Assembly: GCA_963965975.1 (NCBI GenBank)
Contig: OZ014412.1
Span: 11,422,849-11,486,848, forward strand
Direction of reading: 5' to 3'
Source: Xestospongia bergquistia
Lineage: Eukaryota > Porifera > Demospongiae > Haplosclerida > Petrosiidae
DNA length: 64,000 nt
Made by a program: the position numbers and the translations under genes. Shown here piece after piece: positions 1 to 64,000 of the stretch. The first letter of the stretch is position 1, and each line of letters begins with the position of its first letter. A model generated the notes under the pieces. It had not been told where the DNA came from. It worked only from the letters and a program-made list of their open reading frames with translations, and did not search any database.

Positions 1-540
1 ATTATTATTATAGTTTTACAGAAGCAGCCAATAAAGTGTATGTTAAAGAAAAAATTCTTTTCTTTGTAATTAAAGATAAATTGAAGATATTGCTCTAGAG
101 GATATCTACCAAGATTTGGTGATGCCTGACTATCTATGACTAAACTCTGGACAGGGATAATTGAACACAAAGGATATGAACAAGAAATGTTCCAGGAGCA
201 TATATTATCCACATCAAGACTTTGTAATAATAGTTCCAAAAGATTTGCTTAATTTTAAGCTTAATACTGCCTGAAGTGTCAATAAAGGGAAGACCATTCC
301 AAACAGGAGCAATCCTATTACAATAAAAATGTTGGTATTTTGTTGTGTTATATTTGTTATGAGTCAGTCTTTTATTTGAAGTTGCTCTTGTACAAGTGAA
401 AGATACAATTACATATTGATGTATATCAAAGTTGTCAGATGGTTACTCAAGACATTTCATAAAAAATACACCATTCTGCATTTCCAGCCAGGTAGTTAAG
501 GGCAGAAGTTTTAAAGAAATTAATCTGGACTTATAATCAG
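1..540. other. AT-rich stretch without recognised gene
   Basis: No ORF with recognisable motifs and no convincing splice-site series on either strand. It adjoins the gypsy fragment that starts near 541 and may be more of the same degraded repeat material. Confidence 0.5.
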
Positions 541-1250
541 ACCTAAGCATTGAAAGAGCTATGTAGAGATTATCTGAATTTGAGTCCAGACTGGAGACAT
601 TTTCACTCAACTTATTGTCTTTATGACAAAGTTCAATATAATCAACAAAACAACGAAACTGATGTTTTACAATTTACCATAAGCTTGATACTTGTCCTAA
701 AAATTCAAATGATCTTTACAGAAATTCACCTTTTGTAATCTGCGTGAAAATCTTTCATTAATACTAAGTCTCCTACATTAAAAGTATGATGTTTACTATG
801 CTGATAATGTGTTTTCTATGAACTTATTAATGCTGTTTTACATAACTTACAAGATTTAGAAATAAGTATGATGTTTACTATGTTGATAATGTGTTTTCTA
901 TGAACTTGTTAATACTGTTCTACATAACACACAAGATTTAGAAACAAGTCATGTAATTTTGATCTAGGATGATGTTGAAATAATAGTTCAGTAGAAGACT
1001 GAGAATTTGAAGTATTAGGAGTTATTCTGTACTTAAGCAAGAATTTTTGTCAAATTCGTTTCTAAGGAACCACTTGATAACTTTCTCATATATATAGATA
1101 CCTTAAAACTTTATTTGGTTATCTTTGTGATAATTTTCCCATTTGATGCTCGATGGTACAAAGATAGGTTTCTCATAAGTTTTGATACGAAGTACCAGCA
1201 TATATATGTGATATTTCCATTCCAGATTTTCAAGAACTCACAATATGGTG
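541..1250 (-). mobile_element. Ty3/gypsy integrase C-terminal fragment (decayed)
   Basis: Read on the minus strand in broken frames, this stretch gives the end of a gypsy integrase. The clearest piece is a segment like 'STELLFQHHPRSKLHDLF', followed by 'FNVGDLV', which matches the usual end of the integrase core and the small beta-barrel domain after it. Stops and frame changes are frequent. An 82-bp tandem duplication lies at about 779-943. The same fragment, independently diverged, lies at 38,170-38,740 in the same orientation; there the phrase is 'LLFKHHPTSRLNVLFL'. It is therefore part of a larger duplicated block. It is not functional. Confidence 0.6.
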
Positions 1251-2519
1251 GTAGTAACCTTATGTTGTAAATAATAACGTTAGGTTGCTAGTCTTAACTA
1301 ATTTGATGACTTAGAACTACTTTCACTTGTTCTTAAATAAAAGTCACTCAAAATATTCTTATTTCCCCTTCTGCCATACTAGATTTATTTAGTTCGTATT
1401 AATTAGAGCCTTTTGGTTGTGACTCAGTGCTTTCAGTTCATTTTGCTGGGTATTTTATAATGTTAATCTTTTAGTTATTAACCAGTTTGTTTATAAACTA
1501 GACATACTCGTTACCACATTCATTTCCTTGAACCAGCTTATTGTAACAGAATCATATTAGTTTAGTTTCATTTAGTTTTGCTTTAAATCCTACTAATTTT
1601 TGTACTATTATTAATTTATTACCACTTTTCTTGGCAGAGCCAATCAAGAGAGAGCATGTTCATTAATAGGTAATATATACTGTAAGCTTGTATTCTGTGG
1701 ATATGAATGTCTCATGGTCAAACTGGAGCCAACAATTTCTATCTATTATGGAAAATTGAATTCCAAGAATAACTCTACTTAGTTGCAAGAATCTACCTTG
1801 GTTGTCTAAAAATATTTAATAGTATCAAGTAGAGAAATCTGTATTATAAAAGAGGAATAATCTCAGGTGACTCTACTAAATATAGATGAATATATTAAAA
1901 AACAATATGTAAGGCTATATCAATATATTTTCAAAGCATTGTCTCTTTAAACCCCAAAGGTGTTCTGGTCACTATCATACTTATATGTACAATAATTAAT
2001 CATGATGGATCTGAAGATGTAACTGATGCCAAAAAGCTAGCATGTTCAATTTTTATTTTTCTTGTTTTACTTCTAAAGTTATTCTTCTCCTGAGGTAGTT
2101 GAGGATTAAGTACCTCTGACTGACTGTCCAGATAAGACATCTTTTGTGATGAATATCTAATGTGTGAAGCTCTCCTCAATTTGGAAGTGAGAAAGTCCAA
2201 TTGCACTATTTACTTTGAGCTGTTCAACTTCTTAATCATATTATCAATAGCCAAACAACTTAGAAGCACAATCACAGCAACTACAGACCTATATCATCTT
2301 GACATACTATATAAAGTCATGGAGAAGCACATTTATAGTGCATTTATTTACTTGTGAATGTTCACCTTTAGAGTCACATCATGGTATGTTACCAAATTGT
2401 CAATGAGGGTTCAGACTTTGTGCTATTTGTGTGATCTTTCTCAACTGGAAGAAAGTAATCTCTCTTGGTACCACATAGTATTATTTTGTAAGCAAACTGA
2501 TAAATTTACAGTTTCATCC
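1251..2519. other. no recognisable feature
   Basis: AT-rich sequence with only short ORFs that overlap on opposite strands (for example near 2,000-2,357) and show no family motifs. In the duplicated block at 38-44 kb the corresponding place is occupied by a gypsy element. Confidence 0.5.
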
Positions 2520-2900
2520 AACTTCCTTGTCTAGTTAACTGACTATTCATCATCTAGAAAACAGCAAGTGGTAATTGAAGGGGTTATCTCAGAGCAAGTC
2601 ATTGTTACATTAGGTGTTCTCTTCGGATTTATAATAGGTCCTGCGGTATCATTAGTACAGAAATAGATCATTTATAGTAATAAAACTGACAACATATCTG
2701 GTGGTTCCATTACAAAAATGATAAAGTAATGAATAAGTACATTACAGGTCCATTGGTCTTCCTATTGTATAAATGACTTCACAAGTATTAATTATATTCT
2801 CTTCTTCTAAAATTATTGTAACTCAAATGATTTCTCGGCTGTTCAACAAGACCAAATGCTGCATGGTTGACAGCAACTTACTTGAGCTAAACCAAACAAA
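2520..2900 (+). repeat. dispersed repeat shared with 43.69-43.99 kb
   Basis: Scattered identity with 43,690-43,990 is obvious by eye, including shared words around 'acatctggtggtttcatt' and 'cttgagctaaaccaaa'. No coding function is recognised. The homology ends within a few bases of the left end of the pogo-like transposon at 2,906, so the copy at 43.9 kb looks like the uninterrupted version of this site. Confidence 0.6.
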
Positions 2901-4023
2901 ATATATAGAGTAAACGGCCAATAATTGGCCACGCACATTCAGCGGACACCACTGAACAACATTACGTTGGTAATACTATCTTTTCCGACGAGTCCACGTT
3001 AGACCTAGGCAAACTACTTCGGTACACAGGTCCATAGATTAAACGATGCTAAAGCAGACTAGCAGTCATAATATCTGTAATAAAATTTAAAAATCAGACG
3101 GTCATATAATCAGACAAAACTTCCATACGACGACACTGCCTACTAATAAACGATGAAGCGAATTAGAGATTCAGTTGTGCGGTTGCTGTAACCAGGAACT
3201 AATGTACTTGCTATCTGAAAAGAATACATCAATTGTTTCCAAGGATGCGTGCTCATTCTCGCTTCCTTGGAAGGATCACCACACGTTAATTATCGGACTC
3301 CACCTTCTTAGGTGTTTATACTTCTGAGCATAGTTAGTACCACATGCTGGAAATTGGAGTTGTGTGTTATTCAGCAGAGCCTTTAAGTGTGACTGATTAT
3401 TTTGGGTTAGATCTAGCTGGATCCTGTCAGAAACCTCATGTGAGTGGGCTTACTTTTTGTGTATGAAAAGAGTTTGATAAATATGTTTGATATAAACCAG
3501 CTCTCTATGGCTAGGTATTGAAAATGTATGTTATTGAAATTTATTGTAACATTGTATACTCAATCTAACACTACGTATAAACAATACTATGCACAATACT
3601 ACAACAGTATGTTGCTCAATAAGACACCAATCAGTGGTTAATGGTCAATTAATGCTTCATGTCAAGTGTTTGCAAGCCTTTCGTGATGACTTTGTACAAC
3701 AAAAATGTTAAATTCAAAAGATTTGCACATGAAACTGCACTACATGTGCTCACAAATCTGACAGTATGTAGTACGTTGCACACTTGAGAGTACTGTATAC
3801 CATTGATTAATCTATAGCCTCTGTAAGAAAGTTATCTTTTTAAGCAAGAGTATGTTAGTGCTGAAAACATGCTCACAATGTGGCTATTAAAATAAAATTT
3901 CTCCATTTGCCAACTTTTTTTAACTAATAATTATATTTCTCAGTCCAATGTCAGGTAAAAATACTGAACACAATTTATACAAAACTTATTTTAAAAATCA
4001 TTGCCTTTCAATTTTTCAGATTA

Positions 4024-6270
4024 ATGGCAACCTCATTTATTCCCCTCCGTGAACGCATCTATTCCACAAAAGACAGTACTAGGCACCCCCTTCTTCTAAC
4101 AAGAGATTTTGGACGCCCACTTAAATATAAAAACTGGGACGATGAAAGACTGGGGAGGGCTTGTGATGCTGTCCATAAGGGCATGGCCATCAGGAAAGCA
4201 GCTGAGGCATATGGAGTATCCTGTTCCACCCTCCATGATCATGTTAGTGGGAGCAGGGTTTCACTTTAAAAATGGACAAAGGGGGGGGGGCAAAATAATG
4301 CTTAGGAAAATTTAAGGGGTGAAGGGACTCCATTTGACAACGTGCCATCTACGGAAATCTGGAGGCATGCCCCAAGAAAATTTTTGAATTTTAGACCCTC
4401 TGAGATCGCTTCTGGCACATTTTCAGACCATTTGTGGTTTTCAAATGACATGAAACAGAAAGAATAGAAGAATAGCTGTTTAGGTTAAAAACTGTACATT
4501 CTCCTTGTGTTTAGCCTAAAGGTTATCTTATGTTGTATATTCCTTGTGTTGAGTTTCAGTTCTGTATTCATTACATCCAATTACCCTTGAAAAAATAATG
4601 GCTAACCTAATTTCCAAGGGGGGGGGGCAAAACTCTGGCAAAGGGGGTAAATGCCCCTCTTTCCCCCCCCCCCCCCCTTAAATGAAACCCTGAGGAGGGT
4701 CACTTTGGGTCTAAGAGTGGACCAAGGAGGTACTTGAATAGTAGCGAAGAACTCAAACATCTTTCTGGCATATCCTCACTTGGCTATTCTCGTACTGTGA
4801 ATCAAGTCATTGGAATTGTCCAGTGTTGTTGACAAAAAAGGTCTTGATGCAACTGTCTCAAGTAGTTGGTGGAAATCATTTTGTAGTCAACACAAAGACC
4901 TCACACTTCATAATCCAGAGACATTGACTCATGCTTGTGTGACTGGTGCCTCTGATGCGATGTTTTAAAGATATTTGACCTAGAAATGACACTCATTGAA
5001 GCAGAACTGATGGAGTGACCTTGCCAGATACTTAACCTCGATGAATCAGGCTTTTCCTTAAGCCCAAAACCACCTAAAGTTATGTCAAAAAAGGGAGCAA
5101 AAGACCCAGTGTGCATTGCAAGTAGTGAAAAAAGTCAGATCACTGTTTTATCATGCTCTAATGCCAGTGGGTATACGATTCCGCCCCTTGTCCTTTTTGA
5201 CAATTGGTGAAGTACCAGGAACGATGTATGGGTTAAGTGAAAGTGGTTGGATTGATAGCGAGATATTTGATTTCTGGTTCACCAGCATTTTATTAGCTTA
5301 TGCTCTTCCGACACGACCACTCCTCCTTCTCATGGATGGCCACTCGGGTAACTTTAGTCCTTTGTTTGTGAACAGGGCAGCTGAAGAACAAGTCATTGTA
5401 TTTTGCTTGCCTCCTCACAGCATGCATAAGACACAGCCTCTTGATAAGGGTGTCTTTGAACCCATTAAGAGAGAGCTTGGAGAGAGGAATGTCATGCCTA
5501 CTTGGTCAATAATCCAGGGAAAGTTGTTACCAGGTATCAGATTTCATCCTTGTTTGGACGAACTTGGATGTGAGCAATGATACCACAGAATCTCACCAGT
5601 GGGTTCAAAGTGACAGGCATATATCCAACTGATAGTTATAGAGTTTTGACCAAAAGCCCACCTCGTCCTCCTACCTTGTGTAAACGAACAGGACTTAAGT
5701 TCATCCCATTGTTTACTCCACTACATCGCTCATCATGTTCTCTCACTCCTACTTCATACAGTCATAAAATTCCCACTCACTATGATCATTCCCTTCAGGG
5801 TGACGAATCAATGTCAGCTAACTAACTCCACAGATGACTCATTACCTTTAGAACCCTCAGTTCAGTCAAGCACATTGAAGTGTCCTGTTTTTGAAAATTC
5901 TTGTCTTCATGTGCCTTTTACCCAGGAGATGGTTATTCGATTTACAAGACGCAAAGAGGAGGGATATGATATCACAAGAGATGGGAGATACAACTTTTGG
6001 TTGTAATTACTGCCTAACGAAAGTGTGGTAATGCTACATCCTCCAGTTCAGTCAGTTGTATCCAAGGTCCTTGGATCTGCTAGTGTACCTACCATCAACC
6101 ATAAAGTATCCTGATATTATGCCAAAGTCATCTGCTTGTGTGTTAACAAGTGAAAAAAATTGTCAGGAACTCAATGAAAAACAAAGGAAAAAAGCTGGAG
6201 GTCTTAAACAAAAGCAAATTAGAAAGGCTGAACATGAAAGGAAGAAAGAGGAAAAATGAAGGAGTTAGAC
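4024..6270 (+). pseudogene. pogo/jerky-like transposase (HTH_psq + DDE_1), broken
   Basis: The N-terminal ORF (4,024-4,269) contains a Psq-like helix-turn-helix: 'LGRACDAVHKGMAIRKAAEA' followed by 'YGVSCSTLHDHVSG'. The frame is then interrupted by a ~440-bp insertion (4,254-4,692). The catalytic part resumes at about 5,036 with 'LDESGFSLSPKPPK', continues with 'LLMDGHSGNFSP' (second Asp, about 5,334) and ends with 'KTQPLDKGVFEPIKREL' (third Asp). That is an Asp-Asp-35-Asp spacing typical of the DDE_1/CENP-B/jerky group. A basic lysine-rich tail lies at 6,120-6,260. Besides the insertion there are several frameshifts and stops, including one after 'FDN' near 5,200 and one at 5,580. No active protein can be made. 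The family assignment is firm; the subfamily is inferred. Confidence 0.75.
4254..4692. mobile_element. MITE-like insertion with G/C homopolymer tracts
   Basis: The ends are inverted repeats: 'cagggtttcactttaa' at the left and the reverse complement of 'ttaaatgaaaccctg' at the right, each followed inward by a long G (or C) run. 'ggag' lies on both sides and is a plausible 4-bp target duplication. Removing the element plus one 'ggag' puts the transposase reading frame back in register, which supports a real insertion. It has no coding capacity. The superfamily is unknown. Confidence 0.65.
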
Positions 6271-7271
6271 AAACATAAGGAATTGAAGAAGGTCAAAGAG
6301 ACAAGTAAATCAATATAACATTACATATTGTATTATTGTCACCTTTAGACCCTACATCTTCCAAAGCTAAAAGGTACAGGTATTGTACAATTATACAGAA
6401 GTAATCATAGTTATTTAAACAACTAGTAGCAATTTGTACTAGAGGTGGAGTAAATTCTGATCATACTGCAAATGGAGTTTCTACAGAGCAAGGTACATTT
6501 AAAACAAGCATTGTAGTAATTTTGGTTTGCTCAATTTTAGAGTCAATTCGTACTAGAGATGGAGCCAATTCTGAAGGTCGTACTAGAGGTGGAGTCAACT
6601 CTGAAATTTGTGCTAGAGGTTCTGATCATACTGGAAATGGATGACAAGGTACATGTATATGCAAGCAATTCTACCAATAATCTTATGTTTTTGAAAAGAT
6701 TTTGGATGTCAAGATGGATAATGTTCGCATCCCAAGGCAACGTCTTGGATCTTGTGTTCAAAGTGTGAAGTCTGGCTGTATTGTGTTTGTGTGCAGTATT
6801 ATATAGAAAGCAAAGTCATCTGACTTTATTTTTATTTGTGATCAATGTCGGTAGATGTAGTTTTTGTGAGAAATTATACATGGCAAACGATAAATGAGTG
6901 GGCGTCCAATTTTTAGTGCTAGGGGTGCGTGTCAAAGTTTGTGTACAATGGTAGATGCTTAGGAAGATGAGGAATTTGTGTGTCATATCGTTGGAGTAAA
7001 TACCTGCATAGATCTAATGAAAATACTAAATATCGTCTTCCTTTGGTAGGTGAGTAGTAGCCAGCGTCTGCGATTTGAAACGTTCATCCGAATATACAAA
7101 TATTAAATTTTAAGACCTATATTTGCGCTGCATGGTGACGATATCTCGGGATTTTTAGTATACCTAAGTAGTTCGAGTAGCTCTAACTGGCACAGTCAGT
7201 GAAACTCTATTCTATTGCAGAGTGATAGCATCCGATTTATGAGTGGGGCCGATAATTGCCCGTTTAGTCTA

Positions 7272-8579
7272 TATTCCTGGATTGAAAGAAGATATCAATT
7301 TGTGATTTATACTGCTCTTAGGAGTGGACATTTTGAAAAAAGGTAATTCCGTGGATAGTATAGACTAGGTAAACGGGATTGGAAATGGTCACGTGATCCC
7401 AATGAACTGAATGAACATTCTAAAACTCACTCCGTGTCCAAAGAAATTAATTTCTATTACCCAACATTTTAAACTGGACGCAGTCTCTTATCTGTATTGT
7501 ATTACTCTATAAAGACATTAATGTCATTTTTATTTATCAACACGTTAACTATATATTTTTCTTTATGTTACACTATTAAAATAGTCAATAATACAGTCAT
7601 TCACTTTTAAATTAGTTATTTCATGATGAAAATGGCACTAAAAATACTTTTGTAGCTCTTTCTTCTTACAGCAATGTTACCACTAAAGGTTTTGGATGAA
7701 TTATTTAGAACAAGTAAGAACACATTGGTTTAGATTTTTTTTATGTTAGTAAAGTTGCGCTATTCTAATGGAAAACACTAAAACAACATAAGATATAGGT
7801 CCACTTCTGGAAATATAGCCATTATTGTAAGCTATGTCGACATAAATTACAGCTTGTCATGTAAAGATGAAAGATCTCCTGTCATAGTTATGCAAGATAC
7901 AAAATACCGTTAGATATTCAGTACTAAATAATTATTAATAATTAATTTCCTTTCAGATGGGTAAGAGACTGTACTATAGAAAGCACAAATCAATTCCCAG
8001 GTCATTAATTGTATTTCTTCCAATACAAAGTTAATTTATTATATTCATACTCCTTTTCATTCCATGTCTGCACTAAGAGAGATATTCCATTCCTTGGGAT
8101 TATTCGTCTAAATAATCAGATGACAGGTCATTTATTAGATTGGTTGCAAAAGTTGATACAATCTCCCTAATTCAGGCCTAGAGCATCAATTAAACAGGAG
8201 TTCTGCATTATCTAACACTTGTGTAGCAACTGACATGCCAATTTTAAAACCTGCATCTGAAAGAGCTCATTGTAGTATAATGTATATTATACTAGTAAAA
8301 AGACTTCTCTCTTACTGTGATGTAACATTATCAGTAAATTAATTGTCAGATAAATAATAATTACTTAAAATAAGTATTTATCATAAAGTAACACTTAATT
8401 AAAGTAAAAATTCCAAAATACTACATGCTTGTTTCAGAAGAAACAGGAGCAGTACAAGCTATAGTTTATATGCTGTTCATGCTAAGATGGACAGAGTGTG
8501 CCGGAAGTGCGTTCCAATCCCGGTTGTACTATCTATGGTCGTACTTACAGATGACTTGGCTTTTTGATTAAGAGCAACT
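7272..8579. other. non-coding stretch with a tRNA-like segment
   Basis: No gene is recognised. One segment, 8,451-8,530, has tRNA-like traits: perfect 7-nt arms 'agtacaa' and 'ttgtact' at its ends and a B-box-like 'gttccaatccc'. The anticodon arm and T-stem do not fold cleanly, so it is at most a decayed tRNA or the head of a tRNA-derived SINE. Confidence 0.3.
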
Positions 8580-9660
8580 TCTACTAGTGTCATTACATTC
8601 CTGGACCATTCTCAAAAGCTTTACTCTGTCATCTTTACAGGCTATTTTATAAAATATTGCCTCATAAATTTGTCAAACAACTATATTTTAGCTTAGTGTG
8701 TTCCCATTTGGGTTATCCAGCTCCATTCTACAGTCAACTGCAAGTATATATCAAAAGCTGAAGATGTTGAGAGAATAATAATGGATGGGTCATTGAATGC
8801 AATGATCCCATCTCTTACTTCTCCAACCTAACATCAGCAGAGATTATTTTTTAATTTAATCTTCCTTGCAAGATTGTCCATAACATCAATTATTTCAAAA
8901 AGAAAGTGTTTAATTTGTCTACTATAAGCTCAGATAGATTATCTAGTACTGATACAATCATTTCTTTTTTGCGCAAATTAATTACTTGTTTTATTAATTT
9001 TTCAAAAAGGTGTATGATGATGATAACCAGTTTGGAAAGTAGTAATGAGCAGTGCCAGCAACATGCATAATTTGTCAATTGCACACAGAGAATATGCACC
9101 TCAAAGAACACAACCCAATGGAGAGCCACTGATTCATTAAACAATGGAGCTTCATATAAAATGGATTATATAAAGTAGCTATCTATAGAGTTTCTTGAAT
9201 ATTTTAGAGATTATGGTTAGAGAATGTGGATCAATTTAATGACCATAAGTTTACGTAGAAGCTGGAATTGCATAGCGTCCACCCCTTTTCTTCGGTCAGA
9301 TCTAGTTAGTGAATTATATATAATACAATACCTGTAAGTAGTGTCTTTAAAAAATACAAAGCAACCACACCCTTATTTAACCATACTTCTCAGATGAAAC
9401 GTGAGTTTACACCTATTGTATAGCTGTTGTGTTGCTTCTGTGCTTACCAATAAACATTATAGCTGTGTTAGTGTTAATTTCTACAATCCAAGCTTCATTA
9501 TATTATTTGTAAATTGTATCACTTTTTAAAGATAATATTGTTTAACATAAAGATAAAACTTGGCTTGTTTATATTCAATTAATGTTAATGTCGTATCAAT
9601 CGCATCACTACACTTGCTTCCCAGACATAAACTCTCTCCCCAATATAAATTAACTACAAT
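8580..9660 (+). mobile_element. LINE (Jockey/CR1-type) reverse transcriptase C-terminal fragment
   Basis: In broken plus-strand frames the sequence resembles the end of a non-LTR ORF2: a 'LYRQFY'-like stretch, then 'YFSLVCSHLGYPAPFYSQLQ', and after ~500 bp of extra sequence (about 8,950-9,450) a tail like 'LSPQYKLTTI'. A second copy lies at 44,080-44,640 with the same order of motifs and without the extra 500 bp. Both are dead fragments. They mark the right part of the duplicated blocks, just downstream of the stanniocalcin-like genes. Confidence 0.55.
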
Positions 9661-9957
9661 TATTTTTTTAATGAGGTGGAAATATCACACAAACACACAT
9701 GGATGAGATATAGAATGTGACCTGAGTTTCTATAAGGAACACTTCAGGCAAAATGCTTGTGACTTAATTTGTGAAAATGGACCACTTAGCATGTAAAAAA
9801 ATCTCAAAAAGCACATTTGTATGCATAAAGTTACTATATGTACATTAGTATTCATAGGAGCTATATGTATACAAGAGTTTTTCACAGTGATCCTTTTAAT
9901 TTCACAAAAAAGTCACAAAAGTTTTGACAGAAGTTCTTCCTTATTTCAAATCATGTC

Positions 9958-10026
9958 ACATATACATATATACATATACAAATAAATACATAAATACATT
10001 AATATATATATATTAATGTATATATA

Positions 10027-10080
<54 letters not shown>
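9958..10080. repeat. (TA)n microsatellite
   Basis: Nearly pure TA/ATACAT repeats over about 120 bp. Similar tracts occur at 10,878-10,898, 34,808-34,856, 35,676-35,721, 36,999-37,021 and 37,937-37,964. Several sit beside copies of the short repeat that contains 'gactagactaaaatttgac'. Confidence 0.9.
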
Positions 10081-10084
<4 letters not shown>

Positions 10085-10370
10085 CTAGACTAAAATTTGA
10101 CTGCTACAATTAAGATGTTATCTTAAAAGCAAATAAAAGAGAAATGATTTTACAATGACATGCATGCATTCCAAAAGCTAATAAAAATAGGAAATTAAAT
10201 TTTATTTCATGAGTAAACTCCAGAAATCATTAGCTTTGTTTCTGAAACATACAAAATGAGACCTATAAAAGGCCAACTTAAGCTTTATAGTTTAATGAGT
10301 TATCTTTGTCATTTGATGTCCAAACTGTTTGTGATTATTTACTTATTATTAACTATGAAACAGAATATCT
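10081..10370 (+). repeat. short interspersed repeat next to (TA)n
   Basis: Starts with 'gactagactaaaatttgac' and contains 'aattaagatgttatcttaaa'. The same sequence occurs in reverse orientation at 35,510-35,690, as short pieces at 34,556 and 36,179, and in a degraded form at 48,694. The 3' part (10,270-10,370) matches 35,780-35,860. It is non-coding and resembles a MITE that carries its own (TA)n tract. It overlies the place where the next gene lost its somatomedin-B exons: a stub of that exon edge remains at 10,371-10,400. Confidence 0.6.
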
Positions 10371-10460
10371 GAGATTAAGTGCCAAATGTGAAAATTATAA
10401 TTATCATATTTGGTACTTAATATGAACAACTTATTAATTTAATTTATGCTCTTCATTTAC

Positions 10461-11584
10461 CTTGAGTAACAATTTGTGTAGGTGTTACTATGGAACCACT
10501 TGAAAAAGATGAAAAACGTGCTGGAAGATGTGTACTACTTGTCAAACCATATGGAGTTTTAGATATTGTCTCTACATAAAAATGATAATTTGATAATTAT
10601 TACATCACGTAAGAGATATCCTGCAGCTTATCACAATGATCACATCAGTAACTACATATGGTACTACATTACAAAATGAAATGTTATTATTAGATAATGT
10701 AAGAGATAAAAACTGATTTCAAGCACCTTTGTATGTATTCAGTTACTATATATATATATATATTCATTAGTAACTGTATTTATACAAAAGGTATCGTGTT
10801 TTTACAGTGATCCTTTATCACAAAAAAGGTCACAAATGTTTTGATAGAAGTAGTTCCTTATTACAAATCAGGTCACACATATATATATATATATATACCT
10901 TTGAGAATATCTTTTAAGGATTGAAGGATTTGACGCGTAACAAGTTTTGTAGCATTTGCTATCCAATCATCCACAGAAGACAAGAAACTATCTATTACCT
11001 GCCTATTACATGTAGTTGCTGTTTGAAGAACCTATAGTGATATGTTATCATCAATGATATATATGTAAATATTCTTAGTTTTGGACCTGTTGAATTGTCT
11101 GTTTATCCCAGTAATCATTTAAGTCAAAATCTTCAAAAGCAAGGCAATTCAAGTTTGTCTCACTCAAAAGAATATCAGTACAAAATCCATTGTCAGTATA
11201 ACATGATTGATGACTATTAAAAGCAAGTCTTTGTAATTGACTGCATGTTCCATTTGAGTTGTAGACATTGCTGTTCAAAATGGTCTTCATAAAGCAACTG
11301 TTCACATTATCAATCAAAGTTTGACCCTGTATGATATTAATGAATATTACTTTGAGAAACACTTAAATACTTACAGCAGATGTGAAACAACCTTGCCTGT
11401 TCTTTAAACGGTGGCAGTATCTGTTACCATAGGCAAGAGGATATCCATTATTACCACATTTAAATCTCGGCTCAACACACTGAGTATAGAAGTCACAGTT
11501 ACTAGCATTAGCTAGAGCTGTACAATCCTGAGCTTTGACAGTCAGTGTCAGATGGAGCGTGAGTACAAACACGAGTAGCGTCAT
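10461..11584 (-). CDS. secreted cysteine-rich protein, stanniocalcin-like pattern (copy A)
   Basis: Four exons on the minus strand: 11,584-11,375, 11,326-11,087, 11,031-10,899 and 10,571-10,461. They encode about 231 residues. Exon 1 has a signal peptide ('MTLLVFVLTLHLTLTVKAQ') followed by a Cys-rich stretch with 'CDFYTQC' and 'GYPLAYGNRYC'. Exon 2 holds 'CSQLQRLAFNSHQSCY' and 'GFCTDI'. Exon 3 is a helical segment. Exon 4 is Ser/Thr-rich. The Cys spacing recalls stanniocalcin (secreted glycoprotein hormones), but this is a weak assignment made by eye. The partner at 45.4 kb starts four codons upstream with an ATG; here that codon is TTG, so the next ATG is used. Downstream somatomedin-B exons present in copy B are missing. 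After exon 4, reading on into the intron gives a stop within three codons. It may be a truncated paralogue or a secreted short form. Confidence 0.6.
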
Positions 11585-14146
11585 ACTGTAATACAATAAT
11601 ATATATTTTGAGTTTAAATAGTATTGTATTCAAAATTGTGAAATACTTAAAATTTTGACATGCTGTCAAGGAAAAATTTCTATGTGAGAAGCCACAGTGT
11701 GAATCCTGTAGAACTGTTACCACAGTTTGTGAAGAGTTTATTCAAATCATAACACTATTAATAATGTGAGTTAGACTACTTCAATGATCATCACCACATT
11801 ACGTCAACATGACATATATGAATATGGTATACTCACTGCAATTATGTATTATCTAATAGAGCTGACATATTAAATTAGAATAGGATGAGTTAGATGATGA
11901 TGACATCATACACAACATGCAGACTTAGCATCAATGAAAAATATTTTCTTTAACTAATGAAACATTAAAGAGAATCTTCATTGCTCTGGCAATTAATTAC
12001 ATGACCTCTATTTTAGTGATGACAGGAGACCACATAGGAACTAAGGTGAGACTTTAGTGCACTATTCAGATTAGGTACCACATGCTGAGGTGCTCTGCAA
12101 AAACAGTAAACAGAATTGCTTGAAAACATCTTTATTTTATGCAAACGATGGAAGCAGTTGGTTGAATTGTTAAACTAGGCATAGTAAGTTCCATCACCAA
12201 TTAACCTATTTAGGTGTGGCAATGACAGTTACAGTTAAGTAACAGGATTTTTAGATTGTGTATCTTTGCTAGCTGATGTATTTTGTAGACATAGAGTCTA
12301 GTGTAGCTTCTATAACACATGCTATATCAGTAGTCTCATGACATCAACAGTTCCTTTTAGATACATCTACTTACTGCTACAACTGTTGGGAAATCAAAGA
12401 AGGCAATCAAGGTAAGTAAAATTTGCTAAAACTTCTAAATGAAACATTTTTATAAAATTTTCCTTGATGAAATTGTAGAAAATTGTATATTATACCCATA
12501 TAGTGGTTTTATTGTAGCAAACCCTTGTTTATATCTACTGTCTTTTTTGAAAGGTTTATCTTATGAAGCACCATGTGCAAACTACACATGCTGCTAGTAT
12601 CGTATATTATTAAGCTTTCTGATTATATAATCTGTTGTTACAGTTCGCTCTGTGAAATTAAAAAGTCATATATTAGAACGTATGTGCAATGTGTAGCACC
12701 ATCTTAATGAGTAGCATGTTTTCTCTATTATTTTGTTATAACATCATAGCTTATGTGTGTGGTTGGTTGTACTTTAGCTTAATGTATGCCTGCAGTCATC
12801 ATCTCTTATTCTAATTGTAATATGTCAGCTCTATTAGATAATACACACTATCTATATTACAACATACATTATATAGAGGAATATTTCAGTTCTATATATA
12901 ATATGAAATAAAATATGATGTCATGTTGTTGTAATGTGGATGAGTTGGGCTAATTTAGTGCCTCTATCAGTTATAATATTAAATGTCACTATTACCTCTG
13001 GTTATTAGTAACTAATAACATATTCTGGGAGGTATGATACATCTATCATTAATTTACATTAACTATTCCGTAGTCAAACATCAATACTTCAAGACAACCA
13101 GTTCTGTGCTATATAATATCTAATAATATTAATGGAGAAAATATCAATACAACTAATATGACTAGTATTGTTTTCATTTAGGTCACTATTTACTATACCT
13201 GAAGTATATGATCTGCTGTGAATATATTGGGAGAAGTCTTCAGAGATAAGTAGAAGGTATGAATGTTAAATGATTTCTAAAGAAATTACTCTATGTATTA
13301 ATAAAGGAAATATGAGGACATGGAATATAAGAAAGGACTAAGTATCATTATTTATTATCAGTGACAATGACTATCTGTTAATATAAGGCCAATAGTAATA
13401 TTAATGTCAGTAGTATGGTATTATAGTGTATTAATACTATTATTATTATGCATTATAGTGTATTATACTAGTATAGTAGTATAATAATCATATTATAATG
13501 CAGTACATAGTAAAATATATTGCATTGATATATCATACTCTGTTCAATATGAACATGATTTGTCATCATAGCTTAATTAGTGAAGCTCTGTAAACAAATG
13601 AATGTTATAACAGTTACATAACATTAATTATAATGTAATCACCATGTTAGCATTACTACTATACAAACTTTACACAGTAGAGTATGTAAACAAAGTTGAT
13701 AGCTCATTTTGATATTGTTTCCAGTATTATGAAATTAGTAAACCCTAAAATATATTCAATGCATTAATCTATAATCTATGTGGTTATATACATGTACATG
13801 TACATGTATATTGTAATGCAGTCTATAGTACATATATTGGTACATGTAATTATGGTATTATTTCACACTTGTTAATGAATGATAACATTGACAACTTCTA
13901 TAATGATACAAGGTGGTCATATAGAGCTCATATTAATAAAATAATAACTAGTTTTATGATGAACATTAAATAACTCAATAACTTATAATAAAACATGACA
14001 GAATAAAATAATGAATTAAAAAGGAACACAATTAACATTAAATAAGTCAGCAGTGAGTTAAAAAAACATATTGTTCTCATTTTACAGGTTATATATAAGG
14101 GAGATTATTGTTATTGATTGCCTTTCACTTGTAGACAGCCTCTGTT
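11585..14146. other. intergenic, AT-rich
   Basis: No recognised gene. 11,600-12,000 is homologous to 45,680-46,350 (upstream flank of copy B). Two plus-strand pieces look like exons by splice signals only: 12,016-12,044 (after 'attttag', before 'gtgaga') and 12,361-12,411 (before 'gtaagt'). They are too short to name. A 6-bp repeat 'acatgt' occurs at 13,790-13,808. Confidence 0.4.
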
Positions 14147-14589
14147 AGTGACAAACAATACAATGGTAACTATAGCAACATCTTGATATATTTGATACCT
14201 TATTATTAGGATCAGTTGGTGCCTCGATATCAGAGTATACAACAGACTGCTCTAAACCTGATGTAGGTGAGTAAGGTGGTATAGGAGGAGGAACTTGATC
14301 ATATTGTAGAACAAAAGATTTTGGTTTCTTTTTAATGTCAGAATAGATGGGATTTGAAGATATTTATAACATAATTAATACTTACCTCAGATTAACAGTT
14401 AATGGACTATGACATGGTTTGTTATCTATATTGAGAGTTTAAACATCAATAAATTACAAGATCTTACATTTATTTAGTTTTCTAAGCATTATGCAAACAG
14501 CTAGAACTACTACAGCAATAAGAGTGAAAACAACAATACTTCCAACAGCTCCAATAACATAATATATTCCAGCAGATGCTGATGATGGT

Positions 14590-14870
14590 GTTATGGTAAT
14601 GACTGAAGAAGTAGAAATATTTACAAATAAATATTTTTATTAGAATAATTAAATTAATACTTCTTAGATTATTTATAAGAATTGAGCTTAAAAGCTATAG
14701 GTATAACTACAGATTGTAAGATGTTGATGATGCTGTTGTGGTAATGACTGTTCGAATAGAAATATTTTAAAAAAAGTTATTTAATTAGAATAATTAAATT
14801 TATTTAGACTATTTATATGAAATGAACTTAACTTAAAAGCTATAGGTAGAACCTGATATATGAAATATAT
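14590..14870 (-). repeat. tandem copy of the TM-exon start and its intron
   Basis: The acceptor side of the transmembrane exon and adjacent intron recur about 140 bp upstream (14,742 versus 14,602). The shared words include 'tagaataattaaatt' and 'aaaagctataggta'. The second copy runs into a stop after about 13 codons, so it is not a usable alternative exon. Confidence 0.5.
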
Positions 14871-15125
14871 GAATTGTATAAGCATTATGTTTACAATTAA
14901 TAATTAACAAGCATTTTTTGAAATAAGTAAACCTGCTAGCTAAATTTAAGATGCAGTAATTGCATAAGCTATTGTGGTGAAGACATTGAAATTCCTATTC
15001 TCCATCATAACTTCAGTATGACAGTGACATTTAAATGCACTATTGTGCAGTTACTAATATTTGATGTATCACTTGTCATGTTGCAATAATGTACTAAGAA
15101 CATCTAATGATGTTATTGTTGTTAA

Positions 15126-15207
15126 CTAATTAATTGCTTTATGATATTCAGATATAGTTATTATAACACTAGCACTAGTAGTAACTGGTTCCTCATCAGA
15201 AATGATG
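15126..15207 (-). other. possible alternative terminal exon of the FN3 gene
   Basis: After an acceptor-like 'catacag' the phase-1 frame reads 'IISDEEPVTTSASVIITISE' and stops 6 residues later at 15,126. It has the right phase to follow the exon ending at 15,269. Use of it would give a secreted form without the membrane span. This is inference only; it could equally be decayed exon sequence, since 14,742 and 54.78 kb show similar relics. Confidence 0.25.
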
Positions 15208-16404
15208 ACTGTATGAGAAATAGACATAACACACTTGGTAATAATATTTAAATAACCTATAGTCTTACTAGGGTATCCATCTCCTAGTATATTAACTGGT
15301 ACCACTGTTATAATATAGGTATATCCAGCTAGTACTCCATTCATTGTAATGTTAGTAACAGTAGTTACATTAACAGTTAATGAACCTGATATGTTGTGAT
15401 AGACTTTTTAGTACAAAGAGGAAGATGAGAGGAGAGAGGAGGTGACTAAAAAAATTAGAATAATATTAAGTAATTGTAACTAATATTATACCTCACAAAC
15501 AATAAAAATAGTATAGTCCTCAGTGTTGTTTGTAACAGTATAAGTAATTAATGGTACAGCTTGTAGAACTAATAATGTACATTACTTAAGATATTAAAAC
15601 TATTTCATTCTTACCATCCAAAGTAAACATAGAATATTGACTATAAGGTCCTAATCTATTGATAATATCAGACCCTACTACTCTGTATTGATACTGTACT
15701 GACTGAGAGAGATTAGTAGATACAATAATAGTGGTGATACTACTACTAGTACTAAAACTACTCATCAACATATTATCACTGGTTGTCCTGATCTCAGTTA
15801 ACAGTGTAGTTAACTATACAGTTAGGATGAAGAATAGGAGTTGACCAGTAGAGAGTAACTGAAGTGTTTGTGAGACCAAGAACAGCAGTAAACTCCGTAT
15901 TACCAATAGCACTAACTTGTTTAGAACTTACAGTAGCAATATAATATGATGGAGGAGAATACCAAGCTGCTACATTGCCTGTTATTGTACAAGTGACTGC
16001 TCCTTGTGTTTGTGGACATAATCCATGACTACAGTCTAGACTTGTAACTGAAGCTTCTATTTTCACTATAAGAAATAAACTACAAATATCGTGTTATAAT
16101 ATATTAACTGACTTGTGATAAGTAAGAGAAAAGAAATCAAATGTGTTGCAGCACACTTATCCATTTTGACTAAATGGGTCATGAACTTATAATATTATAA
16201 TATAATGAATAGACTTGTTTAAGGAGGGGGTATCTTTGTGAGTTGAGTTTATATATTACTAGTGTAATGTGTATTAAATAACATGTAGACCAACTAAATC
16301 ATAACAATAGTGTAAATCTTTGTTTTCTTTGTAATATTATAAGTGATTAGCTAGTAAAACTAATCAATGAAGTACACATAACATTTTTAGAGAATGATAC
16401 TTAT

Positions 16405-16625
16405 ATCTGTCCAGAGAAAAGTTCATATATTGACTATACGGCCCTAATGTATTGATGCTATCAGATCCTACTTCCTACTACTGCCTAAATATTAACTACA
16501 CACAGCAATGCATCACTTCCTGCTAAACCTATAGGCATTTCCTAAACATTAATTGAACACAGCAATATATCGCTTCCTGGTGGACCTATAGGTGATTCCT
16601 AAACATAAATGTACATGGCAATGTA
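16405..16625 (-). repeat. FN3 exon relic plus ~60-bp tandem repeat
   Basis: 16,405-16,480 resembles part of the FN3 exon at 15,610-15,680 (shared 'atattgactata' and 'attgat...atcagacc'-like words). It is followed by three ~57-60 bp tandem units (starting about 16,484, 16,541 and 16,598), each with 'cctaaac/tatta...cacagcaat...cttcctg..acctatag'. Non-coding. Confidence 0.45.
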
Positions 16626-17312
16626 TAAGGTTTAAGTTACTAATTATGTTATTAATTAATACATGGTATCATTTTCAGTGTGTCACTCACTACATGCTGT
16701 GAGTAAGATGTCTAATGAGATGATATTTCTTAATAATTATAACTTTAATATTACTGGAAAAACCTGTTAACAAGCAATAAGAATTGATTTAAAATGACAG
16801 AACACATAATGCTGACAATTATTACCAAACAGTAAACAGACAAGGTAAGATTGTAACAGATTACTTCATTATAACAATCACTACATTAGATTTATAATAT
16901 TGCCATATCAACTGCTACTTATATGTAAATGGTTGTAATGGCAATAAATTACATATGAAGTATATATGTTATGATAGTCAATGTAAACTAAGAGATCACA
17001 CGTTTTAATTACTCTATGTGTGGGACTCATTGAGTACCATATATATGTACAAGTGTATGTATACAGTTGGAAGATTAAAGCAAATAATAATAATGACAGA
17101 AACGAAGTAACATAAATATCTATTATCTAGAGTACAATGAGCACTACATCTTATGATATTATTTATAAAGTGTTGTATGTAGTATAGTTATTTGTTACCA
17201 ATGTGATTCTTTATGATTCTTTACTAACTGAGTATTTTCACTCTTTATAACAACAAACTGTTATTGCCTAACTGACTTAAGTAATTACATATAAGAAAGT
17301 TAATATAACATT
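16626..17312. other. no recognisable feature
   Basis: AT-rich spacer between the FN3 gene and its second copy. No ORF, RNA motif or repeat family recognised. Confidence 0.5.
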
Positions 17313-18354
17313 TTAATTAATATATTCATTAGCAATATTTCCTTGTAATTCAATGATCTCTTTCAGTTCTGAGTCTCTAATATCGTAGTATATCAGACCT
17401 AATTGGGTAGTGGTAGTGGGTGGAGCATCTTTATTGTAGCTCCTCCTTCTCATAACAAGGTAGACAATAAGTGTAGTAATAACAACAATTAACAGAGAAG
17501 AGAGGAACATACACTGACTGGTATATTCACTGTTAACTAATGAATTCAGTAATGTAACATGGTTGTTTGTTACTTGATAAATATGATGTTTATTGTCTTC
17601 AATTAGTTCTAATGGAAATCATCTAATTTTATTTTACTGTAGTGAAAACATACTTGGACAAACAGCAGTTGTTACAGGTAAACACACTGTCAATGTCAGA
17701 ATAAAGAAGTAAAATTAATAACTGAATATTAGAAATGTTCACTGTTAAACAAACATACTAATTAAATGTGATGATGCACTATTTATAGAGGTTAACAATG
17801 ACATTAAAATAGTTGCAGTTTCTATACTAATCACAAATAAGAAAATAAGAATAAATTATATTTACTGTAATTTGATAAATCACTTTTGATGAATACTGTT
17901 GATATTACTACCAGTACTAAGACTACTCATCAACATATTATATCACTGGTTGTCTAGATATCATAATAGTACAAATCATTGAGTTTATACCAGCACACTG
18001 GCTTGTGTTCCATTCTTATCAGTAGTAGTAGTAAAGTTAAATTAATTGTTAGGCCAAGATTGTTAATACTCATAAAACAGCAGTAAGCCCAGTATTAGCA
18101 ACGTTATTAAATTGTCCAGTACTTACTGTATGTATCAATGGGATTATTATCTGTGGAGAACACCAAGCTGCTACATTCCCTGTTATTGTACAAGTGATTG
18201 CTCTTTGTGTCTTTGGATGTACATATGATTACATTCTAGACTTGCAACTAAAGCTTCTATGTTCACTATAAGGCCATACTACAAATATTTTATATTAACT
18301 CACGACTAGTACTGGTAAGAGAAGACAAATCAATGTTACACTATACATTTTCAT
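17313..18354 (-). pseudogene. second FN3/TM receptor copy, decayed ectodomain
   Basis: A signal peptide start is at 18,354 ('MKMYSVTLICLLLPVLVV') with a good donor. The next exon (about 18,270-18,000) is clearly homologous to exon 2 of the 16-kb gene but carries several frameshifts. The 3' exon (17,510-17,313) is intact: a hydrophobic span 'FLSSLLIVVITTLIVYLVM', an arginine stop-transfer, then 'LGLIYYDIRDSELKEI', again a tyrosine in an ITIM-like setting. Upstream 17,640-17,900 has no convincing exon. It belongs to a small cluster of related receptors (14.1, 17.3, 54.8 kb), of which none here is fully open. Confidence 0.5.
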
Positions 18355-18553
18355 TTGGACTGTATATGTGACCATGGTTATGATACAGTGGATTTATAAA
18401 TAACAATAATACATGTTTGACTTATTTATGTATGAAGGTGGTGTGTTTGTGGGTTGAGTTTATATTAGCATTCAACTATTAGGTTATTCATAGTGAATAA
18501 TATTGTTATTCTTATGATTGACTTCATTGTTAACAATGATAAAGTTATGTATT

Positions 18554-18912
18554 TTCCATTAAGATAATGAAAGGCGACTTCAGCATCTCTCTTGGAAGAC
18601 AGGGGCCTCAGGATAATAAACTTTCTGTGGCAAAGCATGATCCACTTGAGCTGGCCTTGTGGGGATGACTGCATGTCGACAAATTCAACATGACCATGAG
18701 TTGAATTCACTGGAAAGAATAGGCTTGACGACAACACCTATAAGCTTGGGACGTTTCCTCTTCTCTTGACATACAACGCAGTAGGACTTGAAGAGTTCAA
18801 CAGCATCTGTTGTGATGTTGGCATACTTTTGCCCAAGATGTTTCAGCATCCTGTCACAACCACTGTGGCCAGTTGCAATGTGATACTTTTTTAGGATGTA
18901 GTACTGGTGAGG
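18554..18912 (-). mobile_element. retroelement integrase fragment (H2C2 zinc finger plus start of rve core)
   Basis: On the minus strand: 'KKYHIATGHSGCDRML' and 'YCVVCQEKRKRPK' form an HHCC zinc-binding domain. After one frameshift, 'HGHVEFVDMQSSPQGQLKW' and 'LRPLSSKRDAEVAFHYL' follow, the start of an integrase catalytic core of the type seen in KRBA2/Ginger/gypsy-like integrases. The duplicate block at 55.57 kb lacks this segment, so it is a later insertion. It is only a fragment, with one frame change. Confidence 0.65.
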
Positions 18913-19145
18913 TGACTTGGTAGTGGAAACTTCAGCTGCTGTTTCACATAATGAATTATCTTGCAGTTCACCTCTTTAGGAATGAGATATTTTGCACATT
19001 GAGAATATTTCTTGAACAAAGCCTCTTTGAATTTTGTCTCAAAATTATATGCTTCACCATTTTGTTTCAAATTCAAGAAAGAAGTGGATGAGCATGGTGT
19101 AGCTGCCTCTTATATGGTGAAGGCTAAGCTAAATTGCAATTACAA

Positions 19146-19330
19146 CACATTAAAGAAAGTTCTAACTATTCTTAACTATGAAAAATCCTCAGAGTAGTCA
19201 TCAAAGCTATGGATGTGATTACACAGGTTTCTTTGCTTGCAATAATTATTGACACCTCTCCCAACATTAAAGGAAGTGTGAACTGCTCTGAACTATGATA
19301 AATCCTCAGAGTAATCATCAAAGCTATGGT
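19146..19330. repeat. 115-bp tandem duplication
   Basis: 19,148-19,212 and 19,263-19,328 are nearly the same ('aaatcctcagagta.tcatc' in both). Part of the segment that is absent from the 55.6-kb paralogous region. Non-coding. Confidence 0.6.
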
Positions 19331-19559
19331 ATTTTTTCCGTTTTTAGTGAATTTATAAAGTCCCTAAGTGAAACAGTGATTTCACAAAACTCCCTGAAAG
19401 TTTCAGGGATTTCGCAAAATTCCTATATACGCATTCTTACTGTAACATACTCACCTTCATCCCTTGTTCTAGAGGATATAATTAGAGGATATTTTAATTA
19501 CAACTACAATTTGCAACAGTCAAATATACCTCTTTCAAAAAATTTACTACATGTTATCT

Positions 19560-19770
19560 ACATGTTATGATTATATATAAAGTATTAGCAACTTCTACCA
19601 TCACTGTAGAGATAGAGGAGCATTTTGAAGCAGTGATTCCCAATTTAAGTTTCTGTAGAATTAAAGTTATGAAATAGAATATAATAAAAATTATAAAGTA
19701 AAGTATACATTATTGTTTGCCTCCAACTTACATTAACTGGTACATCCTGGACTCTAATGATGCTCTGCAA
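19560..19770 (-). pseudogene. unknown-family exon pair, decayed copy of 56.14-56.41 kb
   Basis: Minus-strand acceptor 'ttttttgcag' precedes a 33-nt exon-like piece (donor 'gtaagt'). A second acceptor 'attctacag' precedes 'KLKLGITASKCSSISTVMVE', which soon hits a stop. The better copy at 56,141-56,300 stays open to 'NLVLSNCS'. The family is not recognised. Conservation of the amino acids while the DNA drifts suggests it was coding. Confidence 0.35.
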
Positions 19771-20199
19771 AAAAATAAAAAATAGTAATAATGTGCCATA
19801 AACTCATAAGTAAACACAATTTATATTACCAACTTTCACAATTTATATGTGTACCTATTCACAAAGGTAATAGGAGACTTAGATATGTAATAAAGTAATG
19901 TCATAAACCATAAGCCTATTATTAACAAGTAAAAAATAAACATCATAATTGACTAAACTCTTATCTGTAGTCTGAGAATATACATTGACAAAGAATTGAA
20001 CAAAATTAAATAGATTGGATTCTTACAGAAACATTAGGCTGTTTCTATTGACACAGACATTTGACTAACCAGTTTTACTAACTCAGTACAAACCTGTGAA
20101 ACACAGCGAAAGAAGACAAGATTAAATATACAATAGTCTTACTTATTCTTTACTACTAAGAAGTTAACACATAAACCTGACTATATATTCGACTTCATT

Positions 20200-20425
20200 A
20201 ACACGTGTCAACTAGAAACAAATCAATCTTGCAAGGTAGAAAGAAAGTGCTTCGATACTTTTTCACTTCTTGCAGCTACAATGTCAGTATTTAACATTAT
20301 TGCACCAAACAGATGTTCATGTGAGTTGTAGTATACTGACTCAATATACCACAGGTTAGAGTTCCGTATACTAAGTAAGTATACTACAATTCACGTGAAC
20401 TGTACAGTTTCCGCCATGATTTGAA
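20200..20425 (-). repeat. hairpin-bearing repeat unit, copy 1
   Basis: Contains an inverted repeat: 'catgtgagttgtagtatact' against 'agtatactacaattcacgtg' read in reverse, with a ~45-nt loop. The minus strand begins with 'ATGGCGGAAACTGTACAG'. Related units lie at 21,608-21,895, 56,880-57,085 and partly 54,540-54,610. The longest ORF is in the 21.6-kb copy; here it is interrupted. Confidence 0.55.
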
Positions 20426-21607
20426 TTACTGACATTGGAGCTGAAGAATGATCAAAGGTCTCTCATACTAACTAACAAGACTGATATATTTCTAGTTCAT
20501 AGATGTTAATGAAGTAGAATATATGGTCAGGTTTATATGTTAATTCCTTGATAATGAAGAATATGTAAGACTATTGTATGTTTAATCTTATAACTCTCTT
20601 GCTGTTTATCACAGGTTTGTATTGAGTTTGTAAAAGTTGCTAGACAAATGTCTGTGTCAATAAGAACAGCCTGATGTCTAAATATATTTGTAAGCATCTA
20701 TTTTAATTCATGTTATTTAATTCTTTATCAATGTATATCTCAGGCAGTATGACTTCAGATAAAAAATTAGTCAATTTTCACATCTCTTTTTCATTTGTCA
20801 GTAAGATTAGGCTCATGGTTTGTAGCTGTATATTATTGCATAACAAAGTCTTCTATCATCTTAATATAAACTACACATATAAATTGTGTATTAGTTTGTA
20901 TGTTAATCAAACAATATTTAAGTACTACTGATAGTAAGAACACCCTCGTGTAAAACAAAGGAATTATTTAAAAGTAAGCTTTTCATCAACTGACCATTTT
21001 TGAGTTCTCTCTTCATAGGATTATATGCTAGTCCTATCTCTTAGATAACAATGAAAAGTTACCAACTATTGATTACTTATAAGCAGCTGTTTGTAATACA
21101 GTAGCAAGATTATGATTTTTATTCTGTAGACCATTTGCTTTGTGCCTATATAATATGTACTGGTGAGCAACTTGAACATTTTATTTTACTGATGTAATGA
21201 TTACTAAAGGTACATATACTTTATGCTGATAGTAAATTGTAATGACACTCTATTCCATAACATTGTACTTCTATTATCTTTTGAGTAACACACACATACA
21301 GGTTAAAGATTTCATAAAATGTAACTTTCTTATTTGTTAATAAGACTGTAATATAGTACTATAGTAATTTAATTATGAGATACAACCAAAATAATGTATG
21401 ACTGTGAAATGTACTACTCTCAAATGATATACTGTCAATATAATACAATAATATAATGCAAAATTAGTATATATTATATAACTACTTGTTTCTTTATAAT
21501 TATAGTAATTTCAGTGGATTTCATTTAACCCTTCATCTGAGGGTGTTAGTTTGTAATGTACATAACATTAACTTACCTTTTATGACACGTTATTACATCT
21601 CTTTTAT

Positions 21608-21895
21608 TTATATAGCCTCATTGGAGTCTGGGATATAGGTGTAGATGTAAGTTAGAGGTAACAATAATGTATCCTTTATTTTATAATTTTTATACCAATC
21701 ATATAAAGTAGTACGAGCGAGTTTAAAATCTTCTTTATTTCTTGCAGCTGTAATGCAGTAATTCAATATTTTGGCAACAAACTGTAGATCCTGAAGTGAA
21801 TTGTAATATACTGATGTAGTGTACTGACTCGGACCTGTAGTATAATAAGTCAGTATATTACAACTCACGTTAACTTGTACAGTTTACCGCCATAT
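21608..21895 (-). CDS. hypothetical protein of a small repeated family
   Basis: A minus-strand ORF of 86 codons with 'YYNSLQDLQFVAKILNYC' and 'RTTLYDWYKNYKIKDT'. Matching but broken ORFs occur in the copies at 20.2 kb ('YYNSHEHLFGAIMLN', 'AARSEKVSKHFLSTLQD'), 56.9 kb and 54.6 kb ('AATKLKKDGKSLILSYN'). The only nearby ATG ('ATGGCGGTAAACTGTAC') is out of frame, so a spliced or non-ATG start would be needed. The 5' part lies inside the conserved hairpin. It may be a coding exon of an unknown family or a structured non-coding repeat that happens to be open. No function can be assigned. Confidence 0.25.
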
Positions 21896-21899
21896 TATT

Positions 21900-22900
21900 A
21901 AAAAACTGACATTATTCTGTAGATGACAGTTAATAGGTCAGTCAACTTTAATCTTACTCCTTGATTTATTTGTGTCTGTTTATCATACTAGTCATGAACA
22001 CTTTGTTCCATTCAATGATATCTCACATTACTATATCTACAGGTATTAAATATTACATATAGATTGTGAATTAACTTAAATATTATATCTTTATGTATCG
22101 CTGTCAATGTAGGTAAACAATGAAGAAAGTAAACTTTTCTCACATAATAGTGTTGCGTTCATTTTCTACAGAGCTACCTCTAATAATGAAAGCTTAAATA
22201 AATATTCTCACTTATATTTATGTTTGTATTCAGTCTAGTTATTACCAAGTTTTTTTTTGTGAAGGTCACCAGCATCACATGGTAACATAATCTATTACAT
22301 AGCAATAAATATATCTTATAATCACTGATACAGTGATTTTTTGGCCTTCAAAATGTACAGCTTGGATGTCACTCTAATGATGCATTAATTTAGAAATCTT
22401 GTTTGTCAGCACATAGATATACTACATACATCCAAATGAAGCACTTATAATTGGTAAGTATATTAATAAGAGAAAACTGTATAAACATTAACTGGTACTT
22501 TGACATTACAATCAAATATAATACTAGAAAATAAATATTACCAGATGTAATACTGCCATATGTAATGCTATCAAATGTAATATTGTCAATATAATACTGC
22601 AGTATCAGTGTATAATACATTATTGTTCTTATTTCTATTTAATTTCTATAGCATCGTTGGGCATAAGGCTCAAGGCTCAAGACATCCATCTATCTCAAAG
22701 AGTCTGGAGCATAAGTTAACAACATATACTACTGGTTTACATTAATTCAAAATGTATCATTACTCTAAATTTATGTTTTCTTTCTATAACTTTGTTAGAC
22801 ATCAGGATCAAAGGTCAAGTCATCAATTTATCTCAAAGAATCTGGAATGTAAGTTAATACAATACACTACTAAGTAATGTTACAAGATAGTTTACTGTTA
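21900..22900. repeat. inverted duplicate of 53.3-54.3 kb
   Basis: Reverse-complement identity with 53,300-54,300 is visible at several points in reverse order: 'cctgtagatatagtaatgt' (54,130) against 22,025-22,045, the 'gataaacagacacaaataaa' word (54,175) against 21,960-21,990, and the exon-like cassettes. Confidence 0.55.
22640..22860 (+). other. array of short exon-like cassettes (plus strand)
   Basis: Two units, about 22,646-22,710 and 22,797-22,852, share 'catc.atctatctcaaagA' and 'tctggA' and end in 'gtaagttaa', a good donor, after an acceptor-like 'tag'. Related units are at 58,100-58,550 (plus) and 53,405-53,640 (minus). Each potential exon is ~45-65 nt. The encoded peptide is unclear. 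They could be micro-exons of a non-coding or extended transcript. Confidence 0.35.
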
Positions 22901-23960
22901 GTCAGTAGTGTACACCCACATGACTGATAACTAATGATACAGAGTTAGCCTTTAATTGTCTGCCTTCATTAGCTGTATAAATAATATCTTGTTAATTGCT
23001 GAATTTGACACATGCATATCAATTATTATACTCATTATATGTAATATGTATGCAACGTGAAGAGTGTCAAATGTTCTAGCAGGCAATGCAACTGCTTTCT
23101 CCAACCAGTTTAGTCATTAGCTTATTGTAATGGATAGTCATTTAAGAAGAGATACAAAATAGCTGTAACAGAATTACAGGTAGAGATGGGTATGATCTCA
23201 GACTACTTAATAATTTGGAAGAAAGAAAGACAGGAATACAGTGTGTTAACATATTGTAATTACAGCATGGTAATAGTACAAGCGAAGACAGCATTTGAAT
23301 CCTTTGCATATATGTGTGTGTGTGTTTTCAACTTCAACAACTATTTCATTTCAGTTGTGAACAAGATAATCACTTGAATCATGTACATAGTGACCATGAA
23401 ATACTTTAACAGACTGAGGCTTTTCATCTTATATCCTTCATCACACTGCTGCTCCTTCATAAGTCTTACATATGATGTGTTATACACATAATGGTAAGAT
23501 CTTATCTTATAATTTAAATATACTAATAATATAACATTTGTATATAGTACATTGATCATTGCATGTTAGGTAGTGCATGCCTGAGTTGTTTGTGCATTTA
23601 ACCTTCCATGCATGAGTGACTTTCTAGTTAAGAAATACCTCAAATAAAATATGTTCTGTTTGTGAATCTGGGTAGCTTATGTAAATATAAAAGATTCTAC
23701 AGCATCTTCTCAAGGATTAATATCTAAACATTAAATGTGTTCCTAATAAGCGTGAACAGCAAACATACATTTGTTTATATGCAGCATTCATGACTAGTTG
23801 CTTCATGCCAATTAAGGCTCTCATCATGCTAAAGTTTTTCCAAAGCTTCAAGTTTATAGTTACATGCACTAAATGTACTTAATTAGTCAAAATATATAGG
23901 TAATGATATTAATAGTAAATTGTATTCACTTTTAATAGTTTAATGAAATTGACAATAATT
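22901..23960. other. no gene; paralogous to 60.95-61.5 kb
   Basis: 23,190-23,470 matches 60,950-61,300 and then 61,461-61,500 (shared 'catggtaatagtacaagcg'-like and 'tttgaatcctt' words, 'agtgaccatgaaat'). No coding function seen. Confidence 0.45.
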
Positions 23961-24208
23961 AACCTTAAATAAGAAACATTGTGAACCATATAAGCACATG
24001 TACTAAAACTATATTTGAACTTTAGAGTATTCTATACTTATAAGCATTCTGACACATTATATTTACACTAAAAACTTTATATACATCTTCTTAACACAAA
24101 CTGGTCCTTTGTCTTTGATAAGTCTTTGAAATATTTGCATCTTCTGTATTCAGAGAGAATCTACATGTAGAGAGAATGCATATCATACAATACACATATA
24201 ATTAGCAC

Positions 24209-24286
24209 CTTTTGCTCATTTTCTCATTGGCATCACTATAATACAGTGATAACCTTCAACAGATGCTACTATGGCCAGTCCAATAC
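24209..24286 (-). pseudogene. cystathionine beta-synthase exon relic, copy 1
   Basis: Minus strand after acceptor 'ttttacag': 'IGLAIVASVEGYHCIIVMP', the PLP-enzyme segment just after the Gly-Asn-Thr-Gly phosphate-binding loop. A two-base insertion then breaks the frame and leads to a stop. The donor has become 'gtgcta'. No neighbouring CBS exons are present. Confidence 0.65.
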
Positions 24287-25453
24287 CTGTAAAACTTATA
24301 AGAGAGGTGTACGTTAAATTTAAAAACAATTTTACATCCTCAAATAATATTAAATGACAAACAAGTACAAACAGTAATAATTATATTGTACTAAAAAGAG
24401 CATATACAGTGTGTCCTATAGTTTTGTATATAGTTGTCCATTCTTTTAATGCAAAACTTGATCTTCTGAAATAATTAAGAAATCTTGATCCATGTCAACA
24501 AAAATCATCAAAAATCCATTCAAAAGAACTGTTAAGCAGGGGACTATATTTATCTATAACCGACCTTATTCCTTTAACACTAATGATACCATGACATAAA
24601 CTATTAAATATTGTGAATATTGTATTAATTGAAGCAGTCTCATTAATGTAGGATACTACTGAAGACAATTATATAATTCCTGGAAATGACCAAAAACCCA
24701 AAAAAATAACGTCGATGTCTAGACAACTAGAAACACAGACAAACAGAACAATAATGTTATAATTTAAATTCATATGAGACTGTATATGTACTACTACTAT
24801 ATAAGACACATAGAACACAACACTGAGTGTGAAACAAATAAATGTCAGACAGTCCTACAGTTTAAAGCTATACGAGTACAATATAGGTATAGATTATCAT
24901 CACATTATGAACATAGATGATGTGAGACATACAAAAAAGGAAAAGTCGAAAAATAATGAAAGTAGTGAATGTAATACTAGATTTGATGACACTTACCTCC
25001 TATAGCCATTTAATGATTTTTAGAAGTTTTTATTCACTTACAATAATACTGAATTTGACTTACTAATGGATTATTGTCACTGAGTGTAATTAAATACAAT
25101 GTACAATTATTTAAAGCTGTTATATAAACATAATATTATTAGAATATATCTACAGCTAATATAGTTTAATAGACTACATGTGCATGATTATTTTTCTGTC
25201 AATAATTACTGTGAAATACGAAACATGCACTGTGTGCTATATAAGTACGTGTACTAAAATTATATTTAAAAACACTCGATACTTATTAGCATTCCAATAA
25301 AATAAATTTCCACTGAAAACTGTATATGCATTTTCTTAACAGAAACTAGTCCTTTGTCTTTTGTAAGTCTTTGAAACATTCAGCATCTTACGTATGAGAG
25401 AGAGAGAATCTACATGTAGAGAGAACAATCTCACATAATGCACTTATAATTAC

Positions 25454-25533
25454 CTTTTCATTGCTCATTTTCTCTGGCATCACCACAATATAGTGATATT
25501 CTTTGAAAGATTCTACTAAGCCCACCTCAATAC
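25454..25533 (-). pseudogene. cystathionine beta-synthase exon relic, copy 2
   Basis: Open over the whole exon: 'IEVGLVESFKEYHYIVVMPE' then 'KMSNEK', ending at a good donor ('gtaatt'). This matches the fold-type II PLP-enzyme segment 'GLA..A..GY..I.VMPEKMS.EK' of CBS. No phosphate-binding-loop exon or following exons are found within several kb, so the exon stands alone and is a processed-out or duplicated fragment rather than a gene. Confidence 0.65.
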
Positions 25534-26150
25534 CTGTAAAATTAATAAGAGAGAGGTTCATTAAAATAGAGAACAATTTTACAATTTCAAAGACTTTTTA
25601 ATGACACAAGTAAAAGTAGTAGTAATTATTTTGTGCTAAAAAGAGTATGTACAATGTGTACTTTGTTTTATATATAGCTGTCCAATCTTTTAATTCAAAA
25701 ATTGATCTTTTAAAATACTCAAGAAATCTTGATCAATGTCAATAAAAATCATCAAAAAGTTAATCAAATGAACAGTTAAGCAGAAGACTATATTTATCTA
25801 TTAATAAACATATTTCTTTAACATTATTGATACCATATAAATTATTAAATATTGTGGATATTGTATAAATTGAAGCATTCTCTTTAAGTTAGGATTCTAC
25901 TAAAGACTATTACATAATTTCTGGAATTGCCACAAAAACCAAAAAAGAAATAACATTGTGAGACATTTAGAAAGATATACAACAGAATGACAATGTAATA
26001 ACTTAAACTTACCTTAAACTTACAACGTTTTATAATTTCCTTATAATTAGCAGTACTGTGGGATTGTAGTAAAAATATTTCAAAGATGACAGAGTAGGAG
26101 TGGCAGTATGGATATCCCTATATAGTAGTTACAATAGTAAGAGCAAAATA

Positions 26151-26863
26151 TTTATTTTGTAACAGTTGGATGAGGCAAACAGTACCATATAAGAAGTCAA
26201 GGTAAAATACTGTTCAGTTGATAGAAAGTTTTTATCATCATATCTACCTTTCATGAATTAGTTTAGATGATTTTGTTTAGGGAATATACTGACAATGCTG
26301 TAAAAATATCTTTCAAATAATGTTCATGTACTTCTACGTGGCTACTATATAGTGATGTTTATACTCTATGTTGGGGTTTTTTGAGATTTTTTATCACTAT
26401 TGCTACATTTAATGATTATTTAGAAATTTTTACTTACTTATAATAATACTGAATATGTCTGACTTCATTTAAAAAACTACTAGCCTATTGTTCATTAGTG
26501 TGTTAAATGGAATGTACAGTTATTTTGAAAATGTTATATGAACATAATATCATTGGAATACCTCAACAGCTAACATAATTGAACAAGATTATATGTCAAT
26601 TTATTCATCATATTTATTCAACTCTGAGCATTTCAAAGACAAGAAGAAAATGTTAATAAGATTAAAAACAACATCAGTTCTAAACTAATTGATAAAAGTC
26701 AATTCTAAACATTTTGAATTAAAGACAACAACAAAATGTTAGTAAGATTGAAAATGACTTCAGCTCTAATAAAAGGGTTCAATAAGTAAATACTACAGCT
26801 ATACTAATAAAACTATCTACTTTATTTATATCATGACAAAATGACAATTAGCAAACTTGTTTA
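26151..26863. other. 3' flank of the adhesion GPCR gene
   Basis: AT-rich sequence without ORF. 26,620-26,760 has a short internal duplication ('aaagacaa.aa.aaaatgtta.taagatt' twice). A polyadenylation-type 'aataaa' on the minus strand occurs close downstream of the stop. Confidence 0.4.
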
Positions 26864-29800
26864 TTAATTCTGGCTGATATACACACTTTGTGACTGATGT
26901 TGTTTCTCTTCTTCAGATTCCAACATTTTCTTTTCATTTTCATCTTCAGTAAATGTTGTCTCAGCAGACATAATAAACTCTATCTTTGAATCTGTCTTCA
27001 TAGTCTCTAGAGCTGTCTCAGTAATATTCCCCTCATGTTGCCTGATAGTTGTGCGTAAACTGCCTCTAATACCAGAGACACGTCTTTTTTTCTTAGTGAA
27101 AAATGCAGATGATGTGAGTTCATTGAAATCTTTGCCTGTAACACCAAAGAACCATCGCTTCCAAGTATTTCTAACTTCTTTGGAACGAAGACAATGCATT
27201 ATAAAAATAAACAGACCATGAAAAGCAGTGATAATCACAAACAATGCAGCAAAGAGATCTTGTACAATCTTATTGGTATGAATATCTTGAGTAGCTAACA
27301 ATCCAATACCCCATCCCAAACCAAACAAAATAGACAACGTTACAGTTATGGTGATTTGTTGGCGAACAAATGTGATATTATTATTGTTCTTTTTTTTGAT
27401 ATCTGACTGGAAGTTTTTTCTTAGAAGAGAAACAATGATGATGATGAACAACACCCAATTAAACAAATATATAATCAGAAATGGAACTATCATACCAATA
27501 TAGTATGGCTCATTAAAGGCACGGCAACTATATAATAATAAAATGTAGACATTTTATACACAAACATAAGAAATGTACTTACAAATGATCACTTAAGTAA
27601 TTTTTATAATTGGGAGCAAAACAGAACAAGACAATGAACAATGGAGTAACTAAAAGTAAGAAATAGTTATATAGTATATTATGTCAATGATATTAAGTAC
27701 TTACTCCATGATGATATGGTAGCTTTTATAACAAAATGATGAATTTTTCTTCCAAGAACAATAACTAAATTCATATATAAATTAATAGCCTCAGCAGCCA
27801 TGATCATAAAAGTTGCTAAAAAGAAATATTGCAATACAACAGCTGTAACAACACAGAGTCCAGGGATAGTACGACTGTGGACAGCAAAAATAAAGGCAAT
27901 ATAGAGACCCATTAAAGAAAAACACAAGTTTAGAAGAAGTTGTCCATGATCAGAAGTGAGTAGTTTCCTATCAGGACAACATAATAAAGTGAAGATAAAT
28001 TAATAATATACTTGTTAGCAAAGTAAGAGATGATAGTAATAGTCAGACAAAAGATAGAGATAATGATACCAATGTAAGTCACAGAATCTAAGAACAACGT
28101 TAGTCCAGTTTGTTCCATTGGTTCATTAACAACAGGAGATACATCCTATAAATCATCATCATAATAAATAATAAAATTAATTCTTTCATTACTTACCAGT
28201 AATATAGCAAAATTAGTAAGATGATTACATTCACATAGAATTTCTGTTTTATTAGTAGTAGTGTTATGACATCCTTTATTAGACCAGTCTCCATATTCAT
28301 CTAACAGAAGCAGTTATCTTATAACAGTAACTAACTCAACTTACTGTCTAAAGATTGATTCCAAAATGAACATTGTGGAGATGACCCATTAAAATTCTAT
28401 AGGGAAATTACAGTGACTATTATTAAACACATACCACAATACTTACTGGATTAATCAGGAAACTAAGACCTACTGGAGGATCCAGTTCATTTATTCTATC
28501 TGTTCCTACAACAGTAGTTGAGATGATGACACTACCAATCTCAAGAAAGTTATTATTTCTTCTCAAGAATAGAGAGTCAGTAATGAATACTGAATAAGTG
28601 ATTCTAGTATTATTAGTAATATTTGGAATTGTACTCAGTAAATTGTATGGTAAACTAATAGACGCAGTATGTTGTTGACTAGTTTTTCCAAATACTAAAT
28701 CATTAGAGTTAAGAGTTTGATTTCCATCTGAAAATCCTCTATAATTTACACTGAATGTTTGACCAGATTGTGTAAATTCTACAATATCCACTTGTTGTAT
28801 AGATACAGCAAATGATTGTTGTGTTATTATAACTGGTTCAGAAATATTAGTAATTGGTATACTCTCTACAACTGACTCAATAACTTCTAACATTCTATAT
28901 ATAAATAGACAATATTGATATCTGATAGTATATAAGCTAACTGACTTAGCTGATGTGTTAGATTTTTCTTGGCTAATTTGTAAAGTTTCTTGATTGACAT
29001 TTACAATATTGTCAACTACTTCAAAAAAGGCCTTAGACAACTACATATAAAATAACAAATATTTGTCAGAAAAATTGCAAAGGATGTCTTACAGTAAAAT
29101 TTCCTGATACATCTTGTGTAGCTGTTATTAGGACACTCACACTTGCTATCACTTCAGTAGAACCTAATCTACTGCTATTGCTGGTAAGGTTCTCCAATTG
29201 TTTTATTTTTTTTACAACTGGTGCCTAAACAAAATTAATAGTTTCAATCAATATTACAGTTGAACATGTATGACTAACATTTCTTAGGCCACATATTTCA
29301 CGAGTTAGATCACTGAAATTACAAGCTGCTACATTTGGTTCAGTCCACATACCTCCACTGGTGAAGTCTCCTCCACAATATCTAGTAGCTTGAAGTATTC
29401 CTCTTTCTTCTGAACTCTTATTACCACAAGGACAACTCTTGATTACTTGTACTCCAATGTTAGTTTCAGGCCAGAAAATAGTGATATTAAGATCTTGTCT
29501 ACCAGAATGTGATGGTATCATAGTATTGGTAGCAGGACAACCATCTTAATGAAGTTATAGATACTCAATTTAATTTAATATAATTGACATACCAAATCTG
29601 TTCACTTTATCTAATGAAATATTAACATTGATTTGTATATTTAGTGCAGCCAATTGTTGTTGTACTCCAACTCTGAGTTGCTCATTAGCTTCATTCTTTG
29701 TTACCAAAGTAACAACAATAGGAATAGTATTAAGTTGTGCAGTGTAACTGTAATTTAAAGAGAGGAATGCTATGTCATTGATCTAGACATACATACTTAC

Positions 29801-32800
29801 TTAATGTTACTTGAATCAAGTTGTAGGAATAAAAAGAAAGTATTTGAATTGTTTGGTAAACTGTTACCAGAAAGTAAACTGTTACTCTATAAAATGAATT
29901 ATAATATATGGCTCTTTATATCAATGGAGAATACCTGATGAATAATACTCTGGATTATCTCCAATACAGTCCTATTGTTTGTCTCATAATCATCTGATAT
30001 GTGTATCTCAGCTTTATATTGAACAACATCTATATTGAATATTAATTTATCAATAAAACTTTTTTCTTCATATCTTAATTAATACCTGAAATGTATAATA
30101 TAACACATGAAGAGTTTACTGAGATAGTACTTCCTCTAATTATACTCTTAGCTTCACAGTGATAGAATCCTCTATCATTTAAACTCAGTTCAGTAAAAAT
30201 CAATACAGAAGGGTCATTGTTATTATTTAGAATTAACATATCATTTTTATACCACAAAATAGTAGGGATAGGATTACCAGTAGCTCTACAAGTAAGATTA
30301 ACAGTGGAATAGAGATTCCCTGAAGTATTTCTAGGTGGTTGTGTAATTTCTGGTAAAATATAGATTACCACAACTAATTAATTAAACATAATGTAACACA
30401 GTATGCATTGCTTAATATAAAGTTACCTTGTTCACAATTAATACCAGTATATCCACTAGAACAATCACATACATATCCATTACTCAAACTGTGACATATA
30501 CCATATTTACCACAAGGAGAATTCAAACAGTAGTTTATTGGTAAAGCTGAAAATAGACAATTACAAATGAAAATCATTTAAGTCACTTACGTTCAACTAC
30601 TTGGAGTACATATGGTGTCATCAAAACAGTTCCAGACTTAACTCTATTATCAGCTTGACAAGAGTAGTTACCATTATCATTTCCTCTCAAATCTTTGATT
30701 GTAATCACACTTGTAGTAGGAATATAGTTTGTGTGAAAACCATTGGACTCCTGTGATAATACTATTGTTACTCTGCTTGTGTTCAACAAGAGTTGTTCAT
30801 TTTTTCTCCATATAAAAACAGGTTGTGGAATACCATCAGCAGTACAGTTGAATGACACATTTTGTCCTTTATGTTTGGTAACAAATGTTCCAGTATTGTT
30901 TAATATGACTGCATTAACTAACGATTAACAAGATAGTAAATTGAGCTCTTCCAAACTGTATTACTAATAGTGTATGTCAAATGAATTATTATATATGCAT
31001 ATATTTGTTGTTTAAAATCTTTTAAACTGGTTGCCTCATGGACTTTAAAATCATGAATTAACAAAAACTAACTTACTGTAAACATTTAGTGTAGAGTTAA
31101 TTGAGTCATTACCAAAAGCATTGATGACTCTGCATTCATATGTACCAGTATCTTTTGAAACAACTAGATCCAATATCAAAGTACCAGGATCTGAATCACC
31201 ACTTAGAAATTGTGAGCCATCTTTGTACCATTTCAAATGTAGAGGAGAACTACCCTGATAAAGTCAAAAATCACTTAATACTCTATAGAACACAAACTAA
31301 TCACTAACTTGTGTTATATTACATCTAATAAGAACAGTTGTACCATTGGCTACTATAGCATCTTGTCCAACATCAATAGTAACATTAGGAGGTATTAGTG
31401 CTTTAGGACTAAGTGGTATGTTAGTAGCAGGTGCTTTAGAGTGACGAGCAATCAGTGGAGCAACTAAACATAATAAAGACCAAATAATTACAAAGATTTG
31501 AATTATGAAAACTTTGTAGTGACCTGCTTCTATTTACAACTGAAATTTCTTAAGTGACTTACGTTCAACTACTTGGAGTACATATGGTGTCATCAAAACA
31601 GTTCCAGACTTAACTCTATTATCAGCTTGACAAGAGTAGTTACCATTATCATTCCCTCTCAAATCTTTGATTGTAATCACACTTGTAGTAGGAATATAGT
31701 TTGTGTGAAAACCATTGGACTCCTGTGATGATAAAATTGTTACTCTGCTTGTGTTCAACAAGAGTTGTTCATTTTTTCTCCATACAATAACAGGTTGTGG
31801 AATACCATCAGCAGTACAGTTGAATGTTACATTTTGTCCTTTATTTTTGATAAAAAATGTTCCAGTATTGTTTAATATGACTGCATTAACTAACGATTAA
31901 CAAGATAGTAAATTGAGCTCTTCCAAACTGTATTACTAATAGTGTATGTCAAATGAATTATTATATATGCATATATTTGTTGTTTAAAATCTTTTAAACT
32001 GGCTGCCTCATGGACTTTAAAATCATGAATTAACAAAAACTAACTTACTGTAAACACTGAGTGTACAGTTAATTGAGTCATTACCAAAAGCATTGATGAC
32101 TCTGCATTCATATGTACCAGTATCTTTTGAAACAACTAGATCCAATATCAAAGTACCAGGATCTGAATCACCACTTAGAAATTGTGAGCCGTCTTTGTAC
32201 CATTTCAAATGTAGAGGAGAACTACCCTGATAAAGTCATAAAATCACTTAATACTCTATAGAACACAAACTAATCACTAACTTGTGTTATATTACATCTA
32301 ATAAGAACAGTTGTACCATTGGCTACTATAGCATCTTGTCCAACATCAATAGTAACATTAGGAGGTATTAGTGCTTTAGGACTAAGTGGTATGTTAGTAG
32401 CAGGTGGTTTAGAGTGACAAGCAATCAGTGGAGCAACTAAACATAATAAAGACCAAATAATTACAAAGATTTGAATCATGAAAACTTTGTAGTGACCTGC
32501 TTTTATTTACAACTGAAATTTCTTAAGTGACTTACGTTCAACTACTTGGAGTACATATGGTGTCATCAAAACAGTTCCAGACTTAACTCTATTATCAGCT
32601 TGACAAGAGTAGTTACCATTATCATTCCCTCTCAAATCTTTGATTGTAATCACACTTGTAGTAGGAATATAGTTTGTGTGAAAACCATTGGACTCCTGTG
32701 ATGATACAATTGTTACTCTACTTGTGTTCAACAAGAGTTGTTCATTTTTTCTCCATACAATAACAGGTTGTGGAATACCATCAGCAGTACAGTTGAATGT

Positions 32801-33410
32801 TACATTTTGTCCTTTATTTTTGATAACAAATGTTCCAGTATTGTTTAATATGATTGCATTAACTAACGATTAACAAGATAGTAAATTGAGCTCTTCCAAA
32901 CTGTATTAGTAATAGTGTATGTCAAATGAATTATTATATATGCATATATTTTGTTGTTTAAAATCTTCTAAACTGGTTGCTTCATAGAGTTTTAAATAAT
33001 GACTTAACAAAAAATAACTTACCGTAAACATTTAGTGTAGAGTTAATTGAGTCATTACCAAAAGCATTGATGACTCTGCATTCATATGTACCAGTATCTT
33101 TTGAAACAACTAGATCCAATATCAAAGTACTAGGATCTGAATCACCACTTAGAAATTGTGAGCCATCTTTGTACCATTTCAAGTGTAGAGGAAAACTACC
33201 CTGATAAAGTCATAAAATCACTTAATACTCTATAGAACACAAACTAATCACTAACTTGTGTTATATTACATCTAATAAGAACAGTTGTACCATTGGCTAC
33301 TATAGCATCTTGTCCAACATCAATAGTAACATTAGGAGGTATTAGTGCTCCAGGACTAAGTGGTATGTTAGTAGCAGGTGGTTTAGAGTGATGAGCAATC
33401 AGTGGAGCAA
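26864..33410 (-). CDS. adhesion G-protein-coupled receptor (Ig/EGF ectodomain, GAIN, GPS, 7TM)
   Basis: Cell-surface receptor with autoproteolysis at a GPS. Exon lengths and phases all agree. Order: three two-Ig cassettes (33,410-30,591), EGF (30,546-30,427, '[18 protein letters not shown]'), Ig (30,349-30,086), exons 30,029-29,935, 29,886-29,801 and 29,747-29,593, a Cys-rich exon 29,544-29,258 ('[12 protein letters not shown]', '[14 protein letters not shown]'), GAIN exons 29,224-29,093, 29,040-28,946 and 28,894-28,447, GPS 28,396-28,345 and 28,300-28,197 ('CSFWNQSL', '[13 protein letters not shown]', cleavage expected between HL and T), and 7TM 28,145-28,012, 27,967-27,705, 27,649-27,583 and 27,527-26,864. 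The helices show '[12 protein letters not shown]' (TM6) and '[12 protein letters not shown]' (TM7), then a ~110-residue tail. Introns are mostly 40-80 nt; one is 33 nt. All frames are open. The 5' end is uncertain: the first Ig exon needs a phase-1 donor, which the exons at 34-45.7 kb supply. Confidence 0.9.
30591..33410 (-). repeat. triplicated two-Ig exon cassette (period ~973 bp)
   Basis: Three cassettes, each of three exons of 155, 178 and 327 nt (33,410-33,256 / 33,200-33,023 / 32,862-32,536; 32,436-32,282 / 32,226-32,049 / 31,889-31,563; 31,463-31,309 / 31,254-31,077 / 30,917-30,591). Each encodes 220 residues with two Ig folds: 'LIRCNIT..', 'LKWYKDG', 'DTGTYECRV' and '[11 protein letters not shown]', 'WRKNEQL', 'NGNYSCQAD'. 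Introns are as similar as exons, so the copies are recent or homogenised. Entry and exit are phase 1, so each unit can be gained or lost without a frameshift. Confidence 0.9.
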
Positions 33411-34053
33411 CTAAGATAGTTAAGGACAGAAATAACTCAAAGATTTTAATTTCAAGGTTAACAGCAGTAATTAAAAAAAGCATATTTGATCACTCAGAAG
33501 TTTACATATGGCTTAATGGCTATAGAAAGGTTGTTATATTGTCATTAATAAACAAGTACATTTAGAAGGAGATGATGCTACTACTATCCCTAATATCTTG
33601 TTCACTTTATTTGTATTGGATTGACATAGAAACATCCCTACATTGACTGTTTTTACAAAAAACTTTATTATACATTATAGAACTTTCTCTCTCGCTCACT
33701 CTCCCTATCTTTCCTTCTTTCTCTCTCTCTCTTAATCATCTGTCATAAAAGTAAACAGCTTTTTTTTCTAAAACAAGTCATTAGGGATAGGGTTTGCAAC
33801 ATCTCAAACAAGCACAAAATAGGAACAAAATATGTACATTATGGAAGACTAGTTTGTGGGAATGTACATTATTGGATAGAGTATTTATATAGTACACATG
33901 AATGCATGCTGCATTCTGAGTTACGTAATCCTGAACCAGATCTAAATCCTGTATAAAATTGTGCATACAAGTGAAATAAAAAGTACCTAGTTAAATATTC
34001 TTTTTAAAAGCAATTTTTTAAACTTTGACTATAGGCTCCAATTTTTGTCTTAC
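33411..34053. other. intron-like spacer with (CT)n tract
   Basis: Contains a pyrimidine microsatellite (33,686-33,732, CT/TTCT repeats). 33,790-33,850 resembles the flanks of the somatomedin-B exons at 36.24 and 37.08 kb. A hydrophobic minus-strand ORF just upstream of the first Ig exon looks like a signal peptide, but is better read as intron because an acceptor 'tatcttag' lies at the exon edge. Confidence 0.5.
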
Positions 34054-34251
34054 CAAGTGTATCAGTTGGAGTAGGTGAAACTGCAGTAGAGGAAAGAGAC
34101 ACAAGGAGACAATTAATATCAGTTATATCATTACAACAATCATTTAAAAAGTGACAGATTTGATCACAATAGCATCCATTATTGCTACAATTTTGTGACA
34201 GGGACCATACACAACATCCTGAATTATTAAGATTAAGTGCCAAACATGAGC
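34054..34251 (-). CDS. somatomedin-B-like exon 4 (part of receptor ectodomain)
   Basis: 198-nt phase 1-1 exon. It encodes 'SCLALNLNNSGCCVWSL', then 'CSNNGCYCDQICHFLNDCC', ending 'DITDINC' and a Ser/Thr/Pro tail. This is the compact eight-Cys somatomedin-B arrangement (CxCDxxC, DCC). Its donor (phase 1) is compatible with the first Ig exon at 33,410. The domain usually mediates protein-protein binding in extracellular proteins. Confidence 0.7.
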
Positions 34252-34305
34252 CTAAAATTAACATAATATGAACAAAATTTAATTTAATTTATAGTGCTCA
34301 TTTAC

Positions 34306-34410
34306 CTTGTGTAACAATTGGTGTAGATGTAACTATAGAGCCACTTGAAGAAGATAAAAAACTTGCTGGAGGATGTGTACTACTTGTCAAAGGGTATGGA
34401 GTTTTAGATT
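34306..34410 (-). CDS. Ser/Thr-rich linker exon
   Basis: 105-nt phase 1-1 exon: 'SKTPYPLTSSTHPPASFLSS' followed by 'SGSIVTSTPIVTQ'. Copies are at 37,441-37,551 and 10,461-10,571; a broken one is at about 48,440-48,535. Probably an O-glycosylated stalk between cysteine-rich modules. Confidence 0.65.
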
Positions 34411-34807
34411 CTGTGTCAAACATAAAAATGGTAAAAATTGATGATTATTATAACAGATAATTTGATCACAAGCATCACATCAGTAACTACGTATGCTACT
34501 ACCTTACGCATGAACTGTTTGGAGGTATATGTCACAACAAAACTAAATTTGACTAGACTAAAATTTGACTAACATAATTAAGTATAGTGATTCCTGTCTT
34601 GGTCAGTCCCATCAAATTGTATCATATACTTAATTGTCTCAAAAAACACATTTGTAATCATACAGTAACTATGTATATATACAGTTACTATATATACACA
34701 ACTATTTGTGGTACCTGTATATATGCATACAAAGGTGTTTTAACTGTGATGCCTTATGACAAAAAGGTCATAAATATTTTAACAAGTGCCCCTTATGACA
34801 AATCAGG

Positions 34808-34856
<49 letters not shown>
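34808..34856. repeat. (TA)n microsatellite
   Basis: Pure TA repeat between a copy of the short interspersed repeat and the Penelope-like fragment. Confidence 0.9.
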
Positions 34857-34857
<1 letters not shown>

Positions 34858-34858
<1 letters not shown>

Positions 34859-35480
34859 AGGATTGAAGGACAAAAGGACAGAGCTCTCACTTTGTTGCTG
34901 TTACTCCAAGTTTCATGCGTTATGGGATCATCAGACAACTGAAAATTACTCTGTTATTCGGTTGGTTATATAGCATCAAGGTGTTAATTATGTCCTGTCC
35001 CTTGAGAAAAGTGCTAAATAGTACTTGTTTTCATGTCGGCACTTTGAGACAAGTTCGGACCTTTTGTTCAGGATGGTGGCGTTGATAATTGAGAGTTTTT
35101 CAGTTAGGCAAAGGTTGCACCGCTTTGTTTTGTTGGAGTAGGCCTGTGCTCTTTGGTTTATTGACCAGGTAATTTTGAATTGCTCACCTTCTTTCTTCAA
35201 TTGCCAAACATATTTCAATAGACCAGGATTGAAGGGCAAAAGGAAAGATCTCTCACTTTGTTGATTTTACTCCAAGTTTCACGAGTTATGCGATCATCAC
35301 TTCAGACAACTGAATACTACTCTGTTTGTAGGTTGGTTATATAGCATCAAGGTGTTAATTATGTCTTGTCCCTTGAGAAATGTGTTAAATCATGCTTGAT
35401 TGATTGATTGATGATCATATAACGCGTGAAACTCGGAGTAACAGCAACAAAGCAAGAGCTCTGTCCTTTTGTCCTTGTTT
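34858..35480 (-). mobile_element. Penelope-like element, truncated, with pseudo-LTRs
   Basis: Minus-strand ORF 35,239-34,988: 'LLKYVWQLKKEGEQFKITW', 'KRCNLCLTEKLSII', 'NKRSELVSKCRHENKY'. This is the C-terminal GIY-YIG-associated end typical of Penelope-like reverse transcriptases. Only the last ~83 codons remain. It is flanked by two direct copies of a ~150-bp sequence (about 35,221-35,395 and 34,858-35,030) that include 'caaggtgttaattatgtc'. A third, partial copy is inverted at 35,400-35,480. Pseudo-LTRs and inverted tails are known for these elements. The repeats carry 'ctgatgatc...gaaac', resembling a hammerhead core. Confidence 0.7.
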
Positions 35481-35509
35481 TGAGTGCTTCAAAAACAAAA
35501 CTAATGATT

Positions 35510-35673
35510 TCAGGAGTTTATTTATGAAATAAAATTTCATTTCCAAATATTTATTAGCATATGCATTGTATGTTAAGTTAAAATCCTTTCTCTTATGTTT
35601 GCTTTTAAGATTACATCTTAATTATGTTTGCTATTAAGATCACATCTTAATTGCAGTAGTCAAATTTAGCCTA

Positions 35674-35723
<50 letters not shown>

Positions 35724-35860
35724 TTGAAGAGTGCTCGATATCATTTAGACAAGCAAGGATTGAAAGGCCATACTTCATAGTTTAGTGTGTTTTCTCTGTG
35801 ATTTGTTGTCTAAACTGTTTATGTTTTATTGAGTTATCATGAACTCTGAAGCAGAGGCAG
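35510..35860 (-). repeat. short interspersed repeat, inverted relative to 10.1 kb, with (TA)n
   Basis: 35,510-35,690 is the reverse complement of 10,083-10,255. A ~30-bp internal duplication is present ('taagat.acatcttaatt' twice). After a (TA)n tract (35,676-35,721), 35,770-35,860 matches 10,280-10,365 in direct orientation. The element has thus been broken and flipped in one locus. Confidence 0.55.
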
Positions 35861-36331
35861 AGGTATAGGAAAGGTCCTAAATTTGACTAACCATGTCTGT
35901 ACACGTAATGCTTAGAAGCCTTGTCTAATCTATAACTAGGTCATAATAAAGGGATTTTATTGAAAGAAACTCTGAAAAGAATTGAAAGATTTTAATCAAT
36001 TTGGAATGAGATAGTATTGTTTTCTACCAATACAGGTCAATGGACAATCTGAGCCATCACTACACAGGCATTGCTACTGCCTGAATGACAATTTTGTCAT
36101 TGGAGTCGCGATAATGTACATTATTAAATACAGCATTTTTGTTTTGACAACTAATAAAATTTGAAAATAAAATAAAATTTGACTACCACAATTATGATGT
36201 GATCCTACATCATTAAATTCATACATTTATAATTATTTTATTATAGGAGTTGGTGAGAATATACATTGTTAGATACAGCATCATTCACATGATTATAAAT
36301 ATGAAATGTGGAACTTCTGATTTTCTCTTAC

Positions 36332-36529
36332 CAAGTGTATAAGTTGGAGCAGGTGAAACTGTAAATGTAGAAGAAGAAACAGGATGACAACCTATGTCAG
36401 CTATATCATTACAACAATCATTATTACTATGACAGTGTTGATCACAGAAGCAGTCTATACTGTAACAAATTCGGGACTGGCTATACAAACAGCATCCAGA
36501 ATAGCCAAGAGTAAGTGCCTTACATGACC
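36332..36529 (-). CDS. somatomedin-B-like exon 3
   Basis: 198-nt phase 1-1 exon with 'SCKALTLGYSGCCLYSQ', 'CYSIDCFCDQHCHSNNDCC' and 'DIADIGC', followed by a Ser/Thr/Pro tail ('FTVSPAPTYTLG'). All expected Cys are present; acceptor and donor are good. Confidence 0.7.
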
Positions 36530-36766
36530 CTAAAATTAACAGATAACAAAAATTTAAGTTAGTTTATAGTGGTGACATACAATGAAAAAGCAAATAAAAA
36601 CTAGGAAATATGCTTTTTCATAAGAATTTCCTACATCATTAAATTCATAAATTTATGATAATTTTGTTATTGGAGTTGGTGGAAGAGATATACATTGTTA
36701 GATGCACCAATGTTTTGAAACAAATGATTTTAAGTATGAAATTTGGAGCTTATAATTTTGTTTTAC

Positions 36767-36925
36767 CATCATATCCAGGATGACAACCTATATCAGCTAT
36801 ATCACTACAACAATCGTTGTTACTGTGACAAGCTTTATCACAGTGGCAGCCTTTATTGCTACAAGGTTTGTGCTTGTGTAGTGAACAACATCCAGCATAG
36901 CTAAGATTAAGTGCCAAACATGACC
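36767..36925 (-). CDS. somatomedin-B-like exon 2
   Basis: 159-nt phase 1-1 exon with 'SCLALNLSYAGCCSLHKH', 'CSNKGCHCDKACHSNNDCC' and 'DIADIGCHPGYD'. It lacks the Ser/Thr tail of the other copies. Splice sites are intact. Confidence 0.7.
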
Positions 36926-37169
36926 CTAGAATTAACAGATATTAAGATTTTAATTAATTTGCAGCGATAACATACAATGCAAAAGGAATAAAAATTAGAA
37001 TATATATATATATATATATATTTTATAAGAATTGATTACATCATTAAATTCATAAATTTATGACAATTCGTTTTTGGAGTAGGTGGGAATGTACATTGTT
37101 GGATACAACATTGTTTTGCCACATACATGATTATATATATGAAATGTGAAGCTTCTGATATTATCTTAC

Positions 37170-37374
37170 CAAATGTAACAGTTGGAATAGGTGAAACTAC
37201 AAGAGAGGAAGAAGAAGCAGGATGACAACCAATATTACTTATATCATGATAACAATAATTATTGTTTGAATTGTGACAGTTTGATGACAATATACATTCA
37301 TTATTGTTATAATATTGTGACAGGGACCATACACAACATCCAGAATTACTGAGATTAAGTGCCAAACATGAGCC
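37170..37374 (-). pseudogene. somatomedin-B-like exon 1, degenerate
   Basis: Homologous to exons 2-4 but several Cys are lost (the CxCDxxC and DCC motifs are gone; 'NCHNSNNNYCYHDISNIGC' remains). The acceptor AG found in the other copies is changed to TG. The donor is still good. The exon is therefore probably skipped. Skipping it keeps the frame because it is a phase 1-1 module. Confidence 0.65.
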
Positions 37375-37440
37375 CATAATTAACATAATATGAAAAATTT
37401 AATTTATTTTGAACAACAAACAATTATAGTGCTCACTTAC

Positions 37441-37551
37441 CTTGAGTAACAGTTGGTATAACTGTAATTATAGAGCCACTTAAAAATGATGAAAAATTTG
37501 CTGGAACATGTGTACTACTTGTCAAAGAGTATGGACTTTTAGATTCTTTGT
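37441..37551 (-). CDS. Ser/Thr-rich linker exon
   Basis: 111-nt phase 1-1 exon: 'KESKSPYSLTSSTHVPANFS', then 'SGSIITVIPTVTQ'. It would be the first exon after the stanniocalcin-like module at 44,970 if the large intron with the gypsy element is spliced out. Confidence 0.6.
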
Positions 37552-37933
37552 CTATATGAAATGGTAATAAAATGATAAGTAATATATGGTGCATGAGATA
37601 AATTAATTACAAGCATCATATTTAAAAGTAACTAAAAGCACCAAGGTGCAGTATCTCCCTACAGTTTGTGTAGTGATTTTGTTTGTTTGCTTTGCCACAG
37701 CACGAGAACTTACTATATATTCAGAATATATAAAATAAGTAACAGAATTTAAAGAAGACTTCTTTATTTTATGCGAACAATGTAGGAGCTACATTTTGTT
37801 AAAGCTAGTCATGGTTACAAAATACTGTAGTAAATGAGATTTTCCAAAACCAAGACTTGTTGCTTATGGCTCACTTATAAAAGTAATATATGGAGCTTTT
37901 TTAAATAGAGAGCATATACTATGTTAGCCTTTT

Positions 37934-37968
<35 letters not shown>

Positions 37969-38169
37969 TATATTAATTAGCAGGTTTTTCAGCAGAAATT
38001 ATGTTTGGACTTTGATCAATATCACCAATTTCATTGATAGATGACAATGTCAAAAGATTTGTAAGTCAACAAAAGACGTCAAATCCCAAGGTGAAAAAAT
38101 AACAACTAAAATGTCAGTTTTGCTTTAGTTCAATGTTAACAATGATTGCTGATGGCTATACAAGTGTAT
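37552..38169. other. intron-like spacer
   Basis: No coding signal. Contains a (TA)n tract (37,937-37,964). It leads into the gypsy fragment at 38.17 kb. Confidence 0.4.
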
Positions 38170-38740
38170 TGTCAGGAACTATATAAAGAACACAGTCATT
38201 TGAGTGTGAGTCCAGGTTAGAGTCATTTTCTCTCAACTCATTGTCATTATGAAAAAGTTTAATAGAATCAAAGTGTCAAAAATGAAAATCATGTTTCACA
38301 ATTTCCCATGAGCTTGTTGTCATTGGTCCTAACAATTCAATGATCCTTACAGAAATCCACATGGAAATCTTTGATTAATACAAAGACTCCTACATTAAAA
38401 GTATTATGTATACTATCCTGCTAATGTGTTATCTGTGAACTTTTTGATTCTGTTCTACATAACTCGTAAGATTTAGAAACAAGACATTTAATCTTGATGT
38501 GGGATGATGTTTGAATAATAGCTCAGTTGTAGAGTGAGAAATTGTAGTTTTAGGAGTTATTCTGCATGTAAACAAGAATTGTGTCAAATTGGTTTCTATG
38601 GAACCACTTGATAACTTCTTCAGAGATAGCTTAAAACTTTATATGAATCTCTCTGTTACAACAAGATGCTGGATGATACAAGATATTTTTCCTATAGGTT
38701 TCAATATGAAGTACTAGCATATCATGGAGGTTTGCCCCAA
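38170..38740 (-). mobile_element. Ty3/gypsy integrase C-terminal fragment, copy 2
   Basis: Reverse-strand frames give 'ISHSTTELLFKHHPTSRLN', 'FLNLTSYVEQNQ', 'TFNVGVFVLIKDFHVDF' and 'LGPMTTSSWEIV', the C-terminal part of a gypsy integrase. It runs opposite to the gypsy element that follows, so it comes from another insertion. It corresponds to 541-1,250. Confidence 0.65.
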
Positions 38741-39666
38741 GTTCGAGAGGCAACTTACTAAGTAGCACCCCTAACAGTTCACTGATTTCAATGGATTCAC
38801 TGATTTGAATGCTTTAAAAAAGCATCTGGTCTAGAAGGTAAAGATGAAGAAATTCAAGTGTATACCCTCATGTACTCAATGGGAGAGAAGCAGATGATAT
38901 CCTGCAATAATATAGCTTATAGGATGCCAATCAGAAGAACTACAATATTGTCAAACAAAAGTTAGAGAGCAGAAAGTTAAAAGAAGAAATATTACCTTTG
39001 CACTGGCCGAGTGTAATATCAGAAAAAAGGAGCAAGTTGAAGGTGCTGATGTTTTTATTACAGCACAATACAGTCTTGCAGAATGTTGTAGTTATGGCAC
39101 ACTACAGGATGAAATGATCTGGATGGAATTAAGGTTGGAATATGTGATGCAAAATTGTTGAAGAAATTACAACTAGATCCTAAATTAACTTTGGACAAAG
39201 CAGTGGCTCAGGTATGTCATGCCAAGAGTGTCAAGCAGCAACAACCTCTATTGAGAGGAGGAGGTGAAGGACTATCACACACCCCAGTTGGAGCAGTCCA
39301 AAAGGGATTTGGACAATGAAATGCTGAGCCTCCAGACAAGTTATAACAAAATTCAAAAGTTCAGTCCACTCAATAGTAGCAAAGTTTGTTCCCGATGTGG
39401 GAAGACACCCACACATGATTTTCTGTATTGCCTAGCCAAGACTACTGTCTGTTTAAAATCCAATAAGCATGGACATTTTCAAGCAGTATGCAGATCAAAG
39501 AAAAATGACAAAGAGCAAAATTGTTAACGAGAATAATGAGAATAATTTCTTAGGACCCATCAGGATTAAACATGATAGCCTCTGAAGTCCTGGACAGTTA
39601 CTTTACAACCCAATGGGATATTAGTTGACTTTCAAATTGAAACAGGAGCTGACGTAACAGTCATAA

Positions 39667-39773
39667 TGTAATATAATATTCCTCAAATAACAATTTACAA
39701 AAAAATCAGTTTTAAAACATGTGCTCTCCTTTATTAATTATTAACTTTAATTAATGTTAATTACTATCCTACA
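39667..39773 (-). repeat. 3' LTR of the nested element
   Basis: Direct repeat of 41,182-41,289. On the minus strand it follows a polypurine tract. Differences from the partner are few, so the insertion is younger than the gypsy host. Confidence 0.8.
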
Positions 39774-41181
39774 TAACCTCCCTCTCTTCAAGAGCTCGTC
39801 TCAATCGACAATGTGATATAGGGAGCATATCTATCCAGAACCCTGTGTGTGTGAGTAGGAGTTTTCCTATAGCTATTTCTTTGACCATGTTGTGTTCTCC
39901 CCGTAGTCCACCTCTAGAGCTACAGTTGTACCATTGATAGTAACAGATTTGTCTTGTAGTCTAAACAGACATTGAAGTTACCCAAGAAATCAGTACCCAA
40001 AGTGACAGGTGCAACCAGTTGAGGGGCCACATACATCTCGTGTGTCACAGATAATGTACCAATATAAAGAGGTACAATGGCAATGTTGCGTAATTCCATC
40101 TCATTGTAGGAAGCTGTGATAACATTTATAGAGGATGATATTGAGTTATAGCTCAAGCCAGCTTGTTCAAGCAAGTGTTGACTAATCAATGACACATAAG
40201 AACCACTGTCTAATAAAATAGCACAGTGAATATCTCGTATTTTCCTGATATTTTTGAGAGTCATTTAATATTTACATGCATATCCAGTGTCGAGGCCAAG
40301 TGTATTACTTCCGGTCACCTCCCCTGGCCTGTAGAGACGACCAGCTGGCGTTTCCCCAGCACTGAGCATTTGTGTGGTCATATTTGCCACAGTTAAAACA
40401 TTGAAGGTAGTACAGCAATTCTTTGCAATATGCCCAAACCGTCAACACCTGTAGCATTGCTGGGAATGTATATTGGTTGCCTTTTTCGGTATATCCTGAT
40501 ATCTGACTGCAGCAATACTAAGGGCTCTGCTGTCACTTTCAAATGAATTAAGTCTGGCACCAATATCAAGTATCATTTCTTCTATTTTCTGTAAACCAGG
40601 AGTACTGCCAGTAACTGACAGAGTGGTAAGATGTGCTGCTTCCTCAGGTAACTGTTCATTGTTCATCATGAGCAAGCGTGCTTTTGCTAAAGCATTTTTG
40701 TTAGTTGTGATATCAGCTGGCGAAGATCACATTAGTTCGGCAATTTCTGTTAGGAGAACATCGATGAAATGGTGAAGAAACATTTATTCCTTCGCCTCCC
40801 AAGTTAACTTTGGCATGTCTATTTCAAGTAGTTTCTTACAAATCTATACAAAAAAACAGGTGAGGATTTTCCCAGCAAAGCCTGAAGCGTTTGAACTCAC
40901 TAATTCCATGAAAACGCATTTCTCTTGTTCTAAATTTTGCCCTCATTGCTCTCACCAACGTAGAGTAATCTGTTGTATCTTCATCCGCCATCTCCAGGTA
41001 GGCTACCAGAACTTCCCCTTTGAGAAATGTCGGAATTTTACTTGCCTTTTTGTTGTCATCCCATCAATTGAAATTAGCACATAATATCAAACTTCACTAA
41101 TCACTCCTCTAGTTCATCGCCATCCTTAATAGTTTCTGGTAAGGCCACATGCCTATCTGCCATCTCAGACTCTGCTACCAG

Positions 41182-41289
41182 TGTAATATAATATTCCTCA
41201 AATAACAATTTACAAAACGATCAGTTTTAACAACATGTGCTCTCGTTTATTAATTATTAATGTCAATTAATGTTAATTACTATCCTACA
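41182..41289 (-). repeat. 5' LTR of the nested element
   Basis: TG...CA ends. Followed (minus strand) by the initiator-Met-type primer-binding site. Flanked outside by 'ataa', the same as at the other end. Confidence 0.8.
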
Positions 41290-43689
41290 ATAACACCAGC
41301 TACCCACTAAAGCATTGGTAGCCCTCCTCTACTGTCTGCTAACAGAAATTTAAATTTGTGACAAGTCTCAGACTCTACTTCATGAGTTTTCTAAGCTTTT
41401 ACAAGGACTAGGCTAAATGGAGTATGCATGATTCAATTAAAGGAAGATACTCATCCATATGCACTCACTACACTATATTGTGTCGGCATTCCATTAATGA
41501 AGTCAGTCAAAGAAGAGTTAAGCTGTATGGAAGAGTTGGGTGTAATATCATATGTTGATAAACCAATAGATTGTTGTTGTAGTATGGCTGTGGTGTCTAA
41601 GAAAAACAACGAGGTTTGTATCTGTGTAGACTTAACTAAGCTAAATCAAAGTGTCAAATGAAAGCGACATCTTTTGCCAGCTGTAGAGGAAAAACGATCA
41701 CAACAACCTGGAGCCAAGATCTCCTCTAAACTAGATGCAAACTCCAGATTTTGGAAATTACCCCTGTCTCCTCAGTCAGCTCTATTGACCATAGTTAATA
41801 TTCCCTATGGTTGTTTTTGGCTTCAAAATTACCATTTGGTATCACATCAGGACCAGAGCATTTCCAAAGATGTATGTCAGACATTATTAATGGACTAGAA
41901 GGAACAGTCAGTATGATAGATGACATTAGTTTACAGTACAACTCAAGAACATGACCAACATCTCTGAGATGCAGGGTTAACTCTGAACAGACCAAAGGGC
42001 ATAAATTTTCAGTAGAGCAGGTGGTATTTCTTGGTCAGCTAATTGATTGTTCTGGATTTCAGGAAAGATGAAAGCTATCCCATCCAAGTGATAGAGCTTC
42101 TGATTAATGTGTCAGAAGTACTATGTCTTCTTGGAGTAGTTTATCAAATGAGCCCAAATACAGCAAAAACGACTCTTCCATTAAACGTGGTCTTAGTTAA
42201 AGGTAACTGGTGGATATATAGTGACTCATAACAATCTGGATTCAAACAAATTAAGAAACATATCAGTTTACACCAATTTTAACAACTTTAGTTCGTCTGT
42301 TTCATTCTAAGAACGTTGATGAATGACCATTTTGAGTTCAGAGATTTTATCTTAAGGTGATGCAATATGATTTCACTATCTCCTACATATTGATTGCTGA
42401 TACCCTATCTAGTGCACCTGTCATTCAGACAATTGAAAAGGACCATGATCTTCTACAAGACATGAATTTTTATGTTAAGTCTGTTATTAAAATTTTACCT
42501 ATCACTGAGAAAAGACTAGAAGACATCCGATGCCACCGATGAAATATATCAGCAACTACCCAATTATTGCAGAGATAGGTGCCCTAAAAAAGAAGCTAAT
42601 TTATCCGTAAAGCCATATATCAGGTGTCATTAGAACTCTCAATTACAGAAGAATTATTTATGTGAAGAAACAGAGTCATTATCCTCAAGGCACTAAGATC
42701 AGGAGTTCTTAAACAAATATACACAGGATATCAAGGAATACATAAATGTCAGAGCATGCAGGACAGTCTGTGTGGTGGCCAGGGATATCTAAGGAGTTAG
42801 AGGAATTAGTAAATAATTATATAGAATGCCATAAGATGTAATGACAAAGATCTGAACCACTGATGCAATCTACATTACCAGAACTACCTTTGGAAAAGGT
42901 GGGAATAGACCTTTTTGAGTGGAGGTAGAGTACATATCTAGATCTTCTCGTTGTAGACTACTATTCTAGATTTATTGAGATTGCTAGGTTGAGCAGACCC
43001 AGAGCTGAAAATGTCTTAACCATATGAAGAGTATATTTGCTTGACATGGAATACCAGAGATGGTTATATCAGACAGTGAACCCAGTTTACTGGAGACATC
43101 TACTAAAAATTTGCACAACATTGTCAATTAAAACATGTTACTAGTAGTAGTCCATATTACCCACAGAGCAATAGTGAAGCTGAGAGAGCAGTTGGTTCTA
43201 TAATACATTTACTCAGAAAGAGAAAGATCCTCACCTCACCTTATTGGCATGCAGATCTACGCCATTTGCTAATGGATTTAGCCCTTCAAAATTGTTAATG
43301 TCAAAGAAACTTCAGACAAATATCTAAATTCGACACATACCAAATGTACCAAATATGACATTAGTAGAAAAGAAGGAAGAAGAACTTAAATCAAAGCAGA
43401 AACACAACTATGATAATATCATGATGTCAGAGAGCTGCCTTTATTGAATCAAGCAAACACAGTTTTGATTCCAAATCAAGATGCTGAAGTAGTTGTGAAA
43501 CGTAGCTCCCAGGTCTTATGAACCAATCCCTTCAAATGGAACTTATCGTCATAACCCTAGAGACATAATTATATCTTCTAATGCTGGAAATGATTCACAT
43601 GATCCAGTGACAGAAGAGACTGGGAATTCAAAGCAACAGAGACATCCTAATTGTTTGTCATTTTTAGTGATGCACCAATTCTCTGCAGA

Positions 43690-43990
43690 AATACACAAGA
43701 GTCTCATTGTATGTTTCATACTAGATTCATATAGATCATATTTGGAATTATTTGTTTGTGCCTCTCTCAGGGCAAGTCATTGGTTCATCAGGTTTATAAT
43801 TGATCCTTTGGTATCAGTAATATGGAGAAAGATCATTTACAATAGTAAACAACACATCTGGTGGTTTCATTACAAAAATGATGAAGTCATGAATAATGCT
43901 CTTCCTTAATTATATAAGTGCTGGTCAGATAGCAAACTACTTGAGCTAAACCAAAGAGAAAATAAGTATATACTTGTGTTGAAAAGGAAT
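43690..43990 (+). repeat. dispersed repeat shared with 2.52-2.90 kb
   Basis: Uninterrupted version of the site that carries the pogo-like transposon at 2.9 kb. It overlaps the end of a 100-codon plus-strand ORF (43,607-43,909) whose start belongs to the gypsy tail. No family motif. Confidence 0.55.
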
Positions 43991-44079
43991 TATCCATTGT
44001 TGATTCATACTTAGCAGGGGATTTTGCAAAACGTTATTCTTACAGATTCATAGGCATTGTAATAAAGGCATTTTTCCTG

Positions 44080-44640
44080 GTCTGATCACATTTCTGCAAA
44101 GTGCCACAAAGCTAAGTTATTCAGTCTTCTTTACAGACAATTCTGTAAAAAATTGCTTCCTGAATCTGTCAATCAGTTATACTTAGCCTAATCTGTCCAC
44201 ATTTGGATTATCCAGCTCAACTCTACACACAGCTGCAATAAGATATTAAAAGCTTCAAGATGTTTAAAAATATGCTCACAAAATAATATTGGATGGAACA
44301 TGACGACTAGAATGACCTCATCTCTCACGGAGATTCCAACTTAAATCTACAGAGATCATTTTTGAAACTTAATCTTAGATTGTCCACAACATCTGTTATC
44401 TCCAAGAAGTGTTTAATTTGTCTCCTATTAACTTATTAAGATATTTTAGTTGTGTTTGTGTTAGTTTCTAGAAGTCAAGCTTCACTATTTGTTAATGGTA
44501 TTACTTTTTAAGATAATAGTGTTTATGGTTATGATAAAACTTTGGTATGTCTGTCACCCTATATTTATTCAATTAACATTAACATCATATTGAACACATC
44601 ACTAGGATATACTTAAAAATCTTCTCCCCAATATAAATTA
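44080..44640 (+). mobile_element. LINE reverse transcriptase C-terminal fragment, copy 2
   Basis: Broken plus-strand frames give 'FSLLYRQFYKKLLPESVNQ', 'LYLALICPHLDYPAQLYTQL', 'FVNGITF' and 'SSPQYKLTTM', the end of a Jockey/CR1-type ORF2. Orthologous to the 8.6-kb fragment within the duplicated block. Confidence 0.6.
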
Positions 44641-44969
44641 ACCACAATGGATTTTTAATGATGTAAAATATCACACACACACATGCATAAGATACACATA
44701 TGTAACCTCATTTTCACCACTTCATGGAAAATGTATATGACCTAATTTGTGAAAATAGACCATTAAGTTTGTTAAAACATCTCAAAAAATATCTTTGCAT
44801 ACATACAGTTACTATATATACACAACTATTCGTGATAACTATATATATGTATACAAAAGGTGTTTTGACAGTGATTCCTTATCACCAAAAAGGTCACAAA
44901 TGTTTTGACAGAAGTGGCCCCTTTTTGCAAATCAGGTCATATATAATATATATATATATATATATTTAC

Positions 44970-45679
44970 CTCTGAGAATATCTTTCAAGGATTGAAGAAT
45001 TTGACGTGCAGCAAAGTTTGGAGCATTTGCTATCCAATTATTCACAGAAGACAAGAAACTATCAATTACCTGCCCACTACATGTAGTTGCTGTTTGAAGA
45101 ACCTACAGTGATATATTATCATCAATGATGTATATGTAAATATTATATATAGATAGTATTAGTTTCAAACCTGTTGAATTGCCTGTTTATTCCAGTAATT
45201 ATTTAAGTCAAAATCATCGAACCCAAGACAATTCAAGTTAGTCTCATTTAAAAGAATATCAGTACAGAATCCATTGTCAATATAACAGGATTGATGACTA
45301 TTGAAAGCAATTTCTTGTAATTGACTGCATGTTCCATTTGAGTTATAGACATTGCTGTTCAAAATGGCCTTCATAAAGCATCTCTTCATATTATCAACCA
45401 ATATTTGACCCTATATGATAATAATGAATATTGTATAGAAAAATAATAAATACTTACAGCAGATGTAAAACAACTTTGCTTGTTTTTTAAATGGTGGCAG
45501 TATCTGTTACCATAGGCAAGAGGATATCCATTAGTACCACATTGAAATTTTAACTCTACACACTGACTATAGAAATCACAGTTACTAGCATTAGCTAGAG
45601 CTGTACAGTTCTCAGCTTTGACAGTAATTATCAGATAGAACACCATTGAAAACACGAGCAGCGTCATATTGTAATCCAT
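44970..45679 (-). CDS. stanniocalcin-like N-terminal module (copy B), possible 5' end of the receptor gene
   Basis: Exons 45,679-45,458 (222 nt), 45,410-45,171 (240 nt) and 45,102-44,970 (133 nt) encode 198 residues and end in phase 1. Signal peptide: 'MTLLVFSMVFYLIITVKAE'. Then 'CTALANASNCDFYSQC', 'GYPLAYGNRYC' and a second exon with 'CSQLQEIAFNSHQSCY', 'GFCTDI'. 13 Cys in the module. The Cys spacing and 'CSxxQ...CY...C' recall stanniocalcin; this is a by-eye suggestion. Downstream phase-1 acceptors (37,551 Ser/Thr exon) would join it to somatomedin-B and then Ig exons. Alternatively it is a separate secreted-protein gene like copy A, cut off by the gypsy insertion. Splice sites and frame are intact. 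Confidence 0.6.
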
Positions 45680-46534
45680 TGTTGTTTGTCAGTTATATAG
45701 ATTAAAATAATATCGTATTCAAAATTGTGAAATACATTACAAAATTTTATATATTGCCATGGAAAAATTTGTATGTGAGAAGCCAAAACGTAAATCCTGT
45801 AATTTTTAGAAAAGTAAACCACAGTTTATAAAAAGTTGATATATTCTGGTTCAAATCATAAAACTATTGCTAATGTGAGTTTGAATATTTTAATGATCAT
45901 CATCCATATTACATCATCATGACATCATACCTTTAGTACATATATAGGATTAAAATACTCATTGTAATTGTGTATTATTTAATAGAGCTGACATATTAAA
46001 ATTAGAGTAAGAAGGGTAAGATATCACTGCAGATATAAATCCAGCTAAAGTAAGACATGTAATATTTCAGTTTATCATTGATTATTATATTGTTACAAGA
46101 ATTAAGTCCAAAAGACATCACGGTTAAAATAGATTAGTTGTTTTAACTGTTCATAGTCACTTATCTAGGTTACATACATCTAACACCATACATCGTTTTA
46201 CCATAGAGTTGTAGAATTCATTTACTTAACCAAATCTTCTCAAATATGTAGTATGTAGTGATGTTATAGAATCAATGAAAATTATTTTGTTTAACTAATG
46301 AAATATTAAAAAGAATCTTCATTGTTCTGACAATTAATTACATGACTTTTATTTTAGTGATGACAGCAGTGTAATGCTAACTACTTTGAAGAATCTCATG
46401 ATATATTATGAGATAGGTGACAGTACTGCCTATGTCGGAATGACACAATGTTTTATTGTGTTTTTTCTTATTTTTATTCTTTTTATGCAACAATAACCAC
46501 AAAAATTGTAGTTTTCTGAAAATTATTTTTTACT
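45680..46534. other. upstream flank of copy B
   Basis: 45,690-46,370 is homologous to 11,600-12,010 upstream of copy A, with an extra ~240 bp at about 46,020-46,250 that copy A lacks. The putative promoter region has no recognisable motif beyond AT-richness. Confidence 0.5.
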
Positions 46535-48120
46535 AGCAAAGTATGTATATATTGACTGTTCACCCTTCATACCTGGAGAATGCCAAGAAAGAGTTTGGTG
46601 ATCTTGGAGTTGAAGTAGTAACAGGTCAAAAGTTTGTAGGAGGTTTGTTACATTGGTGATTGACAAAGCACAGAAAGGTTCATCACACAAAAAGAACATT
46701 TTCGGGCAGATTGTATTAAGATATTATCACAAGCTGGAGAATCATAAGCAGCATATTCTGCCCTATCTAAGTTTTACAGTTTCAATGGTCGATTATACAA
46801 AGAGTAATTCCTAACTGTGCTGATTTGTTCTCACCATATGAGGTGTTATTAACGAATCCTTTTGTCCATTTATATTTGGTGATGAAGTTTCAGAAGATGA
46901 AAAGGTTTTGTTGTCACTTCCAACAAGAATGGCAGGAATGAGTATTTATAACCCAGTTGAATTAGGTCCTATGCAATTTATCCTCCATAGCTAATACCAG
47001 TGAGCTAGTAACTGTCATAAAAGGTAAAAATCAGTTCTCCTTAGCTGATCATGTGGAAAAGATTGCTTCAAGTAGAGCTTGTTACTATAATATAATTACC
47101 TACGAAGTCATGATGAATTGAAGTTAGAATCAGTCCTTGACGTGATTGATAATGAAAAGTCCAAACTTGTTAGGAGTGCTATTAATGAAAAGACATCATG
47201 AAATTGGGTGACTTTAATGCCAATTTCTAAGTATCATTTTGACCTTTCTTCTACAGAGTTTAGGGCATTAAGATATCTGTAACAGACTGAGTAAGTTTAG
47301 TCCAAAGGCTTTCTTTAAAAAAAGGAACACAATTAACTCTCTCTGATACACCTTATAAGACAGTCTTAAATAGTACGAAGCAACAAAAGACTATGCCAAG
47401 ACAAGTACAATAGTAGGGACAAAAAAAAACAAAAAATCATTCAAACACACAAAAGAAAAATGAGCTAGATATTAGCATCAATTAACATATTTTGGTTAAA
47501 ATCACACTAATTAACAAAATCTAGACACAGTAAATATCATTAACACATAATAAAAGAAGATAGACTTTCACAATATCATAGACATCTCCTGAGGATGCCT
47601 GCATGTTGTGATGGTTGTGGAGCTCAATCTAGTTTGGAATATGAATTGGACTGTAAGAAAGGAGAATCAAGACATAACGAAGTTCGTGACACATTACGTG
47701 ATATTGTATCCCTGGTCTACAAAAATGTTTTGAGAGAGGAGAGGCCAATGAACCAGGACATACCACAACACTGATTGCAGATCTGAGCGTTAGCGGTTGT
47801 GGCAACAACAGATTTAAGCATTGTTGGATATTCATGTCATTGACATTGATGCCCAATCTTATATGTCAATAGGACATTGAATGCATCAGCAGAATAGCAA
47901 AAGAAAAGAAAATACTCTGAGGGAGTAAAAAGCATATTGTACGTCTTTTGCCCCATTTGTAACTTCTGTGAATTGTACTTTAGGCCATGAAACAAATGTC
48001 TTCCTGAAAAGAATAGGTGAGAGATTGTCCTTTAAGTGGAATAAATCATATAGTAAGGTAATGGGTTGAATATGAACTAGACTATCTTTCTCATAGATTT
48101 CCGCAACATATTTATGCTTA
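46535..48120 (+). mobile_element. reverse-transcriptase C-terminal fragment of an unclassified retroelement
   Basis: In mixed plus-strand frames: 'GDLGVEVVTGQKFVGGF', 'LPTRMAGMSIYNPVELGP', 'ISKYHFDLSSTEFR', then after a ~330-bp AT-rich insert 'CDGCGAQSSLEYELDCKKGE', 'RHNEVRDTLRDIV', 'LDIHVIDIDAQSYVN', 'FLKRIGERLSFKWNKSYS'. The order (RT thumb, short helical region, CxCG..H..C knuckle, RHN.IRD, nuclease-like end) matches a group of invertebrate RT ORFs found in cnidarian, mollusc and sponge genomes. Its class is not certain. Many stops; dead. Confidence 0.55.
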
Positions 48121-48409
48121 AGAAGTTTTAGAGTGAAATAAAGGAGTGGTGTAGGTATGGAGGATGGTGCAGGCTTTCCTCTTTTGGAATTTTAAGATAT
48201 TAACTTGACTTACTATTATTTATTTATTTAATTGTGTATCAATTTATTTGTTTGCTGGAGTATGAAGTATATATTATTGGTGTACATTGTCTAGGTTATC
48301 CATTAAAATATATAAATAGTAGAAAATATGACATATCTCACCAAATTGATCACTATGTTGTTTTATATACTACCTCTTTATATATAATAATATCTCTGTC
48401 ATATTGACA

Positions 48410-48960
48410 ATTATAGCTGTAATAGGGAGTATATTGCCTGTCATGTTGGTCATAACTATAGAGCAACTTAATAAAAATTAAAATATGCTGGAAGATACTT
48501 GTCAAAGGATATGAGTTTAAATTCTTTCTATAAAAACACTGTAATAAAACTGATGATTATTATATCATGTGCAGCTGATATAGCGCAAGCATAACACCAA
48601 TAACTACAAATATGCTATTACTTTACACACAAACCCACAAAATGTTAGTAAGGAATTGTTATATATGTCAGAACTTACTGTAAAACCAATTATTGACTAG
48701 ACTAAAAATGACTTCCATAAGATGTGAGTTTAAAAGTGAACGTAGGTGAAATTATTTTGAGATAAAATGTGTAATGTACAAGCAAATAAAACAATATCAT
48801 AACTGAAAAAGTCATCCTGTATATAATTGTTTTGTAATGACTAGAGCTACAATGATTGTATAATAAACAGGAGTGTCTAAAGTAGAATATAGTTGGTGAA
48901 GATGTACATTTTTGGATAGGGCATTATTTTACAAAATATGTACACATGCTTATAAGCATG
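48410..48960 (-). pseudogene. decayed Ser/Thr exon and somatomedin-B flank
   Basis: 48,440-48,535 keeps pieces of the Ser/Thr exon ('actatagagc.actta', 'atgctggaag', 'acttgtcaaagg.tatg') with deletions that destroy the frame. 48,690-48,740 has the 'gactagactaaaaatgac' repeat, and 48,885-48,930 matches the intron beside the somatomedin-B exons. It shows that the receptor module array once extended upstream of the current 45.68-kb start. Confidence 0.5.
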
Positions 48961-49019
48961 GTAAAATTTGTTAATACTATACATTTTGACAATCAAAGAG
49001 TAGTCATTTGCCATTTAAG

Positions 49020-49870
49020 CCAGATCCTGCTGCTCTCGTCATTATTATCATGGCCTTTTCTGGTTCCCCTACTCCAGAGTTCTGTTGGGTTAATAGCTCA
49101 GGGAGTTGGGACACATCTGTACCCAACAATACTCCCACAGGTAAACGATCTGACACAGCAGCCTTTAACTTCTATTGGCTTTCCCTGGACTTCCATGTGC
49201 ACCTTTGCCAAGGGGCACAAGAATGTGTCTCCATGTGCGGCTTTCCCTGGACTTCCATGTGTACCTTTGCCAAGGGGTACAACAATGGTACAACGATGTG
49301 TCTCCATGTGCACAACACACCGAAGTAGCTCTTCCTTCAAGGAACGCCTCTTCAGGTACTAGCTTCTGATGCACTATAGTCCTCAAGCAACCTGTGTCTA
49401 GACCACCTCCTCTATTTTCTTGAACTTTTTCTACCAGCTTCAGTAATAGCTCCATCTGCTGTCTAGTCTCTTCTTCTTGCCTTTTTTTGTTCGATTTTTT
49501 AACTGTACTTCCTTTCTTCGTTGTTCTTCCTCTCTTCTCTCCCATTCCTCAGCCAGGTGCCTTCCATGTGCACCTTTGCCAAGGGGTACAACGATGGTAC
49601 AATGATGTGTCTCCATGTGCACAACACACCGAAGTAGCTCTTCCTTCAAGGAACGCCTCTTCAGGTACTAGCTTCTGATGCACTGTAGTCCTCAAGCAAC
49701 CTGTGTCTAGATCACCTCCGCTATTTTCTTGAACTTTTTCCACCAGCTTCAGTAATAGCTCCATCCACTGTCTAGTCTCTTCTTCTTGCCTTTTTTGTTC
49801 CATTTTTTAACTGTACTTACTTTCTTCGTTGTTCTTCCTCTCTTCTCTCCCATTCCTCAGCCAGGTGCCT
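49020..49870 (-). mobile_element. gag-like fragment with ~310-bp tandem duplication
   Basis: Minus-strand ORFs contain a charged coiled-coil ('AEEWERREEEQRRKEV', 'MELLLKLVEKVQENRGG') like the start of many invertebrate LTR-element gag proteins. The unit 49,273-49,582 is repeated at 49,583-49,870 with few changes. A ~60-bp sub-repeat ('gacttccatgtg.acctttg') occurs at 49,190 and 49,250, and its 'cttccatgtgcacctttgcc' core recurs at 49,561. The ORFs fuse gag with the repeat in several frames, so the protein ends are artefacts of duplication. Confidence 0.5.
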
Positions 49871-50505
49871 TTCACGACCAAATGGATACAAGGAAGTATA
49901 TTATACTGATCAAGTGATCATATAGCAAAGTTATATAGGACATAAGTGGGGATATATATTTGGAACTGAATTTACAATAATGAGAAGATAACTTGCTACA
50001 TATATATACTGTAATGCACTAGACAACCAAAAGGATAGAAGGGATGACCCTGTCACAAAATTAGATCCAAGTAGGAAGAACAGACTTCTAGTAAAGATAC
50101 CTGACTGGCTCTACTCAGACTTAACTGCTTTTAAGTATGAGATTCAGTATATATATACTGGTTACTACAGTCCGTAGAGTACATGTAAAAGGACTACTCT
50201 GATGTTTTTAAAATGATTCCATGATAGGCTTAGTTCAAGTCTACTGATGCATTTTCTAACAATAAAGGCTAAATAAAATAGAAATTTAACTGACTAAAAA
50301 ACTCACTCACTACAAACAGCAAATGGAACAAGCTATACACTGACAAACATGAAGTACTGCTATTCTGACTCTCCCATTATTGCAATATTAATTTTGACAT
50401 ATATCTGCACCATACCAGTCAATATGTTACAATGAAGTAACCGAACTATGTTTAGTGTGTGAAGCTTGTAGGCAGAGCTCATAAACAGATGACTTGACTG
50501 TTTTC
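49871..50505. other. no recognisable feature
   Basis: AT-rich spacer, no ORF or repeat family recognised. Confidence 0.5.
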
Positions 50506-51071
50506 TTTAATGTATAACGTGTTCTTTGAATAGGTTGTAGAGTGTTCCAGAAGTAGCAATATGATACATATGATCAGTAATAAGTATGAGTGGATCTTTA
50601 ATATCTGAGAGTGATGTTAACTTCCAAAGAGCTTGAATACATAAAGAACCTAGATATAAACATTGTATTTGTTATTTTATTGTGTTTGTTTGTCCATCCA
50701 AACTATTCATACACAGCACTTTCTATTATATATACTCTGCAATGTTTAGCCATCTAGCCATCAACCTATCTAGTCACTCCACTATTTTAATTTTGAGAGC
50801 ATCAGGAGATATAGTTATAAGTATTTTCTTTTCTGGTCTCTCATGGTCAGTGTTTATGAGGACACATTGATCAATACACATCTCCTTCTCCTTCACTCTC
50901 TGTTTCTCATCTTCCTGTGAGAAATGTTGGTGACAGTCAATATCCTTGTTATATATTGAGAAATATATGGTTCTAATGATGAGCACACATGTAATCTAAT
51001 TTTATAATTTAGAGGAACAGCTGCTGTGACAAGAACCAGCAGTAGCTCCAAGAAGATAACAACCATCATAT
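50506..51071 (-). CDS. hypothetical secreted protein (exons uncertain)
   Basis: The start at 51,071 encodes a clear signal peptide ('MMVVIFLELLLVLVTAAVPL'). Downstream, 50,986-50,774 has an open frame with 'CHQHFSQEDEKQRVKEKEMC' and 'PEKKILITISPDALKIKIVE' before a stop. A further exon-like piece, 50,648-50,506 after acceptor 'atatctag', reads 'SLCIQALWKLTSLSDIKDPL', 'LITDHMYHIATSGTLYNLF' and stops after 'KEHVIH'. The joins are not resolved: no donor/acceptor pair I tried keeps all three in phase, so there may be a frameshift. No family recognised. It lies just downstream of the TRIM-NHL gene on the same strand. Confidence 0.35.
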
Positions 51072-51375
51072 CACTAGAGAGAGAACAGGAAAGTTATAAT
51101 AGATAGTAAAACATCTCATCTCAATCAGGTAATGGCATACAAAATTATTAAGTTAAAAGACAACCTCTCTCTTACAAGGTTATTTAATATTAAGACAGTA
51201 TTACAATGTCATTATATGTACATTATGTGAAGATTATGTGATCAAACTTTGTTGACTTGCTGAAGAGCAATTTAAAAATGCTCCCTCTATGAAAGGAAAT
51301 AGATGAGTTAAACATCTTAACATCAACCAAAATAACAATATATATATATACATTCATAAAAGTATATACAAACTA

Positions 51376-53293
51376 TCACATTGTTATCTCAATACATATT
51401 AGTCTGTTGTTTTCAAAATCACAAATATACAAATATCCTTCTTTGTCAAATATTATTCCATATGGATCATGAAACTGACCCACACTGCTACCTAGTCCTC
51501 CAAAAGAACATAGAAAATTACCATTAGTAGTGAAGATAGAGATGCGATAATTATCCCGCTCTATAATGTATATTAGATTACCGGTATTATCATCTATTAC
51601 AATACCTACTGGACCACTAAGTTGTCCAGGACCAGATCTTTCAGTACCAAACAGAGATAAAAACTGTCCCTCAGGAGTGAATATCTGGATACAATGATTA
51701 TTATAATCAGCCACATATACTAACCCTCGTCTGTCAATAGCAACACTTCTTGGATTATTAAATTTTCCATTAGCTTGTCCTTTGTACCAAAAGTGTGGGA
51801 GAAAGTTAAATCAGGATTTAAGACTTGTATACGATTGTTACAACAATCAGCAATATAGATATGTCTAGTTATAGGAGAAATGGTGATACCACAAGGTACA
51901 TTAAATTCCAGTGATCCACTACCTTGTTTTACCAACTGATTTAATATATCTTCCATCCATAGATATCTTCTGGATCTTGTGATTATCAGAAACAAAAATG
52001 AACAAGTTGTCTGGAGTTATAGCTAAACCACGAGGTTTAGAAAATTTGACATTTTCCCTTACTCCACCAAATGACTCACTTTCTTTCCATCTCTATCCAG
52101 TATTGTGACATAGTTACAACCATACTCACTTACTATAATATGTCCATCATCAGTCACAGCAACTCCCCGGGGTTTGTTAAGTTCAGGTATAGTACATACT
52201 GGAGTGATGTTATCAAGGTAAGGATTAAAAAGGATCACAAGTGAGTGACTATCAACTTGGACATCATTAACTTGGATACTAAATTGATGATGACCATTAG
52301 TTATAGGACTACAACATATTGTATATACTCCAGGATGGTTGGTGGTAGTGATTGTAGCTATTATGGGTGTGTGTAGTTGTACCAGCTGGTAGTATATTAC
52401 ATCTGATTGATGATAGAGGAACAGAAAGAAGACTGGAATCATAAAATTGGATAGAAAATAGAAATGAACTGTTTTATTATGCATGTTGAAGATCAATTTT
52501 CTTGGCAATATTTCCAATATTATGTAGTCTGCCTAAGATTTTGCTGTCTTTCTTAAAGTGTATATCAGCTTTCTCTCTAGGATTAAAATCTTCAATGTTA
52601 ACCTGTTCAGTCACATGACTCATACACTCTATCATACGTTTTGTAGATGTTATGACTTCTTGAGGATGGCCTATCTTAAGAATATGCTCTACAAATTCCT
52701 GGCAATCCTTCAGTTGACTCAATGTTGTTTCAGCTGATTTCTTCTTTTCTAACAAGACTTCCAATGTACTATCAATAACTGTGTCCATCTCTCTAGTGAG
52801 CTGTCTCTCAGATTGACGAAGAATACAGATCATTTCTTTCACCATGACATGTATCTCATCTTTGACAACTTCTCCTTGCTCTTTGATCTCATTCTCTCTG
52901 TCTGTGAGAGCAGCAGTGACCTTGTCACTAACTGACATAAGATTTGTTTTCAATATTTGACAATGTCTGGGATAGCAGTCAGAGACTAAGTCATAATCAT
53001 GATCTCTATGAATTCGTACAGTACAGTCATGACAAATGAGCTCTTCGCATGTTCCACAAATATTTTCAAAGGTTCATCATGAGTGGAACATTTTATCTCC
53101 TTTTTTTCTTGGGAACCACTTTAGATGCAGAGGTTGCTACCTCATCAAGACTTGCTATTTGATGATCACCGAACTGAGCCCAATTTTTGTGAACATTAAT
53201 ACATTTTTGACAGAGAAACTTAGCATATTCTTTACAATAACCTGTGGCATTTGTTGTAGTACAGTTATCACAGGTTATCTGTTGATGTCCTGA
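51376..53293 (-). pseudogene. TRIM-NHL-type protein (B-boxes, coiled coil, filamin repeat, NHL), frameshifted
   Basis: Order on the minus strand: B-box 1 ('ITCDNCTTTNATGYCKEYAK'), B-box 2 ('CSTHDEPLKIF', 'CEELICHDCTVRIHRDHDYD'), coiled coil (52,953-52,560), a filamin-type Ig ('PGVYTICCSPITNGHHQFS'), and NHL propeller blades ('LNKPRGVAVTDDGHIIVSEY', 'VPCGITISPITRHIYIADCC', 'LSGPVGIVIDD', 'FHDPYGIIFDKEGYLYICDF'), ending at 51,376. There is no RING upstream; the first exon seen starts at an acceptor near 53,293. TRIM-NHL proteins are E3 ligases or RNA regulators when RING is present. Frame changes occur near 53,104, 53,059, ~52,500, 52,082, 51,929 and 51,779. Nearly all are one base, mostly at homopolymers, with otherwise open, well-conserved frames. 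So it is either a very young pseudogene or a gene hit by sequencing errors. Confidence 0.75.
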
Positions 53294-53299
53294 TACAAA

Positions 53300-54300
53300 T
53301 ACTCAACTTTTTATCATAATGTAATACTAACATATGTAATACTACCAAATATAAAACTACCTGTCATTACGTTACATGTCAAAATGTATAGTGTATGCTA
53401 TTAATTTACACCCCAGACTCTTCAGAAAGGTAAATGTCTTGAGCCTTGATCATGACATCTGACAATGCTATAGAAATAAAACAGAAATTAAGAGTAAAGA
53501 ATGTATTATGAGTTAATATAAACTTGTAGTGCATATTGTTAACTTACACCCCAGGTTCTTTAAGATAGGTAATTGTCTTGTTCCTTGATCCTGTGATCCT
53601 AACATTCAATGATCCTACAGAAATAAAACAGAAATAAGAAGTTATAATGTATTATGCATTGACATTGCAATAATTCTATTGAGAATATTAAATTTGGTAG
53701 TATCACATTTAATAGTATTGGATTATAATGTCAAAGTACCAGTTACTGTTTACATATTTTATTATATATTAATATACTTCAATTAATATGTGCTTCATGT
53801 GCATGTATGTATGTTCATGCATATTATCAGTGATTACAACTGGTTTATCACTATGAAATACATTATGTTACCATGTAATATTGATAAGACGCAAAAGCTC
53901 AATAAAACTGGACATTTCTAGTATGTTGTATAAACCTGAAGATAAAACAAGAATATTTATTTAACCTTATTATTATCCAGGAGATAAAACTGGTTCTGTA
54001 AGAAGAGAGAACACAACAATTTTATGTGAGAAAATGTTTACTTTCTTCATTGTCTACCTACATTGACAGTGATAAATAAAGATATAATATATAAGCTAAT
54101 CCACAATCTATATGTGTAATATTTAATACCTGTAGATATAGTAATGTAAGATATCATTGAAGAGAATGAAGTGTGATAAACAGACACAAATAAATCAAAG
54201 AGTAAGATTAAAGTTAACTGACCTATTATCTGTGGTCTACAGAAAATTACAATCTGTAATGTTGATAGAATTTTGTACAACATTTTAAAGATTAGCTAGA
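53300..54300. repeat. inverted duplicate of 21.9-22.9 kb
   Basis: Matches 21,900-22,900 in reverse. Includes two tandem ~130-bp units (53,405-53,520 and 53,546-53,650), each with the exon-like cassette 'tttctatag...cttacacccca'. The cassettes here are on the minus strand. Confidence 0.55.
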
Positions 54301-54750
54301 TTCTTACAAATATTCCACAGACCAGTGCTCATATATAAACCCCAGTCTATTCCTAATGACATTGAAGGAGTGAAGTTTTGGCTAACCAATTGTACAAACT
54401 CATCGACACACAGAGACTAAACACAATATTAATTATAACACAGTCTTACATATTTTTTATTATCAATGAGTTAGCATATAAACCTGACTATATGTTCTCC
54501 TTCATTATCACCTGTGAACTAGAACATATTAAAATTGTAAGATAGAATGAGAGACTTTCCATCCTTCTTCAATTTAGTAGCAGCATGTCTATAATTTAAT
54601 ATTATGACATCAATGAAGTTATAGTTTCTATAGATATTACAAGCTATGCACATTAATAAATATTTATACTTACTAATATTTAATGAAGCACTTATTGTCA
54701 TGACTACAATAATAGGGAAAAGTAGTAAGTACATTTATTGATGAATAATA
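54300..54750. repeat. partial copy of the 20.0-20.45 kb repeat module
   Basis: 54,360-54,620 resembles 20,030-20,290 and 56,690-56,950 (shared 'gtctta...tattctttattat', 'aacctgactatat'). A piece of the repeated unknown ORF ('AATKLKKDGKSLILSYN', minus) is at 54,540-54,600. Confidence 0.45.
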
Positions 54751-55345
54751 CTTTCATTAAATGACGTTACTACAACAATAGTGATTGTGGGTTCTTTAAG
54801 AATGACAACTGTATGAGAAATAAGCATAACACACTTTATAATAATATTTAAATAACTTCTTGTCTTATTAGGGTACCATCTCCTGATATGTCATGATAAT
54901 CTTTTTTGTATAAGAGATTTGGATGAGAGGAGGTGACTAAATAAAATAACTGAACTCATTTATTATAAACAATAGTATGCACCTCACAAATCACGACAAC
55001 AGTATATTTTTCTGTATTCTTTGTGTTGTTATATGCGATTAGTGGTACAGTCTGTAGAATTAAAAATAGTAATGCTTAAAGGATTAAAACTATTTCATTC
55101 TTATCAACCAGAATCAACACATAATATGGACTATAGGGTTCTAATCTATTGATAATATCAGACTCTACTACTCTGTACTGATACTCTACTGACTGAGAGA
55201 GAGCTATTTGTTTTTGTTCTAGGTCCAGTAACATGACAGGACTTCTTCCAATATCCACTATTGGGAATATAAGGCCATACTAACAAATATTTTATATTAA
55301 CTCACTTCTGACTTGTAAGAGAAGAGAAATCAATGTTACACTATA
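54750..55345 (-). pseudogene. third FN3 receptor copy, relic
   Basis: 54,780-55,250 aligns with 15,160-15,720, the FN3 exons of the 14-16 kb gene ('SVEYQYRVVESDIINRLEPY' in the clearest exon). The signal-peptide region at about 55,343 has a stop after five codons. No transmembrane exon remains. Not functional. Confidence 0.6.
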
Positions 55346-55639
55346 TTTTTCATTTGGACTGTATATGTCATGGTGGTTATGATACAATGGATTTATGAAT
55401 GATAATGATATATGTTAACTTATTCATGTATGGAGGTAGCATGTTTGTGGGTTGACTTTACATTGGTATTTAATTATTAGGTTATTCATAGTGAATAATA
55501 TTGTTATTCTTACGGTTGACTTCATGTTAACAATGATAAGGTTATATATTTTCCATTAAAGTAATGAAATCGACTAACACCATCTTTCTCAGGTAATTTA
55601 TAAAATAAACATGGCCTTTTTAACTATCCTAAAAGCATA

Positions 55640-55735
55640 TATATGTTATATATGTATGCATGTACGTATGCATATGTATGTTGTATGTATGCATGTATGT
55701 ATGTTTGTATGTGTGTATGTGTGTATGTATGCATT
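55640..55735. repeat. (ATGT)n-type microsatellite
   Basis: ATGT/GTAT repeats with interruptions over about 95 bp. It creates a low-complexity plus-strand ORF that should not be called a gene. Confidence 0.8.
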
Positions 55736-56140
55736 TTCTGGTACTTCACCTTTATTACCTCAGATAATGCAAATCATTCTAACATTATATTATTAATGGC
55801 ATAATTATACAATATTGAAATGATGGTATCCAACCTCTGCCTGTTTTTCATAGACATATGGTCAAATCCCTGATAAATTACAAACTAGAGATATAGTTTT
55901 CTTTTCAGGGGCACTTATCAAAATATTTTATGGAGCTATTTTTCACATGTTGGTTTGGTAAATGTAATAGTATATAAGAATTGACAAAACATGTAAGCAT
56001 TAAGAGCTTGATATTCCAGTTATGTATGTCATAGTTTGGGAATTCAGTGCAATATAATTTCTTTTAGATAAAACCAGGCTTTCTGATGAGTATACTTAGC
56101 CACTTTGGATAGTCATCATCTTTTGAAATTAGATAGTATT

Positions 56141-56410
56141 TTAACTGCAATTACTCAATACTAAATTTGGAATATCAAATGTACCACTCTCAAAAGATTT
56201 ACTACATGTTATGATCATATGTAAAGTATTAGGAACTTCTACCATCACTGAAGAGATGGACGAGCATCTCGAGGCAGTGATTCCCAACATAAGTTTCTGC
56301 AAAATTAAGTTACAAAATAGAATATTATAAAAATTAACCATACATTATTGTTTACTCCAACTTTCAACCACACCTACATCCTGGACTCCAATGATGCTCT
56401 GCAAAAAAAA
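56141..56410 (-). CDS. unknown-family 3' exons (better copy)
   Basis: After acceptor 'ttttgcag' (56,402) a short exon-like segment, then a second acceptor 'tttgcag' near 56,298 followed by 'KLMLGITASRCSSISSVMVE', 'VPNTLHMIITCSKSFESGTF' and 'DIPNLVLSNCS' with a stop at 56,141. The 19.6-kb copy has the same amino-acid pattern but is broken. No domain recognised; upstream exons not found. Possibly the 3' end of a decayed gene. Confidence 0.3.
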
Positions 56411-56879
56411 CAAAAATAAATAGTAATAATGTGTCATAAACTGATATTAACTAAACACAATTTACATTACCAACTTAACAATTTATATGTGTACCTAATA
56501 ATAAACATAATAGGAAAACTAAATATGTAATACAGTATTGCCATAACCATAAGCCTATTACTAACAAGTAAAAAATAAACATGATAATTGACTAAACTCT
56601 TATCTTTAGTCTTACTCTGTGAGAATATATATTGACAAAGAATTGAACAACTTTAAATAGATTGGATACTTATAAAAACATTTAAATATCAGGTTGTTCC
56701 TATTGACACAGACATTTGACTAGCCAGTTTTAGAAACTCAGTAAAAACCAGTGATACACAATGAAGGAACACAAGATTAAATATACAACAGTCTTCCATA
56801 TTCTTTATTATTAAGAAGTTAACACATTATTACACATATACCTAACTATTTATTCTACTTCAATAACACTTGTGAAGTA

Positions 56880-57085
56880 GAAACAAATCAATTTTGCAAG
56901 GTAGAATGAGAGAGCTTCAATCCTTTTTCACTTCTTGCAGCTACAATCTCAGTATTTTAACATTAATACATTAAACAGAAGATGTATGTGAGTTATGACT
57001 CATCTCAGAGTTGCGTATACTAGTCAGTATATTACGTCAGTATACTACAATTCACGTGAGTGTGTACAGTTTCCCGCCATAATTT
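56880..57085 (-). repeat. hairpin-bearing repeat unit, copy 3
   Basis: Same hairpin and 'tgtacagtttcccgccat' end as at 20.4 and 21.9 kb. Here the ORF is interrupted. Lies within the large 17.9-21.9 / 55.1-58.6 kb duplication. Confidence 0.55.
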
Positions 57086-58099
57086 GAATTACTGACATCA
57101 CAGCTGTAAGAAAGTGAAGCATGATCAAAGGTCTCTTATACTACCTTGCAAGTTTGATATGTTTCTAGTTCACAGGTGTTATTGAAATAGAATATATTGT
57201 CAGGTTTATATGTTTACTCCTAGATAATGAAGAATATGTAAGATTGTAAGTGCTGTATATTTAATATGATACTCTCTTGCTGTGTATCACAGGTTTGTAC
57301 TGAGTTTGTAACAATAGTGAGTCAAATCTCTGTGTCAGTAGGAACAGCTTGATGTCTAAATAATTATATTTGTAAGCATCCATTTTAATGAATATTGTTC
57401 AATTCTTTCTCAATGTATATTTCTGAGACAGCAAGACTACAGATAACCGGTCAGTCAATTTTTATGTCTACTTTTTATTTGTGAATAAGAATAGTCTTAT
57501 GGTTTATAGCAGTATATTATTGCATAATGATGTATTCTGTCACCTTAATATAAGGTACACATATAAATTGTGTATTATTTTGCATATTAATCAAACAGTA
57601 TTTAAGTGCTACTGATAGTATGAACACCCATGTGTAAAAAGAAGAACGATTTACAAGTAAGCTTATCATCAGCTCACTATTTTTGTGTTCTTTTTTCTTC
57701 ATAAGATTATATGCTAGTCCTATCTCTTAGATAACAATGAAAAGTTACCAAATATTGATTACTTTTAAGAAGCTGTTTGCAATAATAGTAGACACCAGAT
57801 ATTTTCCACACTCTTCAGTGTTTGGGTACTGCTAGCAGATATAAAATGGTAAGATAATGTAGTACCACACTCAATTATAATCAGTGACATTATAATTTCT
57901 TATTCTGTAGGCAGTTTGCTTTGTGCCTACATTATGTACTAGTGAAGCAACCTAAACATTTTGTTCCATTGGTGTAATGATTTCTAAAGGCATATGTAGT
58001 TTATACTGATAGTAAATTGTAATAACACTCTATTACATAACATTATACTTCTATTATCTTTTGATTGACACACACACATACAGGTTAAAGATGTCATAA

Positions 58100-58560
58100 A
58101 GTGTAAGTTTGTGGAGTCTAGGATCTAGGTGTAGTTGTAAGATGGAGGTTACAATAATGTATGCTAATTTTAAACCTTTTCTTATATACTATTTCATATT
58201 TTTCCTTTTTTCTCAAATTTTTTTCTACAGGTCTTTAGGTCACGGATTGTTGCTTCAGGAGACTCATTCATCTCTCTGTCTGAGGGTGTAAGTTAGTAAT
58301 GTACAATATGTTAACTTATGAGCTATGGCACATAATTACTTCCTTTTTGTTTTTTATATAACATTGCTGGAGTCAAGGATCAAGGTGTGCTTGTAAGTCA
58401 GAGATAACAATAATGTATGCTTTACTTTATAATAATTTATATACTATTTTACATTCTTCTTTTCTCAACTGTTTTTTTACAGATGTTTAGGTTGAGGATT
58501 GCTGACTCATAATGACTCATCTATCTCTACACTTGAGGATGTAAGTTTATAGTACTTTAT
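58100..58560 (+). other. array of short exon-like cassettes, plus strand
   Basis: Units with acceptor-like 'tttctacag' (58,230) and 'ttttttacag' (58,483), a 50-60 nt body with 'tttaggt.acgGATTG' and 'gactcat.atctctc', and 'gtaagt' donors. A third, weaker unit is at about 58,370-58,400. Same family as 22.65 and 53.4 kb. Coding status unknown. Confidence 0.35.
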
Positions 58561-58779
58561 ATAGGGCCACAAAGCGTAGTATATCATTTGAGAGTGGTAC
58601 ATTTGACAGTCACAAATTGTTAGTGTGTGTTTGTAATTAAAGTACTATACAATTGTATCCTCTAGAGAAAAGAACAAAGGTAAGTATATCATCCAGAGGG
58701 AAAGTTGAGGAAGTCACAAGTAATTTATTAGTAGTCTCATTTCCACCCCTATACATCCCGGCTGAGCATGACATGTGGC

Positions 58780-59010
58780 CAATATAAGCCACACCCAATA
58801 ATTTGTGGGTGTGTCTACTGAAGCTTGATCAGTAGGTGTGGTGCCTGAAGTCAGGCTTTAATGAGCTAGGGCATTAATTAAATATGAGGTGTGGTTAAAA
58901 TTATCCAACACACAAAACAGTTAATGGGTGTGGTAAAGGTTGTTGAGTGGGTGTGGTACTAGGAGTTAGTCTTACATTTGAGGGTGTGGCTTTACTAAAG
59001 CTGTGGTTAT
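58780..59010 (+). repeat. cluster of GGGTGTGG motifs
   Basis: Seven or eight 'ggtgtgg'/'ccacacc'-type words occur in ~220 bp (58,785 reverse, then about 58,804, 58,832, 58,886, 58,926, 58,948, 58,982), with variable spacing and otherwise different sequence between them. GC-richer than the surroundings. Could be a degenerate minisatellite or a cluster of KLF/SP-like binding words; neither is shown. Confidence 0.45.
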
Positions 59011-60949
59011 AGTGTAACTCGTTAACTATTTTCTTCTTAGGTTTCCCAGCATTATCTGTTGTTTATAGAATACTAATTGAATGTTTCTAATATAAATTGA
59101 TCCTTTATTGTGAGTATTGTTGTAACAACAGTGGCTATATTATAGACAAGTCTTAACTATTTTAATTTTTTACATTAGTCCTATTATAATTATAATTCTC
59201 ATTATTAATCTATACTTGGCTTTTTACAGCAGAACGTTTATGTAGTAGCAGATGTAATTAATATATAACTCAGTGTTTCAATATACATAATGTAATATAG
59301 TAGTATCAATTGTAAACAATAGGATTCATGGGAACTATTTAATTTCTTTTTATACACGTGCTATTGTTATTAATTATAAAATTATAACAATTTATAGCAA
59401 TGCCCTGTTGCATAATATACTCTTAGTACACTCATTCAACCTGAAATAATAAAAAAAGCACTGTGAATATACTTAAACTAATTCATTAATCTAATTAGTC
59501 ATATATGGTAGTTGTCATGGAAATAAAAATCAGTTTGTGACTCTTAATAAATGCATTGACCTTTGTAATGAGTTATATATTGTAGCAATATTTCTTTATG
59601 ATTATTGCTATACATGTATATTACAAACTAAAATCTGTTAATTATCGTTTTAATATTTTATAATTTAAATAGCTACTGTCATCATACTTTGTATTCCTTT
59701 TTTGATCATGCTATAATAGACCTGGTATTACAAGATGGAAGGTAATTCTAATAATATTCAATTCTATTAATCTACAATCTTAACTTCATATTAAGTTTTA
59801 TTAACATTTAGCTTATTACAGTTAGATTCCATTACTTTATTTAGTTTTAATCAACTAAATATTAAATACTATTATTATGATAGATTTAAAACTCATAACC
59901 ATTGCTAGTCCTTTTATTTTCTAATGCAAAATATCACAGTATATATTATTATTAGGAGTAAAGTAAAGCCATACTACAAACGATTTCATTATATTGCAGT
60001 CTTTGTTGGATATAGTTAATGTTTAAAGTTTAGGATAAAAGAGATGAGTATCATAATACAAAGTATGGACTTCCTGCTAAACAATAAGTAAAGTTTGTTA
60101 CATATATTTTCAAACTTACTTGAGTATATGTATTTATACTTTATCTAATCTTGATTATAATTAAAGTTATTGATATCAATAATATTTATTAATTTTAATT
60201 GAAGACTTTTACTCACCAAATATCTATATATTTACAGTATGTGTATAAAGAATTAATGTTATAGATTTGAATGGATCAGTATTGAAGATGTAAGATCAGT
60301 GGTCAGCCAATGAGTGTAATATTGAGGTAATATGCTACTAAAACATACTAGATGTCTATAAGACATCATCTCAAATTTGTTACTATATATAAACTATTAT
60401 TGTAAACTATTAATATTACTTGAAATTTACATCACTAAAGTTTATATGTTTTGATAGTATAACAATTCTCCATATCAGTACTGACATTGTTAAAAGGTAA
60501 TTTAAGCACAAAGTAATTATTGCCTCTGTGTCCAACATATGCTAACTTGACACAATGGTACAGTTATCATTTGAGACATTTAGTTATTACAGTTATTATT
60601 GTAAAATAGCACTAAAAATAGTATATTTATTGATACTTCACTACATCAGGACTACTCCTGTCAAAGATAATTTAGTGATAGTATTGTGTTGTATGTTATT
60701 ACACTACTACAATAACTACCTACAAACAGACCAAAGTTGTTGTTGAAATGATCAATAATATATTATAGTAGATGGAAAGACAATGATTTCAAATGATATT
60801 AAAGAACTTTATATATATTTTAAAAAGCACACATTTCAAATTTAATGGGACTTCTTAGTTATTATTAATATTTTATTCATAATAATTGGTAATATTAGAT
60901 TAACAGACAATACTTCCATTATTCTATTCCTTTAGTGTAGCTACCTATT
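59011..60949. other. intergenic, AT-rich
   Basis: No gene or repeat family recognised; short ORFs such as 60,555-60,746 lack any motif and show no splice context. Confidence 0.5.
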
Positions 60950-61300
60950 AAATGGGAGGGAAAAGGCAGAAATATGTACATGAGAATTGTGTAATTACAT
61001 CATGTAATAGTACAAGTGAAGAGGGTATTTGAATCCTTGCAAGCATATATGTGGGTCTGTGTGATGACAATGGAGTGCTGTCCTCTCTGTAAATGTTAGT
61101 GTCATTCGTAAATGTTTGTTTGTCCACTTGGATTGCTAGCTTAGTGACAAGATTAATGAAGAAGGAAACGACATCAAATGATATCATGATGTAATCTTCC
61201 AATTGGTGTTGTCTCAGTTATGAGAAGGATTATCACTTAGACATTACAATCAGTGATCATGAAATGTTCAACACACTGTTGTTTTGTTTATTATAGCAAG
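60950..61300. repeat. copy of 23.19-23.47 kb
   Basis: Shared words include 'catgtaatagtacaagtgaa' versus 'catggtaatagtacaagcga' and 'tttgaatcctt'. Marks the right end of the second large duplication. Confidence 0.5.
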
Positions 61301-61422
61301 AAATATTAATACTAATATGACAGAAAAATTGTTGAAAATTGTATCAAACTGATAATGCATTAACTAGAAGGAATATAAAAAAGACTAAAACTGTTGGAAA
61401 GGCTACATTTAATGTTTAATTG

Positions 61423-64000
61423 TTAAAAATTATGCATTTCAACTTTATCATATGAGCTGGATGAGGCTTTTGAATTTTTTGAGTTACTTGAATCCTTCAT
61501 CACCCTGTAACTCTGACTCTTTTTCCATATGCAGACTACTGACACAACAATAATTATAAAGGCTATCAGTATAACTACTGCAATAGCACCAACAGTAGCT
61601 CCAACAATAATAGGAACATTATTAGGGGAACTAGTAGTAGCAGTTGTATCACTTGTGGGCTCACTACTACTTGTAGGTTCAGTACTACTTGTAGGCTCAG
61701 TACCATTAGCTGTAGAAAAATAAATATATTCTTAATTGACATACAAGTTATGATAATATTCTTACTGGTATTGCAAAATGGCCCACTGAAACCATATGCA
61801 CACAAACAAATGTAATCACTAGCTACAATTCGACAGGTAGCTCCATTCATGCAGAGGTTCTCATCACATTGCTCATACACTATAAAACATATAAATGTCA
61901 TACATTTTTGACCAGATCTGTATTACCTGGTCTATCACATAACTTTCCTTCATAGCCATCAGAACATGAGCAAGTGTTGTTACTAACACAAGCACCATGA
62001 ACACAAACTGGGTCACAAACAGCTAAATTAACAAGATCTCTTATGTAATAAATATCATATGAACACCATACTTGGTCTGAATAACTCAGTAAGCATTTCC
62101 AGTTCTTCTCCAGTTGACTTTGTATCTCCTCCAATATTAATATCACCAGTAGCAGCCACATCAAATAGACATAACTCATCATCTCCACAAATCTGTTTTA
62201 ATTTCTATTAATTATTAGAGACATTGACATACTGTTACCTCTTGTGCTTTCTCTTCCAATTCAGGATCTGTAAATTCAACCTCAAATATAGGTCTGTAGT
62301 CTGGCTTGTAGAATGTTTTCCAAGTTCCTCTAGCATCATAAGTGAATAGACTAGCACTAGGATCAGCAATAATCCCTGTATGTATGTGTCTTAATCAGAA
62401 CCAACATATTATAAGGACTTACAGGTTAATCCAAATTCATCATGTATTTCTTCTAGAGTAGAGTTTAATGGTAGACTGGTTGTACTGTTCTTTGGTAGAA
62501 AATCATCCTCTTTGTTTCCATTGTACTGACCAAGTAGACCTTGAGTGTTACGATAATAGTTATCAGAGAGAGTTACAGATACATCTGAAAAGATATTGTT
62601 GTTTTCTTTAACAGTTATGGTCACTCCAGTAGTTAACACTGCTGATAGAGTTCTGTTGCCTTTGTTAATCACTGTAAGATTCTTAAATTCTTGTTCAGAC
62701 AATTCAGAGAAGTCAACTTTGTCTCCATTAACTAATGCCACCAGTTTGTCATTCACCAACTCAAACTGCACAATATCTGATTCATTATGTCTAGCAACTA
62801 GTGCTGAGATAACAGTTCCACTACCCGCTAATGTCTGGTTGCTCCCATTAATAGCTGTTTGCGGTTCTGTCATTCGTACTTGTACAATGAGCGACTCATC
62901 AAGTGACTGAACTAATACGAATTCTCCGTGACCATTAAATGTATACTTGTGTCCATCCAAAGTCACCAAGTGAGGGTCACCAAATGTACGAGCTAAATAA
63001 AACAAGCATAACAAGAGCCATCACTAATATATTAAATACCTGGAGGAGGTCTTCGAGGCCAATCTGCACAGTCATCATTAGGTCGGCGATCATAGTACTT
63101 ATTACAAGCCTTAAATAGACCACTACAACAAAGGAAGAATGGTCCCACATCATAGCGTAAATGTCCTATATATAATATCAATAAGACAGTAAATGGTAGT
63201 AAGTACATACCTAGTAGAGACTTCCAGTTATTAGGATAGACTCTGTAAGTTGATCCTCCTCCTATTCCTGTTATTAGTTGACCACTATTGTCATAACAAC
63301 ACTGCTGGCTTGGACTGTATGAACTAGAATTTATTAGAATCAATAATCAGTTGGTTCAGTAACAGTAGTACTTACCCAACACTGGCTTGTCTGTAGCAAC
63401 TCTCAGCCTTTTTCTTTTTGAAGTAATATTTACTGACAGAAAACTTGATGATACCTTCCTTTGTGTACCTATCATCACCTCCCATTTGCTCTGTGTTACA
63501 GGGGCATGGTGGTAATCTTGCATTGTTTACTCCAGCATCATAATTATGCCAAACTTCACAAGCCACTCTTTTGACAGCATCTTTTATTATTTTTTTGACG
63601 ATATATCGAAGAGCCCATCTTGCAGCACCTCCTAATAACACTGCTGGGAGAATTCTCTTCTGACGTGATGATTGTGTTTGAGTACTCAAAGACACTTTTA
63701 TATGAGCCAATCTGACAGTAGTCTGGTCTAACTCTTGATAATCTGGTATGGTTACTTCAGCTTGTCCTGAATTTGGTATAGCACGAGCAAGTATGATGCC
63801 ATTTTCCCAGACATCTTTGTCTGTATTATATAATATCTGAACATGACAAAAATAGTAACTTAGTTTGTTCATATCAGATGTTATTTCTTACCAGAACAAT
63901 GTTCACTTTGGAATTTGCAACAGGTATAATACCCTTTGTTAGATCAGTAGGTGTCCATGTAATATTAACACTGTCTTCACTAATGAGAGAAAAGTCATCA
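61423..64000 (-). CDS. AMOP-VWD-EGF-EGF single-pass membrane protein (3' part, runs off the edge)
   Basis: Ten exons with consistent phases: 64,000-63,892 (partial), 63,836-63,376, 63,323-63,211, 63,165-63,040, 62,992-62,423, 62,375-62,239, 62,192-62,072, 62,022-61,927, 61,879-61,766 and 61,709-61,423. They give about 711 residues. Order: a beta-sandwich linker ('DSVNITWTPTDLTKG'), a basic 'SSRQKR' site of furin type, AMOP ('CPCNTEQ', 'SPSQQCCYDNSGQL', 'FFLCCSG'), VWD ('FGDPHLVTLDGHKYTFNGHG', 'GLLGQYNGNKEDDF'), a Cys-containing link, two EGF modules ('CDPVCVHGACVSNNTCSCSD', 'CDENLCMNGATCRIV'), a Thr/Ser stalk, a TM helix ('AIAVVILIAFIIIVVSVVCI') and a ~35-residue tail. This is the SUSD2/mucin-4-like extracellular architecture. 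Such proteins act in adhesion and matrix contact. The N-terminus (signal peptide, any NIDO domain) lies beyond the window. Confidence 0.9.

Follow-up and report, generated by a model that had tools for sequence, protein, structure and literature searches.

A candidate adhesion GPCR gene with a stanniocalcin-like N-terminal domain in a tandem gene family of Xestospongia bergquistia

Adhesion G protein-coupled receptors (GPCRs) are cleaved at an HL/T motif, which yields a two-part receptor that is activated via a tethered peptide. Stanniocalcins are known from vertebrates as free secreted hormones. The adhesion GPCRs of Amphimedon queenslandica contain Ig, I-set, EGF, HRM, GPS, and 7TM domains and include SRCR-headed members, according to the passages considered here (Krishnan et al., 2014, PMC4302439). 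In amphioxus, an expansion of adhesion GPCRs (SMB/Kringle) carries Somatomedin B (SMB) and I-set domains, as described in passages of the corresponding report (BMC Evol Biol, 2008, PMC2246102). Part of a study on Aplysina aerophoba describes a shift in the expression of another adhesion GPCR gene after microbial signals (PMC6208332).

The DNA analyzed here is a stretch of 64,000 nucleotides from X. bergquistia (the window; C2:11,422,849–11,486,848), and the genome searched for related sequences comprised 146 Mb on 21 contigs. Its introns are compact, which together with the sponge-like architecture of the receptors would fit a demosponge. The candidate receptor on the minus strand of the window resembles those of A. 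queenslandica in its Ig, EGF, HRM, GPS, and 7TM domains, and an SRCR head like that of the Amphimedon members is found in the receptor R7 at C2:7.38 Mb. In contrast to the X. bergquistia genes, neither stanniocalcin nor SMB, VWA, or IgGFc is named in the text passages and the Figure 4 legend of PMC4302439, and a text search of this article for somatomedin, stanniocalcin, and VWA gave no result. The amphioxus receptors are similar in that Somatomedin B and I-set domains occur on adhesion GPCRs; they differ in that the passages of PMC2246102 do not mention stanniocalcin, and the SMB-like units described below fail the Pfam cut-off. The preliminary description of this DNA knew of no receptor with such an architecture. 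As far as the passages of both articles go, this applies to the stanniocalcin-like (SCL) head, which is new, whereas SMB was known from amphioxus (PMC2246102) and Ig, EGF, HRM, and SRCR from Amphimedon (PMC4302439). No stanniocalcin-bearing adhesion GPCR appeared among the titles and abstract openings listed from the PMC literature, a collection whose coverage most subscription journals lie outside.

Exon chain and domains of the window gene

The minus-strand exons between 45,679 and 26,864 form a single open frame, which runs from an ATG at 45,679 to a stop codon at 26,864. Without a weak SMB-like exon (37,373–37,170), the gene comprises 32 exons encoding 2,096 amino acids; with this exon, it comprises 33 exons and 2,164 amino acids. 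All internal boundaries are AG/GT with the sole exception of the acceptor of the weak exon, which is TG. The frame survives the skipping of this exon because it has phase 1-1. The compatible phases, good splice sites, and open frames reported earlier for this interval, with one broken module exon, were confirmed. The original exon list, however, omitted an exon between G1 and G2 (G1b, 29,801–29,886, phase 0 to 2), which completes the chain and is required because the phases do not join without it. Module borders had been described as phase 1, which holds for the borders between SCL, linker, SMB, Ig, and EGF modules; additionally, phase 0 was found at the SCL1/2, SCL2/3, and Iga/Igb borders. 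The chain is more than a product of chance, since the exon series, its order, and its strand recur in paralogues with mean dN/dS values of 0.26–0.71, depending on the module.

The first SCL exon (45,458–45,679) contains the start codon, a hydrophobic signal-like leader, and the first third of the stanniocalcin-like domain. It is followed by SCL exon 2 (45,171–45,410) and SCL exon 3 (44,970–45,102), which ends in a phase-1 donor. Next in the chain are the Ser/Thr-rich linker exon A (37,441–37,551, phase 1-1), the degenerate SMB-like exon without an AG acceptor, which is probably skipped, two further SMB-like exons (36,767–36,925 and 36,332–36,529), the Ser/Thr-rich linker exon B (34,306–34,410), and another SMB-like exon (34,054–34,251). 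Iga, Igb, and Igc exons arranged in three tandem units (30,591–33,410) account for six Ig domains, followed by an EGF-like exon (30,427–30,546) and the seventh Ig exon (30,086–30,349). The remaining part consists of the ectodomain exons G1 (29,935–30,029), G1b, and G2 (29,593–29,747), an HRM-like exon (29,279–29,544, under the Pfam cut-off), four exons of a presumed GAIN region before the GPS (28,345–29,224), the GPS exon with its HL/T motif (28,197–28,300), and four exons for the seven-transmembrane region, the cytoplasmic tail, and the stop (26,864–28,145). All of these exons lie on the minus strand.

The full window protein was scanned with Pfam at E ≤ 0.01. Ig_3 matched in seven stretches, 7tm_2 with an E-value of 1.8e-25 (90.1 bits, cut-off 20.6) over profile positions 4–250 of 250, and GPS (PF01825) with 1.8e-15 (57.6 bits, cut-off 22.5). 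The HL/T motif was read directly in the GPS. The 7TM part has the adhesion-GPCR features tested, 7tm_2 and GPS. The same full-protein scan gave no match for EGF or Stanniocalcin; EGF was above the cut-off on a fragment only (23.8 vs. 21.5 bits). HRM, which was absent from the earlier domain list, matched a fragment with 21.2 bits (cut-off 26.2). GAIN gave no Pfam match at E ≤ 0.01 in the window protein, and the label was assigned to the presumed region because its exons precede the GPS.

The predicted receptor would begin with a leader and the SCL domain, followed by Ser/Thr linkers with SMB-like knots, seven Ig domains, and one EGF domain, and would continue with the HRM-like domain, the part encoded by the GAIN-region exons, the GPS, and the seven transmembrane helices. 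The sequence of the window carries both HL/T and TNFAILL. The receptor may be cut at HL/T in the GPS, with both parts staying together, and its long arm could bind ligands of the cell surface, the matrix, or microbes. Pulling or a ligand-driven loss of the arm would expose the tethered TNFAILL peptide, which would activate the 7TM region and might thereby signal to a G protein.

Identity of the stanniocalcin-like and SMB-like domains

The Pfam profile PF03298 had been proposed as a check of the stanniocalcin-like head, and its outcome was divided. The window copy reached 22.3 bits and was thus 0.7 bits short of the cut-off of 23, whereas all five paralogues scored singly were above it (23.7–32.1 bits) with most of the profile covered. 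One of these five members, L011, belongs to the receptor gene P7. Overall, 12 of 13 SCL members matched PF03298 at E ≤ 0.1, the best with 9.4e-8. The genome search with this profile returned three matches, all under the cut-off; they are few and weak because the search scores exon by exon. Neither the SCL profile nor an individual SCL protein retrieved a stanniocalcin chain from the PDB sequences at E ≤ 10. The latter result, the single-exon genome matches, and the score of the window copy would fit an unrelated cysteine-rich helical domain that matches the stanniocalcin profile by chance. This explanation is somewhat unlikely, as it has to accommodate the matches of 12 of the 13 members and the five single scores above the cut-off. 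We therefore speak of a stanniocalcin-like domain, whose membership in the Stanniocalcin family appears borderline. Like the stanniocalcins, most SCL members scanned match the profile across most of its length. Unlike them, the domain is predicted here to head a larger protein, as read from the sequence alone.

The knot of Somatomedin B has the core motif C-x-CD-x2-C ... CC-x-D, and this core is invariant across five aligned SMB-like units. The assignment of these units to PF01033, suggested initially, did not hold: The best score was 11.8 bits compared to a cut-off of 23.1, and one of the three window units matched at E ≤ 1. Four of five SMB-like members matched the profile at E ≤ 10 (best E-value 0.32), and the best PDB match of the units was vitronectin with an E-value of 0.33. 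The window units are SMB-like only, since Somatomedin B membership fails the Pfam cut-off. With stanniocalcin membership borderline and Somatomedin B under the cut-off, both names keep the ending "-like."

The tandem family and the extent of the gene

Genome matches numbered 70 for SCL exon 2, 98 for the last 7TM exon, and 80 for the GAIN-region exon G6, some of them being pieces of one place. Among these matches, SCL and 7TM were close together only at C2:10.95–11.47 Mb. Each of the 11 G6 matches in this region is preceded by SCL on its own strand (ten on the minus strand and one, an inverted gene, on the plus strand), and 10 of the 11 genes gave a match to the last 7TM exon. In the plus-strand gene (P+), SCL, SMB, Ig, and G6 are present, and no match to the last 7TM exon was obtained. 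The window gene is one of 11 members of a tandem family. The SCL head and the Ig-to-7TM tail are common to all members, and between them lie VWA plus X, IgGFc-binding-like, or linker/SMB modules. By position, P2, P4, P6, and P8 are of the VWA type, P1, P3, P5, P7, and P+ of the IgGFc type, and the window gene and P9 of the linker/SMB type; these types rest on a partial reading of P6 and P9, and for P1, P2, P5, P8, and P+ the reading covered at most the stretch between SCL and the first Ig plus the surroundings of the last 7TM exon. P4 is a single frame from end to end (25 exons, 1,835 amino acids) with an SCL–VWA intron of 45 bp, and P3 is a single frame without a stop from SCL to Ig4 (12 exons, 1,545 amino acids). 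The 5′ end of P9, termed copy 2, lies in the window (10,461–11,584, minus strand), and its 7TM match is located outside at C2:11,408,153. Of 15 SCL places in the cluster, four (11,204,367; 11,263,848; 11,312,191–11,312,390, which is broken; and 11,319,686) have no following G6. Between P5 and P4, additional incomplete 7TM and Ig exons (C2:11,037,011–11,037,508 and 11,030,174–11,031,751) are perhaps debris of another copy.

SCL places outside this region had no G6 or 7TM match nearby. The SCL genes at C1 22 Mb, C2 5.86 and 8.2 Mb, and C6 1.17 Mb have the same kind of SCL exons and, on the same strand, VWA, IgGFc, or SMB-like exons nearby, but in contrast to the cluster genes, no match to G6 or the last 7TM exon was found near them. 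Large clusters of SCL, IgGFc-binding-like, and SMB-like matches without 7TM matches are located at C1 21.9–22.35 Mb and C2 5.86–5.88 and 8.17–8.31 Mb; between C2 5.868 and 5.879 Mb, 24 SMB-like matches occur, mostly at a spacing of about 435 bp.

The weak point of the exon chain had been seen in a gap of about 7.4 kb between 44,970 and 37,551. The neighboring copy 2 supplied its counterpart, an intron of 327 bp between SCL3 and the linker exon; the three SCL exons and the linker exon of this copy join in frame. The intron matches the window at 44,962–44,793 (80%) and at 37,600–37,440 (76%), where the match extends into the linker exon, and about 7.2 kb of extra DNA remains in the window between the two parts (37,601–44,792; 7,192 bp). 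A single clean insertion does not account for the gap, because its SCL-side end (44,964–44,039) additionally matches the next intron of copy 2 and because a remnant of the X exon is present at 37,921–37,822 on the minus strand (82% over 100 bp to P4). The X exon is open in the VWA-type paralogues. One 88-aa frame tested for the "gypsy" element reported in the gap gave no Pfam match at E ≤ 0.001. Considering the dead SMB acceptor, the X remnant, and the about 7.2 kb by which the first long intron is enlarged, the window gene might be a decaying pseudogene among functional paralogues, but with 2,096 open codons and intact splice sites and GPS this is very unlikely. Because of the dead SMB exon and the X remnant, the window copy may be a decaying member of the family.

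The exons from 45,679 to 26,864 quite probably constitute one adhesion GPCR gene of about 2,100 residues with an SCL N-terminus, which would give rise to a single transcript. This central claim of the preliminary description stands as the best-supported reading in view of the exon chain, the phases, and the paralogues, with the single mRNA as a prediction. SCL3 ends in a phase-1 donor at 29 of the 30 loci read, so that no stop follows SCL3 at these 29 loci; at the remaining locus, L012, the frame is broken. Alternatively, each tandem unit might contain two genes, one for an SCL-headed secreted or one-TM protein and one for an Ig-EGF-GPS-7TM receptor whose first exon escaped detection. As SCL also occurs at loci with no 7TM close by, tandem duplication of a two-gene unit would result in the same pairing of heads and tails. 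Two genes per unit are nevertheless quite unlikely. In P3, the IgGFc-Iga-Igb unit is duplicated and IgGFc2 is placed between Ig pairs inside the Ig array. Hence, the module that comes after SCL also occurs within the receptor portion, and the duplication spans the border postulated between two genes. P7 contains, by position, an extra IgGFc-binding-like exon as in P3.

A signal-peptide start of its own for the Ig-7TM part had been named as evidence that would speak against a single gene. A search of the 500 bp next to the first Ig for a signal or start exon, covering hydrophobic candidates with donors from a short list of sequences, revealed no candidate common to more than two of 14 copies. 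The window copy, however, has an in-frame upstream ATG with a hydrophobic, signal-like stretch at the first Ig exon, which favors two genes. Such an ATG was found in three of 13 evaluable copies (the window copy, P4, and P5), the fourteenth copy, P9, being unreadable in this respect. A separate start at the first Ig exon was rejected, as 10 of the 13 copies are without an in-frame upstream ATG. The hydrophobic stretch was interpreted as a translated pyrimidine tract because one of the internal Ig copies in the window gene is preceded by a comparable stretch.

A possible terminal exon with one transmembrane helix was also considered. Such an exon, behind a very short intron of 23 bp, may form the end of the stand-alone SCL-VWA-X gene at C2:10.606 Mb. 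In the three VWA-type paralogues read, the possible TM exon is open in P4, which would agree with two genes, as would the stop that is soon met when the reading continues past X. The TM exon is broken in P2 and P8, while the mean dN/dS is 0.48 for SCL, 0.65 for VWA, and 0.33 for X. Its decay there is weak evidence for a fusion, since the exon is also broken (two TAA) in a second stand-alone SCL-VWA-X gene at C2:10.612 Mb. The 327 bp between SCL3 and the linker in copy 2 contained no TM-like terminal candidate, which likewise argues for one gene. TM-like candidates were listed in the SMB4-Iga1 intron of the window gene, but they were nested readings, three in number, of a single stretch and unconvincing by eye. 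Both forms might also be produced via alternative 3′ ends, namely the long receptor and, as a shorter product, an SCL protein that is secreted or has one TM. The open TM exon in P4 and a weak TM-exon match at the P6 locus (E-value 0.011, open frame of 57 codons) point in this direction; the window gene, in contrast, contains only the 100-bp X remnant and yielded no convincing match in the TM-exon search, and with the broken exons of P2 and P8 this makes the use of both ends in the family unlikely. In some members, a short alternative form is possible on account of the open exon in P4 and the possible TM end at C2:10.606 Mb.

Selection, exchange of heads, and neighboring sequences

Selection was estimated from mean pairwise NG86 values, from which the P3–P7 pair was dropped. 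The mean dN/dS of SCL was 0.48 (27 pairs), calculated for eight of ten SCL-bearing genes, as P1 and P5 were removed by the coverage filter. The values were 0.65 for VWA (3 pairs), 0.33 for X (3), and 0.71 for IgGFc (9). For the tail, they amounted to 0.56 (Ig a–c), 0.28 (EGF), 0.39 (Ig4), 0.32 (HRM), 0.36 (GAIN region, 5), 0.43 (GPS), 0.26 (TM1-2), and 0.41 (TM3 and tail). The dS of SCL was 0.30 compared to 0.08–0.20 in the other modules, for gene sets that differ between modules; the raised value is consistent with exchange between genes.

The SCL tree (32 rows, L012 left out) and the 7TM tree (28 rows, L063 and L065 left out, with stops read as X) disagree for P9 and P8. The head of P9 groups with the window gene (97/95) and its 7TM with P3/P7 (98/94). 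The head of P8 groups with P4/P2, while its 7TM groups with P5/P1 (94/74, weaker). Either tree may accommodate a single origin of the receptor label. Due to the discordance of head and 7TM in P9 and P8, an origin of receptor diversity from exon shuffling can be tested directly here. The cluster shows an exchange of heads between receptors in an animal that is probably early-branching, and the combination of variable heads with a constant tail suggests a recognition or adhesion repertoire. A more far-reaching and decidedly doubtful proposal is that an adhesion GPCR acquired a genuine stanniocalcin fold, the SCL head, and that the cluster is a live shuffling locus, in which VWA, IgGFc-binding, and SMB heads and modules, as found in matrix- or mucus-like proteins, reassort onto a constant mechanosensing 7TM tail. 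Such a locus would provide a variable recognition repertoire without somatic recombination, perhaps for self/non-self or for microbes.

In a sister cluster at C2:7.27–7.58 Mb, the Ig-to-7TM part is present but SCL matches are absent, and none of the SMB matches among the 150 of 361 candidates scored lies there. In the one upstream region read, SRCR domains occupy the head position. At C2 7,377,000–7,388,934 (L072, L041), the Ig-EGF-GPS-7TM receptor is present in an SRCR-array version with three tandem Ig-EGF units.

Other coding sequences were detected in the window as well. VWD (2e-20) and EGF frames on the minus strand at 61,578–63,020 probably represent exons of a further modular protein that is secreted or membrane-bound; a third open frame at 63,375–63,887 near them had no Pfam match. 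Two minus-strand frames at 51,379–53,073 contain a B-box zinc finger (24.2 bits, cut-off 24.1) and NHL repeats and perhaps represent a TRIM-NHL-like gene. On the plus strand, DDE_1 transposase and Psq helix-turn-helix frames at 3,931–5,577 perhaps belong to a pogo/Tigger-like element. They are located in the long gap between the linker exon of P9 (10,461) and the SMB-like exons of this gene outside the window.
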